Source: Curtobacterium ammoniigenes NBRC 101786 (GTDB lineage Bacteria > Actinomycetota > Actinomycetes > Actinomycetales > Microbacteriaceae). From it: a stretch of DNA of 64,000 nt. Of this stretch, positions 1-64,000 are shown piece after piece. The position numbers and the translations under genes were made by a program. Where the stretch lies: NCBI RefSeq assembly GCF_001571045.1, contig NZ_BCSV01000001.1, positions 620,001 through 684,000 on the forward strand, read 5' to 3'. Under the pieces are notes generated by a model, which was not told where the DNA came from, did not search any database, and saw nothing but the letters and a program-made list of their open reading frames with translations. Position 1 is the stretch's first letter. Each line of letters starts with the position of its first letter.

Positions 1-1077
1 GATGAAGGTCCTTGCGAACCAGTTGCCTAGGATCGCGGTGGCGTCCGGCACATCGGGGGGTGAGAACAGGGCTCTGAACTCAGGGAGGTCCTCCAGCCAT
101 GTGAGCCACTCGAGTTTGGCTTCGTCGGGAAGGGAGCCAGTCGCAATTGCGAAGTCCCGGGCGCCGTCGGTGGTCCGGAGACGCGCATGGAGGTAGTCGC
201 GGTCGGGCAGTGGCAGTGCGGTTCCACCGCCGATGATCGCCTGCACGCGCGACTGGTGATCGGTCTGCCCCATCTTGGCTCGATCCGCCCAGGCGGTGAG
301 CGCCGCCACGAGCGCCTGATGATCGCGACCGACGACCGGGTAGGTGATCGGCTGGATCCCCAGGTAGCCCCACTTGCTGTTCGACGGGTCGCTCGTGAAC
401 GCGAACCGTTTAGAGACCGCGCCCTTGCCGCTCGACGGCAGCCCGAGCGCGAGGTATCGCATGATCACGTCGTCGTGGCTGTAGCCGATGAACACCACGG
501 TGAATCGATTGAACATCGGGAGGAGGAACCGTGCGGCCCACGCGTCGGTGATGTACGCGTGGCCGAAGTCACGGTCCGTGAGGATCATCTCCTCCTTCGG
601 GCGCCGTACTGAACCATGCAGGTGGACGAGCCCAGCGAAGTCACCCCCAAGTGGCAACGCCGGGGCGTACCAGGTGTCCGGGACCATGATCGACCCGCCG
701 CCGGCAGCAGAAGCAAGGTGATCGTCGTAGTTGGTGGTCACCACGCGGAATGCACCTCGGATTCCCGCGAGCTCCACGATCGCACTGTGGAGCGGATTGA
801 ATCTCGACTTCGGATTGGAAATCAGGGTATGTGCGTGGGCATGCGCGTCAAATCCCTGCGGCAGCGACTCCAGCTGCCCAATGAAGAAATCCAGCCCACC
901 ACGTTTCGAGAAGGGGTGCGACGCCAATCGAGCAAGCTTCTTCGCGAGGCTGTCAAAAAGGGGAAGGTTCGAAGGCTTGCCCAGCGAAGCCCCCGCACCG
1001 ACGAAGAATACGAGCTCGCCGCGCTCATGCGCATCGAGGATCTCGTCGGGCAGCTCGACGTCGCCGGTAATCCACAT
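1..1077 (-). CDS. SIR2-like domain protein, 3' end beyond the window
   Basis: The reading frame is open from the ATG at 1077-1075 to the window edge (359 codons), so the C-terminus is not seen. The start is chosen because GAGGT lies about 10 bases upstream. The Rossmann-type SIR2 pattern is visible: GAGAS at residues 27-31, TTNYD near 115, HLHGSV near 153 and GYSHDD near 198-203. SIR2 proteins bind NAD+; many bacterial stand-alone or fused members are NAD+-depleting effectors of anti-phage defence. The defence role here is inferred from family and from the defence genes downstream. The gene lies directly beside an IS3-family element. The substrate and any C-terminal sensor domain cannot be judged from this fragment. 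Confidence 0.85.
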   Translation of the reverse strand, partial: MWITGDVELPDEILDAHERGELVFFVGAGASLGKPSNLPLFDSLAKKLARLASHPFSKRGGLDFFIGQLESLPQGFDAHAHAHTLISNPKSRFNPLHSAIVELAGIRGAFRVVTTNYDDHLASAAGGGSIMVPDTWYAPALPLGGDFAGLVHLHGSVRRPKEEMILTDRDFGHAYITDAWAARFLLPMFNRFTVVFIGYSHDDVIMRYLALGLPSSGKGAVSKRFAFTSDPSNSKWGYLGIQPITYPVVGRDHQALVAALTAWADRAKMGQTDHQSRVQAIIGGGTALPLPDRDYLHARLRTTDGARDFAIATGSLPDEAKLEWLTWLEDLPEFRALFSPPDVPDATAILGNWFARTFI

Positions 1078-1355
1078 CAGGCCCCGACCTCGGTATCGCC
1101 GTTCAACACGTCCACCGGCGCGCCTCGAGGACGCCGTGGAAGACCTCGAAACAACTCACCGGGGCAGGCATGGCCCATGCGCCATGCAGTAGTCCGGACG
1201 AACGCCACGTCGTCTCCTCGTGCCCTCTAGCTGAGCGCTCCGGTGTCGCTCACTGGCAACAAGTCTCCCGCAGCCAGCAACGATGGGGTCTGCTGCACGG
1301 ATAGGTGACATCTGATCTGGCTTGCCCGGTGGGGTTGGCCTGGAAGGATGCCATC

Positions 1356-1664
1356 GTGCCCAAGCCTTACCCGCAGGAGTTCCGCGACGACGTTGTCCGT
1401 GTCGCTCGGAATCGTGAGCCGGGAGTGACGATCGAGCAAATCGCCGCCGACTTCGGTGTCCACCCGATGACGTTGACGAAGTGGATGCGCCGCGCCGCCG
1501 TCGAAGACGGGGAACGTCCCGGAACCACGCGTGCCGAGTCCGACGAGGTCCGCGAGCTCCGGCGGCGGAACCGGCTCCTCGAGCAGGAAGTCGAGGTGCT
1601 CCGACGCGCCGCGGCGTATCTGTCTCAGGCGAACCTGCCGGGAAAAGGCTTTACCCGCTCGTGA
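1356..1664 (+). CDS. IS3-family transposase OrfA
   Basis: This 102-residue protein opens at GTG 1356; an in-frame ATG at 1305 adds 17 residues that do not look like OrfA. It has the usual order: an N-terminal helix-turn-helix (residues about 10-50, with a GVTIEQIAADFGVHPMTLT-type recognition region), then a leucine-rich coiled coil (RELRRRNRLLEQEVEVLRRA). In IS3 elements OrfA binds the ends, and the active enzyme is an OrfAB fusion made by frameshifting. Its stop codon overlaps the GTG of OrfB as GTGA. Confidence 0.85.
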   Translation: MPKPYPQEFRDDVVRVARNREPGVTIEQIAADFGVHPMTLTKWMRRAAVEDGERPGTTRAESDEVRELRRRNRLLEQEVEVLRRAAAYLSQANLPGKGFTRS

Positions 1665-2260
1665 GCGAGCTCGCCGCGGACGGGATCCCCGTCGCGGTGA
1701 CGTGCCGGGTGTTGCAGCTTGCTCGTCAGCCCTACTACCGGTGGTTGGCGGACCCGATCCCGCGAAGCGAGGTGGTGCGGGCGTATCGGGCGAACGCGTT
1801 GTTCGATGCGCATCGGGATGATCCCGAGTTCGGGTACCGGCTCCTCGTCGACGAGGCCCGGGATGTTGGCGAACCGATGGCGGACCGGACCGCGTGGACG
1901 ATCGCGTCGGACAACGGCTGGTGGAGCGTGTTCGGGAAGAAGCGTGGCAGAACCGGGAAGAAGCCCGGCCCCGCGGTCCACGACGACCTCTGCACCATGA
2001 CCGACGACCACGGCCGGACCCGGCACGTGTTCACAGCCGAGGCGCCGAACCGGCTGTGGTTGACCGACATCACCGAGCACACCACCGGTGAGGGCAAGAT
2101 CTACCTCTGCGCGGTCAAGGACGCCTGCTCCGGACGCATCGTGGGGTACTCAATCGACTCCCGAATGAAGTCGCAGCTGGCCGTGACTGCGTTGGAGAAC
2201 GCGGTCCGGATGCGCGGCGACGTGTCCGGGTGCATCCTGCATTCCGATAGAGGATCGCAG
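1661..2260 (+). pseudogene. IS3-family transposase OrfB, truncated by insertion
   Basis: The frame begins at GTG 1661, overlapping the OrfA stop, and reads an IS3 OrfB for 200 codons. The RNase H-fold core is recognisable: WLTDITEH carries the first catalytic Asp and ILHSDRGSQ the second. Coding homology ends exactly at the CAG codon at 2258-2260, where the IS30-family element is inserted, so the segment with the catalytic Glu is gone. The product cannot catalyse transposition. Confidence 0.85.
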
Positions 2261-2266
2261 GGCGAA

Positions 2267-2288
2267 TTCAATTGGTCGTCGCAACACC
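2267..2288 (+). repeat. IS30-family left inverted repeat
   Basis: TTCAATTGGTCGTCGCAACACC pairs with the complement of 5153-5174 at 20 of 22 positions. It precedes the transposase start by about 20 bases. Confidence 0.85.
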
Positions 2289-3193
2289 TCGATCTGGAGG
2301 TGTTTTGTGGTCCGTCGACAGCACGCAGCGGACCGGGCGGTTCGTCCGAAGCTCCGGTCGCCGGGGCATCCGAAGTTCCAGCGGGCGATTGAGGCAGCGT
2401 TTTGGGCGCAGATCGCGAAGGGGCTACTCGCCGAGGAAGCGGCGCTGGTTATTGGCGTGGCGCCGGCGGTCGCGGCGCGGTGGTTCCGCCACGCTGGCGG
2501 GATGGCGCCCTTCGACATCACCCAGCAGCCGTCGGGCCGCTACCTCTCGTTCGCTGAGCGCGAGGAGATCGCACTGCTGAACGTGCAGGGCAAGGGCGTG
2601 CGCGAGATCGCCCGCACCGTTGGTCGTGACGCTGGGACGATCTCCCGGGAGCTGCGACGCAACGCGGCCACGCGGGGCGGCAGGCCGGAGTATCGGGCGT
2701 CGGTGGCGCAATGGAAAGCGGACATGGTCGCGAAGCGGCCGAAGACCGCGAAGCTGGTCGCGAATCCGCGGTTGCGCGCGTATGTCGAGGATCGTCTTGC
2801 GGGGAAGATCACCCGTCCCGACGGGACGGTCGTCACCGGGCCCGAGCCGCCACGTTTCACCGGCCGCGGCAAGCCGCACCGGAAAGACCGGGGCTGGTCA
2901 TGGGCATGGAGTCCGGAGCAGATCTCCCACCGGTTGCCGCTGGACTTCCCGGATGATGAGTCCATGCGCATCAGCCACGAGGCGATCTACCAATCGCTCT
3001 ACATCGAGGGCCGAGGCGCACTCAAACGCGAGCTGGTGTGGTGCCTGCGGACCGGGCGGCCGCTGCGGGCGCCACGGGAACGGTCGCGGCGCAAGACCTG
3101 GGCGCATGTCACTCCCGAGACGCTCATCAGCGAACGGCCCGCGGAAGCCGAAGACCGGGCTGTTCCCGGTCATTGGGAATCTCAATGCTGTTG

Positions 3194-4408
3194 TCAAGCC
3201 GTGAGAGCGGCCTGAAGCGGTGGTGCGGCGAGTGGTTCTCGGTAACTGGTTAGGTCTCGCAGCATGGCCCAGATGACGTTGATGCGGCGCCTTGCGAGGG
3301 CGAGCAGGGCTTGCTTGTGGGATTTGCCCTCGGCGCGTTTCCGGTCGTAGAAGGTGCGTGAGGCCGGGCTGTTCTTCAAGCTCGAGAGCGCCGCGAGGTA
3401 GCAGGTGCGCAGCAGGCGCCGGTTGAAGCGCCGGGGCCGGTGGAGATTGCCGCTAATGCGGCCGGAGTCGCGTGGCGCGGGTGCGAGGCCCGCCACGCTG
3501 GCCAGCCGATCCGGGCTCTGGAATGCGTCCAGGCTTCCGCCGATGTTCGCGATGAAGGTAGCGGCCAGGATGGGTCCGAAGCCGGGCATGCTCTCCAGCA
3601 GTTCGGCGTACTCGTGCCAGCGCGAAGTCTCCAGGATCTGCTGGTCGAGCTCGGAGAGCTTGGCGTCGATCACGGTGATCTCTTCGGCCATGATCGCGAC
3701 CAGCGCGGAGGCGGTGGTCTCAGTAGGCATCGTGGTGTGCTGTGCCTGCGCAGCCGCAAGGGCTTTGGCTGCGACCGCGGCGGCCCCGCGCACTCCGCGC
3801 TTCTTCAGCCATGCGGCCAAGCGCGGCTGGCCGATGCGCCGCAGCTGGGGAGCGGTCTGGTATCCGGAGAGGAGCATCAGGGCGCCTTTGCTCTTGGAAT
3901 AGTCGAAGGCGCGCTCCAAAGCGGGAAAGTACTCCAGCATGGTTGCCCGCAGCCGGTTGATCGCTCGCACCCGGTCGTAGATCAGGTCTGTGCGGCGCGA
4001 GGTGAGGAGGCGCAGATCGATGCTGATCTGCTCGGCGCTCATGACCGGCTGCAGATCAGTGCGCATCCGCGCCTGGTCGGCGATGATGCGCGCGTCCTTC
4101 GCGTCCGTCTTCCCATCACCGCGATAGGTCGCGGCCGCGTGGTGCACGATCCGCCCGGGAATGTATAGGACCTGCAGTCCGTGAGCGTGCAGCAGCGCGA
4201 GGAGAAGCGCAGAGCCGCCCGCATTCAAGTCCGTCGCCCATGTGACCTCGCCACCGGCAGCGAGCTCATCGATCTCACTGATCAGCTCGAGCAGCGGCTC
4301 CTCGTCATTGGGTAGCCGCCGGGAGAGCAGCGTAGCCCCGGTCTCGTCGATCACGACGCAGTGGTGCTCGCGTTTTCCTGCGTCAACTCCCGCCCAGATA
4401 GCCGGCAT
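3194..4408 (-). CDS. IS110-family DEDD transposase (recombinase)
   Basis: This 404-residue protein has the two-domain architecture of IS110 transposases. The N-terminal RuvC-like DEDD domain shows GVDAGKREH (first Asp near residue 8), WATDLNAGG and KTDAKDARIIAD. The C-terminal Tnp_20 domain has ESMPGFGPILAATFIANIG and RDSGRISG, the latter in the place of the reported catalytic serine. The frame is intact and the length is typical, so the element may still be active. In studied relatives the enzyme works with a non-coding bridge RNA from the element's own end. Confidence 0.93.
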   Translation of the reverse strand: MPAIWAGVDAGKREHHCVVIDETGATLLSRRLPNDEEPLLELISEIDELAAGGEVTWATDLNAGGSALLLALLHAHGLQVLYIPGRIVHHAAATYRGDGKTDAKDARIIADQARMRTDLQPVMSAEQISIDLRLLTSRRTDLIYDRVRAINRLRATMLEYFPALERAFDYSKSKGALMLLSGYQTAPQLRRIGQPRLAAWLKKRGVRGAAAVAAKALAAAQAQHTTMPTETTASALVAIMAEEITVIDAKLSELDQQILETSRWHEYAELLESMPGFGPILAATFIANIGGSLDAFQSPDRLASVAGLAPAPRDSGRISGNLHRPRRFNRRLLRTCYLAALSSLKNSPASRTFYDRKRAEGKSHKQALLALARRRINVIWAMLRDLTSYREPLAAPPLQAALTA

Positions 4409-4645
4409 GTGTCAATCCTTCCAATCAGCAGACAAATTCGCAGCCCGACCGACAACCGCCCCGGCACGTCCTTACGCAGCGATCACATCGCGAGTCTCAA
4501 TCAGCAGTCGGGTCATCGAACGGGCAGCGGGCGGCCATTCCCAGTAAGCCGTCCATGCGGCAAGGAGACTTGGGCCATACCCGCCGCCCGAGGGCGATCG
4601 GAACACTACGACAGCCCCGCAAACCACCCTCACCAACAACGTAAG
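4409..4645 (-). ncRNA. candidate bridge-RNA region of the IS110 element
   Basis: These 237 bases lie between the element's left end and the transposase start and contain no gene. In IS110-subgroup elements this position encodes the structured bridge RNA that pairs with target and donor DNA. I infer its presence from element layout only; the fold and guide loops were not computed. The segment shows internal short repeats such as AATCAGCAG (twice). Confidence 0.45.
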
Positions 4646-5152
4646 GAAGGCGACTTGATCATCGGGCTGGAGCGTTCCGCGGTGGGCACCGTCGTCGAAC
4701 GCACGACCAGGTTCACGCTGCTGGTCCACCTGCCGCGGGAGGAGGGATACCGGCACAAAGCGACGCCGAAGAACGGGCCAGCATTGGCCGGTTACGGCGC
4801 GATCACGATGAAGAACGCGCTGGCGAACAGCATGGCGGCGCTGCCCGCGCAGCTGACTCGTTCGCTGACATGGGACCGCGGCAAGGAAATGTCCGCGCAC
4901 GCTAAGTTCCGCGTCGAGACCGGCATCCCCGTGTTCTTCGCTGACCCACAGTCGCCCTGGCAGCGCGGCACGAACGAGAACACCAACGGGCTCCTGCGGC
5001 AGTACTTCCCGAAAGGCACGGATCTGTCGCGCTGGTCCGCGGAGGACATCGACGCCGTCGCGCACGCGCTCAACACCCGACCACGCAAAACGCTCGGCTG
5101 GAGAACCCCGGCTGAAGCACTCAACGAGCAGCTACTGTTGCTCCAACAACCC

Positions 5153-5174
5153 GGTGTTGCAACGACCAGTTGAA
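5153..5174 (-). repeat. IS30-family right inverted repeat
   Basis: The complement reads TTCAACTGGTCGTTGCAACACC, matching the left repeat. It overlaps the last codons of the transposase gene, whose stop is at 5171-5173. Confidence 0.85.
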
Positions 5175-5231
5175 CCTGGTCAGTTCCGCGCCATGATTCG
5201 GCCTGGGTTCCGTTCCGATTGAAGAGTCAGG

Positions 5232-5552
5232 ATGGAACTGATGACGACGTACAGCCCGGAGATGCGTGAGCGAGCCCTGCGGATGCTCGCTGAGGCCGCG
5301 CCGGATCACCCGAACCGATGGACCGCGATCCGCCACGTCGCCGGCCTGCTGGGGATGAGTCCGGAGACGCTGCGGCTCTGGCAACGCAAGGCCGAGGTCG
5401 ACGCCGGCACGATCCCGGGCGTGACCACGGAGGCGGCGGAGGAGATCAAGCGCCTCAAGCGCGAGGTCGCCGAGTTGCGGCGGGCCAACGAGATCTTGAA
5501 GTCCGCGTCCGTGTTTTTCGCCAAGGAACTCGACCGTCCCACGACGAGATGA
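5232..5552 (+). CDS. IS3-family transposase OrfA (element 2)
   Basis: This 106-residue protein has an N-terminal helix-turn-helix (YSPEMRERALRMLAE, then VAGLLGMSPETLRLWQRKAE) and a C-terminal heptad region (EEIKRLKREVAELRRANEIL). ATG 5241 is an alternative start nine bases further on. Its stop overlaps the OrfB ATG as ATGA, so OrfB could be made by coupling or by frameshifting within the overlapping segment. It differs clearly from OrfA of element 1. Confidence 0.9.
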   Translation: MELMTTYSPEMRERALRMLAEAAPDHPNRWTAIRHVAGLLGMSPETLRLWQRKAEVDAGTIPGVTTEAAEEIKRLKREVAELRRANEILKSASVFFAKELDRPTTR

Positions 5553-6475
5553 TTCGCTACATCGAGCAGCACAAGGATCGTTTCGGGGTCGAGGCCATCT
5601 GCCGGGTCCTGCGCCCGGCAGTCAGTGGGTTCATCACTTCCCGCGGATACCGCGCCGCCAAGGTCAGACCGGCATCCGCTCGACAGCTGCGCGACGAGCT
5701 CCTCGTCCCTGAAGTCGTCCGGTTGCATGCCGAGAACTACGGGGTTTACGGGCGCCGGAAGATGCACGCGCTGCTGAAGCGGCAGGGCTGGGACATTGGT
5801 CGCGATCAGACCGAACGGCTGATGCGCATCGCCGGGGTCTGCGGCGTCAGGCGGGCCAAGTCGGTCTTCACGACCAAGCCCGACCCAGCTGCGGCGAAGC
5901 CGCTCGACCTGGTGAACCGCGACTTCACCGCACCCGGTCCCCGGCAGCTCTGGGTCGCTGACGTGACCTACGTCGCCACGTGGTCCGGCGTCGCCTACGT
6001 CGCGTTCGTCACGGACGTGTTCTCACGGCGGATCGTCGGCTGGAACGTTGCCGCGACGCTGAAGGCCGACATCCTGCCGCTTCGGGCCCTGGACATGGCC
6101 GCGTGGGCCGCCGGGGGACGCCTCGAGGGGCTGATCCATCACGCCGATCACGGATCGAACTACCTGTCGATCGTCTACACCGACCGCATCGGCGAACTGG
6201 GCGCTACGCCCTCCACCGGGACGGTCGGCGACAGCTACGACAACGCCATGGCTGAGGCGGTGAACGGGCTCTACAAGACCGAGCTCATCCGCCGCCGCGG
6301 GCCCTGGCGGACCGTCGAGCAGGTCGAGCTCGCGACGCTCGAATACGTCTGGTGGTGGAACAACCAGCGCCTCCACTCCGAGCTCGACTACCGCACCCCG
6401 ATCGAGGTCGAGCAGGCGTTCTATGCTGCCCTCGAATCAGCCCAACCAGCACCCGCTGGCCAAAGGGAACGATAG
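5549..6475 (+). CDS. IS3-family transposase OrfB (element 2)
   Basis: The 308-codon frame carries the IS3 integrase core: LWVADVTYV with the first Asp, a GLIHHADHGSNY segment with the second Asp, and DNAMAEAVNGLYKTEL with the catalytic Glu. The usual HSDRGSQY motif is altered to HADHGSNY, keeping the Asp. The N-terminal HTH_21-like part includes YGVYGRRKMHALLKRQG. The frame is full length and the element may be functional. A deletion-derived relative of this gene type lies at 20215-20436. Confidence 0.92.
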   Translation: MIRYIEQHKDRFGVEAICRVLRPAVSGFITSRGYRAAKVRPASARQLRDELLVPEVVRLHAENYGVYGRRKMHALLKRQGWDIGRDQTERLMRIAGVCGVRRAKSVFTTKPDPAAAKPLDLVNRDFTAPGPRQLWVADVTYVATWSGVAYVAFVTDVFSRRIVGWNVAATLKADILPLRALDMAAWAAGGRLEGLIHHADHGSNYLSIVYTDRIGELGATPSTGTVGDSYDNAMAEAVNGLYKTELIRRRGPWRTVEQVELATLEYVWWWNNQRLHSELDYRTPIEVEQAFYAALESAQPAPAGQRER

Positions 6476-6497
6476 GAACCGAACCCAGGCCGAATCA

Positions 6498-7193
6498 ATG
6501 GATAATTGGGGGCTTATTTTGGTATCGAATCGCTCAAGACGACGCCGCGTCGTCGGCGTGGCCGGCAGTGTGGCCGCTGCACTCGTTCTTTCGCTGATGG
6601 GAGGCACGGCAGCATTCGCAACGACCAGCGCACCTGCCCCGGCAGTCCCGGCGTCTCCGTCAACCCACGCATCATCAACACAAAGCGCTGCCACATCGCC
6701 GGGCTACCAAGCCAACCTTAAAGCGGTACAGGCAAAGATCGACGCTGCCGGAGGTGGGGGCATCCTTGGCTCCGTGTCGGTCCCGTACGAGGTTTCGTCC
6801 AGCGCAACACCGAACGCCGCGCAACCGGATGCCGGCGGGTACCCCAGCGGGTGTGGATTGACGGTGACGGTCTATTACACCCACCGGACGACCTCAAAGA
6901 GCAGCGTCTACAACGAGTCAACCTCGAGCTGCCCAGGTGCGACAGGGACCACACTCACCCTCGAAATCGTGAAGGAAGACACGATCTTTGGCACACTCAG
7001 CACAGTTGCATCGAAGACAGCCAGCGGGGGAAACCCGTTCAGCGGGGAAGCCGAGTACCTGTGCCCGACCGGGAACACCAGCGGATTCCAGGCGGTAACG
7101 TATTCGAGCATCACCTACGGTGGGCAGGTGCTTTACGCGGAAGCGTATGACGGCGCGCCGGGCGGCGGCTACTACCGGTACTCGTGCGGCTAA
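6498..7193 (+). CDS. secreted protein of unknown function
   Basis: A signal peptide is evident: a basic patch NRSRRRR, a hydrophobic run VVGVAGSVAAALVLSLMGG and an AFA cleavage region about 40 residues in. The mature part is Ser/Thr/Ala-rich at first and then has four cysteines, consistent with an exported, disulfide-containing protein. I do not recognise the family. The ATG at 6498 sits exactly one base after the IS3 element, so the native start may have been a downstream TTG near 6519 or may have been lost. The stop overlaps the end of the convergent gene by four bases. Confidence 0.65.
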   Translation: MDNWGLILVSNRSRRRRVVGVAGSVAAALVLSLMGGTAAFATTSAPAPAVPASPSTHASSTQSAATSPGYQANLKAVQAKIDAAGGGGILGSVSVPYEVSSSATPNAAQPDAGGYPSGCGLTVTVYYTHRTTSKSSVYNESTSSCPGATGTTLTLEIVKEDTIFGTLSTVASKTASGGNPFSGEAEYLCPTGNTSGFQAVTYSSITYGGQVLYAEAYDGAPGGGYYRYSCG

Positions 7194-7687
7194 AGATAAG
7201 GATCAGATGCGGTTCGTTCCGGTATCTCCGGGTCGAACCGCCTCGCCATTTCTGCGAGAGCCTCCTCGATGCTTGCGGATGTCTTCCCTTCGGCGCGTCG
7301 GTGGATGAATTCAAGAACGTCCCAAAACTCTGTCACTGAGTGCCTCAGCCGCACATAGTCCGCCGCATCTCGTACCCACACCCAAAAACCGGACCGAGAG
7401 CAGAGAGTGTCACCCACGTAGATCGCAAGCTCGTAGAGCGGCTGCGGTTCCAGGGGTATTTGCCCCTCGGAAAGACCACGATCAAGCGCGCGGATACTCT
7501 GATCGCTGCCGTCCAGCTCGATCCCAAAGTGTCGGACGGTGTGGGCGAGGTGTCCATAGGTACCGATCGGGCCAGGAAGTGCCCGTTCGCGGGTATTGAG
7601 GGCGGACCCGTAAGGAGAGAAGCCCCGAGCTAGAGATGTCGGCGTGATGTATTTCTCCACCATGAGTCCAATAGTAGGCGACGCCAA
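7190..7687 (-). CDS. hypothetical protein
   Basis: This 165-residue soluble protein begins at ATG 7687; an internal Met nine residues in (MVEKYITPTSL) may be the true start. No family is recognised. It has an aromatic-rich middle (SGFWVWVRDAADYVRLRHSV) and an acidic, helical end. It is convergent with the secreted-protein gene. Its length and shape are compatible with a small immunity or accessory protein, but nothing in the sequence proves that. Confidence 0.55.
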   Translation of the reverse strand: MASPTIGLMVEKYITPTSLARGFSPYGSALNTRERALPGPIGTYGHLAHTVRHFGIELDGSDQSIRALDRGLSEGQIPLEPQPLYELAIYVGDTLCSRSGFWVWVRDAADYVRLRHSVTEFWDVLEFIHRRAEGKTSASIEEALAEMARRFDPEIPERTASDPYL

Positions 7688-7853
7688 ACCCGCAGGGCTG
7701 GCGGTCTCAGTATCGGCCGTTGGCCGCCGCTATCTTAGGGCCCGTGCGCCAACTTGCGATGAAGAATTGCCGCCATTCATCGCTGTGACCCACACCCGTA
7801 TGACTGTCCCGCAAAATTGCCCGGTGAGGGTGCCTTGAACGCTACGGTCGTCG

Positions 7854-7928
7854 GATGCTCATTGGATACGCCCGCGTTTCGACGGCTGGCCAGGACCTCG
7901 CCGCCCAGCGTGACGGTCTCCATGCGTC
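7854..7928 (+). pseudogene. serine resolvase, first 24 codons only
   Basis: From ATG 7854 the plus strand reads MLIGYARVSTAGQDLAAQRD and reaches a stop soon after. This is the N-terminal catalytic start of a Tn3-type resolvase or DNA invertase, including the nucleophilic serine in RVST. The rest is missing, and ISL3-like sequence begins in the opposite orientation at about 7930, so the gene appears to have been cut by that element. Confidence 0.8.
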
Positions 7929-7929
7929 G

Positions 7930-8218
7930 TGACCGGACAGGCCGGCTCGAGGCAACGGAACACGCGCTTCGACCAGTGCAGGACGACCGGCAGGCCCAGG
8001 ATCGGCGCATCGCTGATCCTCACCTGCCGACGGGCATGGAGCCGGGCCACTACCCCGCAGCCCGGGCAGCCGCGCGGTCCCGGATCGGTCTCGATGCCGA
8101 GCAGGTAACCGGCCTTCGAGTCGACGGCGACCGAGATCAGATGGAGTCCGTCAGCGTTCAAGAGGACGTCAGCGAGCGCGCAGTAGCAGGCGCCGCGACC
8201 GCAAATACGATGGGCCAC
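7930..8218 (-). pseudogene. ISL3-family transposase, N-terminal fragment
   Basis: The minus-strand frame contains the N-terminal zinc-ribbon region of ISL3 transposases: ADVLLNADGLHLISVAVD, then IETDPGPRGCPGCGVVARLH, then SDAPILGLPVVLHWSKRVFRC. The cysteines of the CPxC-type motif are present. The fragment ends where the resolvase start begins, and the DDE domain is absent. It is a relic of an inserted and later deleted element. Confidence 0.8.
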
Positions 8219-8328
8219 GTCGGGGTCTTCTTGCTTGAGGATGCTTGGTCGCTCCCCATCCTGGAGACCCCGACCCGTCACTCCCGGGAACGCCCCACCC
8301 GGCCTTACTCACCCAGCCCCGACCACGC

Positions 8329-9234
8329 TCAACTCCGAAGAGCCCGCGGCCAGCTGCGGAAGGTGAAGGGGCGGGGGAAATCCGCGCACGGATTCGCCGA
8401 AAGCTCGCGCGCAGAGACGAGCGGGGTGATGCGGATGCGCTCACGGGTCGCATCCTTTAGGCGTTCCAACGGCATCTTGGCGATGACCTTCTGCGTCTCG
8501 GCCTTCCGCAGAGCGACACCGGCATCGACAGCCTTCTGTCGGTAGCGCGACTCCTTATCGAGCGCGTCCTGGATCGTGTTGGCCGCCGCAGCAAGGTTGG
8601 CGACAGCTGTGCCCGGCACGAGCTGGCCGGCCCCCAGCGACGAGAGCCGCGGAGCGAATCCCACGCTCGGGACGAGCGCGTGAGCGACATCGACGGGCTG
8701 CGCCGAACGCGCACGATCATCGAAGCGGGTCAGCGTCGTGGCCACACCCGACGCCGCACCCCAATGCTGGTAGTCGAGCAGGTAGCGGCCTGCGCGTTCG
8801 CCCGCATCACGCGACTGACCACCGCTGAACAGCTTGCGGAGTCCGAAGTTCGACTTCGCATCGTTCAGTGCTTTCGGCACCTCGTTCGTGAGCTGACCGA
8901 GCCAGGTCGCTTCATCCGCCTGGATCTTCGGCAGCACGACGGAGCGGGCCAGGATGCCGAGCTGCCCACCATCGGCATCCCGCAGCGGCAACACCGCCCA
9001 GCGGCTCCCACTTCGGATCGCCACATCGACCATGCGTGCGCGAAGCACGCCGAACGCGGCATCAGCGTCAGCAGCGACCCGAGCGCGATGCGCGACGATG
9101 GCCGCGGCATGTTTCGACCATGCGGTGCCTCTTCGATCGCTGGACGCAGTTGCTGCGCCTCGTCGCGGCTCAGGGGCATGTGCGCTGTCGTTCCTCTCGG
9201 GCAGGCCTACGCTACCGGCACCTGCGGACGTCAT
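8329..9234 (-). CDS. hypothetical protein, probably truncated at its C-terminus
   Basis: The start ATG overlaps the stop of the PIN-like toxin gene as ATGA, placing it third in the toxin-antitoxin transcription unit. The 301-residue frame is Ala/Arg-rich and helical, with no motif I can name. Homogeneous coding character seems to end near residue 275 (ERIRITPL), after which the frame enters a segment repeated at 26935-26980. The last about 27 residues may therefore be foreign and the native C-terminus lost. It could be an N-terminal piece of a larger nucleic-acid enzyme, but that is a guess. Confidence 0.5.
   Translation of the reverse strand: MTSAGAGSVGLPERNDSAHAPEPRRGAATASSDRRGTAWSKHAAAIVAHRARVAADADAAFGVLRARMVDVAIRSGSRWAVLPLRDADGGQLGILARSVVLPKIQADEATWLGQLTNEVPKALNDAKSNFGLRKLFSGGQSRDAGERAGRYLLDYQHWGAASGVATTLTRFDDRARSAQPVDVAHALVPSVGFAPRLSSLGAGQLVPGTAVANLAAAANTIQDALDKESRYRQKAVDAGVALRKAETQKVIAKMPLERLKDATRERIRITPLVSARELSANPCADFPRPFTFRSWPRALRS
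8352..8400. repeat. dispersed repeat, copy 1
   Basis: GCTGCGGAAGGTGAAGGG followed by CGGGGGAA occurs here and again at about 26937-26985, with weaker similarity beyond. In both places the complement reads FPRPFTFRS. Here it sits at the apparent end of the truncated gene above and beside the ISL3 relic. Confidence 0.6.
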
Positions 9235-9635
9235 CCGAAAAGCTTCAGCGTTTCGAGCCCGCGTTCGCTGATGCTGACGACGTAGGGGCCGCGCTGCGTG
9301 GAAGCTCGCCGAAAGATCGCGCGCTCGTGATCGAGGAAGCGTTGCGCTTTCTGTTTGCCGGTGAGCTGGTTCTTACCGAGCGCGAACATCCGAGCTTCTG
9401 CGGCGATGACCGCCCGAGCCTCAACGGGTCTCTTCGCGATCGCCTTGTCGCCGGTGAGCAGCACTTCGCCTTCGGTGGTCGCGTCGCGGATCCAATCGAT
9501 GTCGGCGAGCCCTTGAGCGGTGACGGCACCGTAGCGTTCCCGCATGCTGACGACCTGCCAGCCGGCGGCGCGAAGGGCCTCAGGAACCTCATGGTCCCCG
9601 AGGCTGCGGTCGGAGAAGAACCGCAGGTCCGCCAC
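9231..9635 (-). CDS. PIN-like (DUF5615-type) toxin
   Basis: This 134-residue protein has the hallmarks of PIN-like toxins: an opening ADLRFFSDRSLGDHEVPEAL with the first acidic residue, a middle DIDWIRDATTEGEVLLTGDK giving the second acidic cluster, and a basic C-terminus. Such proteins are Mg2+-dependent ribonucleases inactivated by the upstream antitoxin. The start is GTG 9635, six bases after the DUF433-type gene, and the stop overlaps the next gene by four bases, so the three are co-translated. Cleavage target unknown. Confidence 0.75.
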   Translation of the reverse strand: MADLRFFSDRSLGDHEVPEALRAAGWQVVSMRERYGAVTAQGLADIDWIRDATTEGEVLLTGDKAIAKRPVEARAVIAAEARMFALGKNQLTGKQKAQRFLDHERAIFRRASTQRGPYVVSISERGLETLKLFG

Positions 9636-9641
9636 GGGTGC

Positions 9642-10514
9642 CTACGCAGCCGCCAGCACGAGGTTCTCGACGGTCGGAGCCGGAATGTCATAGTCGGCCG
9701 CGACCTCTTCGATCGTCTCGCCTGCGGCGATCCGATCGAGAACATCTTCGACCCGCACGCCGTACTCGGTGAGCGTGGGCTGGCCGAAATTGATCTCGGG
9801 GTCGATCGTGTATTCAGCGCCGGACGCCCTGGGGATCCGAACTTGCCCGATGAACCCGTTGCGGTAGTCGACCTGTTTGAGATGCCCGCGAACGATCTCG
9901 CCGAAGGCGGCCTGCCCGTTCCGCACGACGACGAGCCTGTTGTCATCGAAGGAAGCATCCTTCTGGCGGAGGTCCCAGAGGATTTCTGCGCCGTCCGTGG
10001 CAAGCCTGTCGCTGGCGAGAGCGTGCTCAAGGCCGATCTGGGTGCGGAGCTGTTCGAGCGCGGGCCGAATCCGGGCGACGGGCACCCCTGCCTTCGTAAA
10101 GGCGCGAACTATCCAAGCCTCTGCGAGGCCAATGAACGGCACGGTGTACCCACGGCCTGGGCGTTCGACGGTGATGAATCCGGGTTTGCGATTGCCTGAG
10201 GTCGTCTCGTAACCGCTCGCCCAGTGGTTGAAGGTCGACTGGGGCAGGCCGAGCATCCCGGCAGCTTCGCTCTGCGTGTAGAGCGGGGTCAGCAGCAACT
10301 CGTCCACGATGCCCTCCTCGTTCGGCTTCAAGGCTAACAATGCGAAGGCCTGAAGCCCGGTTGAAACCCGGTCGGTCGCGTCGATCAGATTAGCGGTGGC
10401 GGCCGACATCGAGAGGCGTGGGAGCGATGGCCCGGGTCCTCGAATATGGGCCAGTAGGCGGGTGACCACTTTGGTGACCAGATTGCCCTCGAAAGTGACC
10501 AGATTGGCCGTCAT
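9642..10514 (-). CDS. DUF433-type antitoxin with N-terminal helix-turn-helix
   Basis: A helix-turn-helix segment (YTQSEAAGMLGLPQSTFNHW, about residues 79-98) is followed by a long middle domain and a C-terminal DUF433-like domain (TEYGVRVEDVLDRIAAGETI, then VAADYDIPAPTVENLV). This is the usual partner of DUF5615/PIN-like toxins and should both neutralise the toxin and repress the operon. ATG 10514 gives 290 residues, but the first codons overlap three TGGTCAC repeats that look like operators, so ATG 10409 (255 residues) is a credible alternative start. Confidence 0.75.
   Translation of the reverse strand: MTANLVTFEGNLVTKVVTRLLAHIRGPGPSLPRLSMSAATANLIDATDRVSTGLQAFALLALKPNEEGIVDELLLTPLYTQSEAAGMLGLPQSTFNHWASGYETTSGNRKPGFITVERPGRGYTVPFIGLAEAWIVRAFTKAGVPVARIRPALEQLRTQIGLEHALASDRLATDGAEILWDLRQKDASFDDNRLVVVRNGQAAFGEIVRGHLKQVDYRNGFIGQVRIPRASGAEYTIDPEINFGQPTLTEYGVRVEDVLDRIAAGETIEEVAADYDIPAPTVENLVLAAA
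10461..10509 (-). promoter_or_regulatory. probable operator repeats of the toxin-antitoxin operon
   Basis: GGTGACC occurs at 10461 and 10473, and AGTGACC at 10494; the last two are followed by AGATTG. Spaced direct repeats at the head of an antitoxin gene with its own helix-turn-helix suggest autoregulation. If they are operators, translation probably starts at 10409. Confidence 0.4.
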
Positions 10515-10545
10515 CAGCCGGTACTCATCGGTACGCTGAACCCCA

Positions 10546-10574
10546 TGAGAACCGCGGAAATACGCGGATTCTCA
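10546..10574. promoter_or_regulatory. inverted repeat upstream of the toxin-antitoxin operon
   Basis: TGAGAACCGCG and CGCGGATTCTCA form a stem of about 11 base pairs with one bulge around GAAATA. It lies just upstream of the antitoxin gene. It could be an operator or the terminator of something lost; there is no T-run. The remaining bases to 10873 show no gene I can support. Confidence 0.4.
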
Positions 10575-10873
10575 GCGATTCTCAGTCGCAGCGGCGGCGA
10601 GCCCGGAGCCCTCAGTTGTTCTTGGTTCAAGTCCAGCCGGATCTCGCAGTGGAGCTGTCAGCTACCGGCTTTCCGTCGGCCGGGTGCGCAGTCGAGATCC
10701 TCCGATGCACGACACTGCCAGTGGATGGAAGCGCTGAGATCGGCGGGCTCGATGTAGACGTTCCCGGACAGAGGCGGGGGTCGGACCGGATGCGCTGGTA
10801 CATGACTGCTGATTGGTTCGGGCAACCCCAGGTCGGTTGCATGGTGACTGCGGTCGAGTTGCGGCACGTCGAG

Positions 10874-11803
10874 TCAGGACGGCTGTAAGCCGGGCGGGGT
10901 GCGTCGTTCGTCGGCGTGGCGGAGTTCCTGGCGAAGTTTTCGTTGGGATGGCGGGCGGACGTGGATCAGGAGTTGGTGGAGGTGGTCGAATTTTGTCAGG
11001 CCTGCCGCCTGCATGAGCGCGCGGATGTTCGTGCCGGCGGTGAGGTGGGTGATGAGCCAGGTGTTGCGCATGCGGGGAGCGTTGGGGTCGGGTTCTGCGC
11101 CGCGGTCGGTAGTGCGGAGGAAGTTGTTCAGCGTGTTCGGGCCGTGTTTGCTGCGGCTGGCGGCGCCGAACACCCACTGGTCCGGGGCGAGATCCTGAAT
11201 CCGGTGCAGGAGGAGGTGCTCCCAGGATGACAGGAGCGGCACGTCTCGGACCGTGCCCTCGGTGACGTGGACCATGACGCCGCCCTCGTCGGAGCGGATA
11301 TCGCGGCGTCGCACGCGAAGTACTTCGCCGGATTTCAGTCCCGCTCCGGCGCAGAGCGCCAGGACAACGCTGGCGCTTCGGCGGCGTGAGGCGGTGGCCT
11401 GCCCGTGCGCCCAGCTGCGGAGCAGATCGAGCTCGAGCGCGCTGTAAGGGGCGGTGGTGGCTTGCGGTGTTGCTGGGGTGAAGGGGATGTTGGTGTTGGG
11501 CGCGAGGAGTTCTGACATGCGCAGCAGGAGCGAGCGGTAGGTGCGGCGGGTGCCGTCAGTCCAGGTGACGTCGGTGCGTGTGAGGTAGCGGCGGACGAGG
11601 GTGGGGTGGAAGACGAGGTCAATGCGTGGCGGGTAGCCGTTGACGTTGACGACCCAGTCCACGAATGGTGCCGCGCAGACGGTGAGGTCGTAAGACGAGT
11701 ACGCGCACGCTCCCGCGGTCGTCTCGACGGCGGACTCGACGAGGTCCTTAATGACTGCCCAGCGGTCGTCGGCGACGTTTGGCCGGTATCTCGTCGCCGC
11801 CAT
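10874..11803 (-). CDS. integrase-fold protein lacking the catalytic tyrosine
   Basis: Starting at ATG 11803, the 309-residue protein has a phage-integrase-like C-terminal domain. GAGLKSGEVLRVRRRDI replaces the usual GxRxGE box with Lys for the first Arg, and RMRNTWLITHLTAGTNIRAL corresponds to the HxxR region. The final box, normally ending in YxH, reads HLHQLLIHV, so the nucleophilic Tyr is Leu. Related actinobacterial proteins with the same missing residue exist to my knowledge, so this is probably a family trait and not a recent lesion. Strand exchange is unlikely; DNA binding is plausible. A second decayed copy lies at 12480-12690. Confidence 0.7.
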   Translation of the reverse strand: MAATRYRPNVADDRWAVIKDLVESAVETTAGACAYSSYDLTVCAAPFVDWVVNVNGYPPRIDLVFHPTLVRRYLTRTDVTWTDGTRRTYRSLLLRMSELLAPNTNIPFTPATPQATTAPYSALELDLLRSWAHGQATASRRRSASVVLALCAGAGLKSGEVLRVRRRDIRSDEGGVMVHVTEGTVRDVPLLSSWEHLLLHRIQDLAPDQWVFGAASRSKHGPNTLNNFLRTTDRGAEPDPNAPRMRNTWLITHLTAGTNIRALMQAAGLTKFDHLHQLLIHVRPPSQRKLRQELRHADERRTPPGLQPS

Positions 11804-12246
11804 CAGATGCGTCCCGGACGGGCGCGCGGGGATCGTCCGGGCGACGGCGAAGCCGACCGAGCCGCACGACTGCGGGCGGGCGCGACGATTATTCGGCTGC
11901 GGTGCTCTGGGGATCGGGGGATCGAGGGAGGCAAGGTTCGGACCAGGAGAAGCCCCTTCGCTTGATGTCCTGGAGGGTTCGAGCGGGGAACGGACACGCA
12001 GCGGTGGCGAATGGCGATGCGTGTGGCTCGGCCCCGATGCTTCGGCATTTTCGTACTGCTTTCTTCCTGGCCGCAGGCGATCTTGCATCCTTTGACGCCG
12101 ATGCCTCGACTCTCGACCACACGATCGCGAACGGCTCCTCCCGCGTTCGTTAGACCGGTTGCGCGGCCGATTCGACGCTAACAAGCTCATGCGCGCCCGT
12201 GGTCCTGTTCCTGGCCTCAAGTTCAGGGCTTCCGGGCCATACATTC
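11804..12246. other. gap without a supportable gene
   Basis: Open frames exist on both strands but are Arg/Ser-rich shadows with no conserved motif or ribosome site. The minus-strand frame of the integrase-like gene stays open through here and through the repeat array, which is a by-product of the 27-base periodicity. Confidence 0.5.
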
Positions 12247-12461
12247 GGGATGGAGCGCGGGAGGAGTCCCTTCGGGATGAAGCGCGGGAGGAGTCCCTTC
12301 GGGATGGAGCGCGAGAAGAGTCCCTTATCGAAGGGGTGCGAGAAGAGCCTTTCGTGCGAGTCCCCGCATCTCCTTGGTAAGGTGCGAGAGGCGCCCCTTC
12401 TGCATGAGCGCAAGAAGAGTCGCTCTTGCATGGAGCGCGCGAAGAGTCCCTTTCCCGGCCG
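12247..12461 (+). repeat. tandem repeat array A (27-base units)
   Basis: Three contiguous 27-base units start at 12247, 12274 and 12301 (GGGATGGAGCGCGAGAAGAG plus TCCCTTC in consensus), followed by four more diverged units to about 12461. Each unit begins with GGGA and ends with TCCC, so each could form a small stem. There are no spacers between the first units, so this is not CRISPR. Because 27 is divisible by three, all frames remain open, giving peptide repeats such as EREKSPFGM. A homologous array in the same orientation lies at 20478-20695. Confidence 0.9.
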
Positions 12462-12479
12462 GCGCAGCGGCTCAAGGGT

Positions 12480-12690
12480 GATGAAACTGACGGAGGCCAG
12501 CCCCGGTCGGTGGCGCCGGAGGAAGTTATTCAGGGCTTTAGGACCGTCATTGGCGGGCATGGCGACGAGCGCTGGGTGCGCGACCTTCTGAATCCGGTGC
12601 AGGCGGCGGCATTCCCAGGATGTGAGGGAGCGCGCGAGTGGAGTCGCGGACGGTGCCGTTGCTGACGCGAACCAGAACGTCGCCGCGGGG
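12480..12690 (-). pseudogene. integrase-like gene remnant, paralogue of 10874-11803
   Basis: Minus-strand frames preserve pieces matching the intact neighbour: TSWECRRLHRIQKVAHPALV resembles its SSWEHLLLHRIQDLAPDQWV, and GPKALNNFLRR resembles GPNTLNNFLRT. About 70 codons are recognisable, with no start, no end and frame changes. It lies between array A and a tail sequence that directly follows array B elsewhere, so it looks inserted at that junction. Confidence 0.75.
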
Positions 12691-12728
12691 GGATGGTGCT
12701 GCGTATCGCGTCCGCTTAGTTCCACCAA
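12690..12728 (+). repeat. array-associated tail, copy A
   Basis: GGATGGTGCTGCGTATCGCG followed by TCCGCTTAGTTCCACCA closely matches 20693-20730, where the same sequence directly follows array B. Here the integrase remnant separates it from array A. Confidence 0.7.
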
Positions 12729-13345
12729 GTACGCGGATGCGAACGCCATCGGCACCGACCTCGCCGCCGAGAGCATCGCGAGGTCGTTCGCGATATTGCG
12801 ACCGTTGACGGGTCTGACGGTGTCGTGTTCGACACCAGCACCATCACGGTGCAGGAGATTCGTGAGCAGACCGAGTACCCGGGCTTGCGGGTCAGAGTGT
12901 GAGCCGGCATCGGCCCGTGGGCGGGAACTGCAGCCTGGGATGTGTCGATCGGTGACCCGATCATTCCGGCGCCCTATCGACTGCGCATTGAACGAGTCCC
13001 TGGCGACCCGATCCACCTGATCGGCTACGCACCGGAAACCCACGATCGCCGAGAAGGGCGTCACGGTCCTCGAGCGGGGGCTGGCGAGCACGCGGTGCCG
13101 TGACGCGTCGACATCGTCCAACTCGTCCGGCAACGCGTTGACCAGGACGAGCTTCTGCGCTCCGCCCAGGCCGTCGCCCGATATCAAGGTGTCCGGCTCG
13201 AGCCGGTAGCTCCCCGCTTGGTGGGCTACGGGAAGATCGGACAGGTCAAGTGGGCTGAATCGCGGCGCAAGGAGAAGCTCCAGGCGGTGCGAGGAGAACG
13301 TCGATGACCAGGTCTCGCTCGTCGCATCGTTGCTCGACCCGGTAT
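12725..13345 (+). pseudogene. AbiEii/AbiGii-type nucleotidyltransferase toxin, decayed
   Basis: Across changing frames the plus strand reads IGTDLAAE, VVRDIATVDGSDGVVFDTST, TVQEIREQTEYPGLRVRV, an in-frame TGA, WDVSIGDPIIPAPYRLRIER, HLIGYAPET and VARYQGVRLEPVAPRLVGYG. This order fits the AbiEii nucleotidyltransferase toxin of type IV toxin-antitoxin and abortive-infection systems. The start is missing, there are several frameshifts and at least one premature stop, so no toxin is made. The end abuts the convergent jetD stop. The cognate AbiEi antitoxin gene is not adjacent. Confidence 0.7.
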
Positions 13346-13356
13346 TCACGCGCGGA

Positions 13357-14493
13357 TCAGATGCCGAGGCGCGGGATCGCGTAGTCCCAGGGGATTCGCT
13401 CTTGTTCGAGCCGCACATTGCCCTCTGCTCCGAGCCTTCGCAGCGTTGCCTGCTCGGCGGGGGTCAAGAGTGGCAGAACGCCCGTGTCCGGGTCGCTGTC
13501 CGTTCCCCACAGATCGCGGTGCTCAAGGAGAGTCTCGGTATCCATGAGAGCTGCGGTTGCGTCCACTCCGTGGGCGCGGAGTTGGTGCAAGATCGAGAAG
13601 CCGTGCGAGTCGAGATCGCCCCAGTAGATGACTTCTTGCGCCCACGGTAGGCGCGCGACCAGGTCTACTCGCCGACCACCGCCGTCGAGCACCACGGCGC
13701 CGCGGGAGTCGGGCAGTGCGAGCATCGTCGTCAGGTTCTCAAGCACGAAGATTCGCGCCGTGCGCAGTGGTAGTGCGGCGAGCTGCTCGACCGGTGCTGT
13801 GACGTCGCGCAATGGGCCAGGTTGCAGGGCGGGGTCGAGATAGCGCATGCGGATCAAAGGAGACGGCTCGCGAAGGCCGAGGCCGATGTTGCCCGTCATC
13901 GCGGCGTGCAGCGATTCAACGAGACGGCGGCGCACCTCGATCCATTTGGTGTGGATGCCGCGGATGGGCAGCTCCCGCAGCCGGAGTCCCGATGACGGGT
14001 TCTCACCCAGCCAGGCGAGAACCTGCACGAGTCGTTCGAAGTCGGTCGCGTCGAGCGCCGCGATGACACGAGCCTGGGCCTGCAGCACGGCAATGAGCTC
14101 GGTGCTGGGATGCGTTCCGGATCCGATGCGGAGCTGGTCGAGACGCGCTCGTAGAACGGTCCACTCGTCCTCGGCTCCGGCGACCCTGGCGATGGCGTCG
14201 GCGCCGTGCACCTCGGCACGCTCCGGAACCGCCTGCGAGCCGACTCGAGGCCAGTGGCGGGTCGTCCATGACAGCGCGATATCGCCGGATGCCTCGGCCT
14301 TTCGCCACGTCGCGACCCAGATTTGCGCGTGATCGAGGTCCGAGAGCGCGGCGCGCTCTGTCGGCGGGTGTAGCGGCGCGTCGAGGATGATGTCGCGCTG
14401 CCCCGTTGCCGCCCAGCCGCGGCTGTCGCGTTCGAAGAGCCGTCGTGCCCGTCGGCGCAACTCCTCGACGTCGACGGGTGATGCTCCACTCAC
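13357..14493 (-). CDS. jetD: Wadjet protein JetD (Toprim-fold nuclease)
   Basis: The 378-residue protein has the N-terminal DUF3322 region and the C-terminal DUF2220/Toprim domain. The Toprim signature is visible: VLENLTT with a conserved Glu near residue 252, and YWGDLDSHGFSIL giving the DLD acidic pair near 293-295. In Wadjet systems JetD cleaves circular DNA after the JetABC motor has extruded it. The start overlaps the jetC stop as ATGA. It is the last gene of the operon and is convergent with the AbiEii relic. No key residue is missing. Confidence 0.95.
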   Translation of the reverse strand: MSGASPVDVEELRRRARRLFERDSRGWAATGQRDIILDAPLHPPTERAALSDLDHAQIWVATWRKAEASGDIALSWTTRHWPRVGSQAVPERAEVHGADAIARVAGAEDEWTVLRARLDQLRIGSGTHPSTELIAVLQAQARVIAALDATDFERLVQVLAWLGENPSSGLRLRELPIRGIHTKWIEVRRRLVESLHAAMTGNIGLGLREPSPLIRMRYLDPALQPGPLRDVTAPVEQLAALPLRTARIFVLENLTTMLALPDSRGAVVLDGGGRRVDLVARLPWAQEVIYWGDLDSHGFSILHQLRAHGVDATAALMDTETLLEHRDLWGTDSDPDTGVLPLLTPAEQATLRRLGAEGNVRLEQERIPWDYAIPRLGI

Positions 14494-17400
14494 GCGCGCG
14501 TCTCCGCTTCCGCCGCATGCGGCCTCGGGCTCGCGTCGGCGACGTCGAAGACGACGTTCGCAAGGCGCGAGGCCCGGCGATCCGGGTTCGAGATGGAGGT
14601 GATCGCGCCGACGTACGGCTCGAGCGTCTGCAGCAGCTTCTGCGGCGTGGCGAGGATCATGTGGAATCCGAACGCGCGGAAGACCTCCATCGCATTGCGC
14701 GTGTAGCGGCTGTCCGCCTTGTCGAAGGCCTCGTCGAGAACGATCGACCCATATTTCGGCACATCGTCCTCTTCTTCTGTGAGCTGGTAGCGCAGAGCCG
14801 CCGCTAGGCAGAAGATCACGAGCTTCTGCCGCTGCCCGCCAGAGAGCCCTTCCGCCGAGTCGTATACCCGCAAGACCCGGCGGGCGGAGTTCTTCTCACG
14901 CGCGAGGAAGCTCACGTGCAGTCGCGTGTCCAGCACGCGCGTGCGCCAGTCCAGGTCTACCCGGTCCTTCGACCCGAGCCGGCCGATCACCCGCTGCAGC
15001 ACTTCAAAGCGCTGCTCGGCACCCCTCTCTGATTCGTCGGCCCAGTTGCCCTCGACAATGCGGCGCAGCTCGGCGAGGAACTCCTCGACCTCCACCGAGC
15101 GTCGTGTCTTCACATCGATCTCGAGGAAGGTGTCCGCACCTTCGAACGGTGAGCGGCCGAGCGATGCGTTCACCGGCAGGATGCGCTCACGGATCAGCCC
15201 GGGCGCGTCGCGCAGGTCCCCCAGGAGATGCGCGACGACATCACGCGAGCGCTCGCGCAGCAGGCGCCGGAATTCGCCGACCTTGTCCGGGAGTCCGCGC
15301 TCGAGAATCCCCTTGAGCAGCTCGCGATATCCGTTTCGATCGGCGATCTCGATCGTCAGTTCGCTCGCTACGGCGGGCCACCTCGAGCGGAACTCTGCTG
15401 CGCGGCCGGCGAATGCTGCCTCGGCATCGCGCACGCGTCTGCCCGCGGCATCCTTCTCATGCGAGAGCTTGCTCAGGACGACCCGGGCGACGGCGTCGAC
15501 GGTCTCAAGCGAGAGAGAGCGCCGCTCAGCGCGGAACCGGGCTCCCAAATCCTCTGCCAGCTCTGCAGAGACCGGCTCGACCCTGGCCGCCTCGAGCTCA
15601 TCGATGCTGGCCTGCACCAGCTCGACGGCCTTGCCGGCGATGGCCTCGTCGCCCTGTGCGCGCTTGACCTCGCTCTCCGCCACTCTGCACTGCTCGGCGG
15701 CGAGCTCCTGCGCCTGCTGGGCTTCGCGCAGGGTCGCGGACCCCGAGGTAAGCTTGTGCAGCTCGCCGCGACGTGCCTCAGTCACGCGCTCAGCGGATGC
15801 GACATCGACCTGATCCCAGGTGAGGTGCGCTACTCGCAGGAATACGGTTCGCCGCGTGATCAATGCGTCCCGCTCGACGCTCGCGCGAGCGACGACTTCT
15901 GCCGTTGTCAGCTGAGCCGCTTCGGCCTGCCGTCGCAGGACGAGCAGCGCTTCAAGGCGGGCGTCGATATCGCCGCCGAGAACCCACCGCGTGGCATCCG
16001 TCACCGCTGAACGGTCGTCTTTCTCATAGCGTCGGGCTGCGCGCTTGACTAGCCCCGTGACCGTGACGCCACGGTCGATGTCGTCGAACTCATCGGGGTT
16101 CGCCACGCACGCGTAGTCGTATTCGGTCGCGATGCGCCGGCGCACGTATGCCGCCGCCCACCCGTCGGCGACGGCGACGCGGTGCACGAGAGAGCGCGGG
16201 TCTCGAGGCCGCCGAGGCTCCTCGACCGAGACTGGCACCGCTTCCATCACCAGGCGGACGCCGAGATGCCGGGAATCGGCGGCGCGTCGGACTGCGGCGA
16301 GATGCGCATCGGGCACGAGCAGGGTCGGCGCGAACGGCGTGAGCACCCTCTCGATCGCCCCCCGCCACTCGGCGTGGTCGGGAATCACAGAGACCAGCTC
16401 GGCGGCGAAGGGCAGGGTTGTCTCGGGAACGGACAGCGACTGGGCGAGATATCTTCGGGCGCTGAGCAGCCGAGGGTCGAGGTTGCTGCGGTGGTCTCGC
16501 AGGGCCTTCAGCTGCGCGTCGAGCTGCTCGAGAGTGCGCCGCGCTTCACTCGCGGCATCTTGGATCTTATAGTCGAGGGCCGCAATCGGGTGTGCCCCCT
16601 CGGCTATGGCGCTCGCCACCAGCTCGGCGAACTGTGCGGCGTCGCTCGGAGCCGGGGCACCGATGCTGTCGAGATCGCGAGTGAGCTCCGCCAGCCGAGT
16701 GGCGACCGCGTTCTGATCGGCCTCCGCGGTGTCGACCTGCGCCTGCAGCAACTCGACGCGCGCGCCGCCTTCATCGCGTACCCGAGCGCGGGCCGTCTCG
16801 AGCGCGTCGGACGCTAGCTGCTGTGTGCGCTCTGCTTCGCGCAACGCGGCGGCGGCGCGAGCCAGCGTAGCGCGAGCCGGGGCAAGCGCCTCGCGGGCGA
16901 GGTTCAGCTTGAATGTTGCGGTGTAGGGCTCGACGGCGTCGCGCAGCCGGGTGGCGTCTGCCTCGATGGCGGATGCCGCGTCGAATGCCGTGATCGAGGC
17001 ATCGACCCGACCCAGCGCGTCTGCCTGGCGCCGCAGATCAACGACGTGCGCATGCGCGCGGTCAAGCTCGGTGAACTGCTCCACCGCATTATCAGAGCGC
17101 GCGAAGGTGCCGGGCAGATCGAGCATGAAGCCGCGGAACAGGGCGTCGAGTGTGCCGAGGTTCTTCGCGGACTGGGTCTTGTGCAGCAATTGCAGGGTCG
17201 TATCGCCGCGGAAGCCGAACTGGCGGGTGACGCGCTCGTGGAAGCGGCCGTGTTTGCCGCTCGTCGTGATGAGCGCGCTCGGCAATGCCGTCGTCATCCG
17301 ACGCGCGTCGATGCCGTTCTCGACATGCGGCTTGAGGGAAAGCAACTCCAGCTCGCCGCGCAGGAACAGGCGCGCGTCTTTGAGCGCGGAGCTGTCGGTG

Positions 17401-17843
17401 CGCGTGCCCGGGGCGTGGAAGACCCGCGCGAGCGTGACCGGCTCGTCCGCGAGATTCTCGTAGCGCAGCAGGATTCCACTCCAGGTCGCGCGCGGGCGCA
17501 GGTACGTCGTCGTGGCCCGGTCCGCGCGCTCGTCGGCCTCTTTGGTCCAGGCTCCGCGCACATAGCTCATGAGCGTGCGGTCACCCTGCCGCGAGGCGCC
17601 GTCCTGCGCGGCCGCGTTCAGCTTCAGCCAGCGGTCGGGCGTGAGCACGGCCGCGATCGCGTCGAGCAGCGAGGATTTCCCAGAACCGGACGCGCCGGTG
17701 AACAGATGGCCAAGACGTGCCACGTCCACCGCGACAGCGCCCGAGAACGTTCCCCAGTTGACGAGCTCGATGCGGGCGAGCCGCCACTGGCCGACGTGGC
17801 TCGAATCGGACTGGATCTCGTCGTTGGAGAACAGCATCGTCAT
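14490..17843 (-). CDS. jetC: Wadjet protein JetC (SMC/MukB-like ATPase)
   Basis: At 1117 residues this is a full-length SMC-type ATPase. Walker A GASGSGKSS is at residues 50-58; the ABC signature LSGGQ is near 1000 and Walker B IVLDEAFD near 1034. Between them are long Ala/Glu/Arg-rich coiled coils around a central hinge-like globular part (about residues 450-700). JetC forms the loop-extruding motor with JetA and JetB, which detects small circular DNA. The gene overlaps jetB and jetD by four bases on each side. Confidence 0.97.
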   Translation of the reverse strand: MTMLFSNDEIQSDSSHVGQWRLARIELVNWGTFSGAVAVDVARLGHLFTGASGSGKSSLLDAIAAVLTPDRWLKLNAAAQDGASRQGDRTLMSYVRGAWTKEADERADRATTTYLRPRATWSGILLRYENLADEPVTLARVFHAPGTRTDSSALKDARLFLRGELELLSLKPHVENGIDARRMTTALPSALITTSGKHGRFHERVTRQFGFRGDTTLQLLHKTQSAKNLGTLDALFRGFMLDLPGTFARSDNAVEQFTELDRAHAHVVDLRRQADALGRVDASITAFDAASAIEADATRLRDAVEPYTATFKLNLAREALAPARATLARAAAALREAERTQQLASDALETARARVRDEGGARVELLQAQVDTAEADQNAVATRLAELTRDLDSIGAPAPSDAAQFAELVASAIAEGAHPIAALDYKIQDAASEARRTLEQLDAQLKALRDHRSNLDPRLLSARRYLAQSLSVPETTLPFAAELVSVIPDHAEWRGAIERVLTPFAPTLLVPDAHLAAVRRAADSRHLGVRLVMEAVPVSVEEPRRPRDPRSLVHRVAVADGWAAAYVRRRIATEYDYACVANPDEFDDIDRGVTVTGLVKRAARRYEKDDRSAVTDATRWVLGGDIDARLEALLVLRRQAEAAQLTTAEVVARASVERDALITRRTVFLRVAHLTWDQVDVASAERVTEARRGELHKLTSGSATLREAQQAQELAAEQCRVAESEVKRAQGDEAIAGKAVELVQASIDELEAARVEPVSAELAEDLGARFRAERRSLSLETVDAVARVVLSKLSHEKDAAGRRVRDAEAAFAGRAAEFRSRWPAVASELTIEIADRNGYRELLKGILERGLPDKVGEFRRLLRERSRDVVAHLLGDLRDAPGLIRERILPVNASLGRSPFEGADTFLEIDVKTRRSVEVEEFLAELRRIVEGNWADESERGAEQRFEVLQRVIGRLGSKDRVDLDWRTRVLDTRLHVSFLAREKNSARRVLRVYDSAEGLSGGQRQKLVIFCLAAALRYQLTEEEDDVPKYGSIVLDEAFDKADSRYTRNAMEVFRAFGFHMILATPQKLLQTLEPYVGAITSISNPDRRASRLANVVFDVADASPRPHAAEAETRA

Positions 17844-18499
17844 TCGTCTGCCCCCTGAATCTCGCGCGCGTCGCTCGGCTCTCCCGCGCCTTCGCGTGCG
17901 ATGCGCTGGTACTCAGCGGTGATGGCGCGCACCTGATCGGCGTCGACCAAGAGCCGCAGCACGGGGGAGATTTCGGCGCGATCTTCGCCGACGGGGTGCA
18001 GCACGCGCAGCTTGTTCTGCATCTTGTGCCACGACGAGCTGACCCGGCTCGTGAAGTCCTTCTCGTCCCGATCGGCGGTGCGGAACACGGCGAGCTGCTC
18101 GAAGACCTCGGCTTGCCCGACGATGACGCGCCCGCCCCCTTCCTCACTGAGCAGGGTTTGGCGCAGCACCAGCAGCATCGCGGTATCGAGGAACGTCAGC
18201 GGCTCGGAGCGGACCGCGCGGGGCGCGCCTTCCGCAGGAGCGTTGCGCACGAACGCGAATTCGTTGTCGGGGTCGAGGACGAGTTCGAGGAAGAGGTCGG
18301 CCAGGCGGGAACGGATGACGTCCTGATCGCTCAGCAACACGGACCACAGCTGGGCCTCGCGGGCCCCGGAAAGATACGGGCCGCGCACCAGGCGCAGCAG
18401 TACCCGACGCGCCCGATCGGGCAGCGCGCCGGTGTCGGTCGGCCAGAGGCTCGTGTTCGTCGTCTCCTCGGCTGAGCCGTCCAGTGGAGTCTCGGTCAT
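17840..18499 (-). CDS. jetB: Wadjet protein JetB (MukE-like, DUF4194)
   Basis: The 219-residue protein matches the MukE-like winged-helix subunit of Wadjet by size, position and content: an N-terminal RARRVLLRLVRGPYLSGARE segment, FLDTAMLLVLRQTLLSEEGG in the middle and VSSWHKMQNKLRVLHPVGED toward the end. It links the JetA kleisin to the motor. It overlaps jetA and jetC by four bases, which implies fixed subunit ratios through coupled translation. Confidence 0.95.
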   Translation of the reverse strand: MTETPLDGSAEETTNTSLWPTDTGALPDRARRVLLRLVRGPYLSGAREAQLWSVLLSDQDVIRSRLADLFLELVLDPDNEFAFVRNAPAEGAPRAVRSEPLTFLDTAMLLVLRQTLLSEEGGGRVIVGQAEVFEQLAVFRTADRDEKDFTSRVSSSWHKMQNKLRVLHPVGEDRAEISPVLRLLVDADQVRAITAEYQRIAREGAGEPSDAREIQGADE

Positions 18500-19947
18500 A
18501 CAACCGCTCCGGTGAATCGATGAGCGGCGACCACGGCGGTGCGATCGACCTCGTCGACTCCGCGCCAGCGGAGCACTTCAGGCTCGTCGTCGATGGTGCC
18601 CTGGTCCGCGGCTAGTGCGAGAAGGCCGACGACGCTGCCCACACCCTGGGTCGCGGGGTGTCGGTCGAGCACATCTGCCACGGTGCAGCTTCGAAGTTCG
18701 GAGAGTACGTCGTTGACGTTGCGGGTAAGCTCGTCGAAGTCGATTTCGGTTTCGCGAGCAAGGGCGCGCAGTTCCTTGATGTTCGCGGTCTCGGTCTCCT
18801 GTATCGGCACCTCAGCGGTCGCCGCGAACTCGGCAGGATCGTGCAACTCGAGCGCTCCCGCGCTTGACATCGAGACCGCTGAGAGATCGAGCGCGACGCC
18901 GACGGGATGCCACGGTCGGGTGTGCGCGGCCGCCACGACACCGGCGTGCTGCGCCTCGCGCAGCAGCGTCCGCAGGACCCGGTCGCGCTGATAATCCTGC
19001 GATTGCACATAGCGGCGCAGTGCTCGGGCGAACAGGGTGATGACGTCGTGGATTTCGGCGCTGCGGCCCTTCAGCGTCGTGAGGAACGAACGCAACGCAC
19101 GTCGTTCGTCGGGAGAGAGCGTGTGTGCGAACCTTCGGTCGAGAATCCGGCGGATGTCTGCCTCGAAGGCCGCGCCGAGCGCGGGGTCGAGTACGAGCTG
19201 CGAGAACGCCGCGAAGCTGCGGCCCGCATCGGAGTCGGAGATGTGGTCGATCCCGCGAAATACCTCATCGACCACCGCGGCTTGTGAGGCATCCGACTCG
19301 ACGATCTTCGCCCGCAACGAGGCGTTGAGCGCCTCAAATTCGGCACGTACGCGTGCGAAGTCGTCTGGTACATCGGCGGCCTGGGCGAGCAGGTCGCGCA
19401 CCTGCTCGAGCGCTCGATCCCCGTCAAGTGCGGCCTCCTCGCCAGAACGCAACTTGGAGATGCGCTGTTTGACCCGCTCGATCTCTTCTTCGAGAAGAGC
19501 GATGCGGGTACTCACATCGGGGTCGGTGTCGATTGCCAGGCGGCGCAACTGCGCAGCGAGGCTCGCGAGCCGCGACTCGGTGACGCTCGAGCGAGGGGCC
19601 GCGCGGGCCTGCAGGAATCGGATCGCCGCGATCGCGTCTGGCGAGAGCTCGAGTGTCTCGCCGCGCGCCTCGGACGATGGGCGCCGCACCAGGAAGCCGG
19701 CGGAGCGCCATTCGCTGCAATAGCCCTTTGCGCTGAGCGGCAGGACGAAACCTTGCACACGCAGGCGCTCAAGGTCGGCATCGAGGCGCTCGTAGAGCTC
19801 TTCGGCGCCGATACGGCGCTCATCACCGCCCAAATGCACGCCCAGGAGGCCAGCGATCAGCGGGGCGTTGTCGGCGCGCAGAAGGCGCCACGCAGCGTCT
19901 CGCTCAGCGACGTGCGCGAGTTGGAGTGCTTGGGCGACGGCGGGCAC
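18496..19947 (-). CDS. jetA: Wadjet protein JetA (MukF/kleisin-like, DUF3375)
   Basis: The 483-residue DUF3375 protein begins at GTG 19947; the family N-terminal signature AAWRLLRADNAPLIAGLL lies about 20 residues in, which supports this start although no strong ribosome site is seen. The middle carries a coiled coil (IALLEEEIERVKQRISKLRS) and a YVQSQDYQRDRVLRTLLREA helix typical of the family. JetA acts as the kleisin closing the JetC ring. It is the first gene of the operon. The frame stays open upstream into an IS3 relic, so the native promoter region may have been altered. Confidence 0.95.
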   Translation of the reverse strand: MPAVAQALQLAHVAERDAAWRLLRADNAPLIAGLLGVHLGGDERRIGAEELYERLDADLERLRVQGFVLPLSAKGYCSEWRSAGFLVRRPSSEARGETLELSPDAIAAIRFLQARAAPRSSVTESRLASLAAQLRRLAIDTDPDVSTRIALLEEEIERVKQRISKLRSGEEAALDGDRALEQVRDLLAQAADVPDDFARVRAEFEALNASLRAKIVESDASQAAVVDEVFRGIDHISDSDAGRSFAAFSQLVLDPALGAAFEADIRRILDRRFAHTLSPDERRALRSFLTTLKGRSAEIHDVITLFARALRRYVQSQDYQRDRVLRTLLREAQHAGVVAAAHTRPWHPVGVALDLSAVSMSSAGALELHDPAEFAATAEVPIQETETANIKELRALARETEIDFDELTRNVNDVLSELRSCTVADVLDRHPATQGVGSVVGLLALAADQGTIDDEPEVLRWRGVDEVDRTAVVAAHRFTGAVV

Positions 19948-20214
19948 GCCATCATTCTGGTGCAGGCCGGCGACATTGCTCTCGGGATGTCGTCCCTCAC
20001 GTGCGCGATGCCCTGTACTGGGGCCAGCGCGGGCGTGCTCGGTTCAACGGTCACCAGTATTGGGGCGGCTCAGGGCAGGCCTCCAGGGGGACGCGAAGTG
20101 GGGACCGCAACCGGTGCAAGGAGTGAAACGTGTGCAACCGCTGACGTCGTTGGTCGCCCCGAGTCGCCTGCTGCAAGGATGAATCGCCTGGCCTTCGTTC
20201 TTATCGGGTTGTTT

Positions 20215-20436
20215 GTCCGGCGCGGGCAGTGGAGGCGGGAGTTGTTCCACCCCACACGTACTCGAGCGTGGCGAGCTCGACTTGTCGACGGTCCGCCAGG
20301 GGCCGCGTTGACGGATCAGCTCGGCAACGGCCGCGGACGCGGCCGTCAACGATGGATACTCGGACCGGTGCTCACGCACCAGCCGCACGGCCCGCTCCCG
20401 GAGCGCGGGATCGATCTTCTTGGGCATGACTGACAT
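20215..20436 (-). pseudogene. IS3-family deletion derivative
   Basis: The minus strand begins like an OrfA (MPKKIDPALRERAVRLVREH) and within 40 codons jumps to the C-terminal part of an OrfB (ELIRQRGPWRTVDK), then continues after one missing base as VELATLEYVWGG. The intervening about one kilobase is deleted. The OrfB piece closely matches the complete IS3 element at 5194-6497. It sits directly upstream of jetA and beside array B. Confidence 0.85.
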
Positions 20437-20477
20437 CCTTCAAATCAAAAGGATGCGGCATCAAACCTGGAGCGCTT

Positions 20478-20695
20478 CATGGCGCGCGAGAAGAGTCCCT
20501 TCGGGATGGAGCGCGAGAAGAGTCCCCTGAGGATGGAGCGCGAGAAGAGTCCCCTCGGGATCAGGTGCGGGAAGAATCCGTTATCGAACGGGGGTGAGAA
20601 GAGCCTTCCGCGCGAGTCCCCGCTCTCCTTGACCAAGCGCGAGAAGCGTCTCTTCCGTGCGGAGCGCGAGAAGAGTCCCTTCCCGTCGAAGCGGA
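20478..20695 (+). repeat. tandem repeat array B (27-base units)
   Basis: Seven units related one-for-one to array A. The clearest start at 20503, 20530 and 20557 (GGGATGGAGCGCGAGAAGAG plus TCCC). Even the irregular fifth unit matches: GAGAAGAGCCTTCCGCGCGA here, GAGAAGAGCCTTTCGTGCGA in array A. The two arrays are therefore copies of one element, in the same orientation, 8.2 kb apart, with the Wadjet operon and the AbiEii relic between them. Confidence 0.9.
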
Positions 20696-20730
20696 TGGGG
20701 CTGCGTATCGCCTCCGCTCACTCCCACCAG
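20692..20730 (+). repeat. array-associated tail, copy B
   Basis: CGGATGGGGCTGCGTATCGC followed by CTCCGCTCACTCCCACCA directly follows array B and overlaps the last codons of the nuclease-like gene. It matches 12690-12728 at most positions. Confidence 0.7.
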
Positions 20731-21767
20731 TGGTCGTCGGGGACGGTCTGTCCGATGCTGTGGCGGAGGATCGCTTGTCGAAGTTCGGCCCACGGGACGG
20801 GTTCGCCGGCGAGGCGTCGCAGTGTTGGCAGGCCGATGCTCTTTCCAACGGCTGCGTCGTCGAGTGCGCTTCTGCCGAGGACGAAGAAGTCCCACTGGCT
20901 AATGTCGAGCGGGTCGTATTGGTCGTGGCGTGTAGCGGTTTGCACGGCGAACACGTAGACGTGTGCGTTCAGCTGCCTGCCGGCAGGGTCGTGTCCGTGT
21001 CGCGGGTGGTAACGGGTGCCGCGGAGGCCGCTGAACTCGATGCGCGAGAGCGCGCGCTGTTCCCACGCCTGCAAGTACGCGGACGATTTCACTTCGACTC
21101 GGATCCGCTCATCGACGAGGAGGTCGTATGCGTCCCATTCGATTCGGGCAGCGTCGCCGAGTCCGACCGCTTGGGCGACGAGGAACTCCGCGAGATACCC
21201 GCGAGCGTTGTTCATCCGCAGGTCCGAGAGCGCAAACCGCCAGAAGTCCGCGACGGTCGCGTCCAGTCCGCGGAACCGTGCTGTCCCGTCCACCGCTCCT
21301 CGCGGCGGCGGCTGGATCCATTCCTCCACGGCCCGGCCAGGCTCGGCGGCGGAACTCGGATTCGCGTCGCCCGCGCTCCCGAAGACAGCACCCTCATCCG
21401 CGCGAACGGGCAGCGCGGGCGTCTGCACGGAGCGGCCGCTCCCGATCCACGGGCCGTCGTGGGCCACGCAGGCTTGGCAGCGATCAGTTGCGACCAGCAA
21501 GGGGTTTCCGCCTCCAGTCGCGGGGAGGCGTTCTCCGTTTCCGAGTCGTTCCCAAGCGTCCGGGATATCGAGGTCCGCCCATCTGCTCATGTCCGGGTCG
21601 TCGCCTTTGTGATGACAGCCATCGAAGTGCGCCATCCCCCGGGGCGAGACTCGCAGCATCGCGGACGCCACCAACGCACGGTGCGCTTCCTTCGCGGCTC
21701 GTTCCTCCGGACCACGTCCGTGCGGGCAGAACAGGTCGTCCATGTCATCGAGGTCGCACCACATCAT
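20718..21767 (-). CDS. PD-(D/E)XK nuclease-like protein
   Basis: The C-terminal third has a nuclease-type core: YDLLVDERIRVEVKSSAYL near residue 225, with D followed by ExK, preceded by a helix GYLAEFLVAQAVGLGDAARI. The N-terminal part has scattered Cys/His pairs (CPHG, HFDGCHHKGDD, RCQAC) that might bind zinc. The start is uncertain: the frame opens at 21992, but codon quality improves from the double ATG at 21767/21764. I suggest a restriction-like or defence nuclease from its motif and neighbours. It is divergent from the gene at 22050. Confidence 0.6.
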   Translation of the reverse strand: MMWCDLDDMDDLFCPHGRGPEERAAKEAHRALVASAMLRVSPRGMAHFDGCHHKGDDPDMSRWADLDIPDAWERLGNGERLPATGGGNPLLVATDRCQACVAHDGPWIGSGRSVQTPALPVRADEGAVFGSAGDANPSSAAEPGRAVEEWIQPPPRGAVDGTARFRGLDATVADFWRFALSDLRMNNARGYLAEFLVAQAVGLGDAARIEWDAYDLLVDERIRVEVKSSAYLQAWEQRALSRIEFSGLRGTRYHPRHGHDPAGRQLNAHVYVFAVQTATRHDQYDPLDISQWDFFVLGRSALDDAAVGKSIGLPTLRRLAGEPVPWAELRQAILRHSIGQTVPDDHWWE

Positions 21768-22049
21768 GCGCTCATCATTCACGAAAGGGGCGACACGAGC
21801 GGTCAACACGTTCCCGAACCCTTCCCCGGCTACGGGCCCATGTTCACCGCGGGCTATGGTCCATTCGCGTACGCCGACTACACGGCAGCCGCAGTCGATT
21901 CCTACTCGCCGCGTTACCTCTCGACGGACGGCTTCGCACTCGGAGCCTGGCCGTTGGAACTCGGTCCGGCTTGTGCGAAGCCTTGGCTGCATGCTCAGAA
22001 AGTTCTTTCCGCAGTCATCGTTGACGGTGGGTCGTGGTCGAATCCCCCC

Positions 22050-22967
22050 ATGATCGAGCAGGTTGGCGACGGTACGCAGATGCGAGTGTGGAGCGATCCG
22101 GAGGAATTGGCGGCGCTGATTGTCTTGACCGCGACGGGTGGGACGGTGTGTGGATGGGATCGGAACCAGGAAGGGGGAAAGCCTGGGCGTGCTGACTTTG
22201 CGCTGATGGACGCCGCGGGCGAGCGCTGCGGGCTGCTGGAAGTGACCTCAGTTGCAGACGGCGGTTCTGAAGCGTCGATGAAGGAGCTGCGGAGGCGCAC
22301 GGGTGCGTTCGGTGGTGATCTGCGCGATCGTCGCTCCGTGCCGGGTTCGGACTTCGAATGGGTGATGCATGTGCGATCCGGAGCGCGGCTGAAACCGCTG
22401 TGGGGTGCGCTGGACGGTCTTCTTGGGGAGCTCGAGCAGGAGATCCGTCAGCACGATCGCTTCCCTGTTCACGTTCTCGCTGCCGACTCGACGGAGCCAT
22501 CCATGCTCGACGCTGTCACTCGGGATCCGCTCCGGGGGAAGCTGTTCAACCTCGGGCTGAGCGCCCTGTCCGCATATCCGCCCGCTGATGACGCGGATCG
22601 TGGACGACTCACGGTTGTCATGTCCTCGGTGTTCCCCGCAGCCACGCCGGGCGATATCACTGCAGCGGTGAACGTTGAGTTGATGAAGCGGGATAACCGT
22701 TCGAAACTTGCTGCCGCATCCGGTGGCCGCGCTGAACTGTTCGTCTGGCTCGACCGGGGTCCACTGCTCCACGCCGCATGGGACGCGGCGGCCCGCGACC
22801 CGCGGAACGCGGATCTCCCCGCTCCTACCCTTCCTGCGGAGGTCACGGGGGTGTGGGTTGCGCCGATGCCCCGGCCGAATGCGACACCGTCATCCGTGCT
22901 GTCCACGTGGTGGTACTCCACCGGCGACGCCCTCCGATACCAGCACTGGTCGTCGTTGTCGCGCTGA
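22050..22967 (+). CDS. hypothetical protein, possible nuclease relative
   Basis: The 305-codon frame opens at ATG 22050. It begins with an acidic, compact domain in which ADFALMDAAGERCGLLEVTS (about residues 46-66) resembles the D...E-x-T/K strand of restriction-type nucleases; the Lys is replaced by Thr. Later come ELEQEIRQHDRFPVHVLAAD and a Trp-rich C-terminus. I know no family. It is divergent from the nuclease-like gene with about 280 bases between them, so the pair could form one module. Confidence 0.55.
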   Translation: MIEQVGDGTQMRVWSDPEELAALIVLTATGGTVCGWDRNQEGGKPGRADFALMDAAGERCGLLEVTSVADGGSEASMKELRRRTGAFGGDLRDRRSVPGSDFEWVMHVRSGARLKPLWGALDGLLGELEQEIRQHDRFPVHVLAADSTEPSMLDAVTRDPLRGKLFNLGLSALSAYPPADDADRGRLTVVMSSVFPAATPGDITAAVNVELMKRDNRSKLAAASGGRAELFVWLDRGPLLHAAWDAAARDPRNADLPAPTLPAEVTGVWVAPMPRPNATPSSVLSTWWYSTGDALRYQHWSSLSR

Positions 22968-22969
22968 CG

Positions 22970-23275
22970 GGGTTCATGCGCGGATGTGGCTGTTTGGGGA
23001 GGGGTCGTGGCTGCGGTCGCGCGGAGGGATCCTGTTTCGGCGTTGCGGTTGGTCTCTCGGACGATGGTGATCCACGGGTTCCGGGGTGTGCGGTCTCGGA
23101 CGAGGTGTTCCGCGTCGGCGATGCTGTCGATGTGGACCCATTGGAAGTCGGTGTGGTCGTCGCGGTAGATCAGGATCTCCTCCGCTGCTGCCGGTTCCCG
23201 GGAGGGCAGCAGAAGGGTGCCCGGATGCTCCTCCGGCATTGGCCGGGTGGGCGGAGCGAGTTCGAGCAACGGCAT
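22970..23275 (-). pseudogene. probable truncated gene at the end of the unknown cluster
   Basis: From ATG 23275 about 100 residues look coding (MPLLELAPP, EEILIYRDDHTDFQWVHIDS, RNPWITIVRET). The frame then runs without a stop to 22469, directly opposite the gene at 22050-22967, where it is only a shadow. I infer that the true 3' end was lost when the neighbouring module arrived. The function is unknown; its short beta-rich body recalls the product of 25451-25984. Confidence 0.45.
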
Positions 23276-23370
23276 CTTAGTCGTCCTCCCGGAGTGTGCT
23301 GAGCGAGGTCCATGCGGCCAGCCGCGCGAAGCGCGGATGGCAACGGGGGTGTGCGGGGTGTGGATGCGGT

Positions 23371-24312
23371 TCACGGCTGCGTGCGGAGCAGCCGGATGAC
23401 ATCGGCGAGGGGTCTCCCGGTGGTGATCCACTCGACCGGCGACACCGGGTGCCGCAGCTCCATGGGTCCGGACGGTTCGTCGGCGAGTGCCAGGTTGGGG
23501 GTGGTCATGAAGTTGGTGCTGCCGGCGGTGTCGGCCCAAGAGGCTGGCATCGCGGCGAGGAGCACGGGCAGCCCGGGCAGCAGCTCCCACCGCGGGCCGG
23601 TGGCGTCCCCGCTGTCGGCTTCCTCGTCGCTGTCCTCTGCGGAGTGGGGGTGGAGTTGCCAGGTGGGGATGCGGGTCCGGGCGCCGACGTCGAGTGCGAG
23701 CAGCTCCCGCTGCGTGATGAGCGCTTCGACGTCGTCGAGCGTGCGGTGCAGCCGGCTCGCTGTCTCGGCGACGTCGATGGAGGTGTCGAGGAGGTACGCG
23801 TCGTGCCGGTGATAGCTGTCGTGCTGCCAGGTGTCGGCGATGGTGTGTTGGGTGGCGAACGGCCAGAACGGCGCCTCCTCGCTCAGGCGGTGTTGGGCCT
23901 GCCGGGTGGCGGTGAGGAATGCGGGGCGGTCGAGTTCGCCGCGGACGTAGCGCCAGCAGTCCCGCTGCCAGATGGGGTCTTCAAGCAGGAGCGGTTCGGT
24001 GGGGGTGGTGAGGACGTGGCGGATGACGTGTTCGCGGCGGGCGACGTCGTCGGCGGGTTGCAGGATGGTGCGGATCAGCCGGTCTGCTTCCACCACCACC
24101 GGATCCGCCCGGTCGACAGCGGGCGTGCCGTCGGCGTAGGTCAGGACGTAGCCGGGTGGGAGCGGGGACGCGGCGATGCGGATCAGGACGGAACCGGACC
24201 GGTCCGCATACGCCACACCACCAGCGGAGGCGTCGGCGTCGAGGTAGAGCATGCCGAGGTATTCGTCCTCGGGGCTGTCGAGGGTGAGGTGCAGGCTCCG
24301 CAGCCGCACCAT
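23371..24312 (-). CDS. unknown protein with helix-turn-helix and shared C-terminal domain
   Basis: Starting at ATG 24312 (one-base overlap with the upstream stop, TGATG), the product has 313 residues. Near residue 200 an excisionase-like helix-turn-helix (DVAETASRLHRTLDDVEALI, then LLALDVGARTRIPTWQL) is followed by a domain ending TNFMTTPNLAL, VSPVEWITTG and VIRLLRTQ. The last part aligns with the C-terminus of the 27032-27535 product (VNTFMTSPHVLL, VTPTRWLACGG, VISILQNLD). The pattern resembles MbcA/ParS/Xre-type antitoxin C-terminal domains, which bind toxin partners; that is a hypothesis. The N-terminal 190 residues are unrecognised. Confidence 0.65.
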   Translation of the reverse strand: MVRLRSLHLTLDSPEDEYLGMLYLDADASAGGVAYADRSGSVLIRIAASPLPPGYVLTYADGTPAVDRADPVVVEADRLIRTILQPADDVARREHVIRHVLTTPTEPLLLEDPIWQRDCWRYVRGELDRPAFLTATRQAQHRLSEEAPFWPFATQHTIADTWQHDSYHRHDAYLLDTSIDVAETASRLHRTLDDVEALITQRELLALDVGARTRIPTWQLHPHSAEDSDEEADSGDATGPRWELLPGLPVLLAAMPASWADTAGSTNFMTTPNLALADEPSGPMELRHPVSPVEWITTGRPLADVIRLLRTQP

Positions 24313-25454
24313 CAACCCCCACCCCCATCCCGGCTCGTCGTGTTCCGCCCGTGGGCGCGCCAGCCCGGCGTCCGCGTCGGTGCCGCGTTCCATCCGGAAT
24401 CTGATTCTGCTGCGAACCTCGTCTGCGCGGTGGCACCGTCCGAGCGCGCTGGGTGGGGGTCGTGGCCGTGGAGGAGCCGCGTTCGGAGCTGCTCCTGCAG
24501 ATTGGTGTGGGTGGTGGTGCGGATGGTGTCGGCGAGGGCGAGCACCGGGTCGACCAGCCCCTCCCACCCGAGACTGGCTGCGGCGGTGCGGTGGATGGTC
24601 GGGTCCGCTGGCCACACCAGCTCCACCGTCGCACGCGTCGCAGGCGCGGGGCGGAACCCGTACGACTGGAGGTCGACGGGAGCGTGTGCGTAGGCGACGA
24701 GCTCCCGCGGCTCCGAAATCCCCGCATCCTGGGCGCCGTCGTGGGCGTCGGCGGTGGGGTAGCGGTGGGCGGCGGCGGGACCGGAGACGAGGACCGCGTT
24801 GGTGGTGAGCAGCGCCATCAGTTGCGCGGTCGTCGAGCCGGGATGCTCCCAGAAGCTGCTCAACCCGCCGGCCGCGCCGTAGTCACGGGTCGCGAATGTC
24901 AGCAGTGCCGCTCGGTCGGTGACGCGGAGGCGTTCGCCGGTGATGGTGACGAGGCCGTGGTCGGCGAGGAGCTGCGCCGCCTCGAGGGTGCGCGGGTCGG
25001 GAGTGTCCGCGCCGAAGGTCGGCAGCGGCATCTCGGCGACGGCCGGGTGGCGGTGGTGGAAGAAGGTGCGGGCGAGTTCGAACGCGTGCCACTCCACGAC
25101 CGTCCGCTCCGCCGACGGAGCTGCGCTCGGGTTGGGGTGGTAGCTGGTCAGCACGGCGTGTTGGTCCTCGAGGGCGAACAGCACCCCCGGCATGTCGGGG
25201 CGGGCGAGCTGCGGCAGCAGCGTTCCCGTGTCCGTGAGCACGAGCAGGGTCTCGCCGGGCGGTGCGGTGAGGGTGGCGTCGGCGAGCTGGGCATGCAGGT
25301 CCTGCTGCGGGTGGAGGTGGTGGATGCGGTAGCGGTGTCCGGTGGGGTCGCCGAGCAGGGTGGGGCCGAGGAGGACGCGGCGCTGCAGCTGCGCTTCCAG
25401 CAGCGGCAGCAGCCACGTCACATCCGTTCCCGCCGGGTCCCCGAACATGCTCAC
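24312..25454 (-). CDS. unknown protein, weak resemblance to AbiEi-type regulators
   Basis: The 380-residue product overlaps its neighbours by four bases upstream and one downstream. The N-terminal half is alpha/beta (LLVLTDTGTLLPQLAR, LFALEDQHAVLTSYHPNP). The second half includes a winged-helix-like stretch (AAQLLADHGLVTITGERLRV), VLVSGPAAAHRYPTAD, LQSYGFRP, and a final LVDPVLALADTIR. The order GPAAAxR, GFxP, DPVLALxD recalls AbiEi-like antitoxins, but no signature residue settles it. The last about 30 codons are low-complexity. Confidence 0.6.
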   Translation of the reverse strand: MSMFGDPAGTDVTWLLPLLEAQLQRRVLLGPTLLGDPTGHRYRIHHLHPQQDLHAQLADATLTAPPGETLLVLTDTGTLLPQLARPDMPGVLFALEDQHAVLTSYHPNPSAAPSAERTVVEWHAFELARTFFHHRHPAVAEMPLPTFGADTPDPRTLEAAQLLADHGLVTITGERLRVTDRAALLTFATRDYGAAGGLSSFWEHPGSTTAQLMALLTTNAVLVSGPAAAHRYPTADAHDGAQDAGISEPRELVAYAHAPVDLQSYGFRPAPATRATVELVWPADPTIHRTAAASLGWEGLVDPVLALADTIRTTTHTNLQEQLRTRLLHGHDPHPARSDGATAQTRFAAESDSGWNAAPTRTPGWRAHGRNTTSRDGGGG

Positions 25455-25984
25455 TCCGAGCTCTCGGGCACTCCAGGCTCCCCGCTGACACTGTCGACGT
25501 CGGCGTCTGGGTCGTGGTCGGGGAGGGGGTGGAGGCGGTGGATGGATTGGATGCGGGTCGGGAATCGACCCGTGTGCGTGTAGGTCGGGTCGGAGTGGAG
25601 GCGGTCGGGTTTGACGTAGGCGATTTCCCCGTCACGGCCGACCTGGAGCCGGACGAGGAGGCACAGCAACTCGTCCCCGTCCCCATACAGGGAGGCTGCC
25701 CACGTGGATGCGGTTGGGGTGAACGGCGGTGGGTTGCGGGTCATGGCGACCAGGTCCGGGGTGATCCGGAACCGGTACACGCTCCCGCTGCCGCTGACCG
25801 CTTCGTAGATCCCCGGCGGGCTGTCCTCCCGCAACACCTGCACCGGCACCCCCATCGGCGCTTCCGACGGCGCAGGCGAGGGTTCGGGACTGTTCTCGCG
25901 CCGGCCAGGCTGCCCGTTCGGTCCGGATGGTTCGCTTGGCTCGCTCCCGCCGTTCGGCTCGTTCGGGTCGGTGTTGTCGCTCAT
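25451..25984 (-). CDS. unknown acidic protein
   Basis: The 177-residue protein has a Pro/Ser/Glu/Asn-rich, disordered N-terminus of about 45 residues, then a compact beta-rich domain (GIYEAVSGSGSVYRFRITPD, LCLLVRLQVGRDGEIAYVKP) and a short Asp-rich tail. No family is recognised. It overlaps both neighbours by four bases, so it belongs to the same translationally coupled operon. A small fold with exposed disordered arms suggests a binding protein rather than an enzyme (inference). Confidence 0.6.
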   Translation of the reverse strand: MSDNTDPNEPNGGSEPSEPSGPNGQPGRRENSPEPSPAPSEAPMGVPVQVLREDSPPGIYEAVSGSGSVYRFRITPDLVAMTRNPPPFTPTASTWAASLYGDGDELLCLLVRLQVGRDGEIAYVKPDRLHSDPTYTHTGRFPTRIQSIHRLHPLPDHDPDADVDSVSGEPGVPESSE

Positions 25985-26802
25985 GGGGTGGGTTCGCTGT
26001 CGGGGATGGGGTTGCCGTTGTGGGTGATGGTCCAGGTCAAGTCGAGCCCGGATGCGCGGAGGATGTCGGTGATGGTGTCCTGCCGGGGGACGGCGAGGCT
26101 GCCGATCTCGGCGAAGAGCCGCAGCAGCGTTCCCGCCCGAGTGCGCGCATCCAATGCCAGCGCCGCCGCGTCGTCCGCGGGGAGTGTGGCGTCCGGCTCC
26201 GGATCATTCGGATGCAGGGGGACTGCTTCCAGTTGGGCGTCGGTGCTGTTCCATCGGACCTCGACGCGTTGCACGTGGTCGGTGGTGGTGTTGCGGTACC
26301 AGAGGTCCCCGAACGGTGCACCCTCCGCCATGCTCAAATCCGCCCCCGACAACACCCACCCGGATGCGTCGTTGCGGTGATCCCACGCCGGCACGAGCAT
26401 GAACGGACGGTCGATCTGGAACCCGGACAGCGGGATCTCGTTCTTCCCGTGCGCGACGTACATCCGCCTCGGCTCCTCCGCGACATGCACCGCATCGCCG
26501 GACGGTCCGGCCCCAGATGCCGACGACGGAGCATCTACTCCGTCCTCCCGCACCGCGGTCACCCCTGTTCCCTCGGCGACGGCGTCTGCGATGGTCAGCG
26601 CGCGGGTAGCTTCCCGCTGCACGGCCCGCACAGCGTCCTGCAACGACGAACCGCCGTGCATTGCGTCGGTGAATGCGGCCATGAGCAGCTGCTGCGCGGC
26701 TGCGAACTGCTCCGCACGGTCATCGTCATTTCTCGCGTCCATGTCCGGCTTCAGGGTGGTGGGTCGGTCGTCGCCGTCGGCGGGGGTGGTGTTGGTGGTC
26801 AT
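25981..26802 (-). CDS. unknown protein of the coupled cluster
   Basis: The 273-residue protein starts at ATG 26802 behind AAGGAG, a strong ribosome site. It has an acidic N-terminus, a helical stretch (FAAAQQLLMAAFTDAMHGGS), a low-complexity linker, and a beta-rich centre (RMYVAHGKNEIPLSGFQIDR, GWVLSGADLS, FGDLWYRNTTT). The C-terminus has DTITDILRASGLDLTWTITH. No family is recognised. The stop overlaps the next gene by four bases. This is the first gene of the tight cluster 26802-23371. Confidence 0.6.
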   Translation of the reverse strand: MTTNTTPADGDDRPTTLKPDMDARNDDDRAEQFAAAQQLLMAAFTDAMHGGSSLQDAVRAVQREATRALTIADAVAEGTGVTAVREDGVDAPSSASGAGPSGDAVHVAEEPRRMYVAHGKNEIPLSGFQIDRPFMLVPAWDHRNDASGWVLSGADLSMAEGAPFGDLWYRNTTTDHVQRVEVRWNSTDAQLEAVPLHPNDPEPDATLPADDAAALALDARTRAGTLLRLFAEIGSLAVPRQDTITDILRASGLDLTWTITHNGNPIPDSEPTP

Positions 26803-27031
26803 GGGTGCTCCTTCGCTTCACCACCGATATGCGCGGACCGCACCCGGAATCCGTGCACCGCAGCACGTCGCCGATGTCGAACAGCGATGCGCGGGTGAAC
26901 CGTCGATACCGGGTGAACTCGACCGATCGCGTCCCGCTGCGGAAGGTGAAGGGTCGGGGGAATTTGGCGAGCTCGATTGCCGAGATATCGGCTGCGGAGG
27001 CAAACGCTCGCGACTACGGCTGGTGTGGTGG
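26803..27031. repeat. intercistronic segment containing dispersed repeat copy 2
   Basis: This spacer holds GCTGCGGAAGGTGAAGGG at about 26937, the second copy of the sequence at 8352-8400. A minus-strand frame of 78 codons (27035 to 26799) overlaps both neighbouring genes by four bases, but its Arg/His-rich product looks like non-coding translation. The minus frame reading FPRPFTFRS has a stop shortly upstream and no start. Confidence 0.5.
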
Positions 27032-27535
27032 TCATTGCCGGTCCAGGTTCTGCAGAATGCTGATGACCGGGTCCGGCGCCCCACCGCACGCCAGCCACCG
27101 GGTCGGTGTCACCCCCTGACCGCCGACCGGGAGCAGGACGTGCGGGCTGGTCATGAACGTGTTCACCACCGCTGCCGGTGCCCGCCCCGGCAGCGCCGGG
27201 ATGACATGCTCCAGCCAGGGTAGAAACCAATACCGGGCGCCGGGCACCCCGACCGGGCGGCGCACGAACTGCCACCACGGCACCCCCAGCAGGCGCGGCG
27301 CCCAGAGGTCCCGGTCCACGATCCGGTTCCGCACATCCAGCACCGTGATGTCGAACATCCGCGGCGCCGTCGCAAGCAACACGCCCTCGCCGCTGACACG
27401 CTCCGGCGTGAACCCGAGCACATCCACACCGTCGTCTCCGCTCATCGCGGGCAGGATCTGACGACAAGCGCCCGTCTCGGCCGTCGGCAGCGGGGCATGC
27501 GGAGGTGCCGGTGGTCGGTTGGGGTCGGAGGTCAC
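27032..27535 (-). CDS. unknown protein with the shared C-terminal domain
   Basis: The 167-residue protein begins at ATG 27535. After a Pro-rich start it has a beta-rich region (GEGVLLATAPRMFDITVLDV), then VPWWQFVRRP, IPALP, VNTFMTSPHVLL, VTPTRWLACGGAPDPVISIL. The second half aligns with the C-terminus of the 23371-24312 product. The layout PxWQF ... FMTxP ... TPxxWLxxG ... V recalls MbcA/ParS/Xre antitoxin-like domains of actinobacteria (inference from pattern). It is the first gene of the cluster but is separated from the rest by the repeat-bearing spacer. Confidence 0.6.
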   Translation of the reverse strand: MTSDPNRPPAPPHAPLPTAETGACRQILPAMSGDDGVDVLGFTPERVSGEGVLLATAPRMFDITVLDVRNRIVDRDLWAPRLLGVPWWQFVRRPVGVPGARYWFLPWLEHVIPALPGRAPAAVVNTFMTSPHVLLPVGGQGVTPTRWLACGGAPDPVISILQNLDRQ

Positions 27536-28047
27536 GGGGGAACCGTATGCAGCTCAGAGGGGTCGCGTCACGGGATGCGGGCTGGTTGAGGCCAACAACA
27601 GGAACCGGCTCGCCCACCCGTGCTGCAGTCGATAAACCGTGCCGGCGAACGCCGAGGGTCCGGGAAACCCTGAATTCGTGTCCCTCTCGTCGATCGCGGG
27701 ATGAGTTGCATCGGTGGAGAGTGCCGCGGTCCGGTGGCCTCCTGCGCGATAGTGAGCGGCGCCGACCGGTTCACTCGGTTAGAGCTGTCCCGACCCCGGC
27801 GCGACACGGGGTGTGAGGGGAAGGTGTGTTTCGCCCCAGCGTGGCGGACTGTGGTGTCGACGGATTCCCGCATGCGTCTACGCCTGCGCGTGGAGCACGC
27901 TGAACGGCGTCAAGCACGTCGCGTATGGTGCTACCGATTTCGTATGGTGCTACCGATTTCACTGACGGAGAATGCGAGACGGCATCGTGGGGAACAGTGC
28001 CACGTAGGGGGCGTCGAGTCAGGGTCGGCCGCCCCCCTACTACCCGT
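27536..28047. other. gap without a supportable gene
   Basis: Open frames in this 512-base stretch lack coding character. It separates the unknown cluster from the sugar locus and contains the 19-base tandem duplication at 27923-27960. Confidence 0.55.
27923..27960 (+). repeat. perfect 19-base tandem duplication
   Basis: GTATGGTGCTACCGATTTC is present twice back to back (27923-27941 and 27942-27960). Each copy also contains the short inverted pair GGT/ACC. Two identical adjacent copies point to recent duplication or a two-site operator. Confidence 0.85.
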
Positions 28048-29697
28048 TTAGGGCACGTTCCATTGTTGCGTGAAGAGGCCGTTGCAGTCGTAGATCTGCA
28101 GCTGCGTTCCGTCCGCGGTCTGTGCCTGAGGATCATCAAGGCAGCGCCCGGACTGGGGGTTATATAGCGACCCGTCGCTGCGCGGGATCCATTGCTGACC
28201 ACCGGCGTTATCGCAGTCCCAGAGCTGAACCTTGGTGTAGTTCGCCGTTCCGTTCCCGACGATGTCGAGGCACTTGTCGTAGGCGCGGATGGTGCCATCG
28301 GTCTCGAGCGACCACTGCTGTCCGCTGGCGATGCCGCAGGTGTAGAGCTGGACCGCATTGCCATCGGTTGACGTGTTCGTGTTGACATCGACGCATTTGC
28401 CGGTGCTCCCGGGACCTGTGATTGGCCCCTGCGCCTTCGGGAGGGTCGCGGTTCCGAAGTTCGTCTCGCACTTCCCGGTCGATAGGTGGACGCCGGCGAG
28501 CATCAGGAAGCTTGAGCTTGAAGGGTCGGCGAGCAGTGGCGAACTGTAGCCAGCGCATGAGGTCTCCCCGGTGTCGTAGCCGCCGGTGGGGGAGGTTGTG
28601 ACTGGTGTTGTGATCTCATCCCAGGCGCCCGAGCCGAGGTTTCGGTTCACGAACAGGACGTGCCCTGTCTCGGGTTGAACGGTGAGTGATCCGTCCGTGC
28701 CCGCCACGACGCGTTGGCCGGAAGCGATCAGCGTGCCGTTCGCTCCTCCCGCAGGCGACCAGGTGAGGTACGGCGTGTGGAGCAGGAATCGGTTATCGCT
28801 TGTTTGAATGCGTGTGCCGAGGCTTCCAGGGTTCCAGGACTCCGCATTTGTGGTCGTCTTGATGTACACGTCACATGCCTGGTCGGGGTCGTAGCCGGAT
28901 TTGCAGTCTTCGAACGTCATCGCGTAGGAACCGTTTGGAAGATTGACCACGGTCGCCATGCCCGGTCGTTCGACACCGTTCTGAATCGCAACGTCGTACG
29001 TCTCACTGCCCCACGTTGCGCCGCCGTCGGTTGATGAAACGTGCGCTAGCACTTGGTTGTAGCCGTTGGTCGAGGGGCGCTCGTCGGAGAAGTAACAGAC
29101 CAGATCGCCGTTGCCGGCCACATCGAACTCCGGCTCCCAGATGCCGTGTCCCTCGCTGTTCGTCATCCCGGTCTCTGCGGTGCAGGAGCTGCGGTATGAC
29201 CACGAGGCGCCCTGGTTCGTGGATACGAACACTTCGATTGCCTGCTGCGTGTAGTCACCGCGGTTCCACGCGGTGCCGGCGGCGAGGATGGTGCCGGCCG
29301 GCAGGTTCCCTTCCGCTTGGGGCAGTTCGTAGAGCGTGGGTCCATCGAGATCCCATCCATGCACGGTGTCAGTGACGGTGCTGATGGGCGATGACGTCCA
29401 GGTGACGCCGTTGTCCGTGGAGCGGTAAATCGGGAAATTGGCTTTCGGTACGCTCGATCCTGAGTGATCGAAGGTCGCCAAAAGCGTCCCGTTTGCGCTG
29501 CCGTTGTGTTCGAGCCGGATGACTCGCGGATAGCTCGCATCCTCGGTCGACCCAGCAGCAGTGCTTGGTTGGTAGAGCGTGCCGCCCGACGTCGTCGCTG
29601 CCGAGGCTGGGATCGGAGTAGCGGCGAGGAAGCCGAGGGATGTCAGCAGAGCGGAGGCCGCGAGAGCGCCCGCTTTGACTCTTCTGGACAATTGCAT
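28048..29697 (-). CDS. secreted BNR-repeat glycosidase-like protein with ricin-type lectin domain
   Basis: The start is ATG 29697, with AGGAG ten bases upstream; the product has 549 residues. A signal peptide (RRVKAGALAASALLTSLGFL, cleavage near ASA) is followed by a beta-propeller with Asp-box-like repeats (STDNGVTW, STNQGASW, SSTDGGATW) as in sialidases and GH93-type exo-arabinanases. The last about 130 residues form a CBM13/ricin-B domain with QQW motifs (SGQQWSLETDG, GGQQWIPRSDG, TQQWNV). It is exported to act on a polysaccharide. The substrate is not decided by sequence. It is divergent from the GH2 gene across LacI-type operators. Confidence 0.85.
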   Translation of the reverse strand: MQLSRRVKAGALAASALLTSLGFLAATPIPASAATTSGGTLYQPSTAAGSTEDASYPRVIRLEHNGSANGTLLATFDHSGSSVPKANFPIYRSTDNGVTWTSSPISTVTDTVHGWDLDGPTLYELPQAEGNLPAGTILAAGTAWNRGDYTQQAIEVFVSTNQGASWSYRSSCTAETGMTNSEGHGIWEPEFDVAGNGDLVCYFSDERPSTNGYNQVLAHVSSTDGGATWGSETYDVAIQNGVERPGMATVVNLPNGSYAMTFEDCKSGYDPDQACDVYIKTTTNAESWNPGSLGTRIQTSDNRFLLHTPYLTWSPAGGANGTLIASGQRVVAGTDGSLTVQPETGHVLFVNRNLGSGAWDEITTPVTTSPTGGYDTGETSCAGYSSPLLADPSSSSFLMLAGVHLSTGKCETNFGTATLPKAQGPITGPGSTGKCVDVNTNTSTDGNAVQLYTCGIASGQQWSLETDGTIRAYDKCLDIVGNGTANYTKVQLWDCDNAGGQQWIPRSDGSLYNPQSGRCLDDPQAQTADGTQLQIYDCNGLFTQQWNVP

Positions 29698-29762
29698 GGA
29701 CAGTCTCCTGAGTCGCGTCGTTGCGAAGGTGTGCGAGGCGTGTCGGGTCACCGATGAACATT

Positions 29763-29776
29763 TTGCATCGTTGCAT
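29763..29776. promoter_or_regulatory. LacI-type operator, site 1
   Basis: TTGCATCGTTGCAT differs in one base from the palindrome TTGCATCGTTGCAA. It lies 66 bases upstream of the secreted glycosidase-like gene, on its promoter side. Confidence 0.75.
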
Positions 29777-29861
29777 AACGTGGAGCGTTCGGAGCGTAGC
29801 GCCCTGCGACTCGGCTTCGCAACCCTTATTGGGCGTGAGTGCAGTCGAGAGTGCATCGTGA

Positions 29862-29875
29862 TTGCAACGATGCAA
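29862..29875. promoter_or_regulatory. LacI-type operator, site 2
   Basis: TTGCAACGATGCAA is the exact complement of the consensus and a near-perfect palindrome with the central CG typical of LacI operators. It lies about 50 bases upstream of the GH2 start. Confidence 0.8.
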
Positions 29876-29925
29876 AATTGGTGATAGCGTCCGTCCACCG
29901 CCTGCCCCCACTGAAGGACCGCTCG

Positions 29926-32088
29926 ATGACGACGACCCTGCCCGCTCGTGCCACTGGAGGCGTTCAGACGCCTCTTTCAGATGTTCCGCGCCCCGAGTAC
30001 CCGCGCCCGCATTTTGATCGGAGCCACTCCTGGCAAAGCCTCAACGGTGTGTGGGATTTCCAGCGGGGCAGCGCCCCTGCAGCGCAGCGCATCTCTGAGT
30101 CGATCCTGGTGCCGTTCGCCTGGGAAACACCGCGGTCCGGGATCGGGGCGCACTGGCTGGAAGATGCACGATATCGACGCACGTTCACGGTCCCTGAGGA
30201 GTGGACAGGCCAGCGAATCGTCTTGCATTTCGGTGCGGTACACCATGCCGCGACCGTGTCTGTCAATGGCATCGTGGTCGGTACTCATGTCGGCGGATAT
30301 GTTCCCTTTGAGTTCGACATCACGGACGCGTTAGGTGCGCCCACAGCACCGGCCGACTCGCCAGAAGCGCATGCCGAGCCGGAGGCGAGAGCGTTGCATA
30401 TCGGTGAGCACGAGCTCGTTGTCGGGGTGTCGGCACCGAACGACAAGCGCTGGATCGCTCACGGCAAACAACGCAGTACGCCGCGCGACGACTACGACAG
30501 CTGCGCGTTCACGCCATCGAGCGGGATCTGGCAGCCGGTCTGGCTCGAGGCTCGCCCCGCAACGTATCTCGACGACCTCGCGCTTCAGGCCACCGAGAAC
30601 CTCGACGGACTGGTCATCGCCGGACGAGTTGCCGGTCCCGGCCGCGATTCCGCACGCATCCTGGTTTCCGTTCTGGAAGACCACGTGCACGGAAGGTCGG
30701 GCGTTGTCACCACGATTGAAGCAACCAGCGAGGAACTCGAAGGCGGCATCACCGCCGCGCTCGCTGCCCCCCGCCTCTGGTCGCCCACGGACCCCCATCT
30801 GTACCGGGTCGTTGTCGATGTGGTGTACGCGGGGAGCGCGGATCACGTGGAGAGCGAGACCGGGCTTCGATCCATCCGCACCCGCGACGGGAAGGTCTAC
30901 CTGAACGGGCAGCGAATTTCGATCCGCGGCGTCCTGGATCAGGGGTACTGGCCGGAGACGGGCATTACCGCTCCCGATGACCGTTCGTTTGTCCGCGACC
31001 TCGAGATCGCCCGGGATGCGGGCTTCAACTTGGTTCGCAAGCATCTGAAGCTCGAGGACCCACGTTTCCACCACCATGCCGACCGGATGGGGATGCTCGT
31101 ATGGGCCGAGCCTGCGTCGACGGGACGATTCTCCGCCGACTCCGCCGCCGCATTCGAGGCGCAGATCGCGCCTATGGTCCACCGCGACGGGAATCATCCG
31201 AGCATCGTCATCTGGGGTCTGTATAACGAGGAGTGGGGACTCGACTGGGCGCTCCCGGAAGATCCCGCAAAACAGGAGGCGGTGATCCGCGCCCGCCAGA
31301 TGCTGCGGAGTCTCGACCCGAGCCGGCCTGCCGTCGATAACTCCGGTTGGACGCACATCGATAGCGATCTGATCGACTGGCATGTCTATGACGAGCACCC
31401 GGCTGGGTGGGCCCGCAAAGTCGCGGAACTGGTGCGGGACGATGACCCGTCCTTTCCGGTCGCGATCGCGGTCGACGTCATCGTCGACAAGCGGCTGATG
31501 GTGGACGGGCCGGTTCCCCGGCAGGTCCCCTTCATCAATAGCGAGTTCGGTGGCGGGTGGACTTCGATCGACCGTGGCTGGAATCTGCATTGGCAGACCC
31601 AGGAACTGCGTCGGCACGACTCGGTCGCGGGGTGGGTGTGGACCGAGTTGAACGACATCGAGCATGAGAGCGCGGGGTTCGTCGCCGCGGATCGGACCAT
31701 GAAGGATCACGGCGGCCGGCCCCCGCGCTATGCAAACGGTGAGACCGCCACCGTGTTCGACATCAGTCCGGAGGCTCCGGGCCGCGACGTTGTGACAGCG
31801 ACGGGCTCGGTCGAATTCGGGGTGCACGTCTCGCACCACGGTGTCTCGCCGGTGACCGTGACCGTCGAGGCGGCGTGGGGCAGCGTGTTCTCGGAGGAGC
31901 CGGACGTGACAGACGGTGCGCCAGTCATCGTGGACACGGTCGATGTCGAACCGTTCATCCTCAGCGCGCCGGTAACCGTCGCGACAACCCTTCCCCGCCG
32001 GGTGCCGTCCGCTCGCTTGCACGTATTCCTCCGACTCGCCGACGGGACCGTGCTCGGGCGCGGAGCCGTGGACATTGTCCGCGGCTAA
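29926..32088 (+). CDS. glycoside hydrolase family 2 enzyme
   Basis: The start ATG 29926 has GAAGGA nine bases upstream; the protein has 720 residues and no signal peptide, so it is cytoplasmic. The domain order is GH2: a sugar-binding jelly roll (residues about 30-220, with WQSLNGVWDF), an immunoglobulin-like domain, then the TIM barrel. The acid/base Glu is in WGLYNEEWG (near 431) and the nucleophile Glu in FINSEFGGGW (near 539). Activity could be beta-galactosidase, beta-glucuronidase or a related exo-enzyme. It probably degrades oligosaccharides imported by the ABC system on the opposite strand and is under the same LacI control. Confidence 0.9.
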   Translation: MTTTLPARATGGVQTPLSDVPRPEYPRPHFDRSHSWQSLNGVWDFQRGSAPAAQRISESILVPFAWETPRSGIGAHWLEDARYRRTFTVPEEWTGQRIVLHFGAVHHAATVSVNGIVVGTHVGGYVPFEFDITDALGAPTAPADSPEAHAEPEARALHIGEHELVVGVSAPNDKRWIAHGKQRSTPRDDYDSCAFTPSSGIWQPVWLEARPATYLDDLALQATENLDGLVIAGRVAGPGRDSARILVSVLEDHVHGRSGVVTTIEATSEELEGGITAALAAPRLWSPTDPHLYRVVVDVVYAGSADHVESETGLRSIRTRDGKVYLNGQRISIRGVLDQGYWPETGITAPDDRSFVRDLEIARDAGFNLVRKHLKLEDPRFHHHADRMGMLVWAEPASTGRFSADSAAAFEAQIAPMVHRDGNHPSIVIWGLYNEEWGLDWALPEDPAKQEAVIRARQMLRSLDPSRPAVDNSGWTHIDSDLIDWHVYDEHPAGWARKVAELVRDDDPSFPVAIAVDVIVDKRLMVDGPVPRQVPFINSEFGGGWTSIDRGWNLHWQTQELRRHDSVAGWVWTELNDIEHESAGFVAADRTMKDHGGRPPRYANGETATVFDISPEAPGRDVVTATGSVEFGVHVSHHGVSPVTVTVEAAWGSVFSEEPDVTDGAPVIVDTVDVEPFILSAPVTVATTLPRRVPSARLHVFLRLADGTVLGRGAVDIVRG

Positions 32089-32137
32089 CCGCCGGGGTGA
32101 AGCGCTTGTGGGACCAGCGCCGGCAGACGCTTCGGGC

Positions 32138-33166
32138 CTATCGGGTCGCGCCGGCTGTGCTCTCCCGCACGACAAGCTCGTACCCGACGAAGAACTCCTC
32201 CGGCGGTTGATCGGCGTGATCGCCGAACCGTGCCATCACACGCTCCACCGCGGTCTGTGCAATGGCTACGCGGTTTGGTGCGATCGTTGTCAGCGACGGC
32301 GTTTGATACCGCGATGCCTCAATGTCATCGAAACCGACAACGGCGAGATCCTCCGGAATCCGAAGGCCCGCCTCTAACGCGACCCGCATCGCACCGATCG
32401 CGACGAGATCGTTGAAGCAGAAGACAGCATCGGGCGCCCCGTTGGGGTGCTGGAGCAGGTCCCGCATGGCGTCGGCGCCGTCGCCGAAATGGAATCGAGC
32501 GCGCGGAATGATGAGCGACTCGTCGACGGGGATGCCGCGGTCCTCATGTGCGAGGCGATATCCGGTTGTGCGCAGCTGCGCGGTCTCGCCGGTCTCATAC
32601 GGCTGGTCACCGATCGCCGCGATCCGGCGCCGGCCGAGATCAAAGAGGTGCGATGTTGCAGCGCGAGCGGCGGCGACGTTGTCGATGGCGACGTGATCGT
32701 ATTCGCTTCCGGCGACGCGCTCACCGAGCAGCACGAGCGGCTGTGCCGGATCGTGCGGGGGCAGGTCGGCGGCAGAGAGCGCCAGCGGGCTCAGGATGAT
32801 GCCGTCGAAGAGTGCCGCTGTGCCTTCACGCTGAATGAGTTCGCGTTCACGATCGGGCTCCCCGTCGGTCTGGTCGACTACCACCGTGTATCCGTACGCG
32901 CGCGCGGTGGTTACGACGGCGCGCGCGAGCTCGGCGAAGTAGGGGACGTCGAGTTCGGGGACGATCAGCGCGATCAAACCGCTTCGGCCGCTTTTTAAGT
33001 TCCGAGCGACGAGGTTGGGGCGGTAGCCGAGCGCTGCCACGGCTTCTTCGACTCGCTGCCGCTTCGACTCCGAGACCCGCGCATACCCGTTGACGACGTT
33101 CGAGACGGTACGAATCGAGACGCCGGCACGTTCGGCAACGTCCCGCAGACGCGCTGGACCACTCAC
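32138..33166 (-). CDS. LacI-family transcriptional regulator (locus 1)
   Basis: The 342-residue protein has an N-terminal LacI helix-turn-helix (RLRDVAERAGVSIRTVSNVV, then NGYARVSESKRQRVEEAVAA) and hinge (NLVARNLKSGRSGLIALIVP), followed by a periplasmic-binding-protein-like sensor domain. It is the last gene of the importer operon on the minus strand, 58 bases after the permease gene and convergent with the GH2 gene. The three TTGCATCGTTGCAA-type sites in front of all transcription units of the locus are its probable operators. Confidence 0.93.
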   Translation of the reverse strand: MSGPARLRDVAERAGVSIRTVSNVVNGYARVSESKRQRVEEAVAALGYRPNLVARNLKSGRSGLIALIVPELDVPYFAELARAVVTTARAYGYTVVVDQTDGEPDRERELIQREGTAALFDGIILSPLALSAADLPPHDPAQPLVLLGERVAGSEYDHVAIDNVAAARAATSHLFDLGRRRIAAIGDQPYETGETAQLRTTGYRLAHEDRGIPVDESLIIPRARFHFGDGADAMRDLLQHPNGAPDAVFCFNDLVAIGAMRVALEAGLRIPEDLAVVGFDDIEASRYQTPSLTTIAPNRVAIAQTAVERVMARFGDHADQPPEEFFVGYELVVRESTAGATR

Positions 33167-33224
33167 TCGGGCTCCCTTTCCGCCGTCCCCTCAGTATGCC
33201 GCGCTTCCTGTCCTCGGCGTCCGG

Positions 33225-34115
33225 TCACCCGGTCGTGCTGCCTTGCAGCAGACCGCCGCGGAAATACCGTTCGAGTAACAGGAACAGCACGATCAGCGGC
33301 AGCACTGTGATGAGGCCACCGGTGATGAGGACCGGAACGAGATCGGCGCGCGAGCCAGTCTCCGCAGCGTGCGAGAGCGATGAGAGTCCGACGGTCAACG
33401 GATAGAGGCTGTTTTTGCTGAAGATGATGAGCGGCAGGAAATAGTTGTTCCACACGGCGACGATCGTGATCAGCAGCACGGTCATCAGCCCGGGAAATGC
33501 CAACGGGATCGCGATCCGAGTGAAGATCCGGATCTCGCTCGCCCCATCGAGGCGGGCAGCCTCGATGAGATCTTTGGGCACTGATGCATCCATGTACGTG
33601 CGCATGAGGTAGATGCCCACTGGCGAGACCATGCTCGGCAGGATCATGCCCCAAACCGAGTTGACCAGTCCCACTTTCGAATAGACGAGGAACAGCGGCA
33701 GGGCGATCGATGTCAGCGGAACGAGGAGCGTCGACATGACGAGGAAGAACATCGCGTTCGCGCCACGAAACCGGTACCGCGAAAAGCCGTAGCCTGCCAG
33801 CGCCGAGAGAATCGTCGCGCCCACCGCGCCCGCGACCGCGTAGAAGAGTGTGTTGCCGAGCCAGTCGATGAAGATGCCCGCGCCGCTGATGTTCTGCCCG
33901 AGTGCAGCGATGTTGTCCCAGAGCCGGAACGGCCCCGCGAACCAGAACCCGAAGCTCGTATAGATCTCCGCCTGCGACTTCGTCGCGCTGATCAGCAGCC
34001 AGACCAATGGCGCCAGGATGAACACGGCGAACAGGCCGGTGAGGGCTGTCAGAACCGGAGTTGCCGCGCGGGGGAGACCGTAGAGGTGTGCGGGGACGCG
34101 GTCATTGTCGGTCAT
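33225..34115 (-). CDS. ABC sugar transporter permease, MalG type (locus 1)
   Basis: Starting at ATG 34115 with a four-base overlap with the MalF-type gene, the 296-residue protein has six membrane segments, beginning with ATPVLTALTGLFAVFILAPL. The permease EAA loop is present (IEAARLDGASEIRIFTRIAI). It forms the membrane channel with its MalF partner for substrates delivered by the lipoprotein at 35143. No ATPase gene lies nearby, so a shared ATPase (MsiK/UgpC type) is likely. Confidence 0.93.
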   Translation of the reverse strand: MTDNDRVPAHLYGLPRAATPVLTALTGLFAVFILAPLVWLLISATKSQAEIYTSFGFWFAGPFRLWDNIAALGQNISGAGIFIDWLGNTLFYAVAGAVGATILSALAGYGFSRYRFRGANAMFFLVMSTLLVPLTSIALPLFLVYSKVGLVNSVWGMILPSMVSPVGIYLMRTYMDASVPKDLIEAARLDGASEIRIFTRIAIPLAFPGLMTVLLITIVAVWNNYFLPLIIFSKNSLYPLTVGLSSLSHAAETGSRADLVPVLITGGLITVLPLIVLFLLLERYFRGGLLQGSTTG

Positions 34116-35146
34116 CGGAACTCTCCATTCCTGCGGCGCACCGCGAAGCCGGCGACCGAGATGCCCCCGATGATGATTGCGAGCACGACGGCGGCCGCAG
34201 CGCCGAGCTCGTATTGACCGCTGCCGACAGCGGTGTTGTAGACGAACAGCGACGGGGTGAATCCGAACGACACCGCCTGCGGCTGGAACGCCGCGAGGAT
34301 CGACGGCTCGGTGAACAACTGCAGCGCTCCGACTGCGTTGAGGAAGACGAGCATGACAACCGATGGCATGACCATCGGCAGTTTGATGCGCAGGATGATC
34401 GTCCACAGGGAGGCTCCTTCGACGATCGCGGCCTCGGTCACCTCCCGCGGGATGGAGCGGAGTGAGGTGTACAGGATCGTCATGTTGTAGCCGGTCCATT
34501 CCCACACCACGATTAGGATGATCGTCGGCAGGATCAGCGACCCGGAGAAGAAGTTGACGTTGTGGAGGCCGATCGCATTGAGCAGGTTGGCGTACGGCCC
34601 GAAATGCGGGAGCAGGAGGAATGACCACATCACCGAGGCCACGACTCCCGGCACCGCGAACGGCATGAAGAAGACGGTGCGGAAGAACTTGCTGCCCCGG
34701 ATGACGCCCGCATCAAAGAGTGCCGCGAATGCGAACGCCAGGGCCAGCGTGACCGGCACCTGAATCACGCCGAAGACGAGCACGCGGACGACGCCGGACC
34801 AGAATGGCGCCGAGTGGAAGATGGTCACGTAGTTGGCGAGGCCTGCGAAACTACGACCGCCGATGAGCTTGGTGGCGAACAGGCTTGACCAGACGGCGTA
34901 GATCGTGGGTACGAGCATGAACAGCGCGAGCATCAGCATGTGCGGGGCGATGAAGACCGCGCCGGCCCATTCGCGGACACCGCGGCGGCCGCCACGCGTT
35001 CCAGCGCCCCGTGGGGCCCGGGTGGGGAACCCGGAGCCCTCGCGCCTGGCCCGACGAGCAGCCGAAGCAGGTGCCCCGTCAGGGGTGGGCGTGCTGTGCA
35101 CATCCCGCCCCTGACGGTCGATCACGTGTTGGCTCACGGGCTTCAC
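34112..35146 (-). CDS. ABC sugar transporter permease, MalF type (locus 1)
   Basis: GTG 35146 overlaps the binding-protein stop as GTGA and is chosen because sequence above it is the shadow of that gene. The 344-residue protein has a Pro/Arg-rich cytoplasmic start and then six membrane segments (first: AVFIAPHMLMLALFMLVPTI). The EAA motif is EAAIVEGASLWTIILRIKLP. It pairs with the MalG-type permease. Confidence 0.92.
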   Translation of the reverse strand: MKPVSQHVIDRQGRDVHSTPTPDGAPASAARRARREGSGFPTRAPRGAGTRGGRRGVREWAGAVFIAPHMLMLALFMLVPTIYAVWSSLFATKLIGGRSFAGLANYVTIFHSAPFWSGVVRVLVFGVIQVPVTLALAFAFAALFDAGVIRGSKFFRTVFFMPFAVPGVVASVMWSFLLLPHFGPYANLLNAIGLHNVNFFSGSLILPTIILIVVWEWTGYNMTILYTSLRSIPREVTEAAIVEGASLWTIILRIKLPMVMPSVVMLVFLNAVGALQLFTEPSILAAFQPQAVSFGFTPSLFVYNTAVGSGQYELGAAAAVVLAIIIGGISVAGFAVRRRNGEFR

Positions 35147-36555
35147 GACCCCGTGACCGTGAAGCCCTGTGACTTCGCGTAGTCGGTCATCTGCGACTGG
35201 AACTTCGTGAACGCCTGCTGGAGGGTTTCGGTTCCCTTGGTGACGCCGGCGAACGTGTCGGTCCACTGCGTCAGCGCCGCGGTCATGATCGGCGGCCACT
35301 CCGGCGCCTTGATGTTCTTCGCCGCCTGCGCGAACACGACGTTGGACGTCGAGCTGCCCGAGATCTTCAGCGTGCGCTGCTGGAACGCCGAGTTGTTCAA
35401 GAGCGGCAGGTAGCCGGGGAATGCACCTGCGACGTCGCCGCTGAGGATCTTCCAGGAGTCTGCGGAACCGCCGAACCACTTGACGAATTCGGCCGCCTGC
35501 TTGGCGTGGGCCGTTCCCTTGACGACCGCGAGCGTGGAGCCTCCCCAGTTCCCGGATGCTGAGCTTCCGGCGGTGAGCTGTGGCAGCGGCGCAGCGCGCC
35601 AGTCACCGAGCGTGTTCTTGATGCTCAGTTGCATGCCGACCGGTCCCCACGCCGGGCTGATCCGCGCCGCGTTGACGCCGCTGTCGAGGTTGGACCACTG
35701 GGCCGGGGAGAAGTCGGCGGCGGTGGTGACTTCTTTCGCCGAAATCAGGTCCTGCCAGTACTTCGCGAACGCCATCTCGTTCGAGCCCGTGAAGTTGATG
35801 CCAAGCTTCGATCCGCCGGTATATGTGAACGGGAAGGCGCCGTATTGCTGCATGAGCGCGAGCATCGCCTGCGCGTTCTCCGGGTCGAGATTGGTCATCG
35901 CGTCCGCCGGGTTCTTGGTGTGCAGCGTCGCGGCTTCGGTCGCGAACTGGTCCCACGTGGTTGGGACCGAGAGGCCGTTCTGCGAGAACTCGTTCTGGTT
36001 GTAGTAGAGCGCAAGCGGGCCGAGGTCGACCGGCATGGCGTACACGTGCGAGCCCTGGGACACCTGGGCCCAGGCTGCGGGCGCTTCGTTCGCTTTCGCC
36101 GAGTCGATTCCGTAGGACGAGAGGTCGACGAGGCTGTGCGTGATCTCGAACGAGGGGAGTTCGAAGTATTCGATGGTGGCGATATCCGGAGCCCCGTTGC
36201 CGGCCTTGATCGCGTCGCTGAGTTTCGTGTATTCGTCGCCAGCGGCGCCCGCGTTCTCGAGTGCGACGCAGACATCTTTGTGTGTCTTGTTGAACTCGTT
36301 CACCGCGAGGTCGTATCCGGCCGGCCAGCCCCAGAAGGTGAGTCGAGTGGCATTCGGCGAGCATGACGCAGTGGTCGTGGAGGACGGGCTCGGCGATGAA
36401 CTCTGAGCTACTGCAGAAGCGCCGCCGCTACCAGAGCCACCGCTGGAACATGCGGCGAGGCCGAGCACGGACACGGCGGCCAGCGCGATCGCGGCCACGC
36501 TTCGGCCCCGCGCACGCGCGTTCGGGCGACGCGGCGCCAATCCTCGAAGGACCAT
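35143..36555 (-). CDS. ABC sugar-binding lipoprotein (locus 1)
   Basis: The 470-residue product is an extracellular solute-binding protein of family 1. The lipobox is LAAC near residue 35 after a basic and hydrophobic signal (RGRSVAAIALAAVSVLGLAA), followed by a Gly/Ser linker. The mature part opens with TRLTFWGWPAGYDLAVNEFN, typical for oligosaccharide binders. The ribosome site AGGAAG is seven bases upstream of the ATG. It is first in an operon with the two permeases and the LacI gene, and has an operator 67 bases upstream. Confidence 0.93.
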   Translation of the reverse strand: MVLRGLAPRRPNARARGRSVAAIALAAVSVLGLAACSSGGSGSGGASAVAQSSSPSPSSTTTASCSPNATRLTFWGWPAGYDLAVNEFNKTHKDVCVALENAGAAGDEYTKLSDAIKAGNGAPDIATIEYFELPSFEITHSLVDLSSYGIDSAKANEAPAAWAQVSQGSHVYAMPVDLGPLALYYNQNEFSQNGLSVPTTWDQFATEAATLHTKNPADAMTNLDPENAQAMLALMQQYGAFPFTYTGGSKLGINFTGSNEMAFAKYWQDLISAKEVTTAADFSPAQWSNLDSGVNAARISPAWGPVGMQLSIKNTLGDWRAAPLPQLTAGSSASGNWGGSTLAVVKGTAHAKQAAEFVKWFGGSADSWKILSGDVAGAFPGYLPLLNNSAFQQRTLKISGSSTSNVVFAQAAKNIKAPEWPPIMTAALTQWTDTFAGVTKGTETLQQAFTKFQSQMTDYAKSQGFTVTGS

Positions 36556-36621
36556 GAGTCTTCCTATCGTCGTTGATGAAAAGGGAGCCGCTCAGAGCGA
36601 CGCCGTAACCATACGACAGTT

Positions 36622-36635
36622 TTGCATCGTTGCAA
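36622..36635. promoter_or_regulatory. LacI-type operator, site 3
   Basis: TTGCATCGTTGCAA is the perfect palindrome, 67 bases upstream of the binding-protein start. With sites 1 and 2 it marks every promoter of locus 1, so the regulator probably represses all of them. Confidence 0.8.
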
Positions 36636-36639
36636 AGCA

Positions 36640-37521
36640 TTTCGGCGCAATACGCGCTCAACGTGCGGACCGAACCGGTGTGGCGCGGCGAACCTCCGCG
36701 GACTTTCGCCGATCACCGGAGTTCCTGGTGGCTGAGCCGGAGGGCTCGCGCATGCGGAGCCGCCGCGTATCCTGCCCGGGATCCGCTGTCATGCGGAGCT
36801 TGTGGCGTGCGTGCGTGCGTCGTCCGCCGGCGCGGCCCGGTGCGCGCGTCGACGCGGGGGTCGGTCGGTGCGTGAGGTCGCAGTGGGACAGCGTGACCGA
36901 ACTGATGTCGACGACCTTGACCGCTGCAGGTCACTCGACGGGAAGGCGGAATTCCTGTCCGCGTCCGAACTCTTGGGATGACGCCGTTCGCGTCGGTCCG
37001 TACGAGCAGCGGGACGCTGCGACGCCCCACCATCCGAAGGCCCGCGACACTTCCAAAGGCCTGAGGGGAGGCCGGTTGCAGTGATGTGCGTCCTGCGGGA
37101 GGTCCCGCCGCAGGGCACGGCGGCGCACGGCAAACCCTCTTCTATGCCGACCAGGTCATGGGGCTCGTCGGCGGTGCCGCCGATGCGTGATCACGGCCCC
37201 GGTGATTTCCCGCGGAGTGGGTGCCGAACTCTGGCTGATGTCGGATGCGTACAGCTGGTCCGATCTTCCGCGCATAGGTGGAGGAGACCCCGTCATCCGG
37301 GCGGGGCACACCACAGACAGGAGCGACCGTGCAACCCAGCAACGCGCCGGTGAGTTCCGGCGTTCGGCGGCGCAGGCCCCGCACGGCTGACGCGCGAGCG
37401 CGCGGTCCGCCCGCCGGCCCCGGCTCCAACCACGACCTGCTGCGGGCCGCGGCCTACCGGGCAGTGGGCGCGATTCAGCGCAGCATCCATCATTCACTGT
37501 TAGAGAGAGGCAACTACCGCC
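36640..37521. other. gap without a supportable gene
   Basis: Nearly 900 bases of open but non-coding-looking sequence, including a GTGC(GTGC)n stretch near 36805. A frame from GTG 37329 has AGGAG before it but runs 146 bases into the better gene at 37522 in another frame. I see no RNA gene. Confidence 0.5.
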
Positions 37522-38085
37522 ATGACCACTTCAACCGTTCGAATCCTCCCGCCGGCCGGCACCCACGGCGTCGACACCGACGCTGTCACCGGGTGGGAAT
37601 CCGTCCCCACGAGGAAGCTCGCCGACCGCATCCGGGACCTTCCTGTCGGGTCGGTGATTGTTTGTGAGGAGCCGTCGCTGCTGCTGCTTCGCGTCGACCA
37701 TGACGGCGATGTCGGCTGGGTCGCGGCGACGCATCCGAGCCGGCGCGTTCCGGAGAGCATCGTCTGCGCTGCTGTGGACGCGGCGGCCGGGTTGCCCGCG
37801 TTCGCGGCTGTGCACGGTGAGGGCTACGTCGACGGGTTCGACCTGCCCGACACCGGAACGGACGGTGTGTACTGGTGGGCGCGGACCCTCCCGCAGACGT
37901 GGCAGCGGCAGGGCATCACCATGCTCCTCGGTGAGGTTGAGTTCTCCGGCACGCTGGCCGTTCACAGCCGCCGCGGGACCGTCGCCGCGATGCATCGCAG
38001 CCCCGCCGGCTGGCTCTGTGCAACCGCAACCGACATGGTCGGCAGGGACGACGAAATCTTGCGGCTGGTGCAGACGGGACAGTAG
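37522..38085 (+). CDS. hypothetical protein
   Basis: The 187-residue protein starts at ATG 37522 with GAGAGAGG upstream. It is soluble and acidic, with segments DLPVGSVIVCEEPSLLLLRV, DGVYWWARTLPQTWQ and GTVAAMHRSPAGWLCATATD. No family is recognised. In style (short, beta-rich, orphan) it resembles members of the 23371-27535 cluster, but I found no clear alignment. It is followed by a decayed toxin-antitoxin pair. Confidence 0.65.
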   Translation: MTTSTVRILPPAGTHGVDTDAVTGWESVPTRKLADRIRDLPVGSVIVCEEPSLLLLRVDHDGDVGWVAATHPSRRVPESIVCAAVDAAAGLPAFAAVHGEGYVDGFDLPDTGTDGVYWWARTLPQTWQRQGITMLLGEVEFSGTLAVHSRRGTVAAMHRSPAGWLCATATDMVGRDDEILRLVQTGQ

Positions 38086-38135
38086 GGAGCGACGACCATC
38101 CGCAGGGGGGCGGTGACCAGACGAGGTAGCGCCCG

Positions 38136-38350
38136 ATGGATCGCGTCCACGCCGTCGCGGTGCTGCTCAGCGCGGACGATTACGACTCGCTCGTCGAGAC
38201 CGTGGACATCCTGAGCGACCCGGACGAGGTTCGCGCGCTCAGGACCGCGATCGCTGAGCTCGAGGCTGGTGCGGTGTCCTCCGTGGATGAGGTGCGGGCG
38301 GCGATGATCGGGCGCGGGCGGCTCGCTACGGCTCCTGCTTCTGGGACCGA
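38136..38350 (+). pseudogene. Phd/YefM-type antitoxin, N-terminus missing
   Basis: From ATG 38136 the frame reads AVAVLLSADDYDSLVETVDI, then LSDPDEVRALRTAIAELEAG and SSVDEVRAAM, the C-terminal half of a Phd/YefM antitoxin. The DNA-binding N-terminal half is absent. The frame then runs on without a stop through the toxin region, implying a frameshift. Confidence 0.7.
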
Positions 38351-38382
38351 CGCCGCTGCGGGAGACAGCGCGTCGCCAGTCG

Positions 38383-38500
38383 ATGAGCCCAGGTCAGCAG
38401 CCCCGCTGCGAGGTCGTCTTCACCAGGTCCGCGCGGCGCGCCCTCACCGCGGCGCTTCCCGATGTCGTCGCTGCGGCGGCGTTTGCGTGCATCGTGCGGA
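38383..38500 (+). pseudogene. RelE/ParE-type toxin, N-terminal fragment
   Basis: ATG 38383 opens CEVVFTRSARRALTAALPDV, VAAAAFACI, the first helices of a RelE-superfamily ribonuclease toxin. Homology ends at about 38500; the strands with the catalytic residues are missing. It pairs with the antitoxin relic just upstream. Confidence 0.7.
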
Positions 38501-38556
38501 ATGGGATGTTGAGGAGTTGCGGGGTGCGTCCGACGCCAGCACCGTCGGTCGTGCTG

Positions 38557-39687
38557 CTATTGCAGCACGCTGTGTGTCGTGGACCAGGGCTGTGGTGTCG
38601 ACGCAACGGGAGTCCCTGTGTGTGCTGCCTCGGTGACCAGGTGTGCGAGGTAGGAGTCGTGGCAGGCGTCTCCGAGGGGTGAGAAGGCGATGCCCTCTCG
38701 GGCGAAGGAGCGCATGCGGTCGCAGACGGTGGCGATGGCTATTTCATCATCAGACAAGCGTGCGCCTCGGAATGGGGAGCGGTAGACGACGTCGCGGCCG
38801 AGTGTGATCCGGTCAAGCGAGGCGCCTTCGAGGTCACCGTCGATCCCGGTGTGACGGCGCTCTAGGTGGAGCAAGACAGGCGCCTCGGGTGCGGTCATCA
38901 GAGAGACGCGGTCGTCGGAGATTTCGCCCCGTTCGCCGCGTACGAGCACGTGCCGGGTGCGGATCGGGGAGAAGTATTGTTCGTCTTCGAAGTCGTAGAG
39001 GCCGAGCTTGTCGTCCGGGAATCGAAGTTGGGCGAGGGTGCGGGTGCTGGTGAGGGATGCCATGTCTGACGCCCATCCGGTGGAGGACAGCGTCCGGGCG
39101 ACCCTGTCGGAAACCTGTTGGGCTGTGATGAGCGTGTCATCGAAGCCGACGCGGAGGAACGAGCGAATCAGACGGATCGCGTGATATTCGTGGGCTGCGG
39201 ATACGGCGGCGGAGGTGACGGCACCGAAGGCGTGGGCGTGGGCGACGGCGAGGCGGGCTGCGTGATGGGGCTGGTACGGGTATTGCTCGGCGACCTGTAT
39301 TGGCGCGTTGGGTCCGAGACTCTGATAGAGCGATCGGAGTGTGGGCAGATCCGGTGCGGGCGGGGTTTCAAGGAGCACTGCGACATCGCGGGCGGCGAGC
39401 TTCCCGGCAAGGCTCGGAGCCGCGTCGCGGGGTACCGCGATCAGGACGAAGTCGTAGTGCTCCCGCAGGAAGACGTGGAGCGAGGTGTCTGTCGGAATTC
39501 CCCACCGTGCGCGCGCGGTCTCCGCTGATACGTCCGAGTGCGCCAGCAGCCGTCGAACCCGGAACGGCGAGGCCGGGTCCGAGGCGACGCGCAGGAAGAA
39601 GCCTGCTCGCCACCCCGTCCCGATGATGCCGACCGACGCGGGCGACTGATCACGCGGCGGCTGGCCCGTTGCTTCCGGGTTGGTCAT
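38557..39687 (-). CDS. Gfo/Idh/MocA-family oxidoreductase
   Basis: The 376-residue protein has an N-terminal Rossmann fold with SVGIIGTGWRAGFFLRVASD (GxGxxx dinucleotide-binding loop) followed by YDFVLIAVPRDAAP. The EKP-type motif usual at the end of the fold is changed to LLETPPAPDL. Such enzymes oxidise or reduce sugars and polyols with NAD(P). The start overlaps the GH42 stop by four bases, making it the last gene of locus 2. It probably processes a sugar released by the GH42 enzymes. Confidence 0.85.
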   Translation of the reverse strand: MTNPEATGQPPRDQSPASVGIIGTGWRAGFFLRVASDPASPFRVRRLLAHSDVSAETARARWGIPTDTSLHVFLREHYDFVLIAVPRDAAPSLAGKLAARDVAVLLETPPAPDLPTLRSLYQSLGPNAPIQVAEQYPYQPHHAARLAVAHAHAFGAVTSAAVSAAHEYHAIRLIRSFLRVGFDDTLITAQQVSDRVARTLSSTGWASDMASLTSTRTLAQLRFPDDKLGLYDFEDEQYFSPIRTRHVLVRGERGEISDDRVSLMTAPEAPVLLHLERRHTGIDGDLEGASLDRITLGRDVVYRSPFRGARLSDDEIAIATVCDRMRSFAREGIAFSPLGDACHDSYLAHLVTEAAHTGTPVASTPQPWSTTHSVLQ

Positions 39688-41678
39688 TCGTGGTGGAGTG
39701 CTGGCGCGGTAGCGTCTAACGTGTCCAGCGCGTTGCGCGAGTCGGAGGACGTGATCGACGCGGATCGTGCGGGGATGCGTTCGCCGTTGAGTTCTGCCTC
39801 AGTGGTCCCGAAGTTCAGGGCGAATCGGTATGGTCCGCGGTCGATAACTTCGAGACCGTCAGGGAGACGGTCCCCGGCGATGCCTGCGTCGTCCAGGACT
39901 GCTGCGATGACGGTGCCGAGGTTCTCTGGAGCTGTACCCACGTACCACGCCGTGCCGGTGCCGACCGGGTTGCGGGTGATCGCGGGAAGTCCGTCGAGCA
40001 TGCCGCCGCTGAACGTCGCGTGAACCTCAACGGTTCCGTCGACGACGCGGATGACCTCACCCCATTCATCGGCAGGGCCCGCTGCGAGCCCGTCGATCTC
40101 GAGGCGCGGAATGGGTCCGCCCGAGAGTGAGGGTTCCGCGACGGGGGCGAATTCCTCGACGCGGATGCCGAGCACCTGCCGGAGCGTCGGACCGCCGAGG
40201 TAGCCGTCCAACCAGACGTGCAGGTGTTCGTTGAGGACCCCGGTTTGGTAGGCGGCGACCAACGTGCCGCCGGCGCGCGCGTATTCGGCGAGGTTCCCTG
40301 CGGCCTGCTCGGTCAGGACGACGGTCGCGGGCGCGATCACCGCTCGGTAGTGGGTGAGGTCGCTGTCGGGCCGGACCAGGTCAGCGACGACACCGCGGGC
40401 GCGGAGTTCCTGGTGCCAGCGCAGCAGGATCCGAACGTAGGAGAGCTGCGCGGGGGTGGCTGGTTGTTCCAGCGCCCACCAGCTGTCCCAGTCGGCGATG
40501 ATCCCGACCGGTGCGTCCTGGGTCGCTCCGACGATGTCTGCGAGGGATGCCAATTCCTCGCCGAGTGCGACGGTTTGTTCGAAGATGCGCGTGTGTTCGC
40601 CGCCGTGGGGGAGCATGGCGGAGTGAAACTTCTCTGCCCCCGCCCGGGATTGCCGCCATTGGAATTGCATGATCCCGTCGGCGCCGTGGGCGACGGCTTG
40701 CAGTGACAGCAGTCGATGCATGCCGGGAGGGATCGGAGCGTTCCGGGTGCGCCAATTCACCGCGCTCGTTGCTTGCTCCATGAGAATCCATGGTTTCCCG
40801 CCAGCGAGTGAACGCATCAAGTCCCGGGTCATGGCGGCGAGAGCGGGTGCGGCCGGATCGGCGGGGTCGACGTAGTGGTCATCGGAGACGAAGTCCACGT
40901 CCCGCGACCACGCCCAGTAGTCGGCGTGCTTGAAGAACCCCATGAAGTTGGTGGTGATGGGTGTGTTCGGGGTGAGCTCGCGGAGGATCGCGGCTTCTGC
41001 TCGGTAGACGGCGAGCCACGCGTCGGAGGAGAAGCGGTCGTAATCAAGCAACTGGGTTGGGTTTTGGAATGTCGGAGCTGCCCGGGGCGGCATCACTTCG
41101 TCGAAGCTGCCGTACTGCTGTGACCAGAACGCGGTGCCCCAGACCTGGTTGAGGTTCTCGATCGTTGTGTAGCGGCTGCGGAGCCAGACGCGAAACGCGA
41201 GCGCGGACTCGTCTGAGTAATCGTGGTGGATGTGGCAGGCGAGCTCGTTGTTCACGTGCCAGGCCTCAAGCGCTGGATGGTCGCGGTAGCGTTCCGCGAG
41301 CGTGCGGACCAGGCGATCCGCGTACCGGCGGTAGGTGCTTGAGGACGGGGAATATTGCTGGCGACTGCCCACCGAGAGGCGGACCCCATCGGCGGTGACG
41401 GGCAGCACATCCGGGTGCGCCAATGTCAGCCACGGGGGCGGCGAGGCCGTCGCTGTCGCGAGGTCGACGCGGATGCCGCCTGCGTGTAAGCGGTCCAAGA
41501 TGTCGTCCAACCACGCGAACTCGAAGTGTCCGTCGGCGGGTTCGAGTTTCGCCCAGGAGAACACGCCGACCGTTGCCACGGTCACACCGGCGCGACGCAT
41601 CAATCGGACGTCGTCGTCCCATACGTCGCGCGGCCATTGTTCGGGGTTGTAATCCCCGCCATACCAAAGCCGATCCAT
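39684..41678 (-). CDS. GH42 beta-galactosidase-type enzyme (locus 2, distal)
   Basis: ATG 41678 overlaps the permease stop by one base (TGATG); the product has 664 residues. The start MDRLWYGGDYNPEQWPRDVW is typical of GH42. The catalytic acid/base lies in WHVNNELACH (near residue 147) and the nucleophile in WILMEQATSAVNW (near 300). A trimerisation domain and small beta domain follow. No signal peptide is present. It likely removes beta-galactosyl or alpha-arabinopyranosyl groups from imported oligosaccharides. Confidence 0.93.
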   Translation of the reverse strand: MDRLWYGGDYNPEQWPRDVWDDDVRLMRRAGVTVATVGVFSWAKLEPADGHFEFAWLDDILDRLHAGGIRVDLATATASPPPWLTLAHPDVLPVTADGVRLSVGSRQQYSPSSSTYRRYADRLVRTLAERYRDHPALEAWHVNNELACHIHHDYSDESALAFRVWLRSRYTTIENLNQVWGTAFWSQQYGSFDEVMPPRAAPTFQNPTQLLDYDRFSSDAWLAVYRAEAAILRELTPNTPITTNFMGFFKHADYWAWSRDVDFVSDDHYVDPADPAAPALAAMTRDLMRSLAGGKPWILMEQATSAVNWRTRNAPIPPGMHRLLSLQAVAHGADGIMQFQWRQSRAGAEKFHSAMLPHGGEHTRIFEQTVALGEELASLADIVGATQDAPVGIIADWDSWWALEQPATPAQLSYVRILLRWHQELRARGVVADLVRPDSDLTHYRAVIAPATVVLTEQAAGNLAEYARAGGTLVAAYQTGVLNEHLHVWLDGYLGGPTLRQVLGIRVEEFAPVAEPSLSGGPIPRLEIDGLAAGPADEWGEVIRVVDGTVEVHATFSGGMLDGLPAITRNPVGTGTAWYVGTAPENLGTVIAAVLDDAGIAGDRLPDGLEVIDRGPYRFALNFGTTEAELNGERIPARSASITSSDSRNALDTLDATAPALHHE

Positions 41679-42613
41679 CAACCCTTGACACCTCCTGTGG
41701 CGAGCCCCGACTGCCAGTACCGCTGCAGAAAGAGGAATGCGACGATCAGCGGTATGACCGAGACGAATGCGCCGGTGAGGACGGTGGAGAACAGCACCTG
41801 CGCTCCGCCGCCGGCCGAGGCGGTTGCCTGCCATTGCGCCAAGCCGACCGTCACCGGGTACAGCGACTGGGTGTTCAGCATGATCAGCGGCAGGAAGTAG
41901 TTGTTCCAGGTCGCGACGAGCTGGAACAGCAGGACCGTGACGATTCCGGGGGCGAGCAGGCGAAGCGCGATCGTCCGGAAGATCAGGAACTCGCTCGCGC
42001 CGTCGATGCGCGCTGCCTCGAGGAGACTGTCGTCGACGGCGTCGGCGGCGTAGACGCGCATGAGGTAGACGCCGAAGGGGCTGACAAGCGACGGGAGGAT
42101 CACCGCCCAGACGGAGTCGGTGAGGTTCGCAGCGGCGAACAGCAGATAGGTCGGGATGGCGAGGGCGGTCAGCGGCACCATGATCGAGCCGAGGATGAGC
42201 CCGAACACGAATCCCTGGCCGCGGAATCGGTATTTCGCCAGCGCGAATCCGCACGCCGTGGCGAGCGCGGCGGCGCCGACAGCGCTCACCACTGCGTAGA
42301 ACACGGTGTTGAGCAGCCACCGCGCGAATACGCCGCCTTGGAAGGTGAACAGTTGCCCGATGTTTTGGAAGAACTGGAATGAGTGACCGAACGCGAGTCC
42401 GAAGGTGGTGAACAGGTCGCTGTTGGTTTTGGTTGCGGAGATCAGCAACCACAGCAGCGGCACGAGGAAGTAGATCAGTGTGATCCACACGATGATCGTC
42501 AGCACTGTGCTGCGAGGGCGTTTTCCGACGCCGTGGCGGGAGCGTTTGCGCACGCTGGAGGGGTGGGACCGGACCGCGTTGACGCTTTCCGTTGCCAGGG
42601 GTGCTGCGGTCAT
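41678..42613 (-). CDS. ABC sugar transporter permease, MalG type (locus 2)
   Basis: The 311-residue protein has six membrane segments (first: STVLTIIVWITLIYFLVPLL) and the EAA loop LEAARIDGASEFLIFRTIAL. It overlaps the MalF-type gene by four bases and the GH42 gene by one. It closely resembles the locus 1 MalG in architecture but not in detail. Confidence 0.93.
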   Translation of the reverse strand: MTAAPLATESVNAVRSHPSSVRKRSRHGVGKRPRSTVLTIIVWITLIYFLVPLLWLLISATKTNSDLFTTFGLAFGHSFQFFQNIGQLFTFQGGVFARWLLNTVFYAVVSAVGAAALATACGFALAKYRFRGQGFVFGLILGSIMVPLTALAIPTYLLFAAANLTDSVWAVILPSLVSPFGVYLMRVYAADAVDDSLLEAARIDGASEFLIFRTIALRLLAPGIVTVLLFQLVATWNNYFLPLIMLNTQSLYPVTVGLAQWQATASAGGGAQVLFSTVLTGAFVSVIPLIVAFLFLQRYWQSGLATGGVKG

Positions 42614-43521
42614 GCCAGTCGTTCCTTCCGGTTGGTCAGCGTCTGTACCACGAACGAGATGATCATGATGAAGATCCCGAGGAGGAACGCGATTGCCGCT
42701 GCGTAGTTGATTTCCTGATTCCGGAACGCAACGTTGTACGCATACAGGTTCGGGGTGAAGTCGGTCCCGACCGAGTTCGGGGCGATGTTGAACAGCAGGC
42801 TGGGCTCGTTGAACAGTTGGAACGAGCCGATGATCGAGAAGATCACCGTGAGCAGGATGGCCTGACGGATCGCCGGCAGCTTGATGTTCCAGGCGACACG
42901 GATCTGACCTGCGCCGTCGATTTCGGCTGCTTCGTAGATGTCATTTGGAATCGACCGAAGCGCTGCGTAGAGGATGATCATGTTGTAGCCGATGAATTCC
43001 CAGCAGACGATGTTCATCGTCGAGCCGAGCACGTTCTTGGCGGAGAGCAGGTTGGGTGCCTGGAGTCCGAGCGTGTGGAACACCTGCGTGATGAGGCCGA
43101 AGTCGGTGCCGTAGAGGTAGCCCCACATGAGCGTCGCGACGACGCTGGGAACGGCGTAGGGCACGAAGATCAGCAGCCTGGCGACCTTGCCGGCGCGCAC
43201 TCGTCCGCTGTCGAGCGCGAGCGCGAAGAAGATCGATGCCGCCAACATGATTGGCACCTGAACGAACAGGAACAGCGCGACACGGCCGAGGCCGCCCCAG
43301 AAACTGGGGTCCTGCAGGGCGCGCACGTAGTTCGTCAGACCGGCAAAGACTTGGCCGCCGACGAGTTGCGAGGTGAAGGTGCTGAGGTAGGCGCTGTATG
43401 CGAGCGGGATGAGGAACATCGCCGCGAACACGATGAGGAACGGAACGACGAGGATCCACGCCGCTCTTGTCTGCGCGCTCCGGATGTGGCTGCGACGGGC
43501 GCGGCCGGTGACTGTGGTCAT
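42610..43521 (-). CDS. ABC sugar transporter permease, MalF type (locus 2)
   Basis: The 303-residue protein has six membrane segments (first: AAWILVVPFLIVFAAMFLIP) and the EAA loop YEAAEIDGAGQIRVAWNIKL. It follows the binding-protein gene after 55 bases containing a strong hairpin, which may lower its expression relative to the binding protein. Confidence 0.93.
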   Translation of the reverse strand: MTTVTGRARRSHIRSAQTRAAWILVVPFLIVFAAMFLIPLAYSAYLSTFTSQLVGGQVFAGLTNYVRALQDPSFWGGLGRVALFLFVQVPIMLAASIFFALALDSGRVRAGKVARLLIFVPYAVPSVVATLMWGYLYGTDFGLITQVFHTLGLQAPNLLSAKNVLGSTMNIVCWEFIGYNMIILYAALRSIPNDIYEAAEIDGAGQIRVAWNIKLPAIRQAILLTVIFSIIGSFQLFNEPSLLFNIAPNSVGTDFTPNLYAYNVAFRNQEINYAAAIAFLLGIFIMIISFVVQTLTNRKERLA

Positions 43522-43539
43522 GATGCCTCCGAACGAAGG

Positions 43540-43569
43540 GCCGGCCCGACCGGCGATGGTCGGGCCGGC
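43540..43569. terminator. intercistronic hairpin between binding-protein and permease genes
   Basis: GCCGGCCCGACC and GGTCGGGCCGGC form a perfect 12-base-pair stem with a six-base loop, and there is no T-run. Such hairpins commonly stabilise the upstream message or reduce read-through, giving more binding protein than permease. Confidence 0.85.
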
Positions 43570-43576
43570 AGTTCGA

Positions 43577-44941
43577 TTACTTGACGGTGAATCCCTGCTG
43601 CTTTGCGTAGGTCACGACCTGCTGCTGCCAGGTCGCCAGCGCGGCCTTCAAGTCGCTGTGATCGGCGATCGCTTTGCCGAGCGTGTTCGCGTAGCTGGAG
43701 TTCACGTAGTCCATGAACGGCAGCCACTGGAACTTCTTGTCCACCGTCTTGGAGACGCCTGCGAAGAACTGATTCACCTTCTGGCCCCCGTAGAACGCGG
43801 AACTTTGGTTGGTGAATTGGGGGCTTGTGAGCGTCTTGTTCGTGGTCGGGAACAGGAACTGCTGGTTCGCCAGATCGAGCGTTGACTGCGCATCGTTGTT
43901 GATGAACTTGGCGAGCTCGTAGGAAGCGATCGGGTTCTTGGTCGTCGCCATGACCGCGTCGGAGGATCCGCCCCAGTTGCCGGAGACGTTCGCGCCGGCG
44001 GTCCACTGGGGGATGTCTCCGGCGCGCCAGTCACCGCTGGTGCTTTTCACGGTTCCCTGCAGGAACACCGGGCCCCACGCGGCGACCAGCCAGCTGGCGT
44101 ATTTGCCCTGGGCGAGGCCCTGATAGTACGCGTCGGTGAAATCGGGGTCGGTTGCCACCAGGTTTTTGTTGATCAGGTCCTGCCAGTACGACACGACCTT
44201 CTGGTCCGTGGCGGAGTTGAGATTGATTCCGACCGTCTTGCTTCCGTCGTATGAGAAGGGCTTCGCCCCCGCCTGCCAGAAGAACCCGATCGTTTGGAAC
44301 ATGTCGTTCCCGGGCAGGTCGGTGATGTACGAGCCGGTTTTCGACTTGATCGTCGCCGCGTCTGCCGCGAAGTCGCTCCACGTCTTTGGTGCGCCGCTGA
44401 TGCCGGCCTTTGTGTAGATGTCGTTCCGGTAGAGGTTGCCAAGTGGGCCGGAGTCTTGCGGGATCGCCCAGACGTTGGATCCGGACTGCACCTGGTTCCA
44501 TACCCAGCCGACGTAGTCGCTCTTCAGTGATGCGGCGCCGTAGGGGGTGAGGTTGAGAAGGCTCTTCGTTTGGGTGAAGGACGGGATGTAGTCGTATTCG
44601 ATCTGCGACACGTCGGGGACACCCTTGCCAGCCTGCAGCGCGGCCCGGAGCTTCGGGTAGTGGGTTGAGCCGCCGGTGGTGTTGACGACCTTGACTTTGA
44701 TCTTCGGGTACTTCTTCTCGAACAGGTTGACCTCGGTCTGAATGTTGGGCACCCAGGTCCAGAACGTCAGTGTGGTGGGCGTGTTCATCGCCTTATCGAT
44801 CTCCGCCTGGGTGACGGTTTTCGTGGTGCCGGACGAGCCTGACGAGCCGGAGGACCCGGATCCTGAACAGCCGGTGAGCGCGAGACTGGCCGCGACCATC
44901 ATTGCTCCCAGCGTCATTGCTGCTTTGCGTGCGCTTTTCAT
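43577..44941 (-). CDS. ABC sugar-binding lipoprotein (locus 2)
   Basis: The 454-residue family 1 binding protein has a lipoprotein signal (AMTLGAMMVAASLALTGC, Cys near residue 25) and a Gly/Ser linker. The body starts PTTLTFWTWVPNIQTEVNLF. It lies 40 bases after the first GH42 gene and delivers the sugar to the two permeases. Confidence 0.93.
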   Translation of the reverse strand: MKSARKAAMTLGAMMVAASLALTGCSGSGSSGSSGSSGTTKTVTQAEIDKAMNTPTTLTFWTWVPNIQTEVNLFEKKYPKIKVKVVNTTGGSTHYPKLRAALQAGKGVPDVSQIEYDYIPSFTQTKSLLNLTPYGAASLKSDYVGWVWNQVQSGSNVWAIPQDSGPLGNLYRNDIYTKAGISGAPKTWSDFAADAATIKSKTGSYITDLPGNDMFQTIGFFWQAGAKPFSYDGSKTVGINLNSATDQKVVSYWQDLINKNLVATDPDFTDAYYQGLAQGKYASWLVAAWGPVFLQGTVKSTSGDWRAGDIPQWTAGANVSGNWGGSSDAVMATTKNPIASYELAKFINNDAQSTLDLANQQFLFPTTNKTLTSPQFTNQSSAFYGGQKVNQFFAGVSKTVDKKFQWLPFMDYVNSSYANTLGKAIADHSDLKAALATWQQQVVTYAKQQGFTVK

Positions 44942-44981
44942 GGTGACTTTCGTTGTCGGTTGGATTTGGTGCGGGGGTGGA

Positions 44982-47093
44982 CTACTCGACGGAGTCGTCC
45001 GTGGCCTCGAGCACGAGCGCCGCTCGTCGCTCGAGGGGCAGGCGGTCGCCGGCGGCGTACGAGGTGCCGCCGACGAGGTCTCGGACGCCGAATGGCGCTG
45101 TCACCTCGGTGGGTGAGGCCGACCAGTTCGACACGAAGATGACGCGCCGTCCGTCGGAGACGCCGGAGGCGATGGTCACGGTTTCGTTCGCACCCCACGC
45201 CTCGGTGGCGCGGTCGGGCACGAGCCAGGCGCCGAGGCTGCGAGCGAGCGCGGGATTGGGAACGGTGCCGACGTAGGTGACGCGGCCGGTACCGAATGCA
45301 TGCGAGGTGATGGCGGCATCCGCGCCGAGTTCGGTCGGAGTGAAGGTGGCGAGAATTTCGGCGTCGTCCACCTCGAGGACATCGACCCAGGCTTCTCCCG
45401 AAGCGCCGGATTCGAGCGGGAACCGCGCTGGGTCGGCGCTGTGCACCGAAAGCGGCTCGTCGAGGTTGCTGTACTCGTCGTAGTGCACGCCGGCCGCTTC
45501 TGCGAGCATGGCCGGCGCGACGGCGAGACGTGCCCGAGCCAGTTCATCGCCGTAGCCGGTCCTGATCCCGACGACGAGGTGTCCGCCGGCGTCGGCGTAT
45601 GCACGCATGTGCTCCAGCACGGCATCATCCGCGACGTACACGGCGGGGGCGACGAGGACCGGGAACCGGCGCACGAGTTCATCGACCGGGGTGGCCAGGA
45701 ACTGGGGCAGGTGCTGCACTCGGACCTGGGCTCCAGCCTCGGAGATGCCGCGGTAGAACGCGTCGAAGATCTCCAGGTACGAGTTCGGGTTCGGGCCCCC
45801 GCCTGGCAGCGCCAGGGGTGGGTAGAACTCGAACGACCACTTCGTGTCGGTCGAATAGAGCATCAGCACGTCGGCGTCGGGCTCGTAGTGGTCCAGAGCC
45901 GATCCGATCGCCTGGAGCGCGGCGCCGAGTTCGGAGACCTCCCGATAGATCCGGCCCGGCCGCTGGCTGTGCGGCAGCACCCCGCCCCAGTAGGTCTCCG
46001 CGCCGAAGTGCAGCGTGTGCCAGTGCCAGTACTCGACCATCCGGCCGCCGCGCGAGAGCAACGCGAACGCGGCCTGCTTGAGCTGGCCAGGAAACGGCGG
46101 TTCGTTCTGCCAGGGACCGCCGATCGACTGCGCGTTGGTCTCCGTCACCAGATACTGCGTCTGCGCCGACGAATAAGCGCGATCGCCCCACTGCAGCAGC
46201 GCCCAGACGCCGGTGTGCCACCACGGTTGGTCGCGGGCTACCTCAACACGTGCGTCCAATCCGTGCTGCATCTTGTAGTACGGATTTCCAGCGACAACGT
46301 CAAGGGACGCGACCAGTTGATCGTCGGCGAGCTGCGGGCGCGAATAGGAGATACATGTCGTGATGAACTGGTCGCTTCGCGCGTATTCGCGGACGACATC
46401 CGCCTGCCACGCGATGAGTTCGGTGGCAAGGGTTGACTGGAATCGCCGCCACTCGAGTTGGTACTGCGGCATCGCATTGCCGTCCGGCCGCCACAGATCC
46501 GACCAGTCCGACAGCCGGTGCGACCAGTACACCAGGCCCCACTCGCGGTTCAGCGCCTCGACTGAGCCGTAGCGGTCGCGCAACCATTCAACGAACCGCT
46601 GGAATGTGTGCTCGTTGTGCGGCAGCAGCAGCCCCGGCTCGTTATCGACCTGGTAGCCGATGACCGCTGGGTGATCCGCGTACCGCTGCACAACCTTGCG
46701 AGCGACTCGCTCGGCGTAATAGCGGTAGGCGGCCTGGCTCTGGTCCATCTCCTGCCGAGCCCCCCAACCCTTCCGGATGCCCGTCGCGGTCTCGGCGGCG
46801 ATTTCCGGGTGCATGCGCTGCAGCCACGGCGGAATCGCATAGGTCGGTGTGCCGAGGATGACGCCGATGCCCCGGGCAGCGGCGCCGTCTAGGACGGGTT
46901 CGAGCCAGTCGAGCTCGAAGACGCCTTCCCGTGGCTCCCATGTCGACCAGACGGACTCACCAACGCGGATGACCGTGAAACCGGCATCGCGCATGAGGTC
47001 CAGATCGCGGTCGAGGGTTCCCTCCGGCTGATATTCCGCGTAGTACGCAGCGCCGAACAGGACCCCGCTGAACTGGGGAGAACTCGTCATCAT
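44982..47093 (-). CDS. GH42 beta-galactosidase-type enzyme (locus 2, proximal)
   Basis: The 703-residue protein begins with an FGAAYYAEYQPEGTLDRDLD segment. The acid/base Glu is in YQVDNEPG (near residue 153) and the nucleophile in YLVTETNAQSIGG (near 316). A beta-galactosidase trimerisation domain and a small C-terminal beta domain follow. It is only distantly similar to the distal GH42 enzyme, so the two probably attack different linkages. It is first in the operon, directly behind palindromic operators. Confidence 0.93.
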   Translation of the reverse strand: MMTSSPQFSGVLFGAAYYAEYQPEGTLDRDLDLMRDAGFTVIRVGESVWSTWEPREGVFELDWLEPVLDGAAARGIGVILGTPTYAIPPWLQRMHPEIAAETATGIRKGWGARQEMDQSQAAYRYYAERVARKVVQRYADHPAVIGYQVDNEPGLLLPHNEHTFQRFVEWLRDRYGSVEALNREWGLVYWSHRLSDWSDLWRPDGNAMPQYQLEWRRFQSTLATELIAWQADVVREYARSDQFITTCISYSRPQLADDQLVASLDVVAGNPYYKMQHGLDARVEVARDQPWWHTGVWALLQWGDRAYSSAQTQYLVTETNAQSIGGPWQNEPPFPGQLKQAAFALLSRGGRMVEYWHWHTLHFGAETYWGGVLPHSQRPGRIYREVSELGAALQAIGSALDHYEPDADVLMLYSTDTKWSFEFYPPLALPGGGPNPNSYLEIFDAFYRGISEAGAQVRVQHLPQFLATPVDELVRRFPVLVAPAVYVADDAVLEHMRAYADAGGHLVVGIRTGYGDELARARLAVAPAMLAEAAGVHYDEYSNLDEPLSVHSADPARFPLESGASGEAWVDVLEVDDAEILATFTPTELGADAAITSHAFGTGRVTYVGTVPNPALARSLGAWLVPDRATEAWGANETVTIASGVSDGRRVIFVSNWSASPTEVTAPFGVRDLVGGTSYAAGDRLPLERRAALVLEATDDSVE

Positions 47094-47109
47094 TGACCAA
47101 TCACTCTGT

Positions 47110-47129
47110 GGATGTTCTCGATAACATCC
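47110..47129. promoter_or_regulatory. operator of locus 2, site 1
   Basis: GGATGTTCTCGATAACATCC has seven-base perfect arms (GGATGTT/AACATCC) around CTCGAT, of LacI-operator type. It ends 17 bases upstream of the GH42 start codon. Confidence 0.75.
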
Positions 47130-47212
47130 GGCCGTGGAGAAGGACGCTACAAGAGTGAGCGCTCATCCTGCAAGGCCCTCAGAGGAAAAATATTGCCCCG
47201 ACCACGGAGTCT

Positions 47213-47229
47213 GTGTGATCGACAACATT
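47213..47229. promoter_or_regulatory. operator of locus 2, weaker site 2
   Basis: The complement reads ATGTTGTCGATCACAC; its left half matches site 1 (ATGTT, TCGAT) and its right half is degenerate. It may allow cooperative binding or looping with site 1. Confidence 0.4.
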
Positions 47230-47273
47230 TCTGCCGGGGCGCGACGGCGTAGGGCGTGCCGCTTCGGAGCGGT

Positions 47274-48272
47274 TCAGCGCGCGGCCTGTGTCGATGCTCG
47301 CGTGATGAGACGGGGCGGCCCGACCTCCGTGGGGTCGCCCGGGAACTGTTCCGGCAGCGCCTTGGCGAGGAGCGATTCGACCATCGCTCGTCCTTCACCT
47401 TCAAAATCCAGTGCGATCGTTGTCAGCGCGGGCAGCAAGAATCGTGTTTCTTCCATGTCGTCGTTTCCGATGACACTGAGGTCCGTGGGCACTGTGATCC
47501 CCGATGATTGCGCGGCTGAGATGAGGCCGATGGCCATGCTGTCGTTCCCAGTGGCAATCGCAGTCACTTCGCGCTCATCGGCTGACAAGCTTTCCCAAGC
47601 GGCATAGCCGGACCCGGCTGACCAGTCGCCAGCCCTGGTCCAGCGCACCGTTCCGCCCCGCTCACGGATGCGGGCGAGGAAGCCAGCGAGTCGTCCAGAT
47701 GCGCCGATCCAGTCCACCGGGCCGCTGACGTAGCCGACGTTCCGATGGCCGAGGTCCATCAGATGATCCGCGGCGAGCTGGCCTGCGAACTCGTTGAACG
47801 AGGGTCCGCCAGCGGGGAAGGCGACCTTGGAGTCCATGACGAACGGGACGGTCGGGGCGAGAAGCTGTATCCGTTCAAGGACGAGTTCGGTCTGCGCGGC
47901 GGCGAGGACGCCGAGCACTTGATGCTCGGCGACTACGGCAAGTGCGGTGTCGATCGAGTCCAGGTCCAGGTCGTGCGTGACGACGATGTCGAGGAGGAAC
48001 CCGTGCTCCTGCGCGGCTCGGGTCGCTCCCGTGATGACGCGCGCCGGACCGGTCTGGTCGATACGGTGCGCTAACACTCCGAGTCGGTTGATGCGTCGGG
48101 TCCGCAGTTGGCGGGCTGCGGAGTTTCGCCGGTACCCTAGCTCCGCGATCGCTGACTCGACGCGCTCGCGAGTCGCCGGGCGAATACCTTCGAAGCCGCT
48201 GACGTAGCGGCTAACGGTCTGGTGTGACACGCCCGCGCGCCGCGCAACGTCGTAGATCGTGGCGGGCTTCAT
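47274..48272 (-). CDS. LacI-family transcriptional regulator (locus 2)
   Basis: The 332-residue protein has the LacI DNA-binding domain (TIYDVARRAGVSHQTVSRYV, then SGFEGIRPATRERVESAIAE) and a sugar-binding effector domain. It is transcribed in the same direction as the GH42 operon, 180 bases upstream of it, with the palindromes between. It is the likely repressor, released by the imported sugar or a breakdown product. Confidence 0.93.
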   Translation of the reverse strand: MKPATIYDVARRAGVSHQTVSRYVSGFEGIRPATRERVESAIAELGYRRNSAARQLRTRRINRLGVLAHRIDQTGPARVITGATRAAQEHGFLLDIVVTHDLDLDSIDTALAVVAEHQVLGVLAAAQTELVLERIQLLAPTVPFVMDSKVAFPAGGPSFNEFAGQLAADHLMDLGHRNVGYVSGPVDWIGASGRLAGFLARIRERGGTVRWTRAGDWSAGSGYAAWESLSADEREVTAIATGNDSMAIGLISAAQSSGITVPTDLSVIGNDDMEETRFLLPALTTIALDFEGEGRAMVESLLAKALPEQFPGDPTEVGPPRLITRASTQAAR

Positions 48273-48863
48273 GCATTAGTTCTATCGGATATCCCCACTC
48301 ACCCTGACCCCAGGACCGGATGCAGGGGTGGGGCCTACCCATTCGCCGTTCATGCAAACCGCATCCGACCTTGTACGGAAGCCTTGGCCGGAGGTGCTGG
48401 GCTTGTGCGGAGCCGATTGCGCTGCCTCGGGCGGGGGAGCGTCGGTACCGGGCGTCCTCAATTTGCAGCGGTCGTCGCATGTTGCTGTGGCTCGTAGGGT
48501 GCTCCAATCCGCACCCGCGTGCGCGGAGCTTGCCGTGAGCCCGCCACCGGCGCCGTCCGGGCGAGGATGCCGTTGTGACGGTTTCCGTCGACGATCACCT
48601 GCCTTGGTGCTCGCATCGGTGCCTCGGGAGCTCCGGTATGCCGGCAAGGCCTCCTCCGGCGCGCTGACCTGAGCCCGCACGTCGAGTGGCCATCGCGCAA
48701 CATGCATTCCCGACGTCTCTGCGGCAGGACGCCGGTGTGAGGCCATGAGGTGCGCTGCGCGTGTGCGCTTCAGCGTCTCTCACGGTGTGCACATAGAGGA
48801 CGTAGGTGCCCGGCACATCCGCCGGGCCATCGCTTACCCGTTCTCTCCCACGAAAGGATTCCG
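48273..48863. other. gap without a supportable gene
   Basis: About 590 bases with only shadow-like frames. It begins the gene-poor belt that reaches to 52754. The GACGGTTTCCG word near 48577 recurs near 49112 in a similar local context. Confidence 0.5.
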
Positions 48864-49010
48864 ATGAGTCCCTCCACTCTCTCCCGCCCCGTCGCCGTTG
48901 AAGGGCGGTCCGATCCGCGCGGCTGGCTCCGCGACCCGGACCGCCGCACCAGCCGCGTCGCCGCCCTGCTGATCCCGGCCACAGCAACCCCCGAAAATGC
49001 CGCGGCATAG
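48864..49010 (+). CDS. small orphan protein (48 residues)
   Basis: ATG 48864 is preceded by AAAGGA at good spacing. The product is short, with a Pro/Arg-rich sequence (GRSDPRGWLRDPDRRTSRVA) and an Ala/Thr-rich tail. No family is recognised. The ribosome site is the main evidence that it is real. Confidence 0.4.
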   Translation: MSPSTLSRPVAVEGRSDPRGWLRDPDRRTSRVAALLIPATATPENAAA

Positions 49011-49239
49011 ACCTTGTGCGGGCAGATTCCGCGCGTGCGGTCCGGACGGATGGGGCAGAGCGATCGCCGATGGCGGACCCCCCATGGGCATCGGACGGTG
49101 ACAGCACGCTGCGACGGTTTCCGACGGGTCGCGGTGATCACAAACCGGAACCCGGCCCCACCATCCGCCCCGGCCGTGCGCAGAAGCGCGTCACGGCAGG
49201 GAACAACCACATCAACGCTCAACGAGAAGGAGCATCATC

Positions 49240-49671
49240 ATGACCACTACCAACACCATCACCTCTCAGCACGGCTTCGCCGATGTTCCGCTTGTGGATC
49301 GGCGGGGACGCGAAGCAGACATCGCTCGCGTCGAGCGAATCCACGGCATCGTTTGGAACGGTGTCCGCGGCGGTGACCGGAGCAGCGTCGCCGCGATGAG
49401 CACACCGGCGGCGGTCACCGTGCTTGAGCAGGCGGGGATCCATTTTGACCACACCCGCGTGTTCACCGACGCGTCCGGCGCGACGGTCGCCGTGATCACC
49501 GCCCCGTATGAGCCGGCGACAGCGGAGTTCATCGCGTTGTGCGAAACGACCGCGCGAACCCTCGGCCTCGACGCGCGCGTGAACCACCCCGACGACATCG
49601 TCTACGCCCCCGTCGGCGCGAACCCAACGACCATCATGTTCTGGGACCCACACCGCTTGACCGTGCGCTAA
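49240..49671 (+). CDS. hypothetical protein
   Basis: The 143-residue protein starts at ATG 49240 behind GAAGGAG. It is alpha/beta in character (TPAAVTVLEQAGIHFDHTRV, ATVAVITAPYEPATAEFIAL, GANPTTIMFWDPHRL). I do not recognise the family. It stands alone between non-coding stretches; like the product of 37522 it may be an accessory-island gene. Confidence 0.65.
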   Translation: MTTTNTITSQHGFADVPLVDRRGREADIARVERIHGIVWNGVRGGDRSSVAAMSTPAAVTVLEQAGIHFDHTRVFTDASGATVAVITAPYEPATAEFIALCETTARTLGLDARVNHPDDIVYAPVGANPTTIMFWDPHRLTVR

Positions 49672-50129
49672 TCCGCCTTCGGAGACCCTCGGTTCCTCAG
49701 GGTGGGAGCGGTCCTAGTGGTCGCACCACCTCGAGGTATGCCAGGCGCGTAGCGCGGCGATCGGGGAGCGATCGTCGGCGCGCAGGCAAGGGGGACTGGC
49801 TCGGTGAGGTTCCGATGGTCCGGGTTAGCCGGTCGGGACGGCCTTGACCGATGGGCCCACGCTGAACGCTTGTCCAGCGGAGGGGGCGACGGCTTCGCGA
49901 TGTTCCCGCATCTCCTAGCCGCGTCCGCCCGGGAACGTCGCAGCTGGATCGTCGTGCGGCTCGATGCGTTGTTGGGGGAGAGCACCGTTGACGGAATGCC
50001 TTCTGCGCGGATGGTGAGCGGTGCCGGCGAGGCCGCTCGATCAGCGGTTGGCCTCCACGCCCGACCGCGGGACGCGAGGATGAGCAGGCCATGGATGTCG
50101 CCGACCGCCGCGAATCCCGGTGTCGGCGG
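49672..50129. other. gap, probably decayed coding sequence
   Basis: The only open frames are Arg/Pro-rich shadows. It may be the decayed downstream part of the epimerase gene whose start is at 50130-50320, but no motif remains that I can defend. Confidence 0.4.
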
Positions 50130-50320
50130 ATTGCAGTACGGGTCCGAGCCACCGGAGCGAGCGCGTTATCGACATCCCGGTCCGCCTGGACAAGCGCGAC
50201 CCCGTCGGGCACGCCATCACCTCGGGCCATGCAGGTCACCTCGTGACCACGAGCCACCGCGGTGGCTGCGATCTGATGCCCGTGCCATGCAGTGCCACCC
50301 GAAACCAGCGGCTTCACCCC
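50130..50320 (-). pseudogene. NAD-dependent epimerase/reductase, N-terminal fragment
   Basis: About 60 codons read GVKPLVSGGTAWHGHQIAAT, AVARGHEVTCMARGDG and VPDGVALVQADRDVDNALAP, the first Rossmann strands of an extended short-chain dehydrogenase/epimerase. The GxxGxxG loop is damaged (GGTAWHG). No start codon or continuation is intact. Confidence 0.7.
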
Positions 50321-50456
50321 TGCAGGTTCCCAGCGGCGCGATCCGGCAGCATTCGTTCCCAGCAAAGCGACCATCAACCTGCGCACCGTTCACCGTCCGA
50401 AAGTGACGCGGCATAGAGCCCTTCGACACGTTAGCGACCACGTCGAGGAGCCCCGA

Positions 50457-51422
50457 ATGACCACCATCGCCCCACGCATCCGTCCCACCATCCAGACGAT
50501 CGCCTGTGTCCGGCAGCCTGTTGGGACGGGTCTGACGCGACCTCGACTTTCAGCAAGTGGTGCGCGACTCGGTGCCGTGCTGGCGCGCCGAGACGGCGCT
50601 GCTGGATTAAGCGGACAGTCGACGGTGTGCGACCTTGCGCAGCTGTGGCAGGAGCGCATTGCTGATGATCGGCGGAAGTCGCCGCAGACGCGAAAGCAGT
50701 ACGCAGACACGCTCCGGAATCTCGTGTTCCCGACGTTCGGTGCGCTGCGCCTGGCAGAGGTCTCCACGGGTCTGGTCGAGGAAGAGCTGGAGCGACTGGA
50801 ACTGCTCGCCCCGTCAGCGGCGCGTCGCGCGCGGAGCGTGCTTGTGCAACTATTCGACCTCGCGGCGCGGAACGGTCTGATCCACGTCAACCCGGTCCGC
50901 GGCACGACACCGATCCCGACGTCTCCGGCAGCGCGGCCCACTTTGTCTGCCGGCGACGTTGCCCGTATCTGCGAGGCATTGCGGGTTCGTGGGGAGGACC
51001 GTGCGGACTGGCGTCAGGAGTCGACCACGGCAGTGATCGTGGACCTGATCAGTGTCATCCAGGCGACCAGTGCGCTGATCAACGAAGCGCTCGCGCTGCG
51101 TGCGAGCGATGTTCGCACGGACGGCGATGACGTGATCGTTACGGTCGCCGGTACGGTCGTTGCGAACCTGACCGGGCCGCTCCAGATCAACACGGCCGCC
51201 GGGAAGGGGCAATGCCGGGAGGTTCGGGTTGGCGCTGCGGACGCGGCGGTTCTTCTCGAGCGTGTCGCGCGTGCATATGGGAAGAACGGGTTGCTGTTCC
51301 CGTCGAACAAGGGCACGATCCGTCACCACAGCAACCTGAACCGGGTCCTCCGCGACATCGTCCGCCCGCTCGGGCTCGGCTGGGTCACCTTCAGGTCGTT
51401 CCGCACGTCGGCGGCAGGGTGA
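50457..51422 (+). pseudogene. tyrosine recombinase lacking its catalytic C-terminus
   Basis: ATG 50457 opens a 321-codon frame. A core-binding domain (residues about 55-130, with KSPQTRKQYADTLRNLVFPT) precedes the catalytic domain. The first catalytic Arg position is changed (ATSALINEALALRASDV, Leu where Arg is expected). The frame stops right after WVTFRSFRTSAAG, where HxFRKT-type residues, the second His and the Tyr should follow. It is a dead integrase, probably of a lost prophage or integrative element. Confidence 0.8.
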
Positions 51423-51476
51423 GGAGCCGTCTCCGGCTGGAGGGGCGCAGTGCGGCGGCTTGCTGAGCGGCGGTGT

Positions 51477-51995
51477 TCAGACGAGGTTTGGGCCGTGCGC
51501 CGTTCGACGGGTGAGGATGAGCGGGTCCGGCAGGGAGGGCGCGGCGACGGTGATGACTTCAGCGCCGAGGTCGGCGAATCCGGTGACGCTCTCGGGGAGG
51601 GTATGGCGGCGGAGGGTGAACTCCTCGCCACCGACCTGTGCTCGGGCGAGCGGCCATCGGTTGGGATCGTGCAGAGTCGCCGAAGCGGCGCGAGCGCGCG
51701 CCTCGATCTCGGTGACTGCAGCGCGAGCGGCTGCGCGGTCGTCGTCTGATGCGATCGGCGGCACCGCGGCGAGCAGGAGCGCGACCACGGCGCTGGTCGC
51801 GAGGGTATCCGGATCGGTGGCGATAGCGTGCACGGCTCCGTGCCCAGAGAACTGGTCACCGGTTCGGACGATGGTGCTGATGGTGAGCGTGGCGTTGCCG
51901 TCAGAACCCGGAAAGGTCGCGGAACTGCTCGCAGAGGGTGCCGTGGCGGACCAGGCTGTGACGCGGGGCTGTGACATCCCCAGAGGAACCAGCAC
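51477..51995 (-). CDS. hypothetical protein beside a pentanucleotide repeat
   Basis: The minus frame has good coding character from about GTG 51995 (172 residues; ATG 51977 is an alternative). It has a beta-rich first half (GNATLTISTIVRTGDQFSGH) and a helical middle (DDDRAAARAAVTEIEARARA), ending SLPDPLILTRRTAHGPNLV. No family is known to me. No strong ribosome site is seen. The frame continues open upstream through five TGCGA repeats, so changes in repeat number could affect its expression. Confidence 0.5.
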   Translation of the reverse strand: MLVPLGMSQPRVTAWSATAPSASSSATFPGSDGNATLTISTIVRTGDQFSGHGAVHAIATDPDTLATSAVVALLLAAVPPIASDDDRAAARAAVTEIEARARAASATLHDPNRWPLARAQVGGEEFTLRRHTLPESVTGFADLGAEVITVAAPSLPDPLILTRRTAHGPNLV

Positions 51996-52000
51996 CGTTA

Positions 52001-52026
52001 TGCGATGCGATGCGATGCGATGCGAT
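52001..52026 (+). repeat. pentanucleotide tandem repeat (TGCGA)5
   Basis: Five perfect copies of TGCGA followed by T. It lies six bases upstream of the probable GTG start of the minus-strand gene. Five-base repeats change reading frame when the copy number varies. Confidence 0.9.
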
Positions 52027-52311
52027 CCGGTGCGCTGCGTTGCATCAGTGTTTGCTGCAGGGACCCAGCGCGCAAGAGCCCCGCGTGGCGCGCGAGGCCA
52101 CCGCCCTGATGCTCGTCGCGGAGCCGGGGCGGCTTGAGCTTCCATGGAGCGTTCTTGCTCCGTTGAACTCGCTCCGACGGCTGGGTGCGCTTCCAAACTT
52201 CGGCGCGACGCCCCGAGCAGTTCTCGGGTTGCTTCGCGTCGCCGCGGACGGCGTCGTGTCTCGTGCGGTGGAGAGGTTGGTGCCCGGAGTGGAAGGCTTT
52301 GGCGGGTGAAT
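52027..52311. other. gap without a supportable gene
   Basis: No convincing frame on either strand; open frames are mutual shadows. Confidence 0.4.
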
Positions 52312-52610
52312 GTGGAGGTAGTCGAACGCGAAAGCGCGCGGGACGTGTGACGGATCTTGCAGGCGCTTCCGGACTGGTTCGCGGACAGCGACGCGATCGA
52401 CAACTACGTGGCGGCGGCTGAGAACGTCGACTATGGGAGCGTGCTTGCCGTCGCTGAGGATGCGGTGGTCGGTGTGGCTCTGCCCCGTCGGCACTTCCCG
52501 GAGGCCGCCGAACTGCACCCGCGCAGTGGAGATCGGTGGAGATCAGTTGTGGGCTGCGAATCGCAAACGCATGCCCCAGCTGGTCACCTGCGCCGCAGCC
52601 GATAGGCCGC
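52312..52610 (+). pseudogene. GNAT-type acetyltransferase, broken
   Basis: The plus strand reads VEVVERESARDV, a TGA stop, then RILQALPDWFADSDAIDNYV and VVGVALPRRHFPEAAELH, the start of a GNAT acetyltransferase. The acetyl-CoA binding region (RGxGxG/A) is absent. There is a premature stop and the 3' part is lost. Confidence 0.7.
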
Positions 52611-52754
52611 GTGGCGGCGGGTCTGAGAAGCATGTTGGTCGATCGGGATTGTCACAAACGGGATGATTGACAATCAAAAGTGAAGATCCGCGCCACGCGT
52701 CTCATTGCCGCTAGAGGTGCCTCGATAGCATGATCGCGCTCGGCGGCTGGGTCG

Positions 52755-54230
52755 GTGCGATACGAGTTGGGGCCGAGAGTGCGTGACCTTGCGGATTGTG
52801 CGGCCAGGGCAACGCCTATCGTCACGCACCTCCTGCGGGCCGTTCGGCGAGAGAAGTTCTGGCTGCTCGCTTGGGCATGCTTCATACCGTTGGCGGTGTT
52901 CCGTGCAGAGGCGCTGGCGGAGTCGGACACCTTTTGGGAAACGCGCACGGGACTGCTGATCCTCCGCCACGGCAGCATTCCGACGACGGACCCGTTTTCG
53001 TGGACAGCCCACGGGAAAGGGTGGATCTTAAATTCTTGGGGTTTCGACCTCGCTCTCGGTTCGGCGCACAGGCTCGCGGGCCTTGCTGGTGTTGCTGTAT
53101 TCGCCGCGCTGCTGATGATGGCTGTTGTCGGCCTTGCGTTGGCTCTTGCCCGCAGCCTCGGAGCATCTCCAGCGGTCGCGGGCGCGCTGCTCCTGACAGC
53201 AACACCGCTGCTGCTCGGGTGGATGTCTGCTCGACCCCAACTCATTGATTACGCATGCACCTTGGCGCTTGCGCTCGTGCTGCGTCGAAATCTGGAGCAA
53301 GAACCGCGGCGACGACGCGACGCCATCGGGGTCGGACTGCTAACGGCTGTGTGGATGAACCTGCACTCCGGTGCAGTCCTGGGGGTCGGTGTCGTCGTGC
53401 TCGCGGGCACTTTGGCGCTCCTGCTCCGTCGCCCCGGCAGTGGAGGTCTGCGTTGGTCTCTGGAAGCCGCCGTATTCGCCGCGCTCGGTGTCGTGCTCAA
53501 CCCGTACTTCGTGGCGGTCATCCCTCAATCACTTCGAGTGCAAGGCGCCTCTAGGAGCGAAGGGATCCCGGAGTGGCAGCCGATCCATATCACCGACCTC
53601 GCCCAAGACGTCGTGCTGCTGATCGGGTTCGCTGCACTTGTTCTTGCATTCCGACGGCGAGACGCAGCGATGATCGCCGCACTCGCCGTGTCCTTCGGTG
53701 GCGCCCTGGACGCAACACGTCTCTTGCCTATCCTGCTTCTTGTTTCCGTACCCGTTCTTGCCGCCGCGGCCTCACGGCCAGCGCTTCTGCGCTACCTCAA
53801 AACACGTCGCATCGTGTTCGCGCCTGCCGCATCCACTGTCGTTCTCGCTGTCGCTTTCGTCGCAATCCACAACGTCGGCTCGTTCGGAGCTCCCAGCCCT
53901 GCCCTCTACCCTGACTCGCGAATGGTGTCGGCAATACCGCGGGGATGCCACGTCTTCAATTCGTATCTGTACGGCGGGCTGCTCGAACTCCAGCGTCCCG
54001 ACCTCCGCGTCTCTCTCGACTCCCGCAACGACCTGTTCGGTCCACGACTCATCGCGCAGCAGGAGAAGATCCTCGACGGAAAGACGCACGTCGCAGCGAG
54101 CCTGGATGGCGCGGACTGCGTTCTCATCCCCGCGCGGAGTCCCCTCGTGAAAGAACTCCAGACCAGTCCCGACTGGCGTGAAGCACGTCAATCCCATCTC
54201 GCCGCCCTCTTCATCCGCGCGAAACGGTAG
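52755..54230 (+). CDS. polytopic membrane protein of unknown function
   Basis: The 491-residue protein has about ten hydrophobic segments (for example LAGLAGVAVFAALLMMAVVG) and a C-terminal soluble part of about 100 residues (MVSAIPRGCHVFNSYLYGGL). The arrangement recalls GT-C glycosyltransferases: an early acidic pair follows the first membrane segment (ESDTFWETRTG). The enzyme role is inferred only. Together with the acyltransferase and the membrane protein at 55753 it suggests a cell-surface glycan function. Confidence 0.75.
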   Translation: MRYELGPRVRDLADCAARATPIVTHLLRAVRREKFWLLAWACFIPLAVFRAEALAESDTFWETRTGLLILRHGSIPTTDPFSWTAHGKGWILNSWGFDLALGSAHRLAGLAGVAVFAALLMMAVVGLALALARSLGASPAVAGALLLTATPLLLGWMSARPQLIDYACTLALALVLRRNLEQEPRRRRDAIGVGLLTAVWMNLHSGAVLGVGVVVLAGTLALLLRRPGSGGLRWSLEAAVFAALGVVLNPYFVAVIPQSLRVQGASRSEGIPEWQPIHITDLAQDVVLLIGFAALVLAFRRRDAAMIAALAVSFGGALDATRLLPILLLVSVPVLAAAASRPALLRYLKTRRIVFAPAASTVVLAVAFVAIHNVGSFGAPSPALYPDSRMVSAIPRGCHVFNSYLYGGLLELQRPDLRVSLDSRNDLFGPRLIAQQEKILDGKTHVAASLDGADCVLIPARSPLVKELQTSPDWREARQSHLAALFIRAKR

Positions 54231-54279
54231 GACTGCAAACCGCTTCTAGATTCGCGCTGCTGGTTCACTCGGACCGGTC

Positions 54280-54309
54280 GGCCTCGCCCCGAGAGCCGGG
54301 GGCGAGGCC
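54280..54309. terminator. strong GC-rich hairpin after the membrane-protein gene
   Basis: GGCCTCGCCCC and the complementary GGGGCGAGGCC form an 11-base-pair stem about 50 bases past the stop codon. There is no T-run, so it is a terminator or message-stabilising structure. Confidence 0.7.
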
Positions 54310-54452
54310 GCTCGGCGGGCACTTCCTCGTGCAGCAGATCGAGGGTAGAAGCGGAACAGAATCGCCACGGGGCACCCCGTCTGGGGGCTGGAATGCTCAC
54401 ATCCGGATCCGTAGCGTCGGAAAGGTAGCGCACGCGAACGGGAGAATCTGAA

Positions 54453-55520
54453 GTGAATCGGTTCCATTCGCTGACGAGCCTTCGGTTCTTCGCCGCTGCG
54501 AGCGTCGCCCTCATGCACGCGTTCGGGCAGAACGAGCAGATTCCGGTATTGAACCTGGGTTACCTCGGTGTGAGCTTCTTCTTCGCGCTGTCCGGCTTCG
54601 TCCTGACCTGGGCAGACGCCGCAGGAAGCGGAGCCGCGCAGTTCTTCCGCAACCGTTTCGCGAAGCTCTTCCCGTTGAACGCGGCAACACTCGTCGTCGC
54701 GACTGTCGTACCGTTCGCGGTGCCCGGCGGGATGATCGCGCGACGGATCACGTTCATCGCGAGCCTGACGATGACACAGGCCTGGTTGCCGGGAACCGCC
54801 TCCTCGTTCAACCCCGTGACCTGGTCGTTGTCCGCTGAGGCCTTCTTTTACCTGCTCTTCCCATTGCTGATCAGGGTGCTTCGATCATTTCGCGTTGGTG
54901 ATCTCCTCGGGACAGTCGTCTTCCTCGCTGTGTTGCAGCCAGCCCTCGGGACAGTGGTTCAGAGCACGCTCGATCCCGCCACCGCGCATTTCCTGACCTA
55001 CGACTTCCCGCCTTATCGCCTTCCCGAGTTCGTCATCGGGATCGCGGCGGCCATGCTGATGCAGCGCGGCTACCAGCCGACCTTGCGGGTGCGCAGCGTC
55101 AGCGCAACGCTTGCCGTCAGCGCTGTCGCCGCCGCGCTGGCAATCGATCTCTTCGGTGCTCGCGCCGTGTGGTGGCTGGGCGACGCGCTTGCCCTGCCAT
55201 TCATCGTCTGTCTCATCTGGAGCGTCGCAGAGCGGGAGAGGCGCGGCGACAGCACGATACTCATCCACCCGCGCCTCGTCGCGCTGGGAGACCGATCGTT
55301 CGCGTTGTACATGGTCCATTACCTCGTGCTGGGAGCTGCTGCGGTCGCAGTGGGTGTCACCCCGCAGACCCTTCCGTGGTGGCTCGCGCTGCCGTGCCTT
55401 GTGGCCGCATTCGGTCTCGCGGGCCTGACATACCGGTACCTGGAAAAGCCGTGCGAGCGGGCCCTCCGCGACCTCCTGAGCCGGCGACGGAGCGCTACCG
55501 CGGCAGCGACACACGGCTGA
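54453..55520 (+). CDS. acyltransferase-3 family membrane protein
   Basis: Starting at GTG 54453, the 355-residue protein shows the acyltransferase-3 (OafA/YrhL) pattern: FHSLTSLRFFAAASVALMHA with the conserved His, GVSFFFALSGFVLTW, and FFRNRFAKLFPLN with the RxxR-type site, followed by eight to nine membrane segments. These enzymes O-acylate surface sugars or antibiotics. The next gene is on the opposite strand. Confidence 0.9.
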   Translation: MNRFHSLTSLRFFAAASVALMHAFGQNEQIPVLNLGYLGVSFFFALSGFVLTWADAAGSGAAQFFRNRFAKLFPLNAATLVVATVVPFAVPGGMIARRITFIASLTMTQAWLPGTASSFNPVTWSLSAEAFFYLLFPLLIRVLRSFRVGDLLGTVVFLAVLQPALGTVVQSTLDPATAHFLTYDFPPYRLPEFVIGIAAAMLMQRGYQPTLRVRSVSATLAVSAVAAALAIDLFGARAVWWLGDALALPFIVCLIWSVAERERRGDSTILIHPRLVALGDRSFALYMVHYLVLGAAAVAVGVTPQTLPWWLALPCLVAAFGLAGLTYRYLEKPCERALRDLLSRRRSATAAATHG

Positions 55521-55752
55521 CCATGCGCACTCGACCATGCCGCTGATCTCCGAGGGTCATCCGACCGGCACAGGAACGACTTCCTGCAGGATGCCGCGAA
55601 TCGCTTGCGGTCGCTGACACGAGCGACGCGAAACATCGCACGCGTTCATCGGGCTGAGCGGGAACGACGGAACCGCGCTCGCGGCGGCGTTCCGGACCGG
55701 CGCCGACGGCGGGAGCCGGATGCGATTGCTCGGGACGCTCAGCATCGAGTGC

Positions 55753-57546
55753 TCATGGCTGACCGGGGCCGCCGACTTGGCCAATCCGCAGAACGTTCGA
55801 TCCGTAATCGAGGATTGTGTAGCGGCCGCACCGTCGTTCCGAGTGCGGCAAATGGCGCGCGGAGTCGGGAACGCGAGGAGCGCCGTGTGTCGTGTCGGCG
55901 AGGATGAACGAGACACGCCGGCGAGAGAAGTCAGCCCGATTTGTGAGCCATGCGTATCCGTTGAATTGGGTGTTGACCTGAATCAGCTGACGAGGATCGC
56001 TGAGATAAGCCTTTGGGCCTCGGATCGTCCAGTAGCGGCCCGCACCCGTTTGCCCGGAGGCGGTGATCCAGTTATCCACGCACCTGATCGCCGAATCGAC
56101 TCGTCCCGCTGCCGGCACAAGCGTGGTCGCGACGAGCGCGGCTATGACGACTCCGACCAGCAGGGAAGCGATCGGGAAGACCAGACGCGGTGCGCGAGGT
56201 ACTCGCATGGGTGCTGCAAGTCCGACAGCTGAGATCAGTGCGAGCACGGGCGTGAAATACAGCGGCTGGAGATATCGGGAGCCCACGGCCCCGACGGCGA
56301 GAAGTCCGACAACGGTGAGGAGAGGGGTAAGCCAGCCGAGTCCGGCAATGATTGCGGGACCGACGAGACCGCGCCGGACCGCGACGCGGAAGAGCAGCAC
56401 GCTCGTGACGAACAACGCGACCATGCATCCGATGGACACCACGCCGAGCGGGTCCGCGAGTCGGTTCACGAGCAGCCGCAGGTAATACACGAACGTGACC
56501 AGCGGACGGGTCGGGTCGGCGTATGCAGCGCTACTCTTCCCGATCAAGCTCCCGAACGGCACTCGTGCGAGGAACCCGATTGCCGAGCCGCCGAGCAGAG
56601 CACCGGTGACAAGGACGACGGAGCGCCATCCGTCGCGGAGCTGGCGTCGCACGAGCGCGAGGACGAGGAGCAGCGGCGCGGCAACCCAGGCGATGTACAG
56701 CGGGTTGGTCAGGACCGATCCGGCCGAAATGACGACGAGGATGATCAGCGACCCCCACGGGCGGAACGCGCGCCCGTTGCCGCCGTGATCGCGTTTCGAT
56801 GCCGACGGGTCGGCGGCTGGGTTTGTTCGCCGCGGCTTCCGAGGGGAGACTGCAGAGATCGCCGCCGCCGCAACGAGCGGAAGCGCCAGGAGGGTGGCGA
56901 GATAAAACGTGTCCGTCAACAACAATGACGGCAACTCCAGCGAATCCCAACGACGTGTCGTATCGAACTGGATCAAGACGACAACTGCGGTGACGACGAG
57001 CAGGGCGGCGACGATCTTTCGGCGCTGCGACTGGCCACGGAGCCCGAACGCAGCAAGCAGCCGAACCGACCCGTAAACCAGGAAAAGATTCACGACAGCG
57101 TTCACGAGAAACGCCGCCTTCACGCCCGGGACGAGGGTTGCCACTATCCAGTAAACAGCCATTTCGGGAATGAAAAGAACTGCCGAAAGCGACCAATGCT
57201 GCGGCTCGCCGGCGAGTACCGAGTTCCGAACAATTGCGGGCAGGACGGATTCGGTATCGTAAAATATCATCCACGAGCGGTCGGTGAGAACGATATGTGC
57301 CGTCGCAACGATCGCGAGGAATATCGCAACGAGTGCACCGAATACCTCGAGTTGCATCCGCCGGCATGATCTGGCACCTGCGGCGGGATGTTGCTCCGTT
57401 CGTGATCGCCCGATGTGCTCGAGTTCATTCAGGGTGGTTGCACCGTTCGGGGTTGAGGCATTCCGAGGGGTCGACGTGTCCGAGAAACGCAGGAGATCTC
57501 CTCTCGTGCAGCCTGATCCGATAGCCGAACGGTGAGTCTCGGCCAT
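55753..57546 (-). CDS. polytopic membrane protein, possibly a GT-C-type glycosyltransferase
   Basis: The 597-residue frame starts at ATG 57546, but the first 60 residues are polar and ATG 57357 (MQLEVFGALVAIFLAIVATA) is an attractive alternative that starts with a membrane segment. About ten membrane segments follow, with an early loop FYDTESVLPAIVRN and a soluble C-terminus of about 130 residues (QTGAGRYWTIRGPKAYLSDP). Shape and early acidic loop suggest a GT-C fold, unproven. The 232 bases between this gene and 55520 show no gene. Confidence 0.75.
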   Translation of the reverse strand: MAETHRSAIGSGCTRGDLLRFSDTSTPRNASTPNGATTLNELEHIGRSRTEQHPAAGARSCRRMQLEVFGALVAIFLAIVATAHIVLTDRSWMIFYDTESVLPAIVRNSVLAGEPQHWSLSAVLFIPEMAVYWIVATLVPGVKAAFLVNAVVNLFLVYGSVRLLAAFGLRGQSQRRKIVAALLVVTAVVVLIQFDTTRRWDSLELPSLLLTDTFYLATLLALPLVAAAAISAVSPRKPRRTNPAADPSASKRDHGGNGRAFRPWGSLIILVVISAGSVLTNPLYIAWVAAPLLLVLALVRRQLRDGWRSVVLVTGALLGGSAIGFLARVPFGSLIGKSSAAYADPTRPLVTFVYYLRLLVNRLADPLGVVSIGCMVALFVTSVLLFRVAVRRGLVGPAIIAGLGWLTPLLTVVGLLAVGAVGSRYLQPLYFTPVLALISAVGLAAPMRVPRAPRLVFPIASLLVGVVIAALVATTLVPAAGRVDSAIRCVDNWITASGQTGAGRYWTIRGPKAYLSDPRQLIQVNTQFNGYAWLTNRADFSRRRVSFILADTTHGAPRVPDSARHLPHSERRCGRYTILDYGSNVLRIGQVGGPGQP

Positions 57547-57672
57547 GCAGTACTGATCTAGTCTGCAAAATCGGTTCCGATCGTCATAGACCCCCGAATG
57601 CGGGAACCGAGATCGGTGACGGATCTCTTAGGGTCAACCCTAGAGGCCATCTGGCTCAGAGAGGTGTCGCTT

Positions 57673-57957
57673 ATGGTATCCCGGTCCGCCATGCTCATCG
57701 ATCTCGACGGGAGTGCTCGTGTCGTTACCGTCCCGGTGGGTCGGTTCGGCGATGCGCCCGCACTCTTGATCGACCCGGCTACCCAAGACGGCTCCGTCGC
57801 CGCCGGCGGCTGGCTTATCGCCCTCGAATCGGCACCGGATAGCCCGATCTACCGCCGTACGCGCCAGCCGCTTCCCGCGGACCTTCGTCGGCAGGAACCA
57901 AGGGTGGAAGGTCGCGCCAGTGCCGGCGCGCCCTTTCCTGCCAGCGTGCGCGCGTGA
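57673..57957 (+). CDS. small hypothetical protein coupled to the prepilin peptidase
   Basis: ATG 57673 has GAGAGG eight bases upstream and is preferred over ATG 57598. The 94-residue product is beta-rich (SAMLIDLDGSARVVTVPVGR, GGWLIALESAPDSPIYRRT) with a polar tail. The stop overlaps the next start as GTGA, so the two are translated together. No family is known to me; its position suggests a pilus accessory role. Confidence 0.6.
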   Translation: MVSRSAMLIDLDGSARVVTVPVGRFGDAPALLIDPATQDGSVAAGGWLIALESAPDSPIYRRTRQPLPADLRRQEPRVEGRASAGAPFPASVRA

Positions 57958-58613
57958 CGGAAGTCTTCCCGGCCACCGTGCTCGCAGCGGCCGCTGCCTC
58001 GCTCGTGACATATGCCGCTCATCGACGCATCCCCATCCGCATCAAACGCGAGGACTTGCGGGTGAGCCCACGATGGGTTAGTGCTCTGGCCGCAGTGGTC
58101 GCGGGTGGACTCGTCGGAGGCGTCCTAGCAGGCTTCGGAGTTCATTGGGTTGCGCTTCCGTACGCCTTCTTCGCAGTGATGGGCGTCCTGCTTGCGGACG
58201 TCGACCTCCGCTCTCGGCTCCTTCCCAACCCCCTCCTTGCGGTGACCGGCATCGGTGGCATCGTGCTCCTCAGCATCGCCTCCCTGACTGCTCATCAGTG
58301 GCGCGCGCTTCTTGCCGCCAGCATCGGCGGGGCTGTGCTCTTCGTCGTGTTCCTACTGCTCGCCGCGATTTCCCCAACCGGAATCGGTATGGGCGATGTC
58401 AAGCTCGCGGCGGTCGTTGGGCTGGCGCTCGGCTACCGCTCGCCAGCAGTCGTCCTGCTCGGCGTGCTCATCGCATTCGTTCTCGCTGGCTGCGCTGCGG
58501 CCGCACTGCTCATCGCGCGAAGGGCCAGCCTCCGGACGATGGTTCCGTTCGGACCGTTCATGATCGCGGGCGCAGTCCTCGCGCTCCTCCCCGCACTGAA
58601 CGCCTTCGCATAG
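57954..58613 (+). CDS. type IV prepilin peptidase (A24 family), TadV-like
   Basis: The 219-residue membrane protein starts at GTG 57954. Two catalytic aspartates are visible: ADVDLRSRLLPN (near residue 84) and GIGMGDVKLAAVVG (near 148, the GxGD motif). About six membrane segments are present. It lacks the N-terminal methylase domain, as in TadV-type enzymes. It should cleave the leader of the Flp pilin encoded downstream. Confidence 0.93.
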   Translation: MTEVFPATVLAAAAASLVTYAAHRRIPIRIKREDLRVSPRWVSALAAVVAGGLVGGVLAGFGVHWVALPYAFFAVMGVLLADVDLRSRLLPNPLLAVTGIGGIVLLSIASLTAHQWRALLAASIGGAVLFVVFLLLAAISPTGIGMGDVKLAAVVGLALGYRSPAVVLLGVLIAFVLAGCAAAALLIARRASLRTMVPFGPFMIAGAVLALLPALNAFA

Positions 58614-58689
58614 GTCAATCTCGCCCAATAATCAAGCGCGTCATCGCAATCCGGATCGTCGGATTTTATTTGTCCTCCAAATGCCGGAC

Positions 58690-58760
58690 AAGCGCGGAAT
58701 TATGACCCCCTAAGGTGGGGTATGAAAACACGATTTCCCCCCCAAAGGCGGGTATGTACC
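58690..58760 (+). promoter_or_regulatory. repeat-rich leader upstream of the pilin gene
   Basis: CCCCCTAAGGTGGGG forms a short stem, and GGGGTATG/CGGGTATG recur within 45 bases. It lies about 110 bases upstream of the pilin start and may mark the pilin promoter or a boundary between the peptidase and pilin messages. Confidence 0.35.
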
Positions 58761-58871
58761 CCCCGTCGGTGCTGTTTAGCCTTGAGCTATCGCACCGTTC
58801 ACGTTGTACCCGACGGCGGCGAATCGGTGTGGAACTCACCACTACACACCAGACTGGATCGGACACCAGAA

Positions 58872-59072
58872 ATGCTCTCAATCGTTGTTGCAATGCAGAC
58901 GTTCTTCCTGACGACGAAGGACCGTCTTTCCCGCGAGAATGGCGCCACCGCCGTCGAGTACGGACTGCTCGTTGGTCTCATCGCGGTCGTTATCGTCGTC
59001 GCGTTGCTGTTGCTTGGCCCGAAGCTTGCGAACCTCTTCACGAACGTTTCGAACACCATCCCAGAGGGCTGA
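58872..59072 (+). CDS. flp: Flp-type pilin
   Basis: The 66-residue prepilin has a short basic leader (KDRLSRENG), then ATAVEYGLLVGLIAVVIVVA, the hydrophobic core with the invariant Glu five residues after the cleavage site and the adjacent Tyr. This is the major subunit of Tad pili. It has its own upstream leader region and is followed about 105 bases later by the minor pilin-like genes. Confidence 0.95.
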   Translation: MLSIVVAMQTFFLTTKDRLSRENGATAVEYGLLVGLIAVVIVVALLLLGPKLANLFTNVSNTIPEG

Positions 59073-59177
59073 TCGACGCGAGATGGTGTGCTCCCGTTCC
59101 AGTCGGGAGCGCACCATTTGCGCCTCACGGCCGTTCACGGTTTTTTATCGAACCATAAACTGGATGATGGGGTTGCA

Positions 59178-59579
59178 ATGCGCGTGCAGGAAGAGGACGG
59201 TGCGGCCGCGGTCGAATTCGCTCTGGTCTTGCCGATTCTCATTGTGCTGCTCCTCGGGATCATCGAATTCGGATTAGCGTTCAGTGCGCAACTGCAAGTG
59301 ACGAACGCAGCCCGCGAGGCGGCGCGCGTCATGGCAATCCAGAACTCCACCAGCGCTGCGAACAGTGCTGCCCTGGCGGCCGCCCCGTCGTTGAACCCAG
59401 CAATGACAGCCAGTGAGGTTGCCTACAGCATCACGACCGCGTCCGGCGCCTCCTCGTCGAGTTGCTCGGCGGGGGGCACCGTCGCCGTGACTATCTCGTA
59501 CCCGTATCAATTCCTCAGCGGGATGTTCGGTGCCGGCTACACACAGGTCGGGAAGGCGGCAATGCTATGCGGCGGCTGA
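59178..59579 (+). CDS. TadE-like minor pilin
   Basis: ATG 59178 gives 133 residues. The opening VQEEDGAAAVEFALVLPILI followed by VLLLGIIEFG is the TadE/F pseudopilin motif with the conserved Glu after a cleavable leader. A helix LQVTNAAREAARVMA and a secreted part with two cysteines follow. The next gene starts 13 bases before its stop. Confidence 0.9.
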   Translation: MRVQEEDGAAAVEFALVLPILIVLLLGIIEFGLAFSAQLQVTNAAREAARVMAIQNSTSAANSAALAAAPSLNPAMTASEVAYSITTASGASSSSCSAGGTVAVTISYPYQFLSGMFGAGYTQVGKAAMLCGG

Positions 59580-60553
59580 CGCGACAAAGGGATGTCCCGA
59601 ATCTTCGGGACGAGCAGGGCGCCGTTGCAGTGATCGTCGCGCTGATCATGGTGGCGCTGCTCATGGCCGCGGCATTCACCATCGACGTCGGGGCCATGCT
59701 GTTTGAGCGCGGTCAGCTCCAAAACGGTGCCGATGCTGCCGCCCTCGCAGTCGCAGGGAACTGCGCGACGGGCACCTGCGGGAACACCACCGCGACGGCC
59801 CAGACGTTCGCCAACCAGAACGCCAACGATGGAGCAGCCAATGTTGCGTCGGTCTCCGAACCCACTGCGAACAGCGTCCGGGTGGTGCTGTCGACAAAAG
59901 ACGGCAGCACGGGCAACGGGTTCCTGACACTGCCGCTGGGCTCGTTGCTTGGCGTAAACACCAAAACTGTCACCGCCGCGGCGACGGCCTCATGGGGAGT
60001 GCCAGCGAGCGGCCCTGATCACCTGGCCATGGCGTTCGCGCCCTGCGTGTTCCTGCCGAACGGTGGGATGCAGGTGATCGGGATCGCGGGAGGTGGCGTC
60101 AACAATTGCTCGTCAACCAGCCCCTCCGGGCAGCTGATCCCAGGCGGATTCAGCTGGCTCGCAGACCCGACCAACACGTGCACAGCCAACGTGAGCACAG
60201 CCTCCCCGGCGACCGGCGGCAGCACGGGTGTGAGTATCTCGTCGCCGTGCCAGGCGGTCCTTTCCACACTGGCGAACAAGACCATCCTCCTGCCCGTCTA
60301 CAGCGACGTCACCGGTACGGGAAGCGGTGCGCAATACACGATCAGCGGCTTCGCCGCGTTCACGGTGCTCGGCTGGAACTTCGTCGGGTCCGGCGGATCG
60401 TCATACAACAACAGCACCTACCCGGGCTACACGTGCACCGGGAACTGCAAGGGGATCATCGGCCAGTTCGTGAAATTCGTGTCCCTCGACGACGCCTACA
60501 CGACCGGTTCGGCAAGCAACCTCGGCGCGCAGGTCGTGTCCCTGTCGCAATGA
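59567..60553 (+). CDS. TadG-like pilus assembly protein
   Basis: ATG 59567 overlaps the TadE-like gene by 13 bases. The 328-residue protein starts with the Tad-N motif (DEQGAVAVIVALIMVALLMA, then FTIDVGAMLFERGQLQNGAD) and continues as a long Ser/Thr/Gly-rich exported domain with several cysteines. Such proteins are minor pilins or pilus-anchoring components. It is followed after 55 bases by the RcpC-like gene. Confidence 0.88.
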   Translation: MRRLTRQRDVPNLRDEQGAVAVIVALIMVALLMAAAFTIDVGAMLFERGQLQNGADAAALAVAGNCATGTCGNTTATAQTFANQNANDGAANVASVSEPTANSVRVVLSTKDGSTGNGFLTLPLGSLLGVNTKTVTAAATASWGVPASGPDHLAMAFAPCVFLPNGGMQVIGIAGGGVNNCSSTSPSGQLIPGGFSWLADPTNTCTANVSTASPATGGSTGVSISSPCQAVLSTLANKTILLPVYSDVTGTGSGAQYTISGFAAFTVLGWNFVGSGGSSYNNSTYPGYTCTGNCKGIIGQFVKFVSLDDAYTTGSASNLGAQVVSLSQ

Positions 60554-60608
60554 CCCCGACTGCAGCCGCCGTTCCTCATCACCGCACCACAACCTCCTCA
60601 AGAGACTC

Positions 60609-61364
60609 ATGAAACTCCGCATCATCGCCGCCGCGGCCGCGCTTCTGCTTGCCATCCTCGGCGGCAGCCTCGTCGTCGCCTACGTCAACGGCGCGAACGC
60701 GCGCGCCCTCGCGGGCACCAAGACCACGCCGGTGATCGTCGTCACGCAGCCGATCGCGGCCGGCACGCCCGAGGGAGCGCTCGGCGCCGACCTCGCCGTC
60801 AAGCAGATCCCAGCCGACGCCATCGCGCAAGGGGCCCTCACCGCGCTTCCGACCGGGAACAAGGTGACCTCCACCGCGCTGGTTCCCGGCGAGCAGTTGC
60901 TCGCATCCCGGCTGGTTGACGCCGATTCCGCAGCGGCGGCCGGAGCCACGGCGCTGCCCAAGGGCCTCCAAGCCGTGACCGTCGGCATCATTCCCGAGCG
61001 GGCTGTCGGCGGGACAGTGAAGGCGGGCGAGACCGTTGGTGTGTTCTTCACCACCGGTGGTCAGACGCATCTCGATCTGCAGAAGGTGCTCGTCATGGCT
61101 GTCCAAGGCGCCCCGACGGCTACTCCCTCCAGCGTGCCGAGCGGTGCGCCGACGGCAGCTCCCACTGCGACCGCGGCCTCTCCGTCCGCTGACGCCACTC
61201 CTGTGTCGACTGCGCCAATGTTCATCACGCTCGCGTTGTCCGCCCATGACGCGGAAAAGGTCGTCTGGGCAGCACAGAACGGCACGATCTGGCTCTCCAA
61301 CGAGCCGGCGACGGCAGACGAGACGGGCACGAGCATCGTCAACGCTGCATCGGCGATGCAATGA
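60609..61364 (+). CDS. RcpC/CpaB-like pilus assembly protein (SAF domain)
   Basis: The 251-residue protein has one N-terminal membrane segment (IIAAAAALLLAILGGSLVVA) and a SAF domain (TTPVIVVTQPIAAGTPEGAL, TALVPGEQLLASRLV). A second domain follows, with a low-complexity Ala/Thr/Pro linker around residues 173-200. CpaB/RcpC proteins help assemble Tad pili in the cell envelope. Its stop overlaps the next start by four bases. Confidence 0.9.
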   Translation: MKLRIIAAAAALLLAILGGSLVVAYVNGANARALAGTKTTPVIVVTQPIAAGTPEGALGADLAVKQIPADAIAQGALTALPTGNKVTSTALVPGEQLLASRLVDADSAAAAGATALPKGLQAVTVGIIPERAVGGTVKAGETVGVFFTTGGQTHLDLQKVLVMAVQGAPTATPSSVPSGAPTAAPTATAASPSADATPVSTAPMFITLALSAHDAEKVVWAAQNGTIWLSNEPATADETGTSIVNAASAMQ

Positions 61365-62569
61365 CCGCCGTTTTGGTCGTGACGCGCGACGAGATGCTTG
61401 CGAGCCGGGTCCAGTCCATCGTCGAGGGCTGGGACCACGGTTCCGTCCTTCAGGTGGAGATCTCCGCGCTCAGCATGGGGCCGCAGCAGCTTCGCCTGCA
61501 CGATCCCGTCCCGGCCGAGCCGATCGAGGTGCTCCTTCTTGACGGCAGCAACGACCTGGCAGCTGCGATTCGCTTCGCCGCCGCCGCCGAACTGCAACTC
61601 CAGCAGGTGAGCGTCGTGCTCGTCGCGCACTCCAACCCCGACGTGGTACTCGACGCGATGCGCGCCGGGGTGCGCGACGTCGTGCCACCGGACGCCGAAC
61701 CCGGCCTGCTACAGGCCGCGCTCGAGCGCGCCAGCCGACGGGTCCGGACCCACCCCCCGCGCGAGAGCGATGTTTCCGGCGCGCCCCGGAGGCACGGGGC
61801 GGTCATCGCGGTGGCCTCACCGAAAGGAGGGGTCGGCAAGACGACGATCGCAACCAACCTGGCAATCGCACTCGGCCGAGTCGCTCCGATGAGCACGGTG
61901 CTGGTCGACCTCGACGCCCAATTCGGGGACGTTGGGCACGCCCTGCAGCTCGACGCGGCGACGTCGCTGAGCGACGCCGTGACGCCCGCCGCGAAACACG
62001 ACGCCATCGTGCTCAAGACGTTCCTCACAGAGCATGCAGCTGGCATCTACGTCCTGACCGCACCGAAGTCCCCCGCCGCTGCGGACGCGATCTCCGCTGA
62101 GGATGTCGGGCATCTCATCGAGCAGCTTGCTCGCGAGTTCGCGTATGTGGTCATCGATACCGCCCCCGGTCTCGGCGAGCATGCGCTCGCTGCGCTTGAG
62201 CACGCGACGGAAGCGGTGCTCGTGTGTGCGCTCGACGTGCCGAGTATCCGAGGCCTTCGGAGCGAGTTGAGCGTCCTGGACGAACTCGACCTGCTCCGCC
62301 GTCGCCGCCGGATAGCCGTCAACATGGCCGACCGCTACGCAGGACTGTCGATCAAGGACGTGGAGGCGACGCTCGCCACTCCGGTCGACGTCGTCGTGCC
62401 GCGCGCTCGAGAAGTCGCGATATCGACGAACAAGGGGGTCCCGCTCCTTCAGGAAACGCAGCGCGGCGCGGCGGCGAAGGCACTCAATCGGCTCGCTGAC
62501 CTTCTCCTCCCCGACGAACTGAGGAAGACCCGGAAAGCGAACCACCGCCGAGAGGAGCTCGTCCGATGA
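61361..62569 (+). CDS. TadZ/CpaE-like localisation ATPase
   Basis: The 402-residue protein has an N-terminal receiver-like domain (residues 1-130) and a ParA/MinD-type ATPase with a deviant Walker A (SPKGGVGKTTIATNL, near 153-167) and LVDLDAQFGDVGHAL. TadZ/CpaE proteins place the Tad machine at the pole. It overlaps both neighbours by four bases. Confidence 0.93.
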   Translation: MTAVLVVTRDEMLASRVQSIVEGWDHGSVLQVEISALSMGPQQLRLHDPVPAEPIEVLLLDGSNDLAAAIRFAAAAELQLQQVSVVLVAHSNPDVVLDAMRAGVRDVVPPDAEPGLLQAALERASRRVRTHPPRESDVSGAPRRHGAVIAVASPKGGVGKTTIATNLAIALGRVAPMSTVLVDLDAQFGDVGHALQLDAATSLSDAVTPAAKHDAIVLKTFLTEHAAGIYVLTAPKSPAAADAISAEDVGHLIEQLAREFAYVVIDTAPGLGEHALAALEHATEAVLVCALDVPSIRGLRSELSVLDELDLLRRRRRIAVNMADRYAGLSIKDVEATLATPVDVVVPRAREVAISTNKGVPLLQETQRGAAAKALNRLADLLLPDELRKTRKANHRREELVR

Positions 62570-63960
62570 AACTCTCCGACCGTCTCGCTGCGCTCGGCGA
62601 GACACCCGTCCTCGACCGGCGTGAGCCGCGTCCTCCCGTCCTCCCGACTGCCGCAGCCCACGTCCACGACGAGGAGCCTGCCGACGGACTGTCGTCCCTC
62701 AAAGCACGGGTCGGCACGGCACTGTTCGACCGGATGGGTGCGCGGTTGAACGACCCGAACCTGGTCGAGGACGACTTGCTGTCATCGGCGCGCGAGGTTC
62801 TGGCGGAGATCGTTGACGCGGAGAGCGTGCCGCTGACCGACGATGAGCGGCAACGCCTCGTGCGAGAAATCAGTGACGACGTCCTCGGGTACGGGCCGTT
62901 GCAGCCGCTTCTCGACGACCCGTCGCTCACCGAGGTCATGGTCAATGGGCCCGACCAGATCTTTGTCGAGCGCGGGGGGCGCCTGACGCTGAGCGGAAGC
63001 CGGTTCCGGTCCGAGGAGCAACTGCGCCGGGTCATCGAGAAGATCGTGTCCCGGGTCGGACGCCGCATCGACGAATCGTCGCCCCTGGTCGATGCGCGCC
63101 TGGAGGACGGCTCCCGCGTCAACGCGGTAATCCCACCGCTTGCCGTGAACGGTTCGTCGTTGACGATCCGAAAGTTCGCCGCGGACCCGCTCACGGTGTC
63201 GGACCTCATAACGTTCGGTTCACTCTCACCGCAGATGGCCGAACTGCTGAACGCCTGCGTGAAAGCACACCTGAATATCATCGTGTCCGGCGGTACCGGC
63301 ACCGGCAAAACGACGCTGCTGAACGTGCTGTCCTCGTTCATCCCAGACGGGGAACGGATCATCACGATCGAGGACGCCGTTGAGTTGCAGCTGCAGCAGG
63401 ATCACGTTGTTCGCCTCGAAAGCCGACCCGCGAACATCGAGGGGCGCGGCGAAGTGACCATCCGCGACCTGCTGCGCAACTCCCTCCGGATGCGACCCGA
63501 CCGCATCGTGGTCGGCGAGTGCCGTGGCGGCGAGGCGCTGGACATGCTCCAGGCCATGAACACGGGCCATGACGGGTCGCTCTCGACCGTGCACGCGAAC
63601 TCACCCCGTGACGCGATCGCGCGTCTTGAGACGCTCGTGCTCATGGCCGGCATGGACCTACCGCTCCGCGCGATCCGCGAGCAGATCGCGTCCGCGGTTC
63701 ACCTGATCGTGCAGCTGACGCGGATGCGCGATGGGAGCCGCCGCGTCACCCACATCACGGAAGTCCAGGGCATGGAAGGCGAGATCGTCACGCTCCAGGA
63801 CGCGTTCGTCTTCGACTACTCGGCGGGCATCGACGCGTCGGGACGGTTCCTCGGCAAGCCGGTCTCCACCGGCGTGCGCCCCCGGTTCCTCGATCGGCTC
63901 ATCGACCTCGGCATCGAGGTCTCGCCCGACGTGTTCGCCCTGCCGACGGACCGGCGGTAA
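62566..63960 (+). CDS. tadA: TadA/CpaF-type secretion ATPase
   Basis: The 464-residue ATPase has an N-terminal helical domain and a GspE-type core: Walker [15 protein letters not shown] (near residue 240), the [11 protein letters not shown] Asp box, Walker B-like [20 protein letters not shown] and the His box [15 protein letters not shown]. It powers pilus assembly at the inner membrane. It starts in a four-base overlap with the TadZ gene. Confidence 0.96.
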
Positions 63961-63964
63961 GCGC

Positions 63965-64000
63965 ATGGTGTTCGTCGGCGCCGCCCTCATGGCCCTCGCC
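63965..64000 (+). CDS. start of TadB-like membrane protein, cut by the window edge
   Basis: ATG 63965 follows the ATPase stop by four bases and opens MVFVGAALMALA, a hydrophobic start as in TadB. Only 12 codons are seen; the call rests mainly on gene order. Confidence 0.5.
   Translation, partial: MVFVGAALMALA

Follow-up and report, generated by a model that had tools for sequence, protein, structure and literature searches.

A patchily distributed operon family of antitoxin-like proteins in Curtobacterium, with one copy next to a Wadjet system

The window analysed here is a stretch of 64,000 nucleotides from Curtobacterium ammoniigenes NBRC 101786, and it contains on its minus strand a compact cluster of five genes that we call A to E. 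Gene A (27032–27535, 167 amino acids) lies upstream and is separated by a gap of 229 bases from gene B (25981–26802, 273 amino acids), which is followed by C (25451–25984, 177 amino acids), D (24312–25454, 380 amino acids) and E (23371–24312, 313 amino acids). Within the B–E block the overlaps are 4 bases for B/C, 4 bases for C/D and 1 base for D/E, so that the coordinates, the overlapping genes and the related gene upstream are all as given in the preliminary description of this DNA. Downstream of E is the 5' part of a sixth gene, F (23021–23275, minus strand), which has lost about 260 bases here but is whole in a paralogous copy (L003:10243–10806). That copy, L003 (G000:C2:148000-167000), holds the full A–E set for a second time in the same genome, with the paralog of A at L003:5965–6477. 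The two copies share 84% DNA identity over the main block and have protein identities of 63–88%. Substitutions between them fall mostly at third codon positions for every gene from A to E, with dN/dS values of 0.21–0.61, and no frame of the A–B intergenic stretch has such a codon-position pattern. The existence of a second copy, the third-position substitutions and the dN/dS range together indicate that A–E are real genes. The truncation of F, a lost Fic-inhibiting motif in E (see below), the degenerate helix-turn-helix (HTH) of A and the upper dN/dS value could suggest that the window cluster is what remains of decaying toxin–antitoxin (TA) loci; we regard this as very improbable, since both copies have all five frames intact, dN/dS stays below 1 and gene order is kept across diverged loci. 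An operator search found no inverted repeat common to both copies, and an Rfam scan over 19–40 kb gave no match.

The members of the cluster, left unnamed earlier, are described by no Pfam, NCBIfam or PADLOC family: searches of A–E against Pfam, NCBIfam, PADLOC and PHROGs yielded no usable match, with none in PADLOC at E ≤ 0.1. Likewise, no Pfam or NCBIfam family assigns the cluster to a housekeeping or conjugation system, and within the genus the operon is present in 28 of 67 genomes. Known defence genes do adjoin it, as had been stated, in the form of a complete Wadjet type I set, jetABCD (13357–19947, minus strand), comprising JetD (13357–14493), JetC (14490–17843), JetB (17840–18499) and JetA (18496–19947). 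This set is a neighbour and lies outside the operon.

The weak resemblance of the D product to AbiEi that had been pointed out earlier is confirmed via the relatives of D. For window D itself a Pfam search gave no match, and an initial contig search with D alone as query found nothing. A profile of D, on the other hand, detects AbiEi-type proteins in 17 other genomes, with E-values from 3e-11 to 5e-21, and one of three scanned D relatives matches PF09952 (0.0023, below cut-off). In most of these 17 loci, which are outside the operon, a nucleotidyltransferase (NTase) gene follows the D relative; four of eight scanned NTases match AbiEii (PF08843) at 1.7e-4 to 8.8e-4, just under the curated cut-off. 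An NTase profile gives strong matches beside most of the outside D relatives and no match in about 30 operon loci. Judged by these sequence relationships, D derives from AbiEi antitoxins, probably with a winged HTH, and belongs to this type IV antitoxin family without having an NTase partner. The C-terminal domain of AbiEi alone is enough for antitoxicity (PMC3985639).

Gene E has a composite architecture. Its N-terminal EN domain (residues 1–83; 24064–24312, minus strand) consists of four strands and a helix, and recurs as three short genes in related operons. It is followed by a helical segment resembling the Fic antitoxins VbhA and FicA (residues ~87–146; 23875–24054, minus strand), in which the inhibitory motif SxxxEG is absent, and by a winged HTH with an Rv2175c-like C-terminal half (residues 159–313; 23371–23838, minus strand). 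The winged HTH is present in the AlphaFold model of E and accounts for the helix-turn-helix reported for one of the products. The VbhA relationship first appeared as a weak match in one E and was later confirmed with independent relatives: 18 of 20 E proteins match the VbhA family (best 4.3e-6), and the Fic-antitoxin segment with its SxxxEG motif is found in E of 26 related loci. Among 20 aligned E proteins 18 have the motif, the exceptions being both copies of the window genome. In addition, two genomes of the genus (L125 and L126) encode a 63-residue protein whose gene overlaps one for Fic; it matches the relatives' E at 1e-10 to 2e-13 and has HSG.LEGF in common with them, showing that stand-alone relatives of this segment sit before Fic toxins.

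The preliminary description had also proposed a C-terminal domain common to A and E, and its existence is beyond chance by three measures. Window E as a tblastn query finds the paralogous A of L003 (E = 2.6e-4), a profile built from E relatives picks up both A proteins (5e-7 for L003, 0.004 for the window), and P.WQ, LPxL, M..P and W...G are invariant in eight sequences with the A/E domain, stand-alone relatives included. In A, a degenerate winged HTH precedes the Rv2175c-like domain (PxWQ...LP.L...FMTSP...TP..WL..G). A relationship of this domain to MbcA/ParS/Xre (DUF2384), with which a comparison had been suggested, is on the other hand not detectable: PF09722 is absent at E ≤ 0.5 from 20 E proteins and also from A, and over whole genomes it gives chance-level matches only, the best at an E gene (that of L003) being 1.5. 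The predicted structure of E instead has Rv2175c as its top match (probability 1.00, E = 0.021; all structure matches for the operon proteins have E above 0.001), and a phage excisionase (4j2n) is also among the fold matches. Profile comparison of E with the genome's own Rv2175c gives 87%, over the HTH only, and Pfam Rv2175c_C (PF18367) is not detected in A or E. We class the domain common to A and E as antitoxin-like, of the winged-HTH kind.

The remaining components are of a different kind. Gene B has a conserved core (around residues 110–255) predicted to form four antiparallel strands and a long helix, for which a fold search returned nothing at E ≤ 0.001. The best structural hint, a Pur-alpha repeat (probability 0.90), covers just 49 columns and was not relied on. 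B and EN have the same predicted order of strands and helix, yet profile comparison gives only 5% probability for a relationship, and no homology was found between C and EN. The small C protein matches no family and has relatives in another Microbacteriaceae genus (L013, L067 and L075). B and EN are new protein families, and any of B, C or EN could be a toxin.

Conservation of the gene neighbourhood is strong. B and E occur together in 28 of the 67 genus genomes, mostly in a larger operon with the fixed order B-EN-D-EN-E-EN-D, which is kept in 24 further loci; in 37 of 38 B loci, E lies within 2.6 kb on the same strand. EN is present in up to four copies and is also fused to E. The operon family is chromosomal and patchily distributed, and a search of plasmids, phages and viral contigs for E recovered nothing beyond VbhA-like fragments, which came from two Curtobacterium plasmids. 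Judged by eye, several operon loci adjoin transposition or recombinase genes. The variable surroundings of the loci hold restriction-modification and other PADLOC-listed genes, an observation that covers the operon loci alone.

Are these operons complete TA or abortive-infection systems, in which B, C or an EN is an unrecognised toxin that poisons the cell once D and E are released or degraded after infection? The tight operon with its translational coupling, the accessory and multi-copy nature of the loci in variable surroundings with restriction-modification and PADLOC-listed genes, the position of the window copy beside Wadjet, and the absence of B, EN and C from known families would all fit. 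However, B has no enzyme-like motif or fold, up to four EN copies plus a fusion to antitoxin-like E would be odd for a toxin, and A–E have no PADLOC match, and we consider this explanation somewhat unlikely. The earlier proposal of an accessory or defence system holds for its first part, a multi-component accessory system of antitoxin-like domains (AbiEi-related D, the Fic-antitoxin segment in the relatives' E, the A/E domain and the strong co-occurrence), whereas a defence function is not supported; the operon is not part of Wadjet and lacks PADLOC matches. Distinctly unlikely, in our view, is that antitoxin folds were simply reused as transcription factors, the operon being a regulatory module, devoid of toxin-related activity, from an element that is or once was mobile. 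The winged HTH in E and probably D, the Rv2175c and excisionase fold matches, the transposition or recombinase genes seen by eye at several loci and the fact that the window copies have lost SxxxEG are consistent with such a module, but the other 18 E proteins of the alignment all retain this motif, which would not be needed for DNA binding alone, and phages and viral contigs yielded no E relative, plasmids just VbhA-like fragments.

Known toxin genes do not accompany the operon. It contains neither an NTase nor a Fic gene; the closest Fic to any operon E, among the matches listed, lies at a distance of 6 kb, or 47 kb in the case of the paralogous copy, and the closest RES toxin gene to any operon is at 45 kb. 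Of the 67 genomes of the genus, 4 have NTases and 65 have Fic, irrespective of the operon, and the occurrence of the operon is thus matched by no toxin. Fic is near-universal, and the association with RES is not significant (p = 0.06). A 215-residue gene product beside an A/E-like protein (L127) looked RES-like by eye; PF08808 did not detect it, and it was not used as proof. In the window genome neither an NTase nor a RES toxin was detected, which leaves the AbiEi-like and Rv2175c-like parts without a resident target there.

Our preferred explanation, held tentatively and at somewhat below even confidence, is that the cluster belongs to an operon family of antitoxin-derived proteins without cognate toxins, which would either act in trans on toxins encoded by other elements or regulate as a DNA-binding complex. 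Proteins of the A–E type would form an autoregulated DNA-binding complex, with B and EN perhaps serving as scaffold, that supplies antitoxin activity in trans against Fic, NTase or similar toxins arriving with, or acting from, other elements; its role would be anti-addiction or anti-abortive. The operon may thereby disarm or sense such toxins. Because the Fic-inhibiting motif is lost from the window copies, at most their AbiEi-like and Rv2175c-like parts could act in this way. A more specific version, a dedicated multi-antitoxin system in which inhibitory modules of two to three unrelated TA classes (AbiEi, Fic antitoxin and Rv2175c/RES-type) are mounted on a common EN/B scaffold and guard the cell against the toxins of mobile elements, whether incoming or resident, is rather doubtful at present. 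Orphan antitoxins are usually viewed as single leftover genes. If a toxin-free operon that unites antitoxin parts from several classes is indeed maintained in 28 of 67 species genomes, this would point to organised anti-addiction or toxin immunity or, alternatively, to a path from antitoxins to a new complex with a regulatory or defence role; in either case it supplies two new protein families, B and EN.

Comparison with known systems places the operon between several of them. As in AbiE type IV systems (AbiEi/AbiEii), D is in the AbiEi family and its relatives outside the operon overlap an AbiEii-type NTase gene; in contrast to them, no NTase is in or beside the D operons (about 30 loci profiled), and D is part of an operon of 5–7 genes, in most copies of which it is present twice. 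With class I FicTA modules (VbhA/VbhT and FicA/FicT), the relatives' E shares a VbhA-family segment with (S/T)xxxE(G/N) that matches stand-alone antitoxins overlapping Fic genes in the genus, whereas the operon has no Fic gene, the segment forms part of a larger, predicted DNA-binding protein, and the inhibitory motif has been lost from the window-genome copies. A and E resemble the actinobacterial DNA-binding protein Rv2175c, the closest PDB fold match of this type of domain, and RES-linked HTH antitoxins in having a predicted winged HTH and a predicted helical C-terminal domain with the PxWQ/FxTP/PxxWL pattern; they differ in that Pfam Rv2175c_C and Xre_MbcA_ParS_C match neither protein and that no RES toxin adjoins them. 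Finally, orphan antitoxins acting as anti-addiction modules, an established idea (PMC7192599), are likewise chromosomal antitoxin genes without partner toxins, but known cases are single genes, whereas in the present case one conserved operon combines antitoxin-like parts from different classes with the new families B and EN.

On the minus strand of the window, which belongs to a 3.04 Mb genome (G000:C1:620001-684000), genes A (27032-27535), B (25981-26802), C (25451-25984), D (24312-25454) and E (23371-24312) form an operon that appears to assemble antitoxin-derived, DNA-binding proteins without a toxin. The overlap is 4 bases for B/C, 4 for C/D and 1 for D/E, in agreement with the one-to-four-base overlaps of the preliminary description. 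A second A-E set with identical gene order is present elsewhere in the genome (L003:5965-10141). Protein identities between the copies are 88% for A, 85% for B, 87% for C, 71% for D and 63% for E, and the DNA is 84% identical across 3.2 kb and 79% across a further 1.3 kb. Because the differences are concentrated at third codon positions, dN/dS values are 0.38 (A), 0.21 (B), 0.61 (C), 0.49 (D) and 0.50 (E), and the A-B spacer shows no reading-frame signal in the substitution pattern between the two copies, the A-E frames are real and moderately constrained. Downstream of E, gene F (23021-23275) has lost about 260 bases and is whole in the paralog (L003:10243-10806); F relatives also lie downstream of some related operons.

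As described earlier, the cluster adjoins known defence genes, namely a complete type I Wadjet operon, jetABCD (13357-19947). Between the two are a minus-strand frame weakly resembling a methyl-directed restriction enzyme (20718-21992; E=0.022) and a plus-strand frame (22068-22967). On the other side, about 9.5 kb of carbohydrate-related genes (about 27607-37124; sialidase-like, GH2-like and ABC transporter, named by eye) are extra relative to the L003 copy, where gene Z adjoins A; the window relative of Z lies at about 37125-38085. A perfect 19-base tandem repeat, two copies of CGTATGGTGCTACCGATTT (27922-27959), is located near one end of this inserted stretch.

Searching 300 family genomes with E returned two same-genus relatives at 34% plus weaker ones, with B, D and E relatives around them, and in another genus locus L013 carries on a single strand an A-like gene, EN (the domain forming the N terminus of E), D, two B, EN with a VbhA-like stretch, and C. 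An E-alignment scan of all genome contigs yielded 24 loci, all from Curtobacterium or unclassified Microbacteriaceae; in nearly every one the genes run B - EN0 - D1 - EN1 - E - EN2 - D2 along one strand, and in a few E or D is frameshifted or gapped. One C. pusillum chromosome has three copies. Gene calls in relatives come from a custom script, neighbourhood statements cover 6-9 kb per side, and locus L011 partly reads N. The flanking genes vary between loci, with flank names (transposase, sugar genes) assigned by eye; operons at L081, L084, L087, L096, L098 and L099, and at L083 and L090, adjoin genes that by eye are Tn7-type TniA/TniB/TniQ-like or tyrosine-recombinase-trio-like. Co-occurrence, on which the preliminary description had let its reading depend, is conserved: E is found at high score in 29/67 genus genomes, and window B, used as an independent query, in 28, all 28 also E-positive (Fisher p about 5e-18; neither this statistic nor the counts take phylogeny into account), with E at most 2.6 kb away on the same strand at 37 of the 38 B loci.

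Window D alone matches no family. A six-row D profile, by contrast, has hits at E 3e-11 to 5e-21 in 17 further genomes of the order; these proteins have the YPGPGG / SG..A / P.D.T core in common, and one of them matches AbiEi_2 at 0.0023, below cut-off. Most of these outside loci have an overlapping or abutting next gene whose ~260-aa product bears an invariant GG...R.T.D.D signature; 4/8 scanned neighbours match AbiEii (PF08843) at 1.7e-4 to 8.8e-4, just under the curated score. The weak AbiEi resemblance noted for D is thus upheld through its relatives. A profile of this AbiEii-type nucleotidyltransferase (NTase) toxin detects it beside D relatives outside the operon and stays at E=1.4 or worse across about 30 operon loci; NTase is found in 4/67 genus genomes and not in the window genome. 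Since most outside relatives pair with NTase and operon loci lack it, D is an AbiEi-type antitoxin relative parted from its toxin. In AbiE, the antitoxin C-terminal domain is sufficient for antitoxicity (PMC3985639).

For E, 18 of 20 aligned proteins match the Fic antitoxin family VbhA of Pfam (best 4.3e-6), and all 18 contain SGYLEG, which fits the inhibitory motif of Fic antitoxins, (S/T)xxxE(G/N) (PMC3667792). Neither E copy of the window genome matches VbhA or has such a motif. By profile, the VbhA-like stretch aligns with the antitoxin-like chain 5nh2_B (E=0.04). Two genus genomes encode a 63-aa protein with HSGRLEGF that overlaps by 4 bases a gene bearing HPFMEGNGRTQR, a Fic motif, and matches about 26 E loci (1e-10 to 2e-13). 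Given the VbhA matches, the motif and this 63-aa protein, the middle of E descends from a Fic antitoxin or has common ancestry with one. A 608-kb Curtobacterium plasmid carries two tandem VbhA-family genes with a 4-base overlap (L121:4813-5168) and no annotated Fic gene adjacent.

The C-terminal pattern claimed to be common to A and E was correctly recognised: window E matches the region of A in the paralogous copy at 27% identity (E=2.6e-4), E profiles detect both A genes, and columns P, W, Q, LP, M, P, W and G are invariant across eight A/E-type sequences. When window E is modelled with AlphaFold (mean pLDDT 78.5), the C-terminal half has Rv2175c (2kfs) as top PDB match (probability 1.00, E=0.021, 134 columns), and its helix-turn-helix (HTH) is also matched by a mycobacteriophage excisionase. 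Comparing profiles with the Rv2175c orthologs of this genome yields 87%, confined to the HTH. Pfam Rv2175c_C detects neither A nor E, and nor does Xre_MbcA_ParS_C, against the MbcA/ParS/Xre candidate proposed earlier. Elsewhere in the genus, a RES toxin (PF08808, 3e-12) is partnered by an HTH antitoxin that both models match weakly (L106:806-2025). This antitoxin is a possible bridge between the two families and makes a link of the A/E-type domain to RES-type antitoxins plausible, though unproven. Two Curtobacterium genomes have tandem arrays of three A/E-type genes (HTH plus Rv2175c-like; L128 and L129) without the remaining operon.

A serious rival is that a toxin is hidden among B, C and EN. 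The B model has four strands and a long helix (core pLDDT about 90) and no structural match at E<=0.001; C has distant relatives only. EN, of 80-100 aa, makes up three short genes and the E N terminus, where its modelled elements follow the same order as in B; sequence-profile comparison did not establish homology of B and EN. EN0 and EN1 flank D1, one EN is fused into E and EN2 precedes D2; as EN thus accompanies antitoxin-like genes, it suggests a common scaffold.

In a toxin-free assembly, the simplest activity would be the ancestral one of the parts: the proteins would bind Fic, NTase or RES-type toxins in trans, and would bind DNA, thereby setting their own level. Targets are available in most hosts, since Fic proteins occur in 65/67 and RES in 47/67 genus genomes. 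The window genome has Fic and no detected RES; with NTase and RES lacking and the Fic motif gone from E, its copies may act on incoming toxins only, or have drifted to another role.

The operon matches no PADLOC-listed system, and membership in the neighbouring Wadjet operon was rejected, as were RES-Xre and MbcA/ParS, for which domain and toxin tests both failed. It differs from AbiE in having no AbiEii and from FicTA in having no Fic gene. A fixed operon of several antitoxin classes was not described in the literature searched, the coverage of which was incomplete. What is known of orphan antitoxins and anti-addiction modules concerns single genes (PMC7192599), whereas here several antitoxin classes are held together in one fixed operon.
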